Shown here: in pieces, positions 1 through 64,000 of the stretch
Numbering within the stretch: the stretch's first letter is position 1
Layout: the number at the start of each line of letters is the position of its first letter
Source of the DNA: Cornus controversa
Lineage: Eukaryota > Streptophyta > Magnoliopsida > Cornales > Cornaceae
DNA: 64,000 nt
Assembly: GCA_026545225.1 (NCBI GenBank)
Contig: CM048852.1
Location: 17,092,146-17,156,145 of the forward strand
Direction of reading: 5' to 3'
Notes under the pieces: model-generated
Databases searched by the model: none
What the model was told of the DNA's origin: nothing
Seen by the model: the letters and a program-made list of their open reading frames with translations, nothing else
Translations under genes and position numbers: made by a program

Positions 1-410
1 GATATTTCAGCCATCTCTCTCTTTAAAAAGCTGTATTTCTGTCTTCTCTCTTCCTTCTTAAGCTCTCTAGCTTCTCTTTAAGATTTGGAGACCTTAAGGT
101 TTAATTTGAAAAGTGCCAAAGAAGGAAAGTTCATTCTACGTGGTGAGAGCGTCATTTTGAACCAAACAAAGCTAGGTTTGGGCAGATTTTGAGTTGATGA
201 AATTAAGGTATAGCTTGAGATTTAATCTCTTGAGCTACGGGATGTGTGTTGTGTCTTTCAATACAAGTTAAATATCATATTATGAGTAAAAAAATTGTTG
301 TTTTCATGTTATATATGATACTTTAGGATGGAATTCTTATTTTAAATTGATATATATATATGATGTGGTCGGAACTAAATTATATTGTAAGCTTAATTTT
401 GCCCTTTTTA

Positions 411-1774
411 TCAAAATATAATTTAACCACTCGCAAAAGTACGAATCTTTGTAGATAAGGTTCTATATAGAGGGTATCGATCCCACGAGGACTAGTCGTT
501 AATTGTCATAAAGAAAGATTAATTCTACTTTAATTCTAAAAACAGGTTTTTTGGTTTTGTGTTTAAAGCTATTGCATAAATGAAATGACAATAAAATTAA
601 AGAGTAAAGTTGGGAGAGAGAACTAGGGTTGGTTTCCACCACTAGCCATTCACATGTTCATAAGTGTAGCAAGCATGGGATTCATTAATTAAATGCCTAA
701 CAATGTCATTAGGCTTGTGACCTCAATGACATATCAAAAGATCAATGTGTGTGCTAACCTATCATAATCCATCTTCAACAAGCATAACTCTTCAACCTAA
801 CTAACTACCTACTTACTCTACTCTCTAAGTGAACACTACATGCATCCAAACTACCTTGTCTTGGCATGGTCTATACAAACTAGCATCACACATTCATTTA
901 AACACCATTATCTAGCCATCATTTGCACTTCTTGTGGAATATGCAAATGTTGTGCATTCAAGTGACAAAACCTACTCTAAGACAAGAATAAATTCCATAT
1001 CAAATGAATATATAAAAGAAATGTATTTGTGTACATAATCACTAGGCTAAATAATCAACATTTAATTACAAATCCCAAGAGCTACAAAGATGAACAAGTT
1101 TACATGGCTAGGGGTTGAAACCAACACCCTAGTAGAAGAGTTAGTTGCTCATGGTTGCCTTGCACCCTTCCATTGATGAAGAGAATGAAGCTTCTTGGTC
1201 TGGTTCAGCCTTTCCTCTTCCTCTCCCGAAGGTCTCTCCTCTTTTTTCTAATGTGTCTGTTGAGAGATGTGAGATATGTGGCTTTTGGTGCTTTTTGTAT
1301 GCTTTTTGGCTCCTTTGGGCCCACCATATATATATACATCATTATATATATCTCTTGTATCAAGAAGGCCCCCAAAAGTCTTGTTCAAGTCAGACAATCC
1401 CCCTAAGTCGTGCAAAAAGGGGGATTTTGTTGCAAGTGGGAGAGCAGGTGAGCAAGTGGCCAAGTGGGCTCTGCAGAATTTCGATTGATCGAAGTTGAAT
1501 TTCGATTGATCGAAATTTCGATCAATCGAAAGGAGATTTCGATCAATCGAGATTTCGATTAATCGAAATCTACATTTCGATTGATCGAAATGCCTTGGCT
1601 GCATTTTCTGATTCCTTCTCTTGACTGCAGAAAGCTTCCAACTTTGCTCCATTTACTCCAATACCTGCAAAACATCAAAAACACAAAAATACCGTAAACA
1701 TATCTCGGTAAACGCAAAAACGGAACTAACGTATACAATAAAGAGGGTTCAAATGCATAGAATTGAACACTTAT

Positions 1775-1790
<16 letters not shown>
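411..1790 (-). repeat. Unclassified LTR-like dispersed repeat inserted in the LTR
   Basis: Carries the GAGGGTATCGATCCCACGAGG motif (472-492) common to a widespread plant repeat class. It ends with an ACGCAAAAACGGAACTAACG-type segment and a terminal ACACTTATCA (about 1,767-1,776), which on the minus strand gives TGATAAGTGT at a repeat start. No coding content. Family not determined; it may be an LTR or a non-autonomous LTR element. The palindrome array at 1,478-1,592 lies inside it. Confidence 0.45.
1478..1592. repeat. Array of palindromic TTTCGATTGATCGAAA motifs
   Basis: Six copies in about 115 bp, in both orientations (TTTCGATTGATCGAA and TTTCGATCAATCGAA), one with a TTAATC centre. Each unit is nearly its own reverse complement. 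Similar clusters occur at 2,970-3,130, 37,880-38,050 and 43,270-43,355. Confidence 0.85.
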
Positions 1791-1815
<25 letters not shown>

Positions 1816-2969
1816 TTTTTGGATAGAAAATGACTAATATGTGATTTAGAATGCATGAATTGTTAGTGTATGCTTTATGTGACATATATGACAAGTATGA
1901 GATTTTGTGACATGCGTTGAAACCCTAGTTTCAAAGTGAATTTTGTTAAAAAAATTGAATGCGAGCATGTGTCGATATGGCTTCTTGCGTGACATGCTAG
2001 AAATGAATATCGGACATTAAATGAGTGCAAATGCATCAAAACTTGTGTATGTCTATGCAAAATGTGACATGTTTTGTGTGTGTGGGGTGATATCTCGAAA
2101 ATGACTCAGGTACATAGTAGAGGGGAAATAGATTCTCTGGGGTTGAAAGACCTCAAAATTGCGCAAGAAATGTTGGTTACCGGTCGGTTAGTAGCCCAAA
2201 AATAACTAAGGACACGGGGTATGTGGCTTCGACACGTATTTGGATTGGGTATGTGAGTCTGAGAACAATTTCGAGAGCAATAAGAATAAATTGAGTTATG
2301 TGAACAATGTGAGTTATGTGATTATACTGTGTTGGACTTTAAGTTCAAATTCATTTTTGTCATAGGTTATAGATATGATGAGGTTGTGCATTGAAGCATG
2401 GATTGAATTGAGATTTTGTGGTTGTCAAGTATATTGATGTATATGTCATGCGAAAATACGAGTTGTGATGTTCGACTAAAATGCTAGGAAGCATGACACG
2501 TAGCTAGGCTATGTATTTTGATTGATTTATGCATTGATATGAAATGTGAAATTGGGTGGATTGCACAACATATGACCTTAAGCCCGTTGAATTTTGCTCA
2601 CCCCCTTACATTAACAATTTCAGGGCATGATAAGGAAGTTGTTGATGGTGATCAACCATGAGTATGGTATATAGATAGAAATACTCTCTTTTTGGTTGTT
2701 TTGATGTTATGCATGTCCGAGATATAGACATAGTGCATTTAATGTTATATTTAGGCCTTTGTGCCGTGAATATTGATGTTTGGACAAGAGAATGATGTAC
2801 AAATGGGGTGTTGTTCAATTGATGAATGTTCTATGATTTAGTTGATGTTTATACATGTTGCAGTTATGGATAAACTTGTTTGGAAACATGTTAGGATATG
2901 AGAATGGTTTGAGGCATATAAATGAGTTTTTGAAGTCTTAAGGATAGGGAAATGAGAACTCCTGCAAAT

Positions 2970-3130
2970 GGTCCTACGATCAATCAAAACCAGGATTTCG
3001 ATTAATCAAACCCTAAATTTTGATTAATCAAAGACCTAGCCACGTACATTTAGGAGTCAAAAACCCATGTGTTCCGATAGAAGTTTAGCAAAAACTGCGA
3101 TTAATCGAAGTCCCACCTTCGATTAATTGA
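2970..3130. repeat. Cluster of CGATTAATCGA-type palindromes near an LTR end
   Basis: Five imperfect copies (ACGATCAATCAA, TTCGATTAATCAAA, TTGATTAATCAAA, GCGATTAATCGAAG, TTCGATTAATTGAAG) spaced 20-60 bp apart, about 100 bp before the LTR-end motif at 3,210. Confidence 0.7.
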
Positions 3131-3439
3131 AGCACTTGAGGTGCTGCTTGAGTTGAGTTAGATTGTTACCTTGTCTAGGTGCCTTGTGAGGGGCCCACTA
3201 GTGGGAATACAAGAGTGACAACATGGTATCAGAGTGTGAATCAGATTAAAGAGTGATGACGAGTGATAAGGAGTAAATTGATCACTTCCATTTCTTATAT
3301 CGATTTGGATATCAAAAATTGGGACGTGACAAACAATATATTTCCCGATTTCAGCAAATCTAATTCTATTTTCAATGAAGTTAATTCATCTTTCTAAAAA
3401 TCAATTTAAATTTTCAAATATATTTTAAAAATAATATAT

Positions 3440-3522
<83 letters not shown>
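3440..3522. repeat. Compound microsatellite (TG)n(TA)n(GA)n
   Basis: Sixteen or so TG, a dozen TA, then about 13 GA dinucleotides, in copy 1 of the 635-bp repeat. The same position in copy 2 holds (TA)n(GA)n at 4,086-4,136, so the array predates the tandem duplication. Confidence 0.95.
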
Positions 3523-3527
<5 letters not shown>

Positions 3528-4076
3528 AAGGTTAAATAAATATTTAAAAATTTTAGAATTTATATTGATTTAACACCCTAGGATTAAAGTGGTGATTTAT
3601 AAAAGTGAAAATATAAAAAAATATATTTTTTATAATATTATTTTATTACTTTTCTTTTCTCTTTGAAAGAGTTATAATATTATTATATTACTATTATTTT
3701 GTGTTAGGAAGAATTGCGCTACTTAGTCTTGGGAAGAGTTATAATATTTTTTTATTAATTTACATACTTGGGTATGTATAATTCTATATATTTTTGTGTT
3801 TTCTTCACTTAAACTTCAATAACTTTTACTACAAACTGAATTTTTTTATGAAACCATTTTTGTTAGAAAGAGAATTCTAAGAGCTTCAATTTGAGTACCA
3901 CTTAGACTATATTCCAAATTAGTTTTTTTTAAATAAATTTATTTAAAATTAACACATTTACTTCATAAATAAACAACATATTTTCCTATTTCAACAACTC
4001 TAATTCTATTTCTAACGAAGTTAATTCATTTATTCTAAAACTCAATTTAAATTTTCAAATATATATTTGAAATAAC

Positions 4077-4137
<61 letters not shown>

Positions 4138-4319
4138 TAAAGAGAGTTTAAATAAGAAAGACGGTTGCACTCCACTTATCTTTTTCTTTTAAATAAAATG
4201 ACAAGAAGGTTCCTAAACTCATTAATGCATCATTCCTTATTTTGTAATACCATAACTATTCTTTATACTATAAGTTTTAGCTCTTTTTACTTCGTTTAGT
4301 ACTTTTCTTTTTTTTTAAT

Positions 4320-4960
4320 TCTGGCCAAAATAGAACTTTTTTTATCCTGTAAAAAGAGATAATTTATTCAACTAGGATAACTTTTTTTTTTTGGACTTGT
4401 CAAAAGAAATAATGAGAACTCTTTTTTTGGGGGTCATGTCAAAATTAAGAGATAACTTATTCAACAGAGATAAATTTTTTATTTTTTTTGCACACCAAAC
4501 TTTTTTTCAGTGATATCAAAAGAGATAATTAATTCAAGAGAGATCACTTTTCTTGGATCTTTTTTTTTTTTCTGCATACCAGACTTTTTTTTTCGGTCCT
4601 ATCAAAGGAGATAATTTATTCGATAGAGATAACTTTTTTATGTGTACTTTTTTTTGGGTCATGTCAAAAGAGAATTTATTCAGCAAAGATAACATTCTTT
4701 TTGGGTTTTTGTTTTTTGGGTCCTATAGAGATAATTGTTTTCTTGGTTCTTTTTTTCAGTTCCTGTCAAAAGAGATAATTTATTCAATAAAAATAATAAT
4801 TTTTTTGGTAATCTTCTTTTTTGGTCCTGTCAAAAGAGATAATTTTTTCAACATAGATACCTTTTTTTTTGGTCCCATTTAAAGAGAAAGAGATAACTAT
4901 TTTTTGAGTCCTTTTTTTGGGTAATTTTGTTTTGGATCTTATCAAAAGATACCGAAAACA
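4320..4960. repeat. T-rich minisatellite, unit about 60-70 bp
   Basis: About nine imperfect units of the form TCAAAAGAGATAATTTATTC, then AACAGAGATAACTTTTTTT and a GGTCCTG-like spacer. The 109-codon open frame at 4,553-4,882 is a by-product (Phe-rich, periodic) and not a gene. The array sits inside copy 2 of the 635-bp repeat. Confidence 0.8.
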
Positions 4961-6047
4961 TTAAAGATTGGAGACATGGAGGGGATATTAGAAAGGGTAG
5001 TTGTGTAATTTAAAAAATAATAATCATTCACTTGTGAAGTTAAGATTACAAATGTCATTTCATTTAAGATGGCTAACATCATCTCTCATAAATAAATATT
5101 TATAGATTTTAGAATTTATATTGATTTAACACATTTAGGATTAAAGTGAAAATTTATAAAAGTGAAAATATATATAAAAAATATTTTTTATAGTATTATT
5201 TTATTATTTTTCTTTTTCTCTTTGAAAAAGTTAAAATATTATTATATTACTTTTCTTTTGTGTTGGGAAGAGTTACAGTAATTTAGTGTTGGAAAGAGTT
5301 ATAATATTTTTTTATTAAGTTTCTTTCCTTGGCTATATATAATTCTCTAAATATATTTTTGTATTTTCTTCACTTAAACTTCAACAACTTTTACTATAAA
5401 TTGATTTTTTTGATGAAATCATTTCGTTAGAAAGACAATCATGAGCGCTTCAATTTGAATACCACTTAAACTATGTTCCAACTTAATTTTTTTTAAATAA
5501 ATTTATTTAAAATCAACACATTTGCTTCATAAATAAACAACATATTTTCCTATTTTAGCAACTCCAATTCTATTTTTAACTAAGTTAATTCATCTCTCTA
5601 AAACTCAATTTAAATTTTTAAATATATTTTATCTATATATATATATATGTATATTTAGAGAGATAAAAAGAGTTTAAATAAATATTTATAAATTTTAGAA
5701 TTTATATAGATTTTTCATACTTAGGATTAAAGTGAAAATTTATAAAAGTAAAATATATAAAAAAAATTATTTTTAATATTATTTTATTACTTTTCTTTTC
5801 TTTTTAAAGAGTTATAATATTATTATATTACTTTTCTTTTGTGTTGGGAAGAGTTATAGTACTTTAGTGTTGGGAGGAGTTATAATATTTTTTTATTAGA
5901 CTTTTTCACTTGAGTAATTTTAACAAAATCCATTTAGCACCATCACAAATGTTTTATAATTAAGGAGGGTGTAATCAATTAGAATTTTAAAGGATTTTGA
6001 AAGACATTTTTTAAGTGATAGAATTTCATGAATTTATATGGATTCAG

Positions 6048-6160
6048 TAAAATTTATGGATTTCTATACACTTTTATTACAGACTTTCATGAATTTCTAT
6101 AGACTTTTATTACAAACTTTCATGGATTTGTATAGATTTTTATTAAAGACTTTGATATAT
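6048..6160. repeat. Minisatellite of about 35 bp (TTCATGAATTTCTATAGACT type)
   Basis: Three to four imperfect direct copies of a 33-36 bp unit with TTTTATTACAGAC spacers, inside the TIR element. Confidence 0.6.
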
Positions 6161-7434
6161 TTTTATAGACTTGTACTGATTTCTTCAATATATTTTATTT
6201 ATTTGTATCCTTGAATTATATTTTTGTGTACAAATAAACCAATGGTTCAAGGGACAGGTATAATAGAAAATGGATAAGCTATCATTTATGATTTCTACTA
6301 TTTGAAATTATTCAATAAATTTATTAAAAACTTATACAAAGTTATATATATCCCTTCTCATAACAGTGCGAAAAATGATTAAACAATATATGTCAAAATA
6401 AAAGTTGAACGTATGATTTGGATTGGGCTGAACCATGTTCCTTCTTTTGTTATTTTATTCATATTATATGTTAAGCTAATAACAAAAAAGTTATGCTAAT
6501 GGTAAATGGAATTTTTTCATATTTTTTAATTTTTGTCTCATTGTATTAGATAGATAAGATATATAGACATGTGTTTTTTTTATAAAAAAGAAAAAAAAAT
6601 TATGCTACTACGGCACACACCATAATTTTCATAAAAACAAAAGTTATAACAAACGTAAAACAACTAGCATTCACAAAAGTATTGTGACAAGTTTATAATA
6701 AGTTTGAAATCAAAATTTAAAGAAAAATATTTAACATTCATTACTCAATATCCTTAGTTCTCATTGTTATCATTGTGTCCGACATCTCTCCACATATTCA
6801 AAGCTATACTAACTCTCTATTCATTAGCATTATCTCGTTGTTGCTCATGTTTGAAAAAATTATTTTCAAAAAATTATAAAAGATAGGTCTCTACAAATAA
6901 TTTTTTTTGTAACTGAATTTTTAGAAAACAATTTTCATAAAACTTACAATAAAACAAAATTTTTTTTTTGTACAACTTTATGGATTTTCATTTATCTAAA
7001 ATATAAAACTGTTTTTAAAAAATTAAACCAAACAGATTCTAAATATCTACTTTTGATACCCCATAAAATATTTGTCATGTGAAATTATTTATAAAAATTT
7101 ATTTTTCTTTTTATTTTGTATATTTAAAAGGTATATAGACATTTGTTTTATTGTATGTATGGCTTGTTAAATTAGTATACAAATGAGTATAAATGTGTAT
7201 TAAGTGTATATAAACATTGTAGCATGTTGAATGGGTATCTGTATGAGAGTAAATCCATACAAGTGTATGTGCATTGATATATAATAAATTGTAAATCCGT
7301 ACAACTTTTGAATAAACTATTTTCATATTAAAGATAGTGTGAACTATGGGTATGGAAAGTACATGCCTTCAGTAGAACATTATCTTCAATGACAAGGTAA
7401 TACCACCCTCACAAACCCGATTTTGTGTGTGTGT

Positions 7435-7436
<2 letters not shown>

Positions 7437-7502
<66 letters not shown>
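7437..7502. repeat. (TA)n microsatellite
   Basis: About 33 uninterrupted AT dinucleotides, the longest in the window, inside the TIR element. Confidence 0.95.
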
Positions 7503-7510
<8 letters not shown>

Positions 7511-8137
7511 ATATTATTTTAAGAATTGATATCTTTGTTTATAGATCAAAGATCCACTGCACCCTCTGAAATTCGGTTCTTGGTTTCGGTGTTGTAGTAC
7601 AAATTGGACTATGCACCGAACTGGGTTTTGGCATTGATGATCTTTGATATCTTGATTGTTTTGTTTTTGCAATTCGTTTAGTTTTGTTTGTACCATGACT
7701 TTTTAAAAATCCTAATTGAATAGAAAAATAAAGAATCTGAGAAGAGAGAGAGAAATAACAAGAGAGAAAAAATAAGTATACCTTGAGATAGAGAAATTTG
7801 TTCGTATTCTACAAAAATAAAAAGTTCACCAAAATTTGTAGGGAAAATGTTGGATTTGTTTTACGCTTCGGTATTTATAACTTCCACCCTCAAATCTAGC
7901 ACAATCCACCACCTAATTAAATTCTTCAAAATCAATGACTTTTTGAATACACTTAAACTTTTGTAGACTTTTTTAAAATCCTAATTGAATACCGTCAGAT
8001 TTGTATGTACTCTTTAAAAGTCTAAGTCTGAATTGAATACTGTCAGTATGGACTCTTTAAAAGTTTATAAAAGTTTAGATTGAATATATCTATATTTTTA
8101 AAATTTTTTAAAATCCTAATTGAATACACTCTCCTAA

Positions 8138-9840
8138 ATAAAAATAGAGTGATTTCACCTAGACATAGCAGAAGAACGTTTCGGAGATGATCTAGACTCT
8201 TGTATGATAGTTTTCATTTGAAAGTTTTATAAAGTACTAGGTTTTGAAGGGTTTCGTCGCTAATGTGTAGTACCATTGATTTAGAAAGCCATAACGTTTT
8301 GGTTATCGGAGAGAAGTTTTTCTTGGGAACATTTCACCAATGTTACGTTTTCCCACCCAAATCTACAAAACTGCATCCAAACAATATCTACACGTATCCC
8401 TATTTTCTAAAATTAATTAGGGATCGACTGTTCATTATTTTCAATGGGCCAAACTACCCCTTACCCCCATATCCATCAATTACCAAAATACCCCCAAACA
8501 CTTCCCATAACAACAACAAAAAAAAAAAAAAGAAACTGTGATGACTCAACTACCCCTCCAAATGTGATTAGCAAAATACCCCAGCCCTAATATTAACACC
8601 AATACCCCTCTCACTCTCTCATTTGCTTCATTTTCATTTGGTTCACTATCATATGTATCACTATCATTTCACCAGATTACACTATCAACGTCTCATAGAA
8701 CTTTATTTTATAATATTTTGAACTAATTTATTTTACATTGATTACATAATGATGTAATTTGTGTATTACTTTTTCTTTAAAATGTATTAATTTAAAAGAG
8801 AGCTCATAACAAATGTCATGAGAGAGACTTCATAATAGCATTACCCAAAAAAAAAAAAACACCGATAGGGCACCAAGCTTCTGAATTCTCCATTCTCTCT
8901 CTCATATCTCTTCCACTAATTCTTTTTGTTGTCTTACATCATTTTTCCCTATTCTTTTTTATTTTTATTTTATTTTTACATTTATATTACAACGAACAAA
9001 CATACATATATTTATATAATAGGAGGATAAGTGTTAGAGATTTTTGTCCAACGTCAGATGTCCGTTATAAGTAGTATCCGATTGCAACGAGAACGTTACA
9101 AGTTTAGATGAGAGTATATTAGAGGTTCTCGCCCACCCCATTTTCCTCCCTTAATAAGGGCATTCTTGTCATTTTATTGCTCTTAAATGCAACGTAACTG
9201 ATTGTCTTATTTGAAGTATTTGGTGATTCAACCATCAGAGGGTTCCTGCACAATTTTTATATAGAGGTTTTTTGCACTTTGCCACACACACACACACATA
9301 TACATATGTATGTATGTATGTGTAAATATAGAGAGAGACAGATCTTTTAGTAAGTAAATACATGTACAATCACGTATCAAATACACAATTTTATAGGGTA
9401 CATGACAACACTGAATATATATGACAGGAATTGGTCAGACTGTTGATATATACACTTTCAAAAGCAGCCCGAATTCTATATTTTCAACTGGCATCGAAAT
9501 TTACCTATATAAACATGTATACACATTTTGCATAATAAAATGAAAAAAAAAGAAGTAAATCTAGAAGGTGTGATCATCGACAAAGTGATGAGCAATGCAT
9601 TTGACAGCAGAGACACTTCACCCATTAGCTGTACGCTTCACCACATTCTTTTCCCTTGTTACATATTGTTGCTCTACATATACACAAAATGCCATCTCTG
9701 CCTCTTTCCTCTGGCACATTCTTCTGAAACACTAAGGGGTATCCATCACTCAAAACTTGACATCGCCAGTAATAGAAGCAACCACTTGCATGTTTTGGTT
9801 TCTCTTTTAAGTTTATACACTTAAATACCGATGCAGAAGT
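8138..9840. other. Intergenic DNA and 3' flank of the Mei2-like gene
   Basis: No supportable gene. It holds homopolymer tracts (poly-A at 8,520 and 8,850), a CA/TA tract at 9,285-9,320 and AT-rich unique-looking sequence. The 3' UTR of the Mei2-like gene should lie directly left of 9,841; I could not place a convincing poly(A) site. The open frame at 9,528-9,824 lies antisense over this UTR and looks fortuitous. Confidence 0.5.
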
Positions 9841-11077
9841 TCACTCGCCACCATTGTTCTCTGGCTTCTCATCCATATTACCCTTTGGACTTTGAAGTAA
9901 ATCCCCCAAGTAAGACCCATCTGGCTGACAAATACAGATGTTCATCTTGCTGGAGGGGAGTGGTTCCTGGATGATATAAAATGGCCCCAAAGTAAGTCCT
10001 CAAATGATTTGATTTATCTGGCATTTGAGAGACAACTCAAGGATAATAACTTCCATACTTCTAAATAATTTTCTGCAATTCATTACACATCAAGCATCAT
10101 ATGAAATCTAAATCAGGCTTCTGTTCTACAATACGAAGTAATTTTAAGGCTAAGTCCAGTCACCGGGGAAAAAGAAGGGCATGATTCTTCTCCACCAAAA
10201 GAAACTAAGGAAAAACAGAAGTACATTTTGCTCGCAAATTGTCAATGTCTTTTTTCCATCTAAACCTCTTATATCTCAATTTCTTTAGTTAATAACATCT
10301 CAAGGTCATTTGAAATATTATTGAAATTTCAATCAGTTTTTCTTTTTTAGATTCTTTAGGTTTAACCAATAACTAAATCACACGGAAGGTTTGAACCGGT
10401 GAATTGAGAACTGTACACCTGCCCCTACTATCAACATCCATGTTAGGCTACCTAAAGATTAGTTGTAAGATTGCAAAACGATGCAAGTGTCACCGGCTTT
10501 GCACGAAAAATTAGGTACTGTTTCAGATGTTAACAGAGAAATAGTCACTGAAGTTCCACATTATTTTCATTCACAGGTATGTCATTTAAATTTGGCCACT
10601 AGAAATCATCCAGGTACAACAGAGACTCCTTCCCCTCCCTCTAAATAGCTTTAGGTGCGTTTGAGGGGGTGGGCATGAGGGCACAAGAGGGGAATTTAAC
10701 AAAGTTGCTTGCAAACACAAAGTTCAATAAGTTATCAAACAAATAATATTAAAATAAAAGCAACAATACTCAAACAGAGCTAAGAAGAACATCTGCTATT
10801 GAAGTTAAAAACTTGGCTAGAGATTCTGAAATTTGCAAAAGTTACTAAATCGTGTCAGTGAAAAGAAAAGGAGACATGGACACCTTAACAACACTACCTG
10901 ATCATCATTCTCTTGGCCCTCTGACTGGAAGAGTATTGGGGCACAGTGCTAATCTTCATTCATCAGGCTTGAATTCTGGAAGTGTGTAAGAAGGGCTGCC
11001 GTGCCCTGGATATGTGCATAGGCCAAGGAAGCAACTTTTTCACTATTAAACTTTTCCCACTTCTTCCCATTGAATGC
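9841..11077 (-). CDS. AML1: Mei2-like gene, coding exons 11-12 (end of RRM3 and C-terminal tail), with internal TAG
   Basis: Exon 11 (11077-10898) encodes [20 protein letters not shown], then [22 protein letters not shown], then TAG at 10951-10949, where the family has Lys (NEDKRCRPILF). Reading on past the stop gives [17 protein letters not shown], and exon 12 (9966-9841) gives a 41-residue tail ending NNGGE and TGA. The change from AAG to TAG needs one base. Other usually invariant Arg positions also differ here (ARIQG is AHIQG; RCRP is HCAP), unlike the rest of the gene. This could be relaxed constraint on the tail, a recent null allele or an assembly error. Translation would end about ten residues after the RRM3 core. 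Confidence 0.88.
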
Positions 11078-14000
11078 CTGCAAAATTTTCTACTGGATAA
11101 GTATGTCCACCAGTTTAAAAGAGTTCCAGAATTTCACTTTCATAAATTCAGTCGTATACTAGTTGACAGAAATGTGCATTGCACGTAGGCAAGGTGGTGC
11201 CTTGAGATAACGTTACTGAACAAAAGATAATTTCATTAGCAAAATTGATGGCAGTGGAAAAGAATATAGGAACATAAATAGCATGGTTTGATGAAGAAAT
11301 ATAGAGACATACATAGAGCATCCAAAACATATTGAGAGCATAGGCATTCCATCACAAGTTTTCTTTCTTTCATTCATGATCATTGCATATAGATGGTGGA
11401 GTGTTCACTATCTACTATCAAAATGCTTCAAGGAGATGAACATCAACATTCCACACAAATCAGAATTCAGTGATTGGACGTCTAGTAGTGGATATCAAAG
11501 TATCAAGCATAAGGAGAAGAATGAATTTCCTGAGATGTGGGTTTGTAGATTGACAATAACAAAGCAGTTTGGATATGAAGTAACTAGGTGATTCTAGGGT
11601 TTAAAATTTGATACTTATGTTTGTAAACTTCATATAGTGGATTTGATCTGCCTGTATTATGTAGAGACCCGTTCTAATTTTGACCGGTTTCCTTTTTTCT
11701 TATCATTTATTGTCTTAAACTAATTATAAATGATCGTACGTGCATTATATATATGAAATGCATGTGGGGACTAGTTTTGAGGTCCGGGGATGTTTTCGAG
11801 CCAATTGGCTCATTTTGAGATTTTCGGGTCAGCGGGGCCCGGAACAAGGGTTGGGTGGGCCCGGGAAACCGGATATTGTTTTAGAAATTATTATTTTTGG
11901 TTTTAGACCAATTAGAATGTTAGAAGAAAAATAAAATTGATTTCGAAGCCGTAGTCACTTTCGGAATCGAAAACAGAGGTTGGGAGGGTACGTTAAGTAG
12001 CGTAAGAGCATTTTGGTCATTTTGCATCCTAAATAATATAAATATTAAAATTTTGAGATTTCTCTTCATTCTCTCAAGACCAAATAGCCGGCCAAAGCTC
12101 TCTTTCTCTCCATATTCATTCCTTCTTCTCTCTTCATTCTAGAAGCTTTAAGCTTGGATTCGAAAGGTGCCAAAGAAGAACAAAGTGTTCTACACGACAA
12201 GGGCTGCGTTTTGAACTGAACAAAGTCCGATTTGGTGAAGTTTGGAAGCTTGGGATTTCTAAGGTTTTGCTATAAAAGGCTTGAAACTTGAGATAGGGCT
12301 GTCTTCTCCTTCCATTCATTGATTCCATAGGTTTTGGTAATGATTTTGGTGGTTTAGCATGCTAGGGTGACTTGGGAAGGTTGAGTATGTTAATTTACTA
12401 GCTTTTCTTCTTGTTGAAGTATGCTAAGATTAATTCTCATATGTGTTGTATGATGAGATTGTATATATGTGTTGATTGGGGGATGCATGAGGTTCATTAA
12501 TATCATTTTGAGTCATGAGATAGCATGTATATATTTTGAATGCCAAGTGTTTGAGAATATGCATCAAAGGAAGAAATTCCGTGAAAATGTTCTTGGTGAA
12601 GCCCTATGTATGGGATTACATGCATTGTGATATGCATGTTGAGCATGTGTTAGCATGGTAGTGTGAAATGGTTTACAATGTGAAGTATGCATCATAAACA
12701 TGCTAGTTGTGAAGTTATGTTACTTAATGCACATGTATAGAATTGTTAAATTCTTTATGTATTGAAGATGTCCTTGGGTGGATGACATTTGGAGTTTGGC
12801 CAATCATGTCACTAAAGTGGGAAATTATCCACTTGGTATGACCGTCGGAGTTGTCCAATCATACCTAGGCTAGTGCCTAAGAATCGGAGTTTGTGCACAT
12901 GCTCGTTTGACACTTGGAGTTAGCCAATCATACTTGAGTTATCAGAGTTTGACCATTGATTATAAATGTTGGAATGCTTATATGTTTTTCATTGAATAAG
13001 CATGATGAAATGTTGATATGCATGATTTGCATTAGAAACGATGGATATGAGCATTGAATATGCCATGTAGCTATTGAATATGCTATGTAGCTAATGAGTA
13101 TGCCATGTAGCTATAGGGATGCCATGTTGCATTTCATAAAGGTCGGTGTCGAGTCGATGCTTAGGTGAGTTGGGACAGTTCTACTAAGCACGTGTACCAC
13201 TCTCACCCCTTTCCCTCCAAATATTTTTACAGATAAAGCATCGGTGAAGGATGAGGCCTAGAGTTGAAGGATTTGGAGTTTTTGATATAGCATGTGCTTA
13301 TACATATATCTATGCTTGTATGTACCATGTTGGTACTTTTTGACAAACTTGTACTTTTGATTCTTATATGTGCGAGCCACATTTGGCATTTCCAGACATT
13401 AAGGAATGTATAGATGAAACAAAATTTTTGGATCAAATGTATGTGTAATGTGGACTTGATTCCTTATGAATAAAATTTATGGTTTATCACGTTGTGGATG
13501 TAATTGAATTTATGTTGGAGACTTGTGTTTGAATGCATGGTAAGAATGGGCGTATAAAGATGCAAAGGAACACTTAGGATTTTGCAGAATTTCTGCTCAG
13601 GACCCACGATGAATCGTAATTCACATAATCCCATTTACGCGGAATCATAACTTGAATTACGAGGAATCAAAAAATTGATGAAATGAGGGCAATTGCGCGG
13701 AATCGTAACATGCATTAGGATTAATCGTAATGTATGGCTGAAGTATCAAATTTGGGAAATCGTTAAAGTTTGCGTGTATCCTTATGAATGTTTACAGATG
13801 CCTATGTATAGTCGTAAGTATCTAAGAAGGCTTCTGTGGTTATATGAATTATGAATTGTTCATTGGGATTAATGGACGGAATCACCCTTGGGATTCGGGC
13901 CCGAAGATGGAGGTTTCGGGTATTTGGTTTCGGGGCATGACAATTAGGTCCTGTGGTTTTATTCCTTTGGGATTTTCCTCGTAAAATCGGTGTTTTTGCA

Positions 14001-17000
14001 TGAATTGTTTCTTGCTTTATTTTCTGTACTATTCTGAATGATTATTGGTTGATATGTGAATTGCCATTAAAATTATTTGGTTACAATTAAAATTTTTGTT
14101 TTTGTTAAAGTAGTTATTAAATTTTTTAATCTTACTTTGACCTATCAAAGTCTAGGGTGCTAGTCCGATTTCTCAGTTTTATTGTAGGAAAAAGGCGGAG
14201 AAAATATTGATGTCAAAAGTGGGACCCTATAAAATATAAAAATGAAGAAGTTTATTGTACTTGAGGGTTGTTTATGGAAATTATAAGTATAATATACTCA
14301 AGTGTTCTGGCAATTTATATATATGATAGAAAAACACAACTAAATATTTTTTAATATTTTTACGGTAACTTGCAAAAAAAAATCTTGAACTTTTCAAAAA
14401 ACTTGCAAATTCCAGATGCACGCAATCGCCCGCAAACCATGTGCATCATTTAAACCCAGGCCTCACCGAGACTCGAACTAGAGACCTAAAGGGAGTACTC
14501 CCACAGCCAAGCTGCCAGTGCGGGCTTTATTGAATTTATAGTAGAAAACTCAAATTGTTAGGATTTTTAAAATGTTAAATTATAGGAACCAGAAGAAAAA
14601 GAAAAAGTAAAAGAAAAAGAAAAGGGTGACTTGGAAGATGTAAAAACGCAGGACCTGAAAAGAAAAAAAGCTGGGCCCACAATGGAGAAAATTTCAGATT
14701 CTCAGTGTTTTTTATCAAAAGAGAATGTAAATCACCTAAAGGTATTTTATATTTATATAATATAAATATTGATGTACGTTGCTAGTCTTAACATGTTGAT
14801 ACCCTTGGAAACAGCACAGCAGCACCACAAAGAATGAGCTAAACAGGAATAGTTGCATGCACATACACCAACTTAAATATCAATTTTATTTTGTTACTTA
14901 TAAATTTTTTTTATCCAATACATTAAGCATGGGACAACTTCCAAAAACCGTAAGAAGGGACAGATAAATGAACCTGACAGAAGGGGATAACGTGTGAAGG
15001 AGACACCATATTGATGAAGGCATAACCTATGTTGCATTTGTTCTACAACCAAATAAATAAGTAACCATAAGTCGCGGTTCAACATTAGTGAAATACAGAA
15101 ATGTATTGAAGGTCCCCAACAAAATTACCTTATAATCAATTGGCAAATAGAAAAAATCATAAGTACCCCTATGACTTGCATCAATAGCAGCCAGCAACAT
15201 CTTTGAAGTGTACCTAAAAGGCAGACAAGAAAAGCACAACTTCTCAAGGAAACTAGCAACTGAGTTGAACAACCTACAGATTTCATAATTATACATTTTA
15301 GAATGTTCTTACTTATTGGGGATATTTTTAATCATTAATGTAGTCCTAGTATCTTCCTCACTAATGATCTTATCCAAATCAATCTGATAATGCTTCTTGC
15401 TGTCTATCTGGCTGACACTGTACTCAACCCACAGACTTTGAACACGTTCAGCCAACCCCTCATTGCAGGTTGCTCCAATTCCTTGATAAGAACCATTCCT
15501 CAAAAAAGTGGGCCCATTCCTTGGAAATGGCATAATTCTGGAACTCAGCGAACCACTTTCAGTCATGTTTCCTGTGGGTGCAACACGAACACTCATAGCC
15601 TCATGTGCACCCATATTCATTATATAATTTCCATTGTTATGACTTAAACCCATATTCCCAAGTGCAACTGGGCTCTCGAAGGATGTTTCTGGTGACTCGG
15701 GGAAGTAGCTGATATGCCTGTCAAGAGGAACACCAGATGGAGCAGATCCCACAAGCTGTTGGCTATGTGATCCAAAGAATGACCCATGTTGATTGATATA
15801 TGGATAAACTGGTCTCTTTCCACCGGAAGCAAATGGGTTCCCCACTGATGATGTTGGCCAGGCAGAAGAATTGATACACTCCCAGTGAGGAGTGGGACTT
15901 CCCCAAAGAAACTGAGGCCCAGATAGTGTACCAATACCGGATGAATTAGAACTTGATTCACCAAAAGACGACACGAGTCCAGGACTTGCACTTAATTTCT
16001 CCTCAGGAAGGGAATGAGAATGCTGATAAGCAGCTCCTTGTGTTGATTTGGCATTACCGATTACTTGGTTCACATTGCTAACCTTTCCTTGGTCTTTACC
16101 AATTGGTGCAATCTTTGCAGGGTTTGGAATGGTGGATGGTAGAATAGAAGCCAACCCAGGCAAATGGTTGCTTTTCATTGGAGTGAAAGTTCCTGAGCCA
16201 GGCAACTGACTAAAACCTTGCGAAGGATTGTGTTCAACTGGGCTGCTGATATGTGGCCAGTTGCCTGTCTGTGCCACTGATTTCAGCATATAACAAAAAA
16301 TGCATTTAAAACAAAAATTGGAAAAGGAAATTGTTCAATAACCATAATAATAACTTTAATCTCTCTCATAAATGCAAATGGCTAGAGATATTCACCTGGA
16401 GGAGAGTTGGTTAGTGGTGAGCCTATTTGATGTCGGAAAGTTCGAGCTTCATCTTGTTCCAGCTCTTGATTCAATTGATGCACCAAGCTGAACACAGGAA
16501 GCACAAGCAATCCAATTTTTTCAACTTGAAGAAAAGTTACCTTTAATGAATCAATAACACAACTAAAATATGATCTGAAATTGATCAATACAACACGACT
16601 GAAAGCCATTAGAAACTGGAAAGTGATGAAACAAAAAACTGCAGCATCAGAAAAGGACATTCTGCAAAACATTCAATGAACAGAAAATAGCAATCACATA
16701 AAGCATACTAGTTTGGACCTCCATGAATCCAAAATCTTAGAATACAGAGTTGACTTGAAATGAGAACGAAAGTTGGGTATGAATACATAGCTGAACACAG
16801 AAAGCACATACAATTCAGTTTTTTCAACTAAAAAAAAGTTACTTTTAATTGAATCAATAACATAACTAAAATATGATGTGCCACTAATCAATACAACATG
16901 ACTAAAAGCCACTAGAAACTGGAAAGTGGTGATAACAAAAATAAGGGACAAAAAACTGCAGCATCAGAAATGGACATCCTGCACCTCGAAAGTAGAAAAG

Positions 17001-20000
17001 CCTTCTATGCTAGCAAATGTAAGCTTCTTCTTCTTCCATCATCACATGCAGAAAATGAGGGTGTCTTATTCAAGTTAGTGTGTAGGACACATATCCGTAC
17101 TCATATCAATTTCGTGTCATATCATGACAACATGAGTATGTTTAGGAGAATAGGAGAGTCCATGTAACAAGCTTTAAAAATATCCCCACCCCCCACGAGA
17201 GAGAGAGAGAGAGAGAGATGAAAACTAGTTAGTATGTACATGGTTACCAGAAGCACCTTTTAGTAAGGAGATAAGGTAATGTGCTTCCAAAAAAATCATA
17301 GAAAGCCGATTATGGTTCCGTTTTCAACCATACTTTCTTCCTTCAATTCATCCACCCTTTCCTAGTCATTTCAAACCATACATGCAATAACTATCTGAAA
17401 TATTTAAGGAGTTAAGGTAATGTGCTTCCAAAAAAATCATAGAAAGCCCATTATGGTTGCATTTTCAACCATATTTTCTTCCTTCAATTCATCCACCCTT
17501 TCCTAGTCATTTCAAACCATACATGCAATAACTATCTGAAATATTTAAGGAGTTAAGGTAATGTGCTTCCAAAAAAATCATAGAAAGCTCATTATGGTTG
17601 CGTTTTCAACCATACTTTCTTCCTTCAATTCATCCACCCTTTCCTAGTCATTTCCAACCATACATGCAATAACTATCTGAAATATTTAATAGGGGAATTG
17701 GTGGTGATTGTCAACATCAAATTAAACTATTCAAATCTCAAACCTATCATCACTAGCAGGATATACAAGTAATCCATACAATATATTTAGTAGGTTATTT
17801 AAAATTTTAATCTCTCAAAACAATCAAACTAAGCAAGAATTTCATTAAGGCACGGTTTTGAGACACTGAGTCTTTGCGTGTCAGTCGAGTCGTAACAAAC
17901 TCAACTAAGGCGGAGTCAATATTCACCGATATATTGGTGAAAATTGGATTGGAATCATATCACTCTTCTGAGTCCCTAGCAACTCGACCGAGTCTCTTCT
18001 GATTAGGCCTAGTCAGCACGGTATATGATGGTGTGCAAGGTCAACCAAATTTTCACGATTGCTGTTTCCGATACTGTTACGTAACGCCCGTCACAGCCCA
18101 CATCTGATACACTACGACCGCAGTAGTGTCCACGACTTAAAACAATGCTTTAAAGGAGGATCTTCTAATTGATGTGTTAGAAAAATAATTTCTGTATATT
18201 TTCTGTTCTCAAGGAGAGCTCTTTATATACAAATTACAATCAGCTAAATAAAGAAATAGATTATAATTATAGCCTAAGAATATACAAATTACAATCAATT
18301 ACAATCAGCTAAATAAAGAAATATAACATAATCATAGCCTAAGAATATTCTGAAAATATTGCTAATAAATCATGGAAGTTTAACACTTCCTTGCAAACTC
18401 GGTTGTCCAAGAGAGACGATGTTGGATCGGAGGAGATGAAAGCGAGTCTTGTGAAGCCCTTTGGTGAAGATGTCCGCAAGCTGATCGGTAGAGGGAATAA
18501 ATTGGACATGATGTGTGCTAGTAAGTATGCGTCCCCGTATAAAGTGATAATCCAGTTCAATGTGCTTAGTACGAACGTGGAACACTGGATTTGAAGCCAT
18601 GTAGGTAGTGCTGAGATTATCACATAGTAAGGTGATGGGCGTGGAGATGGGAAATTGTAATTCCTGAAGAAGATGAAGCACCCATGTGGATTCAGCACAA
18701 ATATGAGCAAGAGATCGGTATTCGACTTCGGCACTGAAACGAGAGACAGTGGGCTGTTTCTTGGCGGTCCAGGAGATAAGATTAGATCCCAAGAAAACAC
18801 AGAAGCCAGTGGTAGAGCGGCGAGAGTCAGGACAACCTGCCTAGAGCGCTGAAAGTGGAGACCAAAATCCAGCGTCCCTTTTAGATAACGAAGGACCCTT
18901 TTTGGCTGCGATGAGGTGAAGAGACCGAGGTTGACTTATAAACTGAACAACATGATGAACAACATAGGCAATGTCAGACCTGGTGAAAGTGAGGTACTGC
19001 AAGGAGCCAACAAGTTGGCGATACTTAGTGGGATCCGGTAGGAGATCCCCGTTGTGGGACGATAGTTGAGTCTTTAGCACAAACTGGGATGTTGCAAGGC
19101 TTACAGTCTGTCATAGAGAAGCGTAATCCAATGGTGGAGAAGGTTGCTTCAAGTCTTAGAAAGTAGGATAGAGAACCAAGGTCACTGAGCTCAAACTCTT
19201 TGCCAAGAGTGGTGATGAAGGAGGAAATTAGAGATAATTGATTGCCAATGAGCATTATAACAGAGTCGGAGCGATAAAGAAACAAAGAGTGGTCAGAACG
19301 ACACTGGGTAAAACCAAACTATAAGAGAAAGATGCTGAGATGTTGAAACCAAGCCCGGGGCGCTTGTTTGAGTCCATAAATAGCCTTGTGTAGATGATAA
19401 ACGTGATCAAGGCAAGCAGGGTCAATGAAGCCAGGAGGTTGAGTCATGTAGGCAGTTTCATCCAAGAGGCCATGAAGGCATTATTTACATCAAGTTGGCG
19501 TATAGTCCAGCCAAAGGATAGGGCAAGACTGAATACAGTATGGCCAATGGTGGGTTTAATTACAAGACTGAATGTCACATCGAAGTCAACGCCAGCCTAT
19601 TGATGGAAGCCTTTGGCAACTAGACGAGCTTTGTGGTGGTCAATGGAACCATCTGCCTTGCATTTGAGTTTGAAGACCCACTTGCATCCTACTACATGTT
19701 GATTGGGAGTAGCAGGAGGGACCAACACCCAAGTGTTATTCTTTAATAAGGCATTAAACTCACTGGTCATGGCCTGTTGCTATTCAGGAACACAAACAGC
19801 CTGTGTGTAGCAGGTGGGTTCGTCAGTAGAGTATGGAAGTTGTGCGAGAAGAGCTCGGGATAAAGGATATCTAATTGTACCATCTGTCTAGATAAGAGGT
19901 CAACGGGTGCCATCCTGATGACGAGTAACCATCAGATGCAATAGGGGAATGGTAGAAGGAGTCGTAGAGTTGGCAGCAGTGATAGTAGGAGGTGCCGAGG

Positions 20001-23000
20001 GCTGAGTGGCCTGACGTTGAAAATGGTATGGAAAAGGTTCTTGAAGAGGAGCCAGAGAACTCTGAGAAGTAGGAGGAGCTGGAGAGTTGATCTAGATGGC
20101 AGACTGTAGAGGGACCTCAAGAGCGGGAGGGAGTAGAGGAACAAAGGCCCAAAATGACGGTTTTGATGAAGTGCTGGTAGTAGAGGTAAATGGAAAATGT
20201 TGTTTGTTAAAGCGAACATGTCAAAAAATGTAGACTCTGCCGGTTTTGTGATCCAGACAACGATAACCTTTGTGCTGCAAGTTGTAGCCTAAAAAGACAC
20301 TTTCAACAGTTCTTGGCAGAAATTTATTAGTCAAATAAGCACCTAAGTGGGGATAACAAGCACAACCAAACACACGCAGATCAGAGTAGGAGGAATAATG
20401 ACCATAGAGACGGGAGAAGGGTGAGGACCACTAGAGTTTAGGGGAGGGAAGGCGGTTGATAAGGTGAACAGCGGTGGAGACTGCGTCAGGCCAATGGCAG
20501 AGAGGAACATGATTAGTGATGAGGAGGGTGCGGGCCATGTCAGCAATATGGCGGTGTTTGCGTTCTGCGATGCCATTTTGTTCATGAGTGTGAGGGCATA
20601 AAAGAGACGGTGAACTCCAAGGGAAGAACAAAGGATTTTAAAAGGACCATTGTCATATTCCCCACCACCATTACTCTGGAATTATTGGACGTGAGTGGAA
20701 AATTGAGTTTGGATGTAGGCTTGGAAATGTTTAAAATGATGGAGAACTTCAGATTTATGTTTCATAAAGTAAAGCCAATTAAAACGAGTGTAGTCATCAA
20801 TGAACAACACATAGTACTATAGCCAAAAACAGAAATTATTGGAGATTGCCATACGTCAGAATGAATCAAAGTAAAGGGAAAAGAGGTGTTTATTTCATTA
20901 GATAGGGAAAAGGGGAGGCATGTGGATTTACCTAAAGCACATCCTTGACAAAATGAGGATTTGAATTGAAAAGTAGAAGATAACAATTTATTGGACCCTA
21001 AGTAAGACATAACTTTAGCAGATGGATGACCAAGAAGATTATGCTAGAGGGAGGATGAACTGTGGGAGGCAGACAAGGCAGGTAGGCGGAAGGGCAGGTA
21101 ATTTGTAGAGACCATTCTTATATAGGTCCTGATAGAGGAGAGAAGCAGTGGTTAGATTGAAGATATAAAAGTGATGAGCATCAAAGGCGCATAACACATG
21201 ATCATCAGTACAAAATTAAGTAATGGAGAGCAAGTTTTTACGCATGAAAGGAACGACAAAGACATTATTAAGGTGAAAAGAAGAAGAGTCGAGTGGTAGT
21301 GCCATGTTACCCGTATAGGTAATAGGGAGTAGATCGCCATTGTCAAGTTGAACAGTGTCGGGACCACTGTAAGGTGTGCGTTGCTGGAGAAGAGTCGGGT
21401 TGATATTCAACGAACGTGGGACTGAGGGCTACGCAAATGATGAGAGCCGGAATAAGTTGCGAGCGGAATGCCCAATCCCAAAGCATAGCTGGCATTGAGA
21501 CATGGATGATGGTGCAAGAACTGGGCCAAGGATACCCGAGGTATTCTTCTGTTATTCTTGTTTAATTTCTCTCTTCAATTTTATTTTATTTTATCAACAT
21601 GTTATCAGAGCAGGTTATCATACCCTACTCTAGATTCATCTCGAATTTTCAGATCAACTATCAACTCACCTCGGATCTTCAGATCAACTCGTCTTGGATC
21701 TCAAGATCAACTTGTCTTGGATCTTCGGATCAACTCGTCTTGGATCCCGGATCAACTTGTCTTGGATCCCGGATCAACTTGTCTCAGATCTCAAGATCAA
21801 CTCGTCTTAGATCTTAGGATCAACTCGACTCAAATTCTATTTAGTTTCAAGTTGGACACTTAAAGTTAAAATCTCCGTGTACCAACTTAAGGGGGGGTGT
21901 TGGAGAATATATTATTGGAGTGATTTATGAGATTGATTTTAGGAATCTTCCATTAATGTATTTTCCATATTTATCACATGTATTCTTTCACCAATAAATA
22001 GAGGTGGTCATTGTAAACAAAACTAAGAGAGAATACAATAAAAGTGATGCAACCCTTTGGGCTTTGTGTGTCGTGGATGTAGGCCGTAGTGGCTGAACCC
22101 CGCTATATTCTTCTTGGTTTAATTTCTCTCTTCAATTTTATTTTATTTTATCAACAGTTGTGAAAATTATTCCGTGGAGTAGAATTTGAAGACTAAGATG
22201 CTAGGAAGGCTGAAGGGGCAGGATGAGAAGAGGTTTTGTGTTAGGCCTCATAGTTCAGTAGGTGAGCACGCAGAGCAGAGAACTGGGGCAGTGAGTCAAA
22301 GCTCTCAATGGCAGTGACTAACATGTCAAACTTGGAACCAAGGCCGTTGAGGACGGCATTAACCAGATCTTTGTTAGAGACCGGCTCACCAATAGCAGCG
22401 AGAGCATCATAAATAGATTTGGCTTCTTGAAGATACTCAGAAACGGGTCGGGTGCCACGCTCAAGACTAGTGAGCCGTTTCCTATAGAGAGAAGAATTGG
22501 CAACAGATTTCTGAGAGAAGTGATCCTAAATGAGAGTCCAGATGGCAGCGAAGAATTTGCACCCAATAACAGAGGCTAAGATAGGTTCAGAGAAGGTGGC
22601 TGAGATAATACTAACAAGGGTTTTGTCAGCTTAGAGCCAAGTAGAGCGATTTGGTTCTTTAGTAGGGTAGGGGTAGGAGTCATCAACAAGGCGTAGGAAG
22701 TTTTGTCCATAAAGAAAAGCCTCCATTTGATGAGACCAAAGAAGAAAATTGTCTTCTGTGAGTTTAACCGTGACTAGATTGGTGATAGTGGAAATAGAGA
22801 GGGTTGGGGTAGCAGTAAGTCTGGTGGCGACAGTGGTGGAGCCGTTGTTAGACATATTTGAATAGGTGGCAGGAAGAAAGAATGTCACAGTGTGGTGGCG
22901 ACAGTGGTGGAGTCGTTGGTAGACATATTTGAATAGGTGGCAGGAAGAGAGAATGTCACAGGAGGGAGAAGAGAATTCGTAGGGGCTGGTCGGAGGGGCA

Positions 23001-25788
23001 GAGGGTCGCTGAAGAGTGTAGGGAGAGAAAAGAGGATCAATATTAGGCTGATACCATGTTAGAAAAATAATTTATGTATGTTTCCTATTCTTAAGGAGAG
23101 CTTTTTATATACAAATTACAATCAGCTAAATAAAGAAATAGATCATAATTATAACCTAAGAATAAACAAATTACAATCAATTATAATCAGCTAAATGAAG
23201 AAATAGATTATAATTATAGCCTAAGAATATTCTGAAAATATTGCTAATAAATCACGGAGGTTTAACATGATGTTCCTTGAAAAGAATAAACTAAATAGAG
23301 CCATAAGCAGAAAACCATTGGCAAACTTCATATCAGAAGTTGTCAATTCATAGAAGCTATAGTAAACATGATTCAGAATAAGAAATTAAAGGACTTGAAT
23401 AGAATAGCCACATGTTGGAAAAGAAATAGAATATAGACCTTAGAATATGTATGGAAGGTAATCCGTCATGTACTTCTAAGTTATGTATTAGGTGTTTAAT
23501 TAGATCAAAACTCTACAATTAGATAACCATTTCTCGCTCAACTTAATTCAGCCTTCCAACAACAAAATAGATGTTTACTAGGCATGAGATAAAAAAAATA
23601 ATAGGGTAAATACCACTTACACCCCCTGCAACTAACATCCGTCAGTTAAACTGAATATTTTTGGTGATTTTATGAATTTACCCCTGATTAGAATAAGAAA
23701 TTAAAGGACTTGAATAGAATAGCCACATGTTGGAAAAGAAATAGAATATAGGCCTTAGAATATGTATGGAAGGTAATCCGTCATGTACTTCTAAGTTACG
23801 TATTAGGTGTTTAATTAGATCCAAACTCTGCAATTAGATAACCATTTCTCGCTCAACTTAATTCAGCCTTCCAACAACAAAATAGATGTTTACTAGGCAT
23901 GAGATAAAAAAATAATAGGGTAAATACCACTTACACCCCCTGCAACTAACATCAGTCAGTTAAACTGAAGATTTTTGGTGATTTTACGAATTTACCCCTA
24001 ATTAAAATATTTAATTTAATTAATAAAAATTGGTGATGCTAAAAAGACCGAATTGACCCCTCTCACTTCAGCTCTTTGCTCTCTGTTTCTTTTCCTTTCT
24101 CTCTCTCCACTGCCAAAGCACACCACCAAGCTCAACCGGTGAGACACCACTGCCAAAGATCCACCATTGAAGCACAACCGAAGTGTTACCAACCATCCGA
24201 GACCTTCGTCTCCATCAAGCCACTTCTCGAAGCATTCGAGCTCCTCAGCTCCGCCTTCATCACCTGGTCCGGCCCTGGCAAAACCCTTCTTTCGAGTCCA
24301 CCTCGAAGGGCTTCTATTGAAATCCTTTCTTCCTTTCCAGTACCCTCCGACTGACTCTCCGTCCTCAACTCCACCTTCTCTAAAGGTGGAAGGAATAAAG
24401 CCATCAACGAGCCAAGGAGGCGGAACCATTTCATCTCATTTCTCTTCACCATAAATAGCTCCATCCAAGCCAACGACAGCTGACTTCTGACGTGAGATAC
24501 GATCAATCCATCATTCCATAAGAGTCTCAATCCCCGCTTATAAACGGGAGTAAGAAGCCAGTGGGTGAGAGTGAGTGAGGGGCTGAGACAGACACCATTT
24601 CCCGAGGCAAGCAAACGGGCCATCACTATTCCTTTCCTCTACCAAGAAAGGTTCATTCCGAGTCACAAGAGCAATCTCTCTTTTTTTTTGAATTAATTTT
24701 GCTTTTCGTTATGGTAATGCAATGTGTGAGAGCAATAGTCCACCTCTCAATCCTGTCGAGCGATATAGTCTTCCTTCCTCTAATCCAGTAGTAGGCGACC
24801 TCCCTACTTGCTTAAGTAGCTAAAAAGATTGGAACCAATGAGCGCAAATATCCCTTGCCTTGTGAAGGCAAGCCCGCTTTGCAGACCTCTCCCTTTGGTC
24901 ATTAAATTTACTATAGTATGATGTTGTACACTATATTAAAGTGAGTTTAAGGCACGGGCTCCAAAGCAACAACCACCACAACCCCATACTTGTTCCTTCT
25001 TCGATACACAACCTCCACCGAGCTCCATTGCCATGCAACACCACTGATCTCCAATGAAGACCCATCAACCGAAGACCCACATCTCCATAGCCACTGCCGA
25101 ATCGAAGTCTCCTCAATCATGAAGAGTCTCACTGAGTCACTGCCAGACCCATTCCAATGTCAAGCATTCTGTCGCCATCTCATCAACCCATGCACGAAGC
25201 CATTGTCGAAGCTATATCTGTGATGGGGCAGTGGAGACCCGGCTTGCATGGTGGCATTGAGCCTCGGATGGTGGGTCTTCGACTGAAATGGTGGTGGCAG
25301 CAATGGTTGGAGCTCGGTTTGGAGAAGATGGTTCCATATAGTGCATTGGTTGAGCTTAAAGATGGTCAGCAGTGAGCTTCGTCGGAGACAGTGGAGCATG
25401 ACAGTGGTTGTTGGTGCTCGGTGAGTGATGAGTGGTGGTGATGAGGAGCTCATCGACGACCTCACTGGTGGCTTCTTCCCAACGTTTGTCCAAGTGATCC
25501 TCTTCCACTATTATGCCTTTGTCATGCTCTAACAGTCACACCTCTCCATTTCTGAAACTTCTGATACCCTTTTGAGCCAATTCCCCAAAGAAGATAAAAA
25601 CGGGTACAATTAGAAACCCACAAACATGTAATATCAATATATATACGTGTATATAGTTCACGAAAAATCAATCAATGAAGTTATAAGTACATCTATAAAC
25701 ATATAAATATATATATATATATATACAAGAATATATAATATATAGTATATAGATATTATACCATAGAGAGAGAAAGAGAGAGTGTGTA

Positions 25789-25821
<33 letters not shown>

Positions 25822-28800
25822 GAAAGTGATGGGGGCATTTATATACATTTGTTTTATAAGTTAAGGGTACTTTCGTAATTGAGCATTGCTTAATGAGGTT
25901 AAAGATGCCATTTTATGCATGAGAAGGGCAAAATAGACCATTCATACACTTTTCTAGTGCTGATTCCGTTTGTTGCTGACAGTACATTAACGGAGGGGGC
26001 AAATTGATACGTGAACCCAAAATTGAGGGGGTGTAGTCGGGATTATTGAAACTAGAGGGGTCTAGTCGGGATATTGCCTAAACTGAGGGGGTGTAAGTAA
26101 TATTTACCCAAAACAATAAGAAGAAAGAATCAAACAATATACTGCACAAAATCTGCAATCCTTGTCTCAAGGAAAACTTTCAATAACTGAAAGCAAGACC
26201 CAAACTAGAGTGTAGCTAAAAAAAGTACAGTAAGTACCACCAACATACGCTTTATTCTCATTGATATACCAGAAATATGCTCGTACAGAAATGATACCAG
26301 ATATAACCTTCTAGGAAGCTTCTTTTCTAGGGGAAAAATTAATCAGTAGGCCGCAGTTAGGATGATTGTATTATTCTGGACTATCAAACATTCTATTGTA
26401 CTCAATAATGTTACACCTAAAAATTTATAACTTCTTTTTAACATTAAGCACATAATTCTGGACCGCCTGACACTGTCATACAAAACATGTCAAAGTATCT
26501 ATAAAAAAGGCTCGGGAATTAAAATAAATTGACTATAGATCATTGAATCATGTTGAAACTTGGCCTAGAAAATTTCCCAGAGAAGTACCATAGAGTGGTG
26601 AGTTGGTGTAATAAACTGAAACCAGGATACTTTTTTTTTTTTTTTTGAAAAATAAACTGAAACCAAGGATACTTGTGCTCCCCTTGGAACGATAATGGAA
26701 AATTAGAAGGACCAGAAGGAAGAAATGATGGAAAAGGTATTCTAGGCTTGTTTTATTAGATGGAAAATAATGAGAGTAAAGGAAATGGAAATTTTCCAAA
26801 GTTTTTATGAGTTTGGATAGTATGAAGAGAAAACTATTGGTGAATTCCCACAACAGACTAATTTCTCACTGGCGAATACTCTTTTCCCATGAAACTGATC
26901 CTCTATATATTTTAGTTTCATATTATGCCCCGTATTTCTCACCATCACTATATATGTTGTATCCAGCAAAATCAACCCATATGCTTGTGTTTGAGAGTGA
27001 AACTTTTATTTAGCTTTACAAATGGATTCGATAATATTGATTATATATATATATTTTTTAAAAATGGGTTAAAGAGTGTGGATTTTTAAAAAAAATCCAT
27101 TTGCATTTACTTTTGGTTTATTATGAATAAGCACAATTTTGTAAGCAATATATATCTTTGTAACTTCATGTTTTTCAGAACTTTATTACAATTTTCTTGA
27201 AATTTTTTTATTGTATCCAAATACTGGAAAAGTTGTTTTATTTTCTTTCACTTCACTTTCTAGCAAATTTTTTCTTCCTAACCTAATGGATCCTAGTGAA
27301 GGCACAAGGAAAGCTGTCCTTTTCTTCTTTCGTTTGGTTGAGCTGTGAAGAATGAGAAGCGAAGGAAAAGCTGTTGCATGATTTTACTACTTATCAATGT
27401 TCATATAGTCCCAACTCCTAACAAAAGTTGTATGCTAGCTGAAGCTACCTAACACAACCCTCCTCCATTTTCCGAACTTGAGACTAGTTGTGTAAGGGTA
27501 AGGGTACTAAACACAACATAATCACAGTAAATGTGCAACAGTGAGGAAAATTAATGGTCTTTAACAAGGATAATGCGAGGGGATGGGATCAGGGCAGAAA
27601 ATTATTTGAGAGGGACGGCCTTGTACATGGTTAATGGTTTAATTGAGATTATGGCCTCAGATTGAGCAGAATAATAAAACAGAATCCATGTAACTCCCTC
27701 CAAATAGTTGGGGAAAATTTTTGTTAAACTAAGTTGAGTATAAAGTATTTTTCTGAAGGGAAATAAGTAGAAAATGATGGCTGTTGTTACCCTCCTTTTC
27801 CTTTAGGGCTGCAAAACTCAAGCAGGTTTGGCAGGTTGCAAGCCATGAAATACCCAAGCGATGAAACCTTCAATCAAACCAAATCCAACATGAGCTCCTG
27901 ACCAGTGATAAAGGCTTTGAGCTCATTTGGAATAATTGAGTTTAAAATTGGGTTGGATTCAGGTTGACAACAGCGAAGTATTATTCTACCTAAAACTTAC
28001 AAAGTCCTCAAAAACAATTCAAAATAATATTCTACCATTAAAATAAATAGAAATCAAGAATAATCAATACATGAGTTCAATAATTGCTCATTTGTGTATT
28101 ATATTATATTATATACTTATATATGGGTTAGGATCGGGTTGGCGACTTCAGGCGAGACCTCATTCCAAGCCCAACCTGGATATAATTTGGGTGAGATTTT
28201 TCAACCAAAGTCCAGCCTAAGCTTAAAAAATGCTATCCAAGCCCATGAAAAATCGAATTTTGTGCAAACTAGGTTTAGGTTAGCCCGCCAAAGTTGCAAC
28301 CCTGTTTTTTCTCACTTTTGGAGGAAAATTTTGGTTGGCCCAAATGTTAAGGCACCATTTCCTCTCTTCCTCTCCTTTCCCCTTACACTCCTACAAAACT
28401 ACGAAAATTAAATCCATCCTTCCTCTTTTTTCTTTCCTCTCACTCTTCCATCCTACCAAACAAACCATTAAGGACACATGCAGCCACACAACATACCCAC
28501 CAAACTGTCTATTGCTTTGTTTACAAAGCTGTCACTCAAGCCATAACCTTTGATAGGAGAGTGACATCTAATGTATACCCTGACTTGACCTGATTCAAGA
28601 GCATAAAATCCTTCAATAAGGCTTATTAGAATCCAACACAAACTCTTTATCATTTAGTAAACAAAAATTCAAGACCAGCCCCTTTTTTTGTTAAGGAAGG
28701 CATACAAATATGTCTGAATTAGTATATCAACCCTGCACCACCTCTCTTAGGGGTAAGAGAAGATATCAATCAAGCCAAAGGCTAGTGGTAAATTCTGAGA

Positions 28801-31800
28801 CGAACTTCATCTCATCATTGTAGAAGCAACATCATCAAGAACAAAGCATGCATGACATTCTACAAATGTTCACACATTAATATGATATCGACCTTTTTTT
28901 CCAAGGTTACACAATCTGGTAACAGTATCAATATTAATCCAGGTTGAACTAAAAAGAGACGACAAAACGTATTCAGCCACAATAGATGGGGAATAATAGA
29001 AGTTTGGCACAAAAGGTGAAATTAAAACTCTGAAATGGTCTCAAATCAAACAGAAACTCCAGTACTTTTGAGAGCAAATTGCAGTTAAAGTTTGCAATTT
29101 GAGCAACCAGAAGCCATTGAATTTTTTTAACAGATTGAAAACCATTCCACAAGTAACATATTTACCACAAGTATATTAATCCTTCCAAAGCAACACTGCA
29201 GTTCCGACAAAGTTGAATGTGATAATGATTTATTGGTATTACATTTTTAAATCTGACACAGAAAATTTGACATCAAATGCTATCACTATTTTATTTTATT
29301 TTTATTTTGGAAATAAGAATTAAGGGGGAGAGAGAGAGAGAGACCCAGTGTCAGTAAACTTGTTAAAAAGATGTAATTTTCACAGACAGAATAAAAAAGA
29401 AAGGAGACTTGATAGAAAGCAAAATCCCTTGTCAATAAGAGTGCCTATACTAGAACTACCAGGATAAGTGTCAAGTGGAAAGAGCAATTTCTCAAAAAGA
29501 AAAAATCATACTTTCGACGGGCTCCACCAGGCCGGCTAGGTTCAAGCTTTATGCGTTTCCCAGCTATGTCACTCCTATTCAAAGCTTTAAGAGCTGCCTC
29601 AGCAGCTCTAACATCATAAAACTCAATGAACTTATGGTGTCGCTTGTGTGGTGTTTCCCTGATCTGCATTTTGTACAGAAGGAAATCAAAAGTCATAGAG
29701 GTAATCATGATAACGAGGGAGGTATGCACACAGATTTTACTAACAAAAAAGAGCAAGTATGAAGATAAAGAAATTTGTACCTCTTTCACCTCCCCATAAG
29801 CCCCAAATATTTGACAAAGATCATCATTTGATACTGATGCATCTAAATTGAATACTAAAAGAGTTCCTTGGTTAATATCCTTTTCGGATGGGTTATCCTA
29901 GAAAGTAGCAAGGGAACATAATACATGATATAGATGTTAACATAATCAACAGAATATAAATGTGTCATAATATGCAGAGACTTTAGTTCAAACCTTAGGA
30001 ATTGAAAAGTGAATATCAAGTTTTCTTTGTCTTAAGGGCTTATTCTGTAATCCACGCATTGCAGTTCGAGCAGCTCGGATATCATAGTAAGATATCATCA
30101 CAAAGCCCCTGTGCTTGCAAGCAGTATATAGACTTCTGATATCCCCATAATGCTACAAACAATTATCAGTTTCATGATCAATTAGCATTATCAGTTCAAT
30201 ATTAATAAAATAGAGATATGAAACCGTTTGTGGGTAGAAATAAAATAAGAAGTCGTATCAGGAAACAACACTGTAAAGCCCTAACAATTACCTTACTAAG
30301 GCCCAAGTTGAATTTATGAAGGTTGTAGTTTTAATCAAGCATCACATATGTAATTGTACCTTGAACCATCATATTTATCAAAAAGGCAAACAATTGAAAC
30401 TTGAAAGGCCAATCTATTGAGATGCCTGTGGCTGAGGTCCTATTTCTAAAACCAGCAGCACCAAAAACTATTATTCAAGGAGATGTATTCATTATCCTTA
30501 ACCTTCAGATACTAATCAGTTTTTCACGTGTGTGGAAGCTGGTATTATTCCCAAACATGGTACCAGGATGTATTGTTTGTTTAACATTAAAATTTCCATC
30601 TAATAGGTACATTTGAGCAAGGCTTGTTAAGTTAGCCCAGAGAGAGAGAGAGAGGATACCATCCATATACCTGATAAAGCATATTAAAATGGTTAAAGGG
30701 AGAGGTGGGCTACATGATCAATGCCATATAATCAATAGAATATTTTGCCTTGCATCAATTATATCAATTACACATTATGCCAAACATTGTTCAATAACCC
30801 ACAACAGGACTCTAACCAAAGAAGAGAAGAATTTGCATGTTTTTTCATGTCTGTGGAAAGAATAGGTCAAATAAGATGACAGAAAAAAGAGCATCAACCA
30901 AAAACTAACAACAGCACTGACATGCATATAGAGCTCACTCAATGGATAAAGCTACAAATAAAACCATCATTGACACAACGGAGAGAGGAGTTAGTATGAC
31001 CATGTGAACTGCAAGCTATTGGTATGAGCATAATATAGTTAGTTGCACTGATTTGGGTAATGTAATTGTCACACCCCCCAAATTTAAATATCAGAACACT
31101 AGGAAGCGCAGACATAGGAATACAATATGGACACGATGAGACAACAAATCTCAAAAAAAAAAAATAGGACATGGACATGGCAAGGATACGTCAAAAATAT
31201 AAATAAATAAAAATATATTATTATACAAAAAAAAATTCAATTTCTCAATAATACCACACACATTCTAGGGGATGTCTACACTTTTTATTCTATTCTTCTA
31301 TTTCTCCTCTTTTTCTTCTTCTTCCTCTTGCTTTATCTCTAATTGATTTGGCTTAAATTTTGATATGAAAAGTGAGAACAAATCTTTAGGCAAAAGAACA
31401 AATAGAAGATATCACTAAGCTTACGTTACCCCATTAAATTTTAAAATTCAAATTGAGCCCCATGGTTTTTTAAAAAAAAAAATCACCAATTGACCCCATC
31501 GTGTCTGAAAATGTGTCCCGGCCATGTCGATGTGTATCCAGCCATGTCCCTGGCGCATCGGGGCGTGCCCTTACTGTGTCTGTCTCAAAAAAATAATCAT
31601 TTAAAAACGTGGATACGTGTCCAGCTGTGTCCTCAACGTGTCCGTGTCCGACGGAGTCTCCATGCTTCCTAGTCAGAACATCTTGTTCAATACCCAAACA
31701 TGGTGCATGAACTAGACACATCCATTGCTATATTGGATAATTGTTAGGAATAAGAGTCATGTGTTGGCAATTTCAAAAGACTAATTACTCCATAATAGAG

Positions 31801-34800
31801 ATATAGAAAAAATAAAACATTCTTGTTACTTGTGCAAACATCGAGAGAGGCAAATACAAGGGGTGCGCTAATCAATATTGACAAAAAGGCTTGTTCAAGT
31901 ATATCTGAATTTATAATTATTTTCAACTCTCTATAGCATTTTGTCACTTGCCATGCCCTCCCTTGTATTTGGGTGGGGTGCCTAGGCCCTAGGCACCCAC
32001 GGTAAGACTTTCCTTGTTCGAACCTTGCCCTTAACTAATTTAAATAGTACTCAGTCAAAATTTCAGATTTTAGCGTTAGATCTAGGTGACAAAACAAAAA
32101 AAGAAACAAAATTTACAATCGTACCAATCATTTGCAAGATCAGGAAGTTTTTATATTAGACTTATGGCTAAATCTTTTGGTATTTTCTATTGAATTAGTA
32201 AATAAAGTCGTTTGATGTGTTTGGAGGTTGTTTAGAAGATGCGAAACTCATATGTAAGAGAAAAAAGAGAAAATTTGGGAAAAAAGCAGGTTTATTGTAA
32301 CAACCTACCCTACCCGACACAATATTGTCCACTTACCTGCGGAATTCTGATGGGTTCATGACCATCGCGGCTTTAAAACGCGTTGTGTCATAGAAGGGTA
32401 ATAAACATACATATAGCACTTCACCTTCACCTACCCAGGCGATGTGGGATCGTGACACTCGTAGCCTACCAGTGTGGACTGTGGTAGCTCGCCTAGTGCC
32501 TCGCACCTGCCCATAGAGGTCGTCACAATCCACCCCCCTTGAGGGCCCAACGTCCCCGTTGGCACGCTTTCGGCTGGGCTCCGGCTCTGATACCATTTGT
32601 AACAACCCACCCTACCTAATATAATATTATCCGCTTTTGGCCCTCCCGAAACAAAGACTTCCCAGAGGATCACCTATCCTAGTACTATTCCCAGTAAGCA
32701 CACTTAGCTGCGGATTACTGATGGGGTCATAACCATCACGGTTTTAAAATGCGTTGTATCATAGAAGGGTGAGGAACATACATATAACACTTCACCTTCA
32801 CTTGCCAGGCGATGTGGGATCGTGACACCCATAGCCTGCCAGTGTGGTAGCTCGCCCAGTGCCTCGCACTCGCCCATAGAGTTCGTCATATTTATATACT
32901 AGGGTGGCCAAAACAGTACTATCACAGCCTATCACAGCCGAGTCACACCAAGTTTTGAAACCATGGTCTAGATTGTAGAGTCAAAAAATGAAATTTTGAG
33001 CTTCCCTCTTCCCCTTATAGAGAGAGCCGTTTCTATCTAATATGGTTCTTTCTTCCAAAGGAACATAGGAGTGAGAACCTCAAGGTGTTTTGGAACTTCA
33101 TCATCATCATGATATTTTGTAGGAAAAGGTATGTTTATGTAAAGTCAAAGTGTCTTAGTATTTATGTTTTGAAGAGATGCCATTTTTGGAGTTGTCTTCC
33201 TAGACCACAGTTTTCTGCAGCACGGAATAATATTCTTAATGTGAGATCTTTTATGAGGTAACATTGTTGTTTTCAGGTGGGAGATGATTCTCTGTTTAAG
33301 CTCCTTCATGACCCTTGGTGTGATGGGATGTCTTTGTTACAGAAATTTGGAGGCAGAAATTGCAGAGATTTTGATACAGCTGCTTATGTTTTTTCTGTTC
33401 TTTTAAATGGTCAATGGAATATGCCTTCCTCTGTTACCCAAAGTATGGTGAACTATGTCAGGACCATTAAGTTAAAACCAGGTGCTGATGAGATTTCTTG
33501 GAAGCATGGGAAATCTGTGTGGGACAAGTGCAGAATCAGATACACAAGAGTTAATTGGTATCCACTGGTTTGGAAAAACATCAGACCTAGAACTGCAGTA
33601 GCTTCTTGTCTTATTCTTCAGAATGCTAATCCATCTCTTGTTAACTTGAGAAGGAAAGGTTTTCCTGTCGCTGCTATATGTCGTATCTGCTGGAGAGATG
33701 AAGATTCTTTAGATCACCTTTTCTGGTTGTGTACATTTGTTGCTGAGGTTCGAGGCTGTTGCTGAGGTTCGGAGCTGTATTTTTTATGTCTTGCATTTGT
33801 CTCTTCCTCAAGTCAACTCCATTGTTCAGCTCATTGAGTGGTTTTTGCAAGTTACTAGTTTGAAGAGTCTCAAATCTGCTTTCTTCAGAAGTATTTTTCC
33901 AAATTTTCTGTGGAGATTATGTTCTGAGAGGAATGCTGCTGTGCATGGTGGCACTAGAAGATCAGCTTTGGGTTTGGCTCATGTGGTTCTTTGGGATTGC
34001 TTATTGTTGGCAGGGCTGCAGTTGCATGATCTTTCCCTTTTTATTTCCTGTTTAATGTATTTAGCATACAGTAGTTTTGTTCTTGTTTTGCTTGTATTGA
34101 AAATGGTCTTACTCATTTCCTTTTGATGTGCTTTGAGGGTATGCCCTCTTCATACTTTTGTAGCTCTCTTTTAATAAAATAATCTTCAGGGGGAAAAAAG
34201 GTGTCTTAGTGTTGACAAAATAAGTGTTATAATGGATTGAACAAAATGTCCTTTGTGAGTCAATGTCGGTCAGTTGAAGATACAAAGTGAAGATTAGAAG
34301 GTGAAGACAGAATTACATTGAAGATTAATGAGATCCAATTATACCTTAGATAAAAGGTAAGTGCGACATTGGAGGACCGAGGATGTATGTTGGTTAATAG
34401 ATAGATAGATAGTTGGACCACCCTTGAACTAGGCTCTGAACTCAGTAGGAGGCACCGAGTTAAACTAGGTATAAGTCTTAGGCGGACAACAACCGAGTCT
34501 TAGAAAGCATTTAGAATGGAAGATTGAGTCAGAGTTCTGGTGTAACTTCTTCAGTTCAGTGGATTGATTACTTTGCACTAAGTCTCTTGGTTTTCTTCTA
34601 TTTAGGGTTTTCCATATAAAAATCTAGTTGTCTTGTTCATGATTGATTGTTAAACCTGAGTTAAATTTAAATTAGGCAAGTGTTTAAGCTTGAAATCAAT
34701 CATAAGAGCATAGTAGACCTGTCTACGTATCAACTCATGAATCATCTACACGCATTTACAGCACAACTCTCAGTTTCTACTGCCTTCTTGTAGATCAAAT

Positions 34801-36717
34801 CCAATCATAGTATATATTTATACATACTTGTCAAGAAAGATCAAAAGGCTTTTGAAATTTTTCGCTTTAATGGTACGATTTTTCCAACAGATTTAACCAC
34901 CCATACAATTTGTTATTGCTTGGTCAATGAGGAAACTCGTCAAAGGGGAAAAATTCATACGTTTTTCCTTTTCCCCCTTTACCATATCACTATTGTTGCT
35001 GGTCCAAGCCAGATGCTCGAGCTAGCTTGTTGAGGTCCTTCAAAAGTAGAAAAGGTAAAAAGAAAGTTTTCTGGGCCTTCTAAAAATCATATAATAATTG
35101 CCATTTTGAAGAAGTTTGCTATGATAAAAACATATCATAAAATTACATCTTTCATGCCCATCTTCAATTCAGTGATATTATACATGCTTCACATGAATAT
35201 CCAAACACCAAACAATATGAAATTAAAAGACTATTTACTACATAAAAAGAGATTATAGGTACATCAATTGCATTAAAACCTAAGCTTCAGAAAATGTTAT
35301 ATAGATTTGAATGCTTTAATACCCTTCAATTATAAAAAGATAATGAAATCCTATGGAAAGAAAATAAAGCACACAAGACAACTGAAAGAAAGATTATCCC
35401 ATCTCCATTTAATTTAGGACATAGAATTCACTTCTTGCTAAGATAGAAAATAGAAATTAGTCATTAAGAATATATTACCGTGCACGGAAATATATATATA
35501 TATATATATTACTGTGCATATATATTAGTTCTACTGCATATGTTTTGAGCGAAACTGCAAATTTATTCATTATTATCTATTTGTACAATTTAAATTGTTA
35601 ACAAAAAAATTTGGAACAGCAAACACAGTAGATCCATGTTTAATATCCAATCAGACTGAGATTCCCCCTTAAATTTAAGCATTTATCACAACAAGTGGAA
35701 GACACCCTTAATTAGAAATAAGTTTTCAATGAAGGCACTCCTTCAGAATGCAATAGACTTGTCAATATATCGAGTGGCCAAAATAAGCAAATGGAATTCT
35801 TCACAAGCATATTAAGTAGAATAACTGGGGTACAGACAGGATGGTAGCAAATTAAATAAACGGAATCTGACTGATGTATAATACCTCAAAGAGAGATCTC
35901 AACTCAGAATCCTCAACAGTACTATTGATATTCCGAACAAATAATGTTCTTGAAGGATGTTCACCATATGGATGTTCTCCAGCAACTGTTCCCACACCAT
36001 TTAGAAGACCGTAATGACCAATCCCATTTCCAGCAATACCATTATGCATGCCTAACTTTGACATATCGAAAATCAGGCTCTCTTGGGGTTGAAAATCCAA
36101 CTCCATTCCCCCTCCACTGCCAAATAGATCATCTTCCACATCTTCCAGTTGTGTAGGCAGCCCATTTAGGTCAAAATAATCCATTATGCCAGCTAAAAGC
36201 TCATCTTCATCACCAGGAAGCAAGCTTCCAATTGCATTTAGTTCAATATCGTCAAGTGGATCCTTACTGTCATTTTCTTGGTGAAGTTTATTTAAGATAA
36301 GCAAGCCATCGTCAACGGATTGATCACAATGCTCTGATTTAGTGAAGTTCACTGCAACATTGGCTGAAACAAATCTCAGAAATCATACCAAGTTACAGGG
36401 ATCTAAGACATAGTTAAAAGGAGCCACACTTACACTTCTCGTGAGAAAGAACAGGCAATGAGCTAGAAAACAAACTAGCATCACTTGATGCATGATATGC
36501 ATCAGCTCCATGTGGGATCCCCCATGCATTTCCCACTTCTCTAGAAACATTCACTGGCGGAATTTTAGATGAACCTGGGAAACATAAACAAACAACTGAT
36601 CAGTAGGTATGAAGTATATCTATATAAGCATGTATAACATTAAGTTTTCACCGGTTAAAGAAAAAAAATGGCACCTTTAGAATTATCTAAAATAGAATTC
36701 TTTAAACGATGCTCCAT
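9841..36717 (-). CDS. AML1: Mei2-like RNA-binding protein gene, 12 coding exons, in-frame TAG near the 3' end
   Basis: Mei2-like proteins are plant RNA-binding proteins with three RRMs, acting in meiosis and vegetative development and related to fission yeast Mei2. Coding exons on the minus strand: 36717-36675, 36574-36434, 36363-35885, 30152-29994, 29897-29781, 29663-29512, 16487-16396, 16276-15313, 15213-15129, 15042-14974, 11077-10898 and 9966-9841. Every junction is GT-AG and phases agree throughout (2,607 nt). RRM1 is about residues 199-274, RRM2 about 285-357, RRM3 about 705-800. The start is supported by an in-frame TAA directly before ATG 36717 in the same exon. The N-terminal LPVLSHEK and [18 protein letters not shown] motifs suggest the AML1/AML4 subgroup; the exact member is uncertain. 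Codon 810 is TAG (10951-10949), so the predicted product is 809 residues unless the stop is bypassed. Introns 3, 6 and 10 are swollen by transposable elements. Confidence 0.93.
11660..13942. mobile_element. Solo LTR of a Ty3/gypsy (chromovirus-type) element
   Basis: Starts TGTAGAGACC and ends GGGGCATGACA, flanked by ATTA on both sides (a 4-bp match). No primer site, pol or polypurine tract accompanies it, so it looks like a solo LTR from recombination between LTRs. It lies in intron 10 of the Mei2-like gene. It shares landmarks in the same order with 41,497-43,356 and with the 1-3,220 region: TGTAGAGACC, GATTTTCGGGTC, AACAAAGTC, and a CTCACCCCTTTCCC block followed by AGATAAAGC. Confidence 0.75.
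14365..14527 (-). mobile_element. tRNA-derived SINE remnant
   Basis: On the minus strand: GCCCGCACTGGCAGCTTGGC (A-box-like TGGCAGCTTGG), then GTCTCTAGTTCGAGTCTCGG with a good B box (AGTTCGAGTC), ending near a T-rich tail around 14,375. Spacing and motifs fit a plant tRNA-type SINE. Target duplications were not resolved. It lies in intron 10 of the Mei2-like gene. Confidence 0.55.
14974..15213 (-). CDS. AML1: Mei2-like gene, coding exons 9-10 (core of RRM3)
   Basis: Exon 9 (15213-15129) encodes [20 protein letters not shown] and on to LPIDYK. Exon 10 (15042-14974) encodes [20 protein letters not shown] and FCQ, containing the RNP1-like GYAFINM. This is the C-terminal RRM characteristic of the Mei2 family, the part that binds RNA specifically in yeast Mei2. 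Both exons are small and phase-consistent. Residues match the plant consensus closely, so RRM3 seems intact up to this point. Confidence 0.92.
15313..16487 (-). CDS. AML1: Mei2-like gene, coding exons 7-8 (central linker and RNP2 of RRM3)
   Basis: Exon 7 (16487-16396) encodes the conserved [20 protein letters not shown] block. Exon 8 (16276-15313, 964 nt) is the usual long Mei2-like exon: a Ser/Gly/Pro/Asn-rich linker with [16 protein letters not shown], a [12 protein letters not shown]-type motif, [15 protein letters not shown], then [20 protein letters not shown] and the start of RRM3 ([11 protein letters not shown]). The exon ends two bases into the Lys codon, and exon 9 supplies the third base. 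The linker is probably disordered. Confidence 0.93.
16487..16975. repeat. Tandem duplication of about 300 bp upstream of exon 7 of the Mei2-like gene
   Basis: 16,487-16,670 and 16,790-16,970 match closely (GCTGAACACAG, GAAAGCACA, AACATAACTAAAATATGAT, ATTAGAAACTGGAAAGTG, AACTGCAGCATCAGAAA). On the minus strand both copies carry the same polypyrimidine-CTGTGTTCAG acceptor; the one at 16,488 is used for exon 7. Confidence 0.75.
17265..17689. repeat. Three tandem copies of a 141-bp unit in intron 6
   Basis: The unit runs from AAGGTAATGTGCTTCCAAAA through CATAGAAAGC, TTTTCAACCATA and CCACCCTTTCCTAGTCATTT to AACTATCTGAAATATTTAA. Copies start at 17,273, 17,414 and 17,555 with only a few differences. 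A GA microsatellite lies just before (17,199-17,218). Confidence 0.9.
21540..22158 (+). mobile_element. Small TRIM-like LTR element nested in the copia fossil
   Basis: A 260-bp LTR-like sequence (21899-22158, TGTTGGAGAA to ATCAACA) is preceded by a G-rich polypurine tract (AAGGGGGGGTG). About 300 bp upstream, the end of the same LTR recurs (up to 21599), followed by a tRNA-Met-like primer site (TGTTATCAGAGC). The interior is non-coding and made of short GATCAACTCGTCTTGGATC-like repeats. Orientation is opposite to the host copia element. One LTR copy is incomplete. The short non-coding interior fits a TRIM. Confidence 0.75.
21640..21840 (+). repeat. Short tandem GATCAACTCGTCTTGGATC-type array inside the TRIM-like element
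   Basis: About eight imperfect units of 18-27 bp, alternating GATCAACT(C/T)GTCT(T/C)(G/A)GATC with CAGATC, CGGATC or CCGGATC. It encodes nothing evident and sits between primer site and polypurine tract. Confidence 0.7.
23376..24004. repeat. Direct duplication of 314-315 bp spanning the left edge of the MULE-like element
   Basis: 23,376-23,690 and 23,691-24,004 are nearly identical. Each holds about 230 bp of flank followed by the first 87 bp of the MULE-like element (GGGTAAATACCACTTACACC at 23,604 and 23,918). The duplication therefore happened after the element inserted. Confidence 0.85.
23918..26109. mobile_element. MULE-like TIR element with 9-bp target duplication and unusual cargo
   Basis: The left end GGGTAAATACCACTTACACC and the right end (reverse complement GGGTAAATATTACTTACACC) are inverted repeats. 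AAAATAATA (23909-23917) and AAAACAATA (26110-26118) flank it, 8 of 9 identical, the length typical of Mutator-like elements. There is no transposase. The interior (24,060-25,500) is GC-richer than the surroundings and low in stops in several frames. It includes an organelle-like block (24,440-24,900) and a block rich in CCACCA/GGTGG near 24,960-25,470. A Pack-MULE is a reasonable reading; the sources are not identified. It lies in intron 6 of the Mei2-like gene. Confidence 0.6.
24440..24900. other. Possible mitochondrial-DNA-like insert (NUMT) within the MULE-like element
   Basis: The style of this block (CCGAGTCACAAGAGCAATCT, GAAAGGTTCATTCC, CTTGTGAAGGCAAGCCCGCT, GGCGACCTCCCTACTTGC) is that of plant mitochondrial intergenic DNA and differs from both neighbours. 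This is recognition of composition and phrase, not an alignment. Confidence 0.35.
26119..27803. other. Intron 6 sequence with no recognised element
   Basis: AT-rich, with a T run at 26,632-26,646 and a possible decayed repeat between 26,560 and 27,330. No gene supported. Confidence 0.4.
27804..28304. mobile_element. hAT-like non-autonomous element, about 500 bp
   Basis: The left end TAGGGCTGCAAAACTCAAGC and right end GCCCGCCAAAGTTGCAACCCTG are imperfect inverted repeats of the C/TAGGGYTGYAAA type found in plant hAT elements. Flanking 8-mers (TTTTCCTT and TTTTTTCT) agree at 6 of 8 positions. No transposase. In intron 6 of the Mei2-like gene. Confidence 0.5.
29512..30152 (-). CDS. AML1: Mei2-like gene, coding exons 4-6 (rest of RRM1, all of RRM2)
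   Basis: Exon 4 (30152-29994, 53 codons) gives the RNP1 region [20 protein letters not shown] and ends LDIHFSIPK. Exon 5 (29897-29781, 39 codons) gives DNPSEKD followed by RRM2 RNP2 (GTLLVFNLD). Exon 6 (29663-29512) gives [20 protein letters not shown] and ends in the Gly/Arg-rich linker SRPGGARR. Splice sites are canonical. Exon 6 ends with two bases of a split AAC codon that is completed in exon 7, 13 kb downstream, giving the family motif ARRN-L. These exons look fully constrained: I saw no altered invariant residue. Confidence 0.93.
31099..31672. mobile_element. GGACAC-rich fold-back element with perfect 8-bp target duplication
   Basis: The ends CTAGGAAGC and GCTTCCTAG are perfect inverted 9-mers, and TCAGAACA flanks both sides (31091-31098, 31673-31680). 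An 8-bp duplication suggests hAT-type transposition. GGACA/GGACAC repeats crowd the left end and GTGTCC repeats the right end, in inverted orientation, like subterminal transposase-binding sites. No coding capacity. It lies in intron 3 of the Mei2-like gene. A second copy is at 51,567-52,090. Confidence 0.7.
32296..32890 (-). mobile_element. Cassandra TRIM retrotransposon with 5S rRNA-derived LTR
   Basis: LTRs 32296-32527 and 32598-32890 start TGTAACA. A perfect TTTAT duplication flanks the whole (32291-32295, 32891-32895). On the minus strand the right LTR is followed by a TGGTATCAGAGCC primer site (tRNA-Met). The interior is only about 70 bp and ends with a polypurine tract (AAGGGGGGTGGAT). 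The right LTR contains a reverse-orientation 5S-like segment (about 32,640-32,735). Short, non-coding, with 5S in the LTR: the defining traits of Cassandra. The two LTRs differ in length and sequence, so the insertion is not young. In intron 3 of the Mei2-like gene. Confidence 0.88.
32640..32735 (-). pseudogene. 5S rRNA-like segment within the Cassandra LTR
   Basis: The minus strand reads CCCCATCAGTAATCCGCAGC, TAAGTGTGCTT, AGTACTAGGATAGGTGATCC, TCTGGGAAGTC, matching plant 5S rRNA from its middle to near its 3' end, including box A (AGTTAAGCGTGCTT-like) and box C (GGATGGGTGACC-like) with substitutions. It is part of the retroelement and not a host 5S gene. Confidence 0.85.
33160..34200 (+). 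mobile_element. 5'-truncated L1-type LINE with 10-bp target duplication
   Basis: GTGTCTTAGT occurs at 33150-33159 and again at 34201-34210. Between them lies the 3' end of a plant L1 LINE: an open frame at 33277-33765 encodes the reverse-transcriptase C-terminal zinc-binding (zf-RVT) region, with [27 protein letters not shown] and [19 protein letters not shown] second, shifted frame (33737-34126) carries the [15 protein letters not shown]-like tail, so there is at least one frameshift, near 33,750, at an imperfect direct repeat (GTTGCTGAGGTTCG). It ends with a TAATAAAATAATC segment and an A-rich tail. Inserted in intron 3 of the Mei2-like gene, antisense to it. Confidence 0.85.
34400..34760 (+). 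mobile_element. Possible copia LTR fragment
   Basis: TCTCTTGGTTTTCTTC, TAGGGTTTTCCATATAAAAA and GTCTTGTTCATGATTG follow the order of the R/U5 part of plant copia LTRs (a TTTTCCACGTAAA-like stretch). No ends or coding part seen. Similar to 38,040-38,600. Confidence 0.35.
34760..35884. other. Intron 3 sequence with no recognised element
   Basis: AT-rich unique-looking DNA with a short (TA)n tract at 35,490-35,508 and no supported gene. Confidence 0.4.
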
Positions 36718-36729
36718 TTAGTCTTCTTT
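35885..36729 (-). CDS. AML1: Mei2-like gene, coding exons 1-3 (N-terminal region and start of RRM1)
   Basis: Exon 1 (36729-36675) starts after a TTTGTTTGCAG acceptor, carries 12 nt of leader ending in TAA, then ATG and 43 coding bases. Exon 2 is 36574-36434 and exon 3 is 36363-35885. The protein here is low in recognisable domains but has typical Mei2-like landmarks: a Ser-rich stretch ending SLPVLSHEK, the acidic block [37 protein letters not shown], then [20 protein letters not shown], which opens RRM1 with its RNP2 motif. Exon 3 ends in phase 0 after SLFE and continues as [14 protein letters not shown] in exon 4, 5.7 kb away. Confidence 0.92.
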
Positions 36730-37698
36730 CTGCAAACAAAAGGCAATTGAAAGAAATATGAAGTTAATACCATAAAAAAAAATAGAATAGTTCAATCAAA
36801 ATAGAAGTCAACTCTATGGAAGTTTATTAAAGCTACCAAAGAGAACTACTTGTTAAAAATAGTATATAGGATACTGAACATAAAGGATAAGGAGCAACTA
36901 GTATGAACCAAACAAAATTTAAAAATTAAAATGCTTCAGTTAAATTCACTTACACCAATACAAAGAAACAAGACAACAATAGTCAATAGAACAAATTGTA
37001 CAAAATGATCAAGTGAGGAGGCAGAGGAAGAGTTCCAAATAGATTGTTTATGCATATTAATTATCACATAGTTTGTGTCTTTCTTATTTTGCTACATTAA
37101 ATAGTTACAAAAGATTTTCAAGTGGTAATAATGCAGCAAAGAGCCAACTTTGTAAAAGGTAAATCCGCAGATAGGAATGTACAACAAAGGACCACGCAGG
37201 AGGCTTTCAGGTTACTTTGGTTTCAAAAAGTTATAACAGACTTATTTAGTAAAGACTATATTCTCAGTAAAAGGGAATGAAGTTAAAGCATATTGTAAAA
37301 ACACAATAACATTATAAGTATAAAACATTTATTTCACTCATTGTAAAAAAAGATAGAACATATATTTCAATCAAAATGCATGACTACAAGTTTCACGTTT
37401 ACTGTCAACCTGCCATAGCCTTCCTTCTTCAAGCTGTGTGAAAATTTTAAGAACCTAAGCATGAAAAAGGTAGAGTTCTAATAGGTATACGAGTCATGTG
37501 TTGGCAACTCAAAACTTGTGTTGTAATGTGTCAAAGTGTCTTCAGTTGTTCGAGTATATCTGTTTTAGACAAGGCAGACACAAAATTGCGAAGAACACGG
37601 CGAAAAATCCACATCCTCAATCACATATCTAGGGCACGGGAAATTGACCTTATTTAAGCTCAATGTTTTGTTTTAAATCAGTTTTCGAAAAAGGGCTT

Positions 37699-37811
37699 CT
37701 TTTTTTTTTCCCTAGTTGGGGGACACTTTTTTGCCCACGCTGGGGCTCAAACCCCTCCCCTCCTCCTTGAGGATGGGGAGATTAAACCATTGGGCTACAA
37801 GCCCTTTGGTA
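37699..37811 (-). mobile_element. tRNA-derived SINE with 11-bp target duplication
   Basis: On the minus strand: GGGCTTGTAGCCCAATGGTT (A box TAGCCCAATGG), then GGGGTTTGAGCCCC (B-box-like), ending in an A-rich tail. The flanks AAAAAGGGCTT at 37688-37698 and 37812-37822 match perfectly. At about 113 bp it is a short, probably recent SINE. It sits in the putative leader intron of the Mei2-like gene. Confidence 0.8.
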
Positions 37812-38039
37812 AAAAAGGGCTTTTCAGAACCAAAAGATTGCAACTTATTAGAAAATTGAATAAATACTGAAAATCAGTGGATGTCGATCGATAGGTGGAT
37901 CAGTGGAAACTTTTCCAGAGGGCATCGAAAAAGTGGTCTATTGGTCGGGTTTTTGCAGAATGCAATTTTGAAATCCAGTATGCTTCGATTAATATTTGAT
38001 TGATTGAAGCTTGTCCAGTGGTAATCAAAGGGTCGATCA

Positions 38040-38600
38040 ATCGAACCTGATAGACATATATTTTTAGAAACACTCTCAAAAACACAATTTTATAAGGATT
38101 CTACTTACTAAAATGTATGGGCTACCTAAATGCGCTATAGATATGAGGTTATAGTCAGTTTTGAAGTCTAATTATCTTGAGAGAGAGGAAATTCCAATTG
38201 CTCAAGCTAGGGATTCCATAGATTTCACCATATGTGATTGAGTGATCATCAAGGTGGCATTCAATATTCCAATCAAAATCAACCATTAAGAGTTCCCAGT
38301 AGAAGGGAGAACAATTAAAAGAGAAGTGGATCCATGAGGAGCGAAGTCCATTGACAAGCAAATGGACGGTCTGAAAACTTGAGTGGAAAGTTGGGTGTTA
38401 CTCTATGTCAAGCGGTAACTGGGAGTTTAAGGGTGTGGGAACTATCAAATTGGTTGTAACTTCTTTCTCGTATAGTGAATTGTGCCTGTCTAGACTAGGT
38501 CCCATGGTTTTTTCGTTTGAGTTCTTCACGTAAAAATTTGTGTGCCTATGCTTTTTAGTTGCACATTATTAGGATGACAAGGAAATATGCAATATGCATC
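38040..38600 (+). mobile_element. Possible copia LTR fragment with adjacent CGATTAATCG cluster
   Basis: TTGTAACTTCTTTCTCGTAT, AGTGAATTGTGCCTG and TTCTTCACGTAAAAATTTGT follow the R/U5 layout of plant copia LTRs. Just before it, 37,880-38,050 contains TTCGATTAATATTTGATTGA and TCGATCAATCGAACC. No ends resolved. Confidence 0.35.
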
Positions 38601-39869
38601 GAAGTAAAAGGTCTACTAGCTTCAGGCCCAATCCATTTCATCAAGCTCAATGTTGGTCAAACATTTCCCTAACTAAATTACTTAATTAGTGAGAGAGGGA
38701 AAGGATTATTTACAACTACATTCTTATAACATCATATCATAAAAGACTTTATTAGTATCAAAAGAAAAGATGTTCCTACTCCCAATTTCAGTAAGAAGGG
38801 CCGACATCAATGACCATGCATTTGGCAAAAACAATAAATGAAAGAACTATGAAGCACATATACAGCTATGGGATAGGGATATACATACATGAAGCACATA
38901 ATCGTACTGTAGCTATTCACCAATAAATATTTTATGAGGAAACAACTCTAGCATCAATCATCTCATTAAAGTAAAATACAGTCCATGAAAAAAGTAAACG
39001 CTAAACAATTAGTACACCGAAAATAAAATCAAGGCAGCAAGTCAATTCAATCTCCAGGAATAGGTAACTGATCTATTTGAGCTCTACCAACTATTCAATT
39101 ATCCACAAGCTCTACCAACTACTACTATCAATGCATGGGACATCAACACAACAGATGTTGATAGAGTTAATTGATTATTACAACTACAACATAATACTGC
39201 TAATGCATTAAATATCAGAACCCTGCTATACTTCAATAATCAATTGGTGCATGCCCCATTGCTGACGTGGACTAAATTTGATGCATCCCAAAACCCATAT
39301 AAAATTTAAGGGAAAAAATTCAAAATACCGGCTCAAAAATTGAACTTGGTTTCTGGTCAGCACTGCTCAAAAAGCATCACATGAATCGAAACACACACAG
39401 TTCAATTTCTACCAACCACAAATACCCAAAGAACTAAACACAAAATTAAACTAATAAGCAACTAATACCCCTTAAATTGACCTCAGTGACACGGTTTCAC
39501 CAACAAAGTAAAACAAATTTCAGATTTTAAGGGGAAAAAAAGTAGGCAAAACGATACTTAATAAAACAAAACTAATTATGACAAAAATTAGAATTACCAC
39601 CTAAATTTTATAGAAGGAAAGAAGAGAAAACCCCAAAGGAGAGAGAGAACCCGACAGAGAGAGAGAACATGTGAAGATTGTTTACTCCCAACAAAGCAGA
39701 GAAAGAAAATGGGTAGAGAGAAGGAGACAATATAAAGGAAGGAGAGGTCCAAATTATAGTTGAATTGAGAGGAGTACAATGGAAATGTAGGTGGGTCTTT
39801 TTGGATGAAGAACTCTTTTAGTCTTTGGGAAGAGAGGTTATATAACAACACAATAATAATTCCGCAGTT

Positions 39870-40507
39870 GACCAGGTAAACTGCATAAAACTCATGCTTC
39901 AAATATGAAAATAAAAAAAAAAAAACATTTTCATGTTTACAACTATTTAGTTTATATTTTGTGCCAATCAACCGTTCCTGATAAAAACACTCTTTTAACT
40001 TTCGATTTTACCCTTATACTAATTTTTTTAATATTTCCAACAATAGTTATATATATATTTTTTTAAATATTAGTTTAATTATAAATTAAATATTCTTATT
40101 TTATTATTATTTCCTGGCCAAGCTGAAACAAAAAAAAATCTTCAATGTTAAAAAGTATATATATTTGACATTGTTTAGAAAGAAAAAAAATGGTATTTTT
40201 TTAAACAATGCCAAAAAAAAAATCAATGAAGATTTTTTTTTTTTGGCTCAGCCGAAATGATAATAAAATAAGAATATTTAATTTATAATTAAATTAATAT
40301 TTTTAAAAAAGTATATAAAAAAATAAAATTACTATTGTTAGAAATATTAAGAAATTTGGTGGAAGGGTAAAATTGAATTTAAAGAGTGTTTTTAGCTTAG
40401 AATGGTGGATTTGCACAAAATACAAACTATAATAAGGATGCAAAGTGAACATGAAAGGTTCTTTTTGCATATTTTAAAACTAGAGGGGGTTTAATGCACT
40501 TCACCCC
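39870..40507. mobile_element. Fold-back MITE just upstream of the Mei2-like gene
   Basis: Two arms are imperfect inverted copies: left GGTAAACTGCATAAAACTC, CATGTTTACAACT, ATATTTTGTGCCAATCAACC, AAAACACTCTTTTAACTTTC and TTTTACCCTT. The right arm is the same series reversed, ending TTAATGCACTTCACCCC. The centre holds AAAATCTTCA and TGAAGATTTT arms. Arms are roughly 250 bp. No coding content. It could form a long hairpin transcript. It ends about 170 bp upstream of the putative TSS. Confidence 0.65.
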
Positions 40508-41360
40508 TTTACTTTATGTATTCATATTTTCTTTTAGGTGTGAGTCGTGTGACCTCCGCTAAAATTTTGTCAAATTACACAAAACTAAAGTATTTGGAGC
40601 TTATTAATTTGTGTTTGTTTTACCTATAATATTTTAATAGTACAATAAAAAGAAAAAATCTTTTGATGTGAAATACCTATTTTGTCCACTATTTATAAAC
40701 AATAGTTCCCTTTATCATCTCTCTCCACCTACCACCCCTTCCACCATCGGCAACGGAAGAAGAAGTACCTCCATTATACATAATATAAGTTTTTCTGTTG
40801 AATTTGAATGTTTGTATTCTTCAATTTCTTCTTTCTACTCTTATATATATATATATATATCCAGACAACCACAAAAGGAACTACAAACAAACAAAGAGAA
40901 AATCTAAAGTAGAGGCTTCCATAAGCCACTCTGGCCACATCTTCAAGAATGACCTTTGATGACTCCTTAGAGGGTTTAAGAAACATCACTCTTTGCTATT
41001 TTCCTTCCAAAATCACCTGTTAGAGATTCCACAAAGAGAAACTTTGAGAGATTCTCGCAAAACCCATGCTTTGGCAGATTCCACAAAGGGAATGTCACAA
41101 GCATAAATGAAATTACAAACATAAATTCTTTGACATGGTGGAAGTATGTTAAAAGCTTAGCCAAAACTTCCATAGCCAAAATACATGTTTACTGAATACC
41201 ACATGGTCAATTCGTGAGAAGTTTTCATAATTTTTTTTAAGAATTTTGACTGAGTGTAAATATTGGAATGAAAACCCATGGTTTGATGTGGATTTAGGAT
41301 GGATTAAAAGGTCACTTAAAGGTAGGTAGGAAATACTATGATTAGGATTTCGAACAGTTG

Positions 41361-41394
<34 letters not shown>

Positions 41395-41496
41395 AGGTGT
41401 TAAATATACATGAATATATATCATGTATATAAATACACATTAATTTCAGAGAGAAAGAAATCGTAATGGAGGCTATGTGGATTAGATGATTGGTTG
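40508..41496. other. Intergenic DNA without recognised genes
   Basis: AT-rich. Contains (TA)n tracts at 40,842-40,860 and 41,361-41,386 and an internal repeat of AGATTCCACAAAG (about 41,024 and 41,077). Open frames here are short and low-complexity. Confidence 0.4.
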
Positions 41497-44400
41497 TGTA
41501 GAGACCGAGTCCAATTTTGACTTGTTTCCTTTTAGTCATCATTTTTGTCATAAATAAATTTTAAATGATGTTATATATGTTTAAAATGTGAAAAACATGT
41601 TTGGGAACTTGATTAGAGGTTTGGGAAAGCTTTGGGAGCATTTGTGAAATTTGAGATTTTCGGGTCGGCAGAGCCCGAGACACATGTCGGGTAAGCCCAG
41701 GGGCATTTTGGTCATTTTGCGTCCAAATTTTTTTTTAATATCTGTGTGGCTGGAATCTTAGCCATTTTTAGAATAAGAGATAGCCGGCCATCACTCTCTC
41801 TTTCTCTCTCCCTCTTCATCTCTTCTCCTTCTCTCTTCATTTCGAATACCTTAGGCTTGGATTTGGAGGTTCCCAAAGAAAGAAAACTAATTGTACGAGT
41901 TAAGGGCTTCGGTTTGAACCAAACAAAGTCAGATTTTGGCAAGGTGTTTTGCTAGGAAAAGCTTCACACTTGAGATATGGGTGTTTCTTCCCTCTTATTC
42001 ATTAAGTCCTAGGTTTTGTTGAATTTGAGAAGGGTTTAGTTTAGTTAGAATGTATAGGAGAATGGTGGGATGGTATGATTTTTTTCTTCCCCTTTCATTG
42101 TGAATTTATATATGTTAATATTGTCAAAATTGTATATATGATGATCGTGAACTTGTATATGTTAAATGTATGAAATTATGAGCGTGTTTGGAAATATGAT
42201 GAATTATATGCATATGTGAATTGTGTGTATGATTTTTTTAGCATATATGTTATTATATGTGGTGTATGAGGGTATAATGCATGTTAGAATTATATAAAGC
42301 ATGAATGTGCATAGAAGAGCATGAAAAGTATGCTATGTGTTCTACGTGCCTAATGAGAATGTACATGTGTATATCAGAGGTTTGTCCAAGTATGCCTTAC
42401 ATGGATGTCGGAGGTGTCCAACCATGTATTGGAAGTGGTAAAAATACCCATAATGGGATGATCATCAGAGATGCCTAATCATATCCCAATTTTCATGATC
42501 GTCAGAGTTTCCCAATCATAAGGGCCAGACTAATATATTGCCATGAATGTTTGATCATTAGAGTTGCCCAATCATATGAGTGTTGTCAGAGTTGACCAAC
42601 ACTATAGTGTTATTGGAGTTGTCCAACACTACATAATTTCAAAGTTGACCAATCATGTCTATGTATTGTATTATGACTGAAGTAGATGTAAATATTAAGA
42701 TGTTTATGTGCTTAACTGTTAAGCATGATGAATAAATTAAATGGATATGTATATGAATTGCATTGTATTAGGGTGACATGAAAGCATTGAATATGTCATG
42801 TAGAATAGCGACATCATGATTGCATATCATGTAGGTCAGTGTCGGGTCGATGCCTAGGTGGGTTGGGGCATTCCTACTGAGCTAGTCGTTTTGCTCACCC
42901 CTCTCCCCCAAACTCTTTTATAGATAAGGCACCAGTGACGGATGGAATTTGAATAACTATGTGGAGTACCTGATAGCATTTTGGAGCTTAGAGTATCTCT
43001 ATATGTACGTGTCATGTTGACACTATTTTATACATTGTAATATAGATGTTGGACATGTATTTTGATACAATGGCTTTTCTTTTGAGAAACTTGACAATGT
43101 ATACATTTTTTGGATTTTATCCCATGATTTTGATGTAATAGGGTTATGTTTAGAGTTTTAATGCTTCCATGTGTGTATTTTGATGTTTTGAATGTATGAG
43201 GAACAGTGGCATTTTGAGGGATGAGTTTTGGATGTCCTAAGGGAAAAATAAGACTTAACAGGAATTTATGCCGAAAGGGGCTTCGATTAATCGAAACCCC
43301 ATCTTCGATTGATCGAAGGGTTCGATTAATCGAAGTCCCACATTTGATTAATCGCAGGAACTGAGAGAGATCATACGGCAGCGTTTGCTTATGGCTCAGA
43401 GTCATCAGAAAAGCTATGCCGACATAAGGCGAAGGCCTTTAGCATTTGAGGTGGGGGACCATGTCTTCTTGAAGGTCTCGCTACGGCGGGGTTTGATAAC
43501 GTTTGGGCGTAGCGGGAAGCTAACCCTATGGTTTATCGATCCATTCGAGATACTGGATCGTGTGGGTGAGGTTGCATACCGCTTTTGCCATTGCCTCCGC
43601 AGTTGTCAAGTGTGCACAATACTTTTCACGTTTCAATGTTGAGAAAGAATGAACCAGATCCTTCACATGTGTTAGATTGGACAGATCTTGAGGTGGAGGA
43701 GGATGTGTCTTACGAGGAGAGATTAGTACAGGTTTTGGATACTAAGGAGCAAGTACTTCGGGGCAAGACCATTCCATTGGTTAAAGTCCTTTGGAGACAT
43801 CACGGAGTCGTGGAGGCTACGTGGGAGCGAGGACAAGAAGTTCGCTCAAAGTACCCTGAGTTGTTCACTACTTGAGGTATGTTTCTAATTTTGAGGACAA
43901 AATTCCTTTAAGGGGGGAGGTTGTAGAGACCGTGACCAATTTTGGCTGGTTTGCATTTTTCGCATCATAATTCATAACTGCCATAAATGTATTTTGAGTG
44001 GTGTTTAACATATTTTGAGTGTGGGGAATATGTTTGGGAAGTGTTTTGAGGATTTTGGAAAGTTTTCCGGAGATTTGAAGAAGTTTGACTTTTTGATGAA
44101 ATTGAGGCCCGGGATGCGACTTAAGTGAGCTCAGGAATCAAGAAAATTCTCAAAAATATTTACTTTTTGGGAATAGCTTAGATGAAATGCTTAGAGAGTA
44201 GAGGAAGTGATTTCAAGACCGTAGGAGTTTTTGAAATCAAAAACGGAGTTCGGGAAGGTACGTTAAGTGGTCAGGGGTATTTTAGTCATTTTCTGCACCC
44301 TAGATATTTTAAATATATGTGGCTGAGAATCCCAGCCATTTCTCATGCCTCCTTCTCTCTCTAAAACTCTCCATCTTCTCCTCTCTACCTTCTCTCTACA

Positions 44401-45058
44401 TTTCAGAGCCGTTCGGGTGCAATTCAAGTTTCGCCGAAGAAGAGAGATACATAGGGGACGGCAAGGGCTTCGGTTTGGACCGAACAAAGTTACAATCCAG
44501 AAAGGTAGATGTTGCTAAAAATTTGGTGAAGTGCTTGGAAGGCCTTCAATTTCGAGGTAAGGGTTCTTCTTCTCTTCTAATTGTCGATTCTAGGATTTCG
44601 GGTGAAAAGGAGAGGTGTAGGTTGTGTATCACACGTTTTAGGAGAGTGAGAAGGGTGGAAAGCAAGATTTTCTCCTTCTCTTGAATCCTATCTTTGCAAA
44701 TTTGGGGTTCCTTGTGTTGGTTTTAGCATGTGGGTCAAAGTGGGTGAATGGGAGAAATTGGGTATATAGGTATTATGTGCTCAATTTGAAGTTTTTGTGC
44801 AAATGTGTAATCTTGGGTCATATTTGTGATTATATGAGGAATATGTGATGGTTTATGGACATGAACCGGGCAGAATATCTACTGTTCACCCTCAGTTCCC
44901 GAGAGTTGGGAATTGGGGTGTGATAACATGGTATCAAAGCGTAATACTATTGCATAAGTGTGGTTAAGGTTGTTCACGGGGTTGAGTGAACAGGTTCACA
45001 CTCAGGATTTGGGTCGGTCCGGGGGAGTCCCGGTGGTCTGGGCTTTGGGGCGTGACAG
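41497..45058 (+). mobile_element. Mosaic Ty3/gypsy chromovirus fossil (LTR, integrase C-terminus, polypurine tract, LTR)
   Basis: An LTR of the TGTAGAGACC family runs from 41,497 to about 43,356 and joins directly to the C-terminal part of a chromovirus integrase (43,357-43,875): AQSHQKSYADIRRRPLAFEV, then HNTFHVSMLRKNEPDPSHVL and a chromodomain-like KVLWRHHGVVEATWERG. A polypurine tract (TTAAGGGGGGAGG, about 43,909-43,921) precedes a second LTR from 43,922 to an end-like GGGGCGTGACA at about 45,058. Most of the interior is absent. The two LTRs differ in length, so this is old or built from more than one insertion. Confidence 0.75.
43270..43355. repeat. Cluster of TTCGATTAATCGAA palindromes in the LTR
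   Basis: Four copies (TTCGATTAATCGAAAC, TTCGATTGATCGAAGG, TTCGATTAATCGAAGT, TTGATTAATCGCAG) within 80 bp of the LTR remnant, directly before its junction with integrase sequence. Confidence 0.8.
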
Positions 45059-45059
45059 G

Positions 45060-45425
45060 CAACAACTCCAGCAGCCGTTGCAGGTGCGTCGAGAGGAATC
45101 TAGTCGTTTGTCACTGGTCGACGTACGTAGAATAGTCAAACACGACTGAACGCTGGTGAGGGGTGGGCCACGACTGGGGCCGAACCTTCGTGATCGTTTG
45201 CTGCTGGAGTTTTGTTGCTAATCTCGCACACGAATCGGTTCGTGGCCATTAGAGTCCCCGACCACAAAGGCAACAACTCCAGCTGCTGTGGCCCACCCCA
45301 GTCACCGTCAACGTACTCGAAGGAGCGCCGGCAAGGGGTGGGCCACGGCTGGGGCAGAACCTCCGTGCTCATTCGCTCTCGCACACGAACCGGTTTGTGG
45401 CCATTAAAGTCCTCGACGACAAAGT
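45060..45425. repeat. GC-rich block with an internal direct duplication of about 165-175 bp
   Basis: GGGGTGGGCCACGACTGGGG near 45,157 recurs as GGGGTGGGCCACGGCTGGGG near 45,334; CACACGAATCGGTTCGTGGC near 45,226 recurs as CACACGAACCGGTTTGTGGC near 45,383; GGCAACAACTCCAGC occurs at 45,058 and 45,262. It is much richer in GC and CpG than its surroundings. Both strands have long open frames, none recognisable. Confidence 0.7.
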
Positions 45426-48040
45426 GAGTGTTGGATCTGCAATATATCAAAAAAAAAAAGGAGAGAGAAGAGAGAGTGATCTGGATCAAAGATATAACCC
45501 AAAGATAAAGAGTGATATGGATCTGCAATTAATGAGTAACATAAAGAGAGATATAAAATTGGAGAGAGAAGAGAGAGAGATATATAAAAAAAAAAAAAAG
45601 TGGGAGAGTGTAATATAGAAAGTAGTGGGATGGGTTAATAATGAGATAGATATAATGTTTAAATTTTGAATTTAGGTGGGAGTGAGTTGGTGAGAGTTTA
45701 AATTTAAATTTTGATGGGAGTGAATGGTGAGTGTTAAATCGTAGATAGGAAGAGTGATTTTAGACCGTAGATAGCAAAAGATATTTTGAACTACATGATT
45801 GGTTTTTTAACCAATAGCAACCGTTGGATTGTATTATTTGGCATTATTATGCCAAGCTTAAATGTAATATAGATAGACACCACTCTCTCTATATATTGGC
45901 ACCTATACATTTCTCTCTACACTTCCTCTTCAAGACTTCATCATCAACAAAGAAGAAGGAGGTTATACATTGAAGACTTCAACCATAAAGCTCCATTAAG
46001 AGAAGGTTGTTTTGGTGGATAAATGACTATATACCCTTTTATATGATTACTTCACTTTGAATATCTCATTAAGTCCTTATATGAATCATTCCTTGCATTT
46101 TTAAGCTTTTACTTCTGCTTGCCTTGATGTTTCCATTTCATGCACTTTATTTTCAAGTACCCATTTTAAATGCTTTTACATGCCTTTACATTTCTCTATA
46201 TATGCTCCACGCATTCCCTACACTTTTTCCATTCTCTACAAAGTGAATGAAGTGTATTTGCTTGAGTTGAAGTTTCTTGGTATTTCTCTTGGGCCATTAG
46301 TAACTTCTTTTAGTTACATTATTGTGTGCACCACCACTACAGTGAAGTCAGAAACGGAAAGAGCTATGTCCATGCGGATCACGTGGTAGACATTTGGTAT
46401 GGCTACGAAGGGGTAGAAATGGATCGAATCTGATCACGCCTCATATGTCATATGATCACATTTCCATGCACCCCTACCGTAGATGAAGTCGAAAACGAGG
46501 AATGCTCTTTTTGTGCAGATTACGTGGTAGACATTTAGTGTGGCCATTGGGGGTAGAAACATGTCGAATCTACTTATGCCTGGAAGTTGTATGTGAATCA
46601 TTTCAAACATATTGTTACCTTTTGGCCAAGAGACACTGATGAAAATTCAATACTTGTGTAATACATTTTATACACAATTTGTCACACACATTCACATTAC
46701 TATTCATAGAGGGCATTTTATTCTTTTCAAGAACTCAAGTCTTCTAACCCTTTATAAAATGCATGTTTCAAGTTCATTGTTGTCTTTTAAGGTTTTAAAC
46801 TTTCCTTTTTTTTAAAAAAAAAGTCACTAGAGGTCTTTACAACATTTGTGAGGCAAAGAGGTATTAAAAACTCTCCTCTAAGAGGTATGTACATTTACCC
46901 CTCCACGTTGCAAGTTAAATTCCAATTTTAACTTCTATCTCTAGCTCTTTATGCCTATTTGAGTATTCTATGCAAATTTTCAAGTTACACTCTAGCACTA
47001 TTTTACATACTAGCTCTTTAAACACCGAATTTTTGCACCTCCCTCAAATACAAGACTCAACTAAGAGACCACACCGTCCAAGCATCCCTAAATCCAGTGT
47101 TACGGGAACCGCGTCATACAAGCTAAACCTGGCCACCGAATTGGCATACAGACTTTGCCATCACATTCAACATATTTCACTGTGGTGTTAGTTTGAAAAT
47201 CTTGTGCAGCCATTACATGCTCTTCAATTATTTATTTTATTTTATTTTTTTGTTCTTTCAATATTTTAATTTCCACAATTTTTTAGCGAGTACCTTATTC
47301 GCTGTAGGTGTTGTGTAAGAAGAAATCGATAATGTTTTAGGAAACTTAAAAGTCATTTTGCTTGTATTAGGAAATGAGATAGGTGAGTTTGTTGCATTAG
47401 AAAATGAGATAAGTGGGTTACGATATGACCATTAGGGGGCTGGCAGGCCTAATGCCAGAATATTAACATAACTAATATTAATTAAGTCTACATATTTTAT
47501 TATTCTAATTAACTAATAAAAATGAGTCTAGAAATAGAATCAAATATTTAATAACAAGTATAAAAAATTTATTTTATCCAAAAAAAAAATTAAGAAGAAT
47601 TTTAGAAGAATAAGAAAAGAGATGTGGGAAGAGAGAGAGAGAGTTGAAGTAGAAGTCCATCAAACAGTGACTTATTTCATTTCAATATAAGTAGTTGAGA
47701 AAATATATAAGTACAATGCAAGCTATTTTATCTAAAAATGGAAACTTATAATTGGATTAAGTGACAATCTAACTAAACATATCAGTACGGAGTCTTTCTA
47801 GTAATCCTTATATATAAGATGCCTTTTTATTGAGAAGAATGCTAAGTACAGTCGAACTTTGATTGGTTGAACAACAAATCATAACTACTGTAATTAAAGC
47901 TATTAATTAATTATCTCCTACTTTTATGGAAAACTAAAAATATTATATTTTAAGACATTATTACCCTTTTAATAATATCTTCTTTGTTAATTAGCTTTTT
48001 TTTCTTTTCAATCTACTAGTGTGAATGGATTTGTTTTCTC
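45426..48040. other. Unassigned intergenic DNA with a 144-bp duplication
   Basis: 45,430-45,650 is purine-rich (GAGAGA with A runs). 45,890-46,020 looks like a TATA-plus-leader (CTATATATTGGCACC, then CATCATCAACAAAGAAGAAG) but no reading frame follows. An imperfect direct duplication spans 46,340-46,430 and 46,484-46,571 (GATTACGTGGTAGACATTT, GGGGTAGAAA, TCGAATCT). The rest is AT-rich. No gene supported. Confidence 0.4.
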
Positions 48041-48042
48041 TC

Positions 48043-48309
48043 TTTTTTTTCAATTGTTTTTAACTGTTCTCACAAGATAACTGAAACTCAATTACACAAT
48101 TTTACTTCAACTAAAACTAAATTTCATATTTTTACTTCAATAAAAACTTCAAAATTTTATCCAATTATATACTGATTCAAGCCAATTGGATAAATTTTTG
48201 AAGTTTTGATTGAAGTAAAAATATAAAATTTAGTTTTAGTTGAAGTAAAATTGTGTAATTGAGTTTCAGTTACCTTGTGAGAACAGTTAAAAATAATTGA
48301 AAAAAAACA
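48043..48309. mobile_element. Near-perfect fold-back MITE (hairpin of about 118-bp arms)
   Basis: The left arm (TTCAATTGTTTTTAACTGTT, CTCACAAG, AACTGAAACTCAATTACACA, and on to AATTTTATCCAATT) is mirrored almost base for base by the right arm (AATTGGATAAATTTTTGAAG to TTGTGAGAACAGTTAAAAAT). The loop is only about 14 bp (48,169-48,182). Differences between arms are few. A transcript would be a long double-stranded RNA, a likely siRNA source. Confidence 0.8.
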
Positions 48310-48315
48310 GTGAGA

Positions 48316-48684
48316 AATGTTGTGTTTGGTACGCAACAATGGAATGAAATGAAATGGAATGTCAATATTACCTTTTTGGATTCATTCATTTGCTTGGTTA
48401 GAAAAATTAAAGTGGGAATGACCATTCCGCGTCATTCTCTTGGAATAAAAAAGAATGAAAATTCATTTCACTGCAAAACCTATGGAACTGTCATTCCATT
48501 CCCAATAAACATTAAAAAATAAAATATATTTACCAAAAATAATGTAATCATTATTTTACTCTTGCATCATTTCATGTTTAAAACCAAACAATAGAATGAG
48601 AATGACCATTTCATTCTCATTCCATTCTCACTTTAATAAAAAAACTCATTTCATTTTATTGTTGCGTACCAAACGCAGCATTAT
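48316..48684. mobile_element. MITE with GTTTGGTACGCAACAAT terminal inverted repeats
   Basis: Left AATGTTGTGTTTGGTACGCA followed by ACAAT and GGAATG repeats; right TGTTGCGTACCAAACGCAGC followed by ATT. TIRs are about 40 bp with few mismatches. This GCGTTTGGTACGC plus GGAATG design is a widespread plant MITE type. Duplication length not resolved. It lies directly next to the hairpin MITE. Confidence 0.7.
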
Positions 48685-48817
48685 TGTTTATAAACACAAA
48701 CATGTAAAAAGAGAGAGATGAGTAATTAAAAAGTCAATGAAATAGAGAAGATATTAAAAGGGGTAATAATGTATTAAAATATAATATATTTAGTTTTTCA
48801 TAAAAGTAGGAAACTAC

Positions 48818-50363
48818 TGATACGTAATGAATATTGCATATTCATTGCCCTTAAAATTATATGAATTAGTGTCTTAGTAATATTTATTTCATATTTTTAT
48901 TTATAATTTTAATCTCTTTAGGATTTCAGGTGATTCAGGCTAATTCTAATTAATAATGGTGCAATTGAGCTACAGATGGTGTTAGTCCTATTCACATTGA
49001 AGATTGGGCCAATTCAGGCCTAAAAAGTCCTAGACCCGTGTTGGTATTCAAACCATAACTCCATACACAATTGTTAAAACGACCCAAACTTCACGTAAGT
49101 TGAAGGAAATTCAATTATGTACAATTTCATATTTCACGAAAATTTTCTAAAACGGACGTTTAAGGAAACTTTTTGCCCTATTTGCGCAGCTGCCACTTTT
49201 TGGGTGCAAATGCCACTTTTGAGACGCATGTGCCATTTTCTTATGCGCATTTGCCACTTTGGGAGGTGAGGTGTCCCATTTGTGTTTTCTTCGCTGAATA
49301 AAAGAGAGAAAACGGAGAAACCTAGGGTATTCTAGAGGAGAGCAGAGAGAAAAGACGGAGGCGATTCGTGACGATGGATAGAAAGAAAAGGGAGGCTTTA
49401 ACAACTGCCATGATGAGCTAACTTCTTCCTAGGGGTTTAACGAAGCCCTAGCTAAGTATCATTGTTGATTGAGTTATATTTGAGGATTATTATTTTTATG
49501 TATATGGTTGTATAATTTTGAGGACTATTTTGTATCATTTGTGTAATAAGTGACAATTGCATAGATGTGCATTTATGGTTGTTTAAATATTTATAATCAT
49601 TCTCGATTTAATGTTGTCTTGTCTTAGATGATATTTTATCTTGATTGAACTCAAATCATTTGCATGAGAGATTAAAAATGAATGATAATTATACAATAAG
49701 TTTTTATTTCATGTGTGAACATATAACTTTGATAGTTCATGCCTAGGGAAGACGAGTCGTGCTACACCCTAGTTTAGGTAGAAGATTCGTGCCAACTGAA
49801 GATGGGTTGTAGCTTAGTGAGTGTTTGTATATATCCTCTTGACAATTTCATTGTAAACATTTGTGTATGAGACAAGGACTTTGATAGGCCATGCCTAGGA
49901 AAGACGAGTCGTGCTACACCCTAGTTTCGGACGATTCGTGCCAACCGAAGATGGGTTATTGCTTAGACCTTAATTGTATGTTCATCGTTCCATGAATCTT
50001 ATTTATGCATATTGTAGAATTTCCTCCAAAGTAATTTCAATTGACAATGGTATGATGCTAGTGGTGAAGTCAAGACCCTAGACTTCTCTCTCTTGAATTT
50101 TATCTATCATTTATTTATGTTTTTATTTTATATCATTTAATTTTAGCACCATAATTTAAAACAAATTATTTTTGAATTAAATTAGATAAGGTTTTGATAG
50201 TTTAACAACGAAAGCAACGCAGTCTCTGTGGGTTCGAACCCTACTCACCGCTTTACTAATTTTAGTAAAGTTTTTGTAGGTTTTTATAAATTCTCTTCTG
50301 TCGAAGTGTAAAACAACAACGACACAACTACATAATATTTTATCGCGTTTTGCACATCGAACA
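48818..50363 (+). mobile_element. Ty3/gypsy LTR followed by a tRNA-Asp-type primer site
   Basis: Starts TGATACGTAATG and ends near CACATCGAACA, with TGGCGCCGTAGCCGGGGA at 50367-50384, the tRNA-Asp primer site characteristic of Athila-related plant Ty3 elements. The LTR holds the repeated GCCTAGG(G/A)AAGACGAGTCGTGC and ACCCTAGTTT motif pair (about 49,741 and 49,887). About 300 bp of leader follows, after which the sequence is not recognisable until pol at 53.4 kb. Confidence 0.75.
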
Positions 50364-50384
50364 AAATGGCGCCGTAGCCGGGGA

Positions 50385-51527
50385 CTGTGGTCATGATTGC
50401 GTTGTTAGGTTAAAGATTAAGTCTAGTTAATTATAATTTAGGACTTGTATAATTTAGGACTGCGGCCACTCCGGAGATGCATTTTTAGAGAGAGAGAGAG
50501 TGTTTGTAGGACTACGACAGCTACCTCTATTGGTACCTTTGTGTTGTGAAGGCTAATTTGGAGGTGAAAAGTTACACAGTGCACATAGACTATCAGTGAG
50601 ATCTCCCAATGACAATTAGGGAAGTGATAAGCGCTGCAGCAGAGCATATTTGCTCTTGGGTAAGTGTAGAGACGCCCAAGAAAATAGTGCGACTATGGAT
50701 GTCGCGCTTACCAGTCCTCAAATAAATTAAGTGGGTTAACCAATAATAAAGAAACTAACTAATAAATTAATTATAAGATTATATCATATTTATCCCAATT
50801 AAAAGTTATATCTGGGTCATTTTCTTTTTCTGCTAATTAGTTTGTCTAAGTTTTCGACTTGAGTAGAATTAGTGCATTAGTCATTCCAATCCAATTTTTT
50901 AGTTGGTCTGCTAAAAGTTTCGAATTGTTGGTAATGGAATTTCTAAAATTTATATTAAGCAAATTTTTATATATAGCTTGCCAAAAAGTGTTCTCTTCTC
51001 TCGAAAAACAGATGGTGTACAACCGTCCGACACGTCATTCTGAAAACAGAAGAGTTGTGACAATGGTACAAAAAGAGATTTATGTAATTAATTTATGGCC
51101 TACTTTTCTCGAGAGACGGGTGATCGTATTTATAATTGATTCGTCTTCGTATTGTATTGGAAAACAAACTGCCCCTCATTAGAACAAAAGAGATAGGCGT
51201 TATCTTTATTTTATATATAACCAGACTCCACGCCAGTTGAAGTTCCGTAGCGCTGAAATTTAGGCAAACTATATTGTTCATCTTTTGGTATATCTAACTA
51301 AAATTGTCCATTTAACATCTTTTATGATTATATATTCTTTTCATATTACTTTGTAATATATATTTTATGCCTACTTCTGAAAAAAAAAAGTTTCAAATTT
51401 AATGTTATGTTTGTTAGAAATGAAGGAATGTGGAGATATGGAAGACAGAGGCTAAAGTAATTCTCCATTGTTTGGTACTATCATGGTCCACTATTTTGCA
51501 TTCTTTCAAAATTAGACAAGATGAGAC

Positions 51528-51566
<39 letters not shown>
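50385..51566. other. Unassigned DNA after the LTR
   Basis: Probably leader and decayed interior of the Ty3 element up to about 50,700, then AT-rich DNA. Ends in a (TA)n tract at 51,532-51,570. No gene supported. Confidence 0.35.
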
Positions 51567-51572
<6 letters not shown>

Positions 51573-52090
51573 AAGTGCTGACATGGACACGGGACACAGG
51601 AACGACATGGGTACGACGATACAAAAATTTCTAAAAAAATAAGACATGTCAAAAATACGGTTATAAAATAATAATATAATATATATTAATTATTCAACAA
51701 AAAAAAGACTACATTACAGAAATACTTCAATTCATTATCAAACAATTAATAACCAAACAAACATATAAACAAAAATAGACAAATAAATTAAAATATATTA
51801 AAGAACCAGACTTATTTAATCATCTACATATATTTAGTTTAGATTTTTAATCATAACTTAGTCGTATATAATTTTCTTTCGAAATACTTAAATATACATC
51901 ACTGCTACGAAATGTACGACTTGTGTTCGAGGAGTGTCCTAAAAGTGTTCAAGGAGTGTCTTAAAAAGAAAAATATCAAGACACTTCTACGAAGTGTCCG
52001 ACACATGTTCGAGGAGTGTCCAAGTGTCCGGCACTGTGTTCGAGTATCCAACACGAGTACGGTAGGGTGAAATGTTCGTGCTTTATAGAT
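51567..52090. mobile_element. Second copy of the GGACAC-rich fold-back element
   Basis: Left TATAGGAAGTGCTGACATGG with GGACACGGGACAC; right a series of GTGTCC and GTGTTCGAGGAGTGTC ending CGTGCTTTATAG, an inverted match to the left end. Similar size and design to 31,099-31,672, more diverged. It abuts a (TA)n tract, so the target duplication cannot be read. Confidence 0.55.
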
Positions 52091-52191
52091 TATTATCCTT
52101 TATCAGCTTTTGCAAAATTTTAAAATAAAAGTATAGTGGTAAAAAATTATAAAACCCCCCATTCCCTTCTTTCTTACCAAATAATAAAACA

Positions 52192-52475
52192 TAGGGTTAA
52201 ATTCATAAAACCTCCCTCTATTATCAAAAATTCTGAAATACCCTCTGTATTTCCAAAAATTCCAGTCTACTATCAATTTCTCTCATATAAGAACAAATTT
52301 AAACGGTTCAGTCAATTTGAATATGAAAGTACCAAAATGTCCTTATTTTATTTTATAAAAAAAATACATAAAAAAAGCTATTTGTAAATGACGGATGTGC
52401 TCTTTACAGGGGTGGAGGGGCAATTTGAGAAAATTTGAATGTAGAGGGAGGTTTCTTCATTTTTTCACTCAAATT
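52192..52475. mobile_element. Small MITE with ATAAAACCTCCCTCTA-type inverted ends
   Basis: Left GGTTAAATTCATAAAACCTC, CCTCTATTATCAAAAATTCT; right AAATTTGAATGTAGAGGGAG, GTTTCTTCATTTTTTCAC, which is the inverse. About 280 bp, non-coding. MULE-type or unclassified. Confidence 0.5.
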
Positions 52476-53029
52476 CCACCATTTTACATTCTTGAAGCTT
52501 TCTCTCTCCAAAACTCAAATTAAATTTAGAGTTATTATTAATCTACAAATTTCAAATCCTAATGTTCAATATTTATTTGTCTATTGAGATGTCTCATCCA
52601 TACATCTATTTTTCCATTCCCCCTTCCACTCAACCAATCAAAAAGAAAGAAATACACCTTTGCCCATTAAGATGACTCATCCATTTTTCCATTCTCCGTG
52701 CACAATAAAGAATAAGTTTTGGCAAAAAATTATGTTAATAGGCTTTGTTTGTTTTGATGTAAAATGTTTTCTGAAATTCTTTTTTTATTAAGGTAAAACA
52801 TTTAGTATCCTTTTTTCCGAAAATAACTTACGGATGAAAACTCCAGCTTGTTCTACGATCTTTACCAGTATGGAAGCAAATCGACACACTCTCTCTCTCT
52901 CTCTCGACTACATCAATACAAAACAAAATTGTCTTTGTTTTCTCTCCACTCTCATCTCTAATAAATTCATAAATTTGCATGAACCCTAATTTTCTCTCCT
53001 ATGTATACATCTTCAGCCCTATAAGTCTC

Positions 53030-53060
<31 letters not shown>

Positions 53061-53185
53061 AGCTGATCTTTGATCGATGAAATCCGTTGAAGTTCATTGG
53101 CAAACAAGAGTGCTCCTCAAAAGTTTTTAACTTTGCAATCTTCTAAGACTTCTGATCAAAAGTTTGTTCAAAACTTATCCTTATG

Positions 53186-53238
<53 letters not shown>

Positions 53239-53411
53239 TGTGGATTATTTTGTTATATAACCTAAAAAGAGAAAGGAATCTTTCCTTAAAGTGTTTTTAT
53301 TTGTTATATATATACACGCACACCTATGTATGTATCTGTTAAGTATCTAAAACGTGGAACAGAGGTGACATCACTAATGATGTTACACTAAAAGCAAAAA
53401 GATAGACTATT
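52476..53411. other. AT-rich DNA with two (TA)n microsatellites
   Basis: (TA)n at 53,028-53,060 and 53,186-53,233, and a (CT)n tract near 52,890-52,905. No gene supported. Confidence 0.5.
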
Positions 53412-56400
53412 GTGTTCACTACCCAATCTGAGGAGTCCGACACAGATGGAAGGACAGATGAAGCATTTTATGCCACTACTTATCACATTGCTGTCGAAGA
53501 GCAATCAGATTATGATCTTCTAGATGATGAGGTTGAGGAAACTCCCTCAACACTTGAAGACGGGGGGCAAGCGACCGTTGATCAACTCAAGGAATTTAAT
53601 TTGGTGACGAAGGACCAGCCCAAGCTAGTATTTGTTAGTTCATTTTTAAGCGTCTCAGAAGAAAACGATTACTTTCAATTACTGTCAGAATACATGGATG
53701 TATTCACTTGGACATACAAGGAAATGCCAGGTCTTGACCCTAAAATTGTAGTCCATAACCTTGCTGTCAAACATGGAACACATCCAATTAAATAATCTCA
53801 ATGTTTCTTTCGTCCAGAACTTATCCCAAAGATAGAAGAAGAACTCAACAAATTGATTGACGTGGAATTTATTCAGGAGGTCAAGTATCTGACATGAATT
53901 TCGAGAATTGTGCTAGTGAAAAAAAAGAGTGGGCAGATAAGAATCTGTGTGGATTTTTGTGACCTAAACGAGGCGTGTCCAAATGATGATTTTCCTCTTC
54001 CTATCCCGGAGCTCACCGTAGACACAACAACCGGACATGAAGCTCTCTCTTTCATGGATTGTTATTCTGGTATAACCAGATTAGGATGACTCCAAAAGAT
54101 GAAGAGCTAACTGCATTCTGCACCCCCAAAGGTATATATTGTTACAAAGTTATGCCTTTTGGACTTAAGAATGCAGGGGCAACATACCAAGCCCCAGACA
54201 AAGGATCTTTGATGACATTCTTCATAAAATTATTGTGTTATATTGATGACCTTATGGTTAAGACAAAGAAAAGAGTGGGTCATTTACAAGATCTTTGTAT
54301 AGTTTTCAATCGTCTTAGAAAATACTAACTCAAGATGAATCCTTTCAAGTGTGTGTTTGGTGTTACTTCCAAAAAATTCCTTCAGAATGTGGTTCGCCAT
54401 CATGGTTTTGAAATTGATCCATCTAAAGTTGACGCCATACAAAAGATGCCACCACCTAAGAATTTACGCGAGATTTGAAGCCCGCAAGGCCAACTTGCTT
54501 TCATCCGTCGGTTTATCTCAAATTTAGCCAGTCGTTGTCAACCTTTCAACCGACTCATAAAGAAAGATGTCCCATTCGAGTGGGATCAAGCTTGCTAAAA
54601 TACTTTTGATAGTATTAAGCAATACCTTCTCAATCCTCCAGTGTTAGGGGCACCTATATTTGGAAAACCTCTCATACTTTACATTGTTGTGCAAGAAGAA
54701 TCTCTTGGCACCCTTCTTGCATAAAACAATGAAGACCACAAGGAGAATGCATTGTATTACTTAAGTCGCAGGCTCACACCAACAGAGTTGAAGTATCCTC
54801 CGATTGAGAAAATGTGTCTCGTACTAGTCTTTGCCTCCAAGAAATTAAGGCACTATTTCTTGGCACATACAATACACCTCATTGTAAGAGCTGACCCTCT
54901 CAAGTATGTAATGTCAAAACTAGTCCTTTCTGGATGCCTGGCGAGGTGGTCAATTTTGTTTAATGAATTTGAAATCATTTATGTGCCACGAAAGGTAGTA
55001 AAAGGACAAGTTCTGGTAGATTTTCTAGCTGATTATCCTATCCCAGCCAATTGGGAAATTTCAGAAGATTTTCCTGATGAAGAAGTCTTTCAAATTGACA
55101 TTCTTTCTCCATGGATAATGTTATTTGATGGAGCAGAACGGTTTGATGGAGAGGGGGCAAATATAGTCTTTATCTCTCCACAAAGGCAAATCCTCCCATA
55201 CACATTTGCGCTTACTGAAAATTGCTCAAATAATGTTACTGAGTATCAAGCATTGATCATTGGTCTTCAAATGGCAAGGGAGATGAACATCATGGATCTT
55301 GAAATATATGGAGATTGTAAATTGGTGATCAATCAACTCCTTAAAGATTATGAGGTCAAGGAAGAGAAGCTAATACCGTACCATAAGTATAATTCCCACT
55401 TGTTGATGAAATTCGACAATGTCGTTCTAGAACACCTTCTGATGAAGAAAAATCGTATAGCTGATGCTTTGGCAAATTTAGCCACAACATTGGCATTAGT
55501 TGATGATGAAATAGTCAATCTTCCAGTATGCCAACAATGGGTGTTACCACAAGTCCTTGAAGATAAAATTGAGGAGAGTAATGTAATCTCCGTATTGTCA
55601 AAGGGGATGACTGGAGGTGACCTATAATTGGGTATTTGGAACATGGAAAGCTTCCTGAAGACCGATGCCACAAGACTGAGATACGTAGGTGAGCACTTCG
55701 TTTCATTTATTATAATAACACATTGTACAGAGATCATTTGAAGGTCTCTTCTTTCGTTATCTCGGAGAAGACGAAGCAGCTCATGCAATGGAGGAAGCAC
55801 ATTCTGGGGTATGTGGTGCACATCAATCTGGCCTTAAGCTTCATTTTCGTGTAAAGAGAATGGGGTATTATTAGCCCATTATGGTCAAAGACTATATGGA
55901 GTATGTAAAAAGGTGCCAAGCCTATCAATTCCATGCTAATTACATACACCAACCACCAGATCCATTACATCCTACAATTGCTTCATGGCCGTTCGATGCA
56001 TGGAGATTGGATGTGATAGGACCTTTGTGCAAGTCTTCCAAAGGCCACTTATACATCCTGGTAGCTACTGATTATTTCTCTTGATGGGCTGAAGCTGCAC
56101 CCTTTAAAGAAGTAAAAAAGGAGACAGTTGTTGACTTCATCAAGTGTATCATTTATCAGTATAGTGTCCCTCGATACATAATTACTAATAATGGGTTAAA
56201 TTTTAAAAATAGTTGGGTGACTCAACTTTGTGATAACTTGATTTCAAATAGTATAAATCCTCTATGTACAATGCTCCAGCTAATGGACTTGCAGAGGCAT
56301 TTAATAAAACACTTTGTAATTTATTAAAGAAAGTGGTTTCTAAATCCAAGAAAGACTGACATGAGTGAATGGAAGAAGCATTGTGGGCGTACTGAACTAC

Positions 56401-56842
56401 ATACTGCACACCTACCCAAGCAACTCCTTATTCTCTCGTTTATGGTGTAGAAGTTGTTCTCCCCTTGGAATGCCAAATTCCCTTGTTAAGGATAGTCATA
56501 CAAGAAGGTCTCATGAGCGAGGAAAATGCCATTTTATGTCTTCAAGAATTGGAAGCATTGGATGAGAAGAGGATAGAACCTCAACAACAGTTAGAATGTT
56601 ATCAAGCTCGGCTTTCTAGAGCTTCAACAAAAAAGTTTGACCTCGGTCATTCTGGGTTGGAGACTTGGTACTTGCTGTTCGCAGGCCCATCATTATGAAT
56701 AACCTCACTGGAAATAATTTTTTGTCAAAATGGGATAGACCATATGCAGTTCGTGAAGTCTACACCAATGGAGCATATAAGATTATTGATGAAGATAGAG
56801 TGTTAGTTGGTTCCATTAATGACAAGTTCTTGAAATGCTAAT
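53412..56842 (+). mobile_element. Ty3/gypsy pol fossil, Tat lineage (RT, RNase H, second RNase H, integrase)
   Basis: Parts in order: pre-RT region with WTYKEMPGLDPKIVVHNLAV (about 53.7 kb), reverse transcriptase with MPFGLKNAGATYQ (about 54.1 kb), RNase H with YLSRRLTPTELKYPPIEKMC (54.75 kb), then a second, archaeal-type RNase H (WIMLFDGAERFDGEGANIVF to TEYQALIIGLQMA, about 55.1-55.5 kb), then integrase (CQAYQFHANYIHQPPDPLHP, about 55.9 kb, and a C-terminal part near 56.5-56.8 kb). The second RNase H is diagnostic of Tat-type elements. The coding region is broken in many places. No gag or 3' LTR is recognisable. It may belong with the LTR at 48,818, but see the primer-site conflict. Confidence 0.88.
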
Positions 56843-57810
56843 ACCCATAACTGTGTAATGCTCATGTACCGCATGAGCTAAAACTGTGAAAAGCACCCAA
56901 AAAAAAAGTTTTGTTCCTTTTGAACTACGTAAATGACTTGATCCCTTTTCGAGGGTACGTAGGTAGCTTGGAGGTTTGTTCCAAGTTCAGTCACCCAAAA
57001 AAAAAAAATTTGTGTAATACTCCTAGCCCGCAAGAGTATAAACTGTGAATGACGGAACAAATAACTAATGACAATGTTAGTTTTGAAAGCAATGGCGATT
57101 CTTTTATTGATGAGGTTGAAGACTACAATTCTACTTTGCTAGCTAAAAAGATTACTATAAAAAATAATAATAATAATAAAAATAAAAAAATAAAAAAAAA
57201 ATGAATGATGTTTCACTTTAAAGCTGCAAAGCCAAAATCTCTTCACATTTTATTTGTAATAATTCTTCTATAGTCTGATAGGCGTTGAATGTTACACATT
57301 GTAGCCTCTTAACTTATGTATTTTATTCTCTTAGTGGTAGATTGTTTTGTTATTTTACTTTGTTTTAGTGTTTTATGTATTTATAGGGCCTTAATGATTA
57401 TTTTAGTTAAAACCATGATTTTTGGCTTTTAAAGAAGACATCCAAGATGGTTAGATGAAGCCTACATCAAGAAAATCCATTCAACCATTTATTTCAACTC
57501 AAATCAGCCCAAGGAAGAGGTCCAAGAGAAATACAGCTGCTTAAGAAGGTTTCAGGCCTGAAGCCTAAATCTGCGCATAATACAGTCTTAATCCCGTTTT
57601 GAAAAATGGACCAGAAGTCGTGTTGAGTCAACGAAATTCGATTCTGCACACTTTTGTATTTCACAGAAATTTCGTGAATCGGATTTCTAGTAGGTCAAAA
57701 GTTGGGCCGAACGTCAGCAGAAAAAATCCACCTGATTAGTGCTGTGGGAAAACCTAATTAATTCCTAATTGGATTAGGACTTTAGTGTATTCTCTTGGGG
57801 CATAAGCTGT
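56843..57810. other. Possible 3' region or LTR fragment of a Ty3 element
   Basis: 56,843-57,120 continues in the style of a Tat element 3' region (two similar GTAATGCTC(AT/C)..GCATGAGC / GTAATACTCC..CGCAAGAG blocks with A runs). 57,290-57,800 has LTR-like phrases (TTAGGACTTTAGTG, TTTTAGTTAAAACC) but no ends. An A-rich AATAATAATAA tract lies at 57,160-57,200. No gene seen. Confidence 0.35.
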
Positions 57811-58082
57811 ATTCATATAGATATAAAAGATGAAGTAATTTGAGAAGTTATATAAAGTTGGATATGACTATTCTGGTTGGTGCAAACAATGGAATTTGTG
57901 ATCAACCACATCCTCAGGGATGAAACCATTTTGCTGATTTTATGGCAAAGGGGGAATGGGGGAATGATACATATGACATTCTGAGTAACCTTTACCATTT
58001 CCCCAAACTTTTGTTTGCTGAATGTATTGCGACTTTGGTATACTTAGCTTTGTTGCTAGACTACTTTTCCTTGTACTACCAA
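57811..58082 (+). repeat. Partial left unit of the bL34m segmental duplication
   Basis: Matches 60,898-61,171 (and in part 58,435-58,620) with few differences, then joins abruptly at about 58,083 to sequence that elsewhere is the start of intron 1 of the bL34m-like gene. It marks the left edge of the tandem array. Confidence 0.75.
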
Positions 58083-60009
58083 AATAGGTGTATTTTGATT
58101 GGCTGTATGGTAAAAATTGAATGATCATTTTCTTCTTAGAATACGAATTGAAAGGTGTTCATTGTGATTTCGTGACGATTACTTTAAATTGAGAGTATTT
58201 GAATTTTTTTTCTTCTGATTTTTATCTGATAATGGCTTATTTTGATCAATGTTTAATTGTTATGTAACTGATGGGTTTTTCTGTACTAGTTGTCTTGGAA
58301 AATTTCAATTACCACCCTGTGAATTCTGTAAGTCAAAAGGTGCTGGTTCATTCCATTCGATTTGGTAGTCAAACAAAGTAATGGTAGAATGTAAAGAAGC
58401 AATCCACCTAAAGATTGCTTGAAATTCATGACATTCATATAGATATAAAAGATGAAGTAATCTGAGAAGTTATATAAAGTTGGATATGACTATTCTGGTT
58501 GGTGCAAATAATGGAATTTGTGATCAACCACATCCTCAGGGATGAAACCATTTTGCTGATTTCATGGCAAAGGGGGAATGGGGGAATGATACATATGACA
58601 TTCTGAGTAACCTTTACCATTTCCTTCGCTTGTATGGATCATTCAAGTTCTCCTTTATTGCTGACAAAATTGTCTCAGTTGGGTTATTTTATATTTTCAT
58701 TTTCCCCTTTAAATATTGGATGAGTGGGATTGTTTGTTTGTAGTTGATATAGTGTAACTGGAAATGTTTGTTGTAGCATTCTCATAGTTATGTGTTTTGA
58801 AGCAATATGAAGAAGGAAGAATGGCTTGCAAATGATGTTTGGATTTAACTTTGGAACTTACATTGGAATAACAAGTTTTTGCATGAATGACAACATTTCA
58901 ATTTTTTATAGGAACTTACAAGCCACCAAGCAGTCTTAAGTTGATATATCTGCCCCATAAGTGTTATCATCATCACACAAATTCTCTTTGTCCAATCTTT
59001 TCTATGATAAGCCATTTCTCCTACTTAGATTTAATCTTTCAAATTCATTTCTCATCTCTTTATTTTATTTTAGTTTTGATTGACTTCTTTGTTTTTTACT
59101 TTATACTCAAACCACTCTTCCTCTTTTAAATGGTACATCTACATTTTTACGTTTAATATGCACATACCATTTAAATTTACTCTTATTTTATCAATAATTG
59201 GCGTCATTCCTAAATTTTCCCAGAGCAAATTTTTTGGGATCAGTTGAAAAGCAATCGCTGAGGCAGGTCTCCATTGTTTAAGAAGGCTTTTTGAGGTTGA
59301 TAGTCTGAAAGTTCCAACTCTAAGCCTTAGTTATTTTTGTATTACTTATATTTTATGATCAAACCTAAATATATAAATGCTATAGTGACAAATCAAGTTT
59401 GGGTTCCTTAGGTAAAAGATAAATCAACCCTGGGTTGGTCTGTTTTTACCCCATTTTTTATTTATTTTTCATTTAAATACTTTAAGGACAGTTTAATCCT
59501 AAATCACCTTCTTCTTACACCACGAATATTCATCCTCTTTTCACTTTAAAAGTTTTCTTAGTGAGAAGTTGAATTGGGTCCACGTTTATGTGAGGCTGCC
59601 AAGTAATTTTTATTCATAATAAGAGTCAGTAATTTTTATTCATAATAAGAGTCGAACATTCTCTTCAACACCATAATCAGTCTTTTCCCAATTATTAAGC
59701 TAGTAAAATAATAAAACGAAAATTGGAAGATTAATCATTGAACCTACAAAAATGAGATCATTTAACCCAAAAAAAGAAAAAAAAAAGAAAAGGAAAAAAA
59801 AGTGTTTTTAGAATGATCTTCCCAGGTATTGGGGGCTTTACTCATGAAATTTTTTTGTTGTATGTGAAACGGAGAGATTGTATATGTCAGGTGGTCGATT
59901 ATGGAATGCCTTAGGAGAGATTGTATATGTCAGGTGGTGGATTATGGCATGCCTTAGAGTCCCAACACTACTGTCATCGACAAAAGAAGAAAAAAAGGGG
60001 AGAGAAACA

Positions 60010-60238
60010 ATGATTGGGCTAGTTAATTGGGCCACTGGCTCAATCTCATCTTTAATGGGCCATTATATGGTCCAGTATGGCTAATCTTAGTCTGGGCCTC
60101 TAAAACGATCTGGTCATGCATAAGAGCCCATTAGACGGATTGGTGAAACATGTTAGGGACTGATAAGTGATGACAACTCTCTATCTCTCTAGGGTTTAGC
60201 ACTTCACTGAAACATCACCATTTTTTTCTTGGCCAAAA
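60010..60238 (+). promoter_or_regulatory. Site-II-rich promoter of the duplicated bL34m-like exon
   Basis: TGGGCT/TGGGCC motifs occur near 60,015, 60,029, 60,056 and 60,093. Such TCP-binding site II elements are typical of plant genes for ribosomal and mitochondrial proteins. The leader is CT-rich with a TAGGGTTTAG telo-box-like motif just upstream of the ATG (about 60,190), also typical of ribosomal-protein genes. Confidence 0.5.
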
Positions 60239-60506
60239 ATGTCGTCTAAGACCCTAATGCGCATCGGAGTTTCGCTGATGAATCGATTATTGAATCCAAT
60301 GCTTTTAAAAAGAGCTCCGATTCGAGCCATCTCATTGCGTCGCACGGACCTGAAATCACTCCAAAGCTTTTCCCACCATCCCTATCCAACTTTCAAACCT
60401 CTCTTAGTTTGCTCCAAGACGATGACAAAACCCTCAGAAGATTAAATTCTGTTGGATTCTTGTACCCCTGCGAACTTCCTTCTCTCCGATTCTTCTTACC
60501 AGACGG
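60239..60506 (+). pseudogene. Duplicated first exon of the bL34m-like gene with a one-base frameshift
   Basis: This copy matches 63530-63797 almost base for base: same ATG, same MSSKTLM start and same donor (GACG/GTACTC). One base is missing near codon 23 (CTTTTAAAAAG against CTTCTTCAAAAG), so the frame shifts and stops after 68 codons. Past the shift the second frame still reads SVGFLYPC and SLRFFLPD, showing the loss is recent. No ribosomal-domain exon follows before the next repeat unit begins at about 60,551, so this is an exon-1 copy without a gene body. Its promoter-like region is retained. Confidence 0.65.
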
Positions 60507-63369
60507 TACTCTCTCTCTCTGCACATTTAAACGTATATATGTTTGACATATAGGTGTATTTTGATTGGCTGTATGGTAAAAATTGAATGATCATTTTCTT
60601 CTTAGAATACGAATTGAAAGGTGTTCATTGTGATTTCGTGATGATTACTTTAAATTAAGAGTATTTGAATTTTTTTTCTTCTGATTTTTATCTGATAATG
60701 GCTTATTTTGATCAATGTTTAATTATTATGTAACTGATGGGTTTTTCTGTACTAGTTGTCTTGGAAAATTTCAATTACCACCCTGTGAATTATGTAAGTC
60801 AAAAGGTGCTGGTTCATTCCATTCGGTTTGGTAGTCAAACAAAGTAATGGTAGAATGTAAAGAAGCAATCCACCTAAAGATTGCTTGAAATTCATGACAT
60901 TCATATAGATATAAAAGATGAAGTAATCTGAGAAGTTATGTAAAGTTGGATATGACTATTCTGGTTGGTGCAAACAATGGAATTTGTGATCAACCACATC
61001 CTCAGGGATGGAACCATTTTGCTGATTTCATGGCAAAGGGGGAATGGGGGAATGATACATATGACATTCTGAGTAACCTTTACCATTTCTCCCAACTTTT
61101 GTTTGCTGAATGTATTGCGACTTTGGTACACTTAGCTATGTTGCTAGACTACTTTTCCTTGTACTACCAAAGAAGGAAAATTGTGGGTTGAATTCTCCAG
61201 CTATGGTGGCTTTAAGTCGCCTAGTAGTAGCGCTTACCATGTCTTTCTGTTTGTATGCACATATACAACGATGACCTATAAATGCACTAGTAAGAGGAGA
61301 AACACTAGTTTGCATAGAAAGTAAGAGACAGAGAGAGCGATTGAAAAAAAATGGGATGAAGTTATTATAAATGATTTAAAAAGTTAAATATAATAGATGA
61401 GATGACTTGTAATGGATAAGAATGAAAAAATAGAATTCATGCGGCCAACCCTATTCATATGGGTTTATGGGTTTAATTTAAGGACGATGGTGGTGTATAT
61501 GCTGTTATTGTCATTGACAATTTAGAATTCTTCATATGCTGGAAATTGACACGTCCAATATTCATCGGGGACAAACAACAATTTAAGCATTGAACAATTA
61601 AAACGGATATCTAACTTTAATGAGGTAGATAATAGGCTTTCCTTTCTCCTCCACTTCCCTTTTAAAGTTCACTTGATTAATGTCTTTACAAATCTGGTTC
61701 CTTTCTGGTTGAGCTCCTCTCATTTTACATTGTTTCCCTTAATTTCAAAGTATAATCTTGAGTTGTTGTTCTAAAGAAGTTTGACACTTGTAGTAACATG
61801 TTTCTTCATTGTCCTGTCTGGAGTTTGATGCAGTTGATATCAGCCTCGTTGAAATTTGTTGTCATGTGAACAAAATTTGGTTGATGGCCAAATTTCCTTC
61901 GCTTGTATGGATCATTCAAGTTCCCCTTTATTGCTGACAAAGTTGTCTTAGTTGGGTTGTTTTATATTTTCATTTTCCCCTTTAAATATTGGATGAGTGG
62001 GATTGTTTGTTTGTAGTTGATACAGTGTAACTGGAAATGTTTGTTGTAGCATTCTCATAGTTATGTGTTTTGAAGCAATATGAAGAAGGAAGAATGGCTT
62101 ACAAATGATGTTTGGATTTAACTTTGGAACTTGCGTTGGAATAACAAGTTTTTGCATGAATGACAACATTCCAATTTTTCATAGGAACTTACAAGCCACC
62201 AAGCAGTCTTAAGTTGATATACCTGCCCCATAAGTGTTATTATCATCACACAAATTCTCTTTGTCCAATCTTTTCTATGATAAGCCATTTCTCCTACTTA
62301 GATTTAATCTTTCAAATTCATTTCTCATCTCTTTATTTTATGTTAGTTTTGATTGACTTCTTTGTTTTTAACTTTCTACACAAACCACTCTTCCTCTTTT
62401 AAATGGTACATCTACATTTCTACGTTTAATATGCACATACCATTTAAGTTTACTCTTATTTTATCAATAATTGGCGTCACTTCTAAATTTTCCCAGAGCA
62501 AATTTTTTGGGATCAGTTGAAAAGCAATCGCTGAGGCAGGTCTCCATTGTTTAAGAAGGCTTTTTGAGGTTGACAGTATGAAAGTTCCAACTCTAAGCCT
62601 TAGTTATTTATGTATTACCTATATTTTATGATCAAACCTAAATATATAAATGCTATAGTGACAAATCAAGTTTGGGTTGGTCTGTTTTTACCCCATTTTT
62701 ATTTATTTTTCATTTAAATACCTTAATGACAGTTTAATCCTAAATCACCTTCTTCTTACACTAGGAATTTTCATCCTCTATCACTTTAAATGTTTTCTTA
62801 GTGAGAAGTTGAATTGGGTCCACGTTTATGTGAGGCTGCCAAGTAATTTTTATTCATAATAAGAGTCGAACATCTTCTTCAACACCATAATCAGTAAGCG
62901 AGTAAAAGAATAAAAAGAAAATTGGAAGATTAATCATTGAACCTACAAAAATGAGATCATTTAATCCAAAAAAAGAAAAAAAAAAGGAAAGGAAAAAAAA
63001 AGAGTGTTTTTAGAATGATCTTCTCAGGTATTGGGGGCTTTGCTCATAAAATTTTTTCGGTACATGTGGAATGGAGAAATTGCATATTGCATGGTCATCG
63101 GTTATGGAATGCCTTAGAGTTCCGAGTCATCTACAAAAGAAGAAAAAAAGGGTAGAGAAATAATGGTTGGGCTGGTTAATGGGGTCACTGGCTCAATCTA
63201 ATCTTTACTGGGCCATTATATGGTCCAATATGGCTAATCTTAGACCGGGCCTCCAAAACAATCTGGAGCATAAGAGCCCATTAGACGAAATACATTATGG
63301 ACTGATAAGTGATAACAACTCTCCCTCTCTCTAGGGTTTAGCACTTCCTGAATCATCACCAGGCCAAAA

Positions 63370-63408
63370 ATGTCGTCTAAGACCGTGATAACAACTCTCT
63401 CTCTCTAG
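63370..63408 (+). CDS. Upstream ORF 1 in the bL34m-like leader (12 codons)
   Basis: ATG with exactly the same context (CCAAAAATGTCGTCTAAGAC) as the main start. It reads MSSKT then VITTLSL and stops at TAG 63406. It arose from duplication of the leader plus first five codons. If included in the mRNA it would probably reduce translation of the main ORF. Confidence 0.45.
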   Translation: MSSKTVITTLSL

Positions 63409-63444
63409 GGTTTAGCACTTCACTGAGTCATCACCTGGCCAAAA

Positions 63445-63483
63445 ATGTCGTCTAAGACCGTGATAACAACTCTCTCTCTCTAG
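63445..63483 (+). CDS. Upstream ORF 2 in the bL34m-like leader (12 codons)
   Basis: A second copy, 75 bp after the first, with the same start context and the same 12-codon reading (MSSKTVITTLSL, stop TAG 63481). The third copy of the unit, 85 bp on, is the real start at 63530, where ACCCTAATG follows instead of ACCGTGATA. Confidence 0.45.
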   Translation: MSSKTVITTLSL

Positions 63484-63529
63484 GGTTTAGCACTTCACTG
63501 AATCATCACCATTTCTTTCTTGGCCAAAA

Positions 63530-63797
63530 ATGTCGTCTAAGACCCTAATGCGCACCGGAGTTTCGCTGATGAATCGATTATTGAATCCAATGCTTCTTCA
63601 AAAGAGCTCCAATTCGAGCCATCTCATTGCATCGCACGGACCTGAAATCACTCCAAAGCTTTTCCCACCATCCCTATCCAACTTTCAAACCTCTCTCAGT
63701 TTGCTCCAAGACGATGACGAGACCCTCAAAAGATTAAGTTCTGTTGGATTCTTGTACCCCTGCGGACTTCCTTCTCTCCGATTCTTCTTACCAGACG
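63530..63797 (+). CDS. First exon of a probable nuclear gene for mitochondrial ribosomal protein bL34
   Basis: ATG at 63530 opens an 89-codon exon ending GAC-G/GTACTC, a good donor. The remaining exon(s) lie beyond the window. The N-terminus (MSSKTLMRTGVSLMNRLLNP) is Arg/Ser-rich without acids, like a mitochondrial presequence. The exon ends VGFLYPCGLPSLRFFLPD, which I recognise from plant organellar bL34 precursors just before the short KRTYQPS ribosomal domain. The upstream region has GGGCC/TGGGCT site-II-type motifs (63,167-63,256), common in plant ribosomal and mitochondrial genes. The ribosomal domain itself is not visible, so the identification rests on the presequence region and promoter. 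It is the right-hand copy of a tandem duplication. Confidence 0.55.
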
Positions 63798-64000
63798 GTA
63801 CTCTCTCTCTCCTCCCTCTCTCTGCACATTTAAACGTATATATGTTTGACATATAGGTGTAGTTTTGATTGGCTGTCTGGTGGAAATTGAATGATAATTT
63901 TCTACTTAGAATACGAATTGAAAGGTGTTCATTGTGATTTGTGTTCATTGTGATTTCGTGACGATTACTTTAAATTGAGAGTATTTGAATTTTTTTTCTT

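Follow-up and report, generated by a model that had tools for sequence, protein, structure and literature searches.

The window, a stretch of 64,000 nucleotides from Cornus controversa (C8:17092146-17156145, in a searched assembly of 772 Mb and 61 contigs), holds on its minus strand a Mei2-like gene, referred to below as the C8 copy, which runs from 36717 to 9841 in 12 exons that join in frame and whose 11 introns all have GT-AG ends. Exon 1 (36675..36717) opens with the start ATG at 36717 and equals in length its counterpart in a paralogue on C3; it is followed by exon 2 (36434..36574) and by exon 3 (35885..36351), where RRM1 begins, to continue into exon 4 (29994..30152). RRM2 occupies exons 5 (29781..29897) and 6 (29512..29663). 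After exon 7 (16396..16487), the linker and the start of RRM3 lie in exon 8 (15313..16264), with RRM3 passing through exons 9 (15129..15213) and 10 (14974..15042) and ending in exon 11 (10898..11077), which also contains an in-frame TAG and the start of the C-terminal tail. Exon 12 (9841..9966) carries the tail beyond the TAG and terminates in its own stop. No other gene was identified by eye in the ORF list of the window.

The acceptors given here for exons 3 (36351) and 8 (16264) are those of the C3 and C5 paralogues and lie 12 nt further in than in an earlier model. Each of these exons has a second in-frame acceptor (36363 and 16276, respectively), 12 nt upstream of the paralogue-type one. 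With the paralogue-type acceptors adopted, the frame comprises 860 codons ahead of the final stop and the TAG is computed to be codon 802; the original prediction was correct about the TAG and its frame but numbered it 810, because it relied on the longer, likewise in-frame, acceptors of the same two exons. Pfam recognizes RRM_1 in two stretches of the C8 protein and a full-length RRM_2 (3e-51, 172 bits), the latter match spanning residues 705-801 of the longer 809-residue model. C8 thus has two N-terminal RRMs and a C-terminal RRM_2, and it shares its gene structure with C3 (12 exons) and C5 (exons 2-12); these copies, together with those on C7, C2 and C1, are what we take to be AML-type genes.

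The plus-strand CTA at 10949-10951 is a minus-strand TAG, in frame within exon 11, and constitutes the sole frame-breaking change of the gene: downstream of it the C8 frame remains open through exon 12 to the terminal stop, and the homology of this frame to the paralogues, both before and after the TAG, is more than chance would provide. At the same site all five other AML-type copies have a Lys codon, either AAG or AAA, and read NEDKRCRPILF; in C3, C5 and C2 the codon is AAG, a single base away from TAG. The neighbouring residues are altered in C8 as well (AHIQG, HCAP), at three positions where Arg is found in 5/5 of the other copies. In the numbering of the exons 9-11 alignment, the changes of C8 are R74H, K78T, K95*, R96H, R98A and G110D in exon 11, and E13A, F28Y, V34I and I47V in exons 9-10. 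The original prediction had already put forward the place, frame and strand of the TAG, the 12 canonically spliced exons, the one-base distance from AAG, the family Lys and the flanking Arg changes, all of which hold.

The predicted C8 product ends eight residues past the Pfam-defined core of RRM3, losing RPILF together with the rest of its tail, which is about 58 residues long. An open frame through NEDKRCRPILF and the tail after RRM3, a feature common among the copies here and not defining alone, is interrupted in C8 by the TAG inside it. When compared with plant AML-type Mei2-like genes (Arabidopsis AML1-5) and with C3, the gene is alike in its two RRM_1 stretches, its third domain of RRM_2 type and the 12-exon structure of C3, and unlike in that its TAG removes RPILF and the tail and in that RRM3 residues are changed. 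The last exon junction lies 51 nt beyond the TAG, a distance near the edge of the usual transcript-decay rule. Among the literature matches listed, whose titles and abstract openings were considered, no natural stop at this place was seen, which is no proof of absence.

A search of the assembly with exon-11 DNA returned the window itself and four paralogues, with identities of 87, 83, 74 and 74%, the C8 locus being present in a single full-identity copy. A protein search yielded a fifth paralogue, located on C7, as well as four RRM3 matches that are more distant (C2:94.87 Mb, C7:49.78 Mb, C10:45.12 Mb and C4:63.33 Mb), which are excluded from the Lys count given above. The C3 copy, nearest by DNA (87%), shares all 12 exons and is free of internal stops; ten of its exon lengths equal those of C8, exon 8 being off by 3 nt and exon 12 by 9 nt. 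C5 is open across exons 2-12, its exon 1 not having been identified, and for C7, C2 and C1 the comparison covers six exons each, namely 4-6 and 9-11. The paralogue without a stop that had been envisaged earlier does exist, in complete form on C3. C8 and C3 are sisters in both trees built from the six exons (FastTree 0.988; IQ-TREE 95), with the branch of C8 nearly twice as long as that of C3 (0.067-0.069 vs 0.036-0.038), and over 855 codons they are separated by a dS of 0.341 and a dN of 0.106, with about 350 differences in their aligned coding sequence. Portions of the 5' region, the introns and the 3' region are alignable between the two; the window has one further match to the C3 region, whose orientation differs from the gene's. 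In the C1 copy, a TGA appears at the end of exon 6 if the exon length of C3 is applied. The notion of C1 as a second decaying member was dropped, as by eye a GT six nt upstream would keep the frame and is probably a shifted donor.

Three introns of C8 are swollen in comparison with C3: intron 3 (5732 vs 921 nt), intron 6 (13024 vs 662 nt) and intron 10 (3896 vs 302 nt). Intron 11, in contrast, is shorter in C8 (931 nt vs 2100 nt in C3), and intron 6 is long in C5 too (3238 nt). Within intron 6 of C8 lies an LTR element (18175..23267, minus strand) with 211-nt ends that are 92% alike, judged by eye to be of Copia type and to have broken frames. Intron 10 contains, upstream of exon 11, a 2283-nt repeat bounded by TG...CA (11660..13942) with ATTA on both flanks, which by eye resembles a solo LTR and belongs to a dispersed family of at least 57 matches, itself included (query 11700-13950; 40 of 6073 first-look candidates scored). 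That the intron 10 transposon might have uncoupled exons 11-12 from the transcript remains no more than an idea, given that exons 9-10 are changed too and that the partition test described below is negative. Several other repeats occur in the window. Intron 6 contains a 141-nt unit in three head-to-tail copies, 97% alike (17264-17689); a 223-nt segment in two copies, 98% alike and 315 nt apart (23375-23912), adjoins the LTR element of this intron; and a stretch of about 560 nt with ends alike by eye and a 23-nt-spaced array (21600-22160) is nested within that element. Outside the gene, there is an inverted repeat at 48034-48316, with 133-nt arms that are 94% complementary and 17 nt apart and a foldback- or MITE-type look, and from 57811 to the window end at 64000 there are long direct repeats, 75-98% alike and reaching 300 nt, that are spaced about 2466 and 3150-3320 nt apart and form a large tandem or segmental repeat.

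Selection on the C8 branch was assessed with a codon model of three copies, with C5 as a distant outgroup (dS about 1.0) and with several tests that are uncorrected; under this model the branch omega is 0.519 for C8 and 0.172 for C3, equality being rejected (p = 0.007), so that selection on C8 is relaxed relative to its sister. The omega of C8 is raised because the model assigns it fewer neutral changes than C3 (0.42 vs 0.62 per codon), and omega = 1 on the C8 branch is nevertheless rejected (p = 0.042). When all RRM codons are taken together, omega is 0.237 in C8 and 0.034 in C3 (p = 0.025), and tests of equality by subset give p = 0.05 for RRM1-2, p = 0.22 for RRM3 and p = 0.11 for the non-RRM codons ahead of the TAG. 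The 59 columns past the TAG have an omega of 4.8 in C8, which differs from C3 (p = 0.013) and not detectably from 1 (p = 0.45), a hint that these columns may be the worst off on this branch. In a joint two-partition model, the omega of C8 is 0.514 for exons 1-10 and 0.569 for exons 11-12, and no difference between the two was detected (p = 0.74, or p = 0.31 allowing for C3 rates); owing to this negative result, a loss of constraint confined to the tail is not shown. The original prediction had suggested a loss of constraint in the tail with the RRMs still constrained, a division that neither the partition test nor the faster RRM codons of C8 support.

Its statement that RRM1-3 match the plant consensus likewise went too far. 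Where the other five copies all agree, C8 is changed at 10/86 sites over exons 9-11 (TAG included), compared with 2/78 in C3, 0/76 in C5, 1/77 in C7, 2/78 in C2 and 5/81 in C1, and over exons 4-6 the counts are 4/102 for C8, 1/99 for C3, 1/99 for C5, 11/109 for C7, 6/104 for C2 and 4/102 for C1. According to Fisher tests of C8 against C3, the difference has p = 0.034 in exons 9-11, p = 0.37 in exons 4-6 alone and p = 0.011 when both exon sets are pooled (14/188 vs 3/177). C8 does not stand out in exons 4-6, and a general collapse of RRM1-2 is disfavoured by the p value for these exons and by the larger number of changes in C7 and C2.

The age of the lesion can be approached through seven short introns, in which C8 and C3 differ by 0.366 substitutions per site over 684 aligned sites and by 18 gaps, of which 15 have a length that is not a multiple of three. 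Had C8 evolved neutrally from the duplication onwards and taken 40-50% of this divergence, its coding sequence would be expected to carry about 10-13 stops, as estimated by simulation, and 22-28 frameshifts, that is, some 33-41 lesions. What is seen in 2.58 kb is a single stop without any frameshift; the 801 codons that precede the TAG are clean of either kind of lesion. Neutral evolution, with omega near 1 and many lesions, is hence not what this gene displays, and, when the count is used as a clock, the neutral share of the C8 branch is at most about 12-14%. Either the stop is therefore recent, or the frame upstream of it is still under selection. The pairwise C8-C3 omega past the TAG is 0.305, below 1 (p = 0.0099), and thus the tail spent much of the period after the duplication under selection. 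With a disabled frame and a whole relative in the same genome, C8 has features of a pseudogene; it resembles duplicated pseudogenes in early decay in its premature stop, its relaxed selection and its whole relatives, but differs from them in having only one lesion and a branch omega still below 1.

From a structural point of view, the RRM3 region of C8 can be aligned with Mei2 of Schizosaccharomyces pombe, as represented by five PDB entries (6YYL, 6YYM, 7DUS, 7EIO and 7EIU; four distinct sequences). The Mei2 numbering used here was derived from F634, F644 and N680, residues named in PMC7859202, all of which land on the expected letters. That paper describes a C-terminal extension of Mei2 RRM3 made of one helix and two strands, with models reaching residues 725-727. 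In this derived numbering the TAG aligns with P701, and the RPILF segment that C8 has lost aligns with RPKIF of Mei2. C8 therefore resembles the yeast protein in being alignable over RRM3 and in retaining the Phe equivalent to F644, whereas Mei2 runs on through the extension and C8 stops at the position aligned with P701. C8 has Tyr instead of Phe at the F634 position, and His instead of the plant Arg at the N680 position. Since the contact named for N680 in PMC7859202 is made via the main chain, the latter change may matter little. The predicted truncated product may have lost RNA binding.

We consider it probable that C8 is a redundant duplicate under relaxed selection that was recently truncated, i.e., a case of ordinary duplicate decay caught early. 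According to this scenario, C8 and C3 are sister duplicates of a gene for an AML-type plant Mei2-like RNA-binding protein, of which C3 is whole, with four older copies retaining the same residues around the TAG site; C8 would have been under weakened selection since the duplication, three of its introns are swollen, two of them with the transposons identified here (introns 6 and 10), and the in-frame TAG at codon 802 would have been gained recently. What is directly observed is the in-frame TAG, the existence of paralogues, the elevated omega on the C8 branch and the near absence of other lesions; we infer in addition that a protein ending at the TAG has little or no function, that the TAG arose recently and that the loss is tolerable thanks to the paralogues. 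It is nevertheless important to stress that, with omega below 1 and 801 clean codons before the stop, the truncated frame could be in use. An unlikely alternative is accordingly that the shortened protein, with RRM1, RRM2 and the core of RRM3 kept, is still made and used, the loss of the tail altering or tuning its RNA binding. One stop without any frameshift, where about 33-41 neutral lesions are expected, would fit such a protein, as would the full-length RRM_2 match and a TAG only 51 nt ahead of the last junction, near the limit for transcript decay. However, a recent stop explains the low number of lesions equally well, residues of RRM3 are changed, including those aligned with the Mei2 contacts F634 (F to Y) and N680 (R to H) of PMC7859202, and the removed RPILF not only aligns with Mei2 but is kept in 5/5 of the other copies. 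Very unlikely is the variant in which a tail-less C8 protein with an altered RNA-binding face of RRM3 (Tyr and His at those two positions) would act unlike its C3 sister, for instance in competition or through a different preference for RNA.

The changed neighbours of the TAG (R to H, K to T, R to H and R to A) also bear on whether the TAG is an error of assembly or consensus, or one allele of a heterozygous site, a view that we regard as distinctly unlikely, notwithstanding the single base between TAG and the AAG of C3, C5 and C2 and the presence of only one full-identity copy of the locus in the assembly. A single base error would not explain these neighbouring changes, as the original prediction had argued, and the C8 branch is faster across the whole gene, which weakens the reading as a lone error, though not that as one allele. 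Finally, the stop might be bypassed, either by translational readthrough or by splicing that takes the TAG out, for which there is very little chance. The frame is indeed open after the TAG to the stop of exon 12, an exon with GT-AG splice sites, and the pairwise omega of 0.305 past the TAG points the same way; but the tail shows no constraint on the C8 branch, and a scan for exitrons, covering GT donors within exon 11, found seven in-frame GT-AG candidates of at least 60 nt, each of which would delete 29 codons or more, some of them from RRM3. Readthrough in plants has the motif CARYYA, which the context TAG-CAC-TGT does not match.

In this genome the site is retained by all five other AML-type copies. 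The most likely account of C8 is an ordinary decay of a duplicate at an early stage, and taken alone it opens no long-standing question. PMC8896719 describes the AML genes of Arabidopsis as redundant in meiosis, defects being seen in double or triple mutants. At the C8 locus an automatic gene model would give a shortened protein, which may serve as a warning. For the family, C8 offers a duplicate regulator of Mei2 type in what is probably an early stage of decay, with only one lesion and an intact sister to set beside it, and a modest illustration of redundancy being lost among genes that in Arabidopsis are linked to meiosis.
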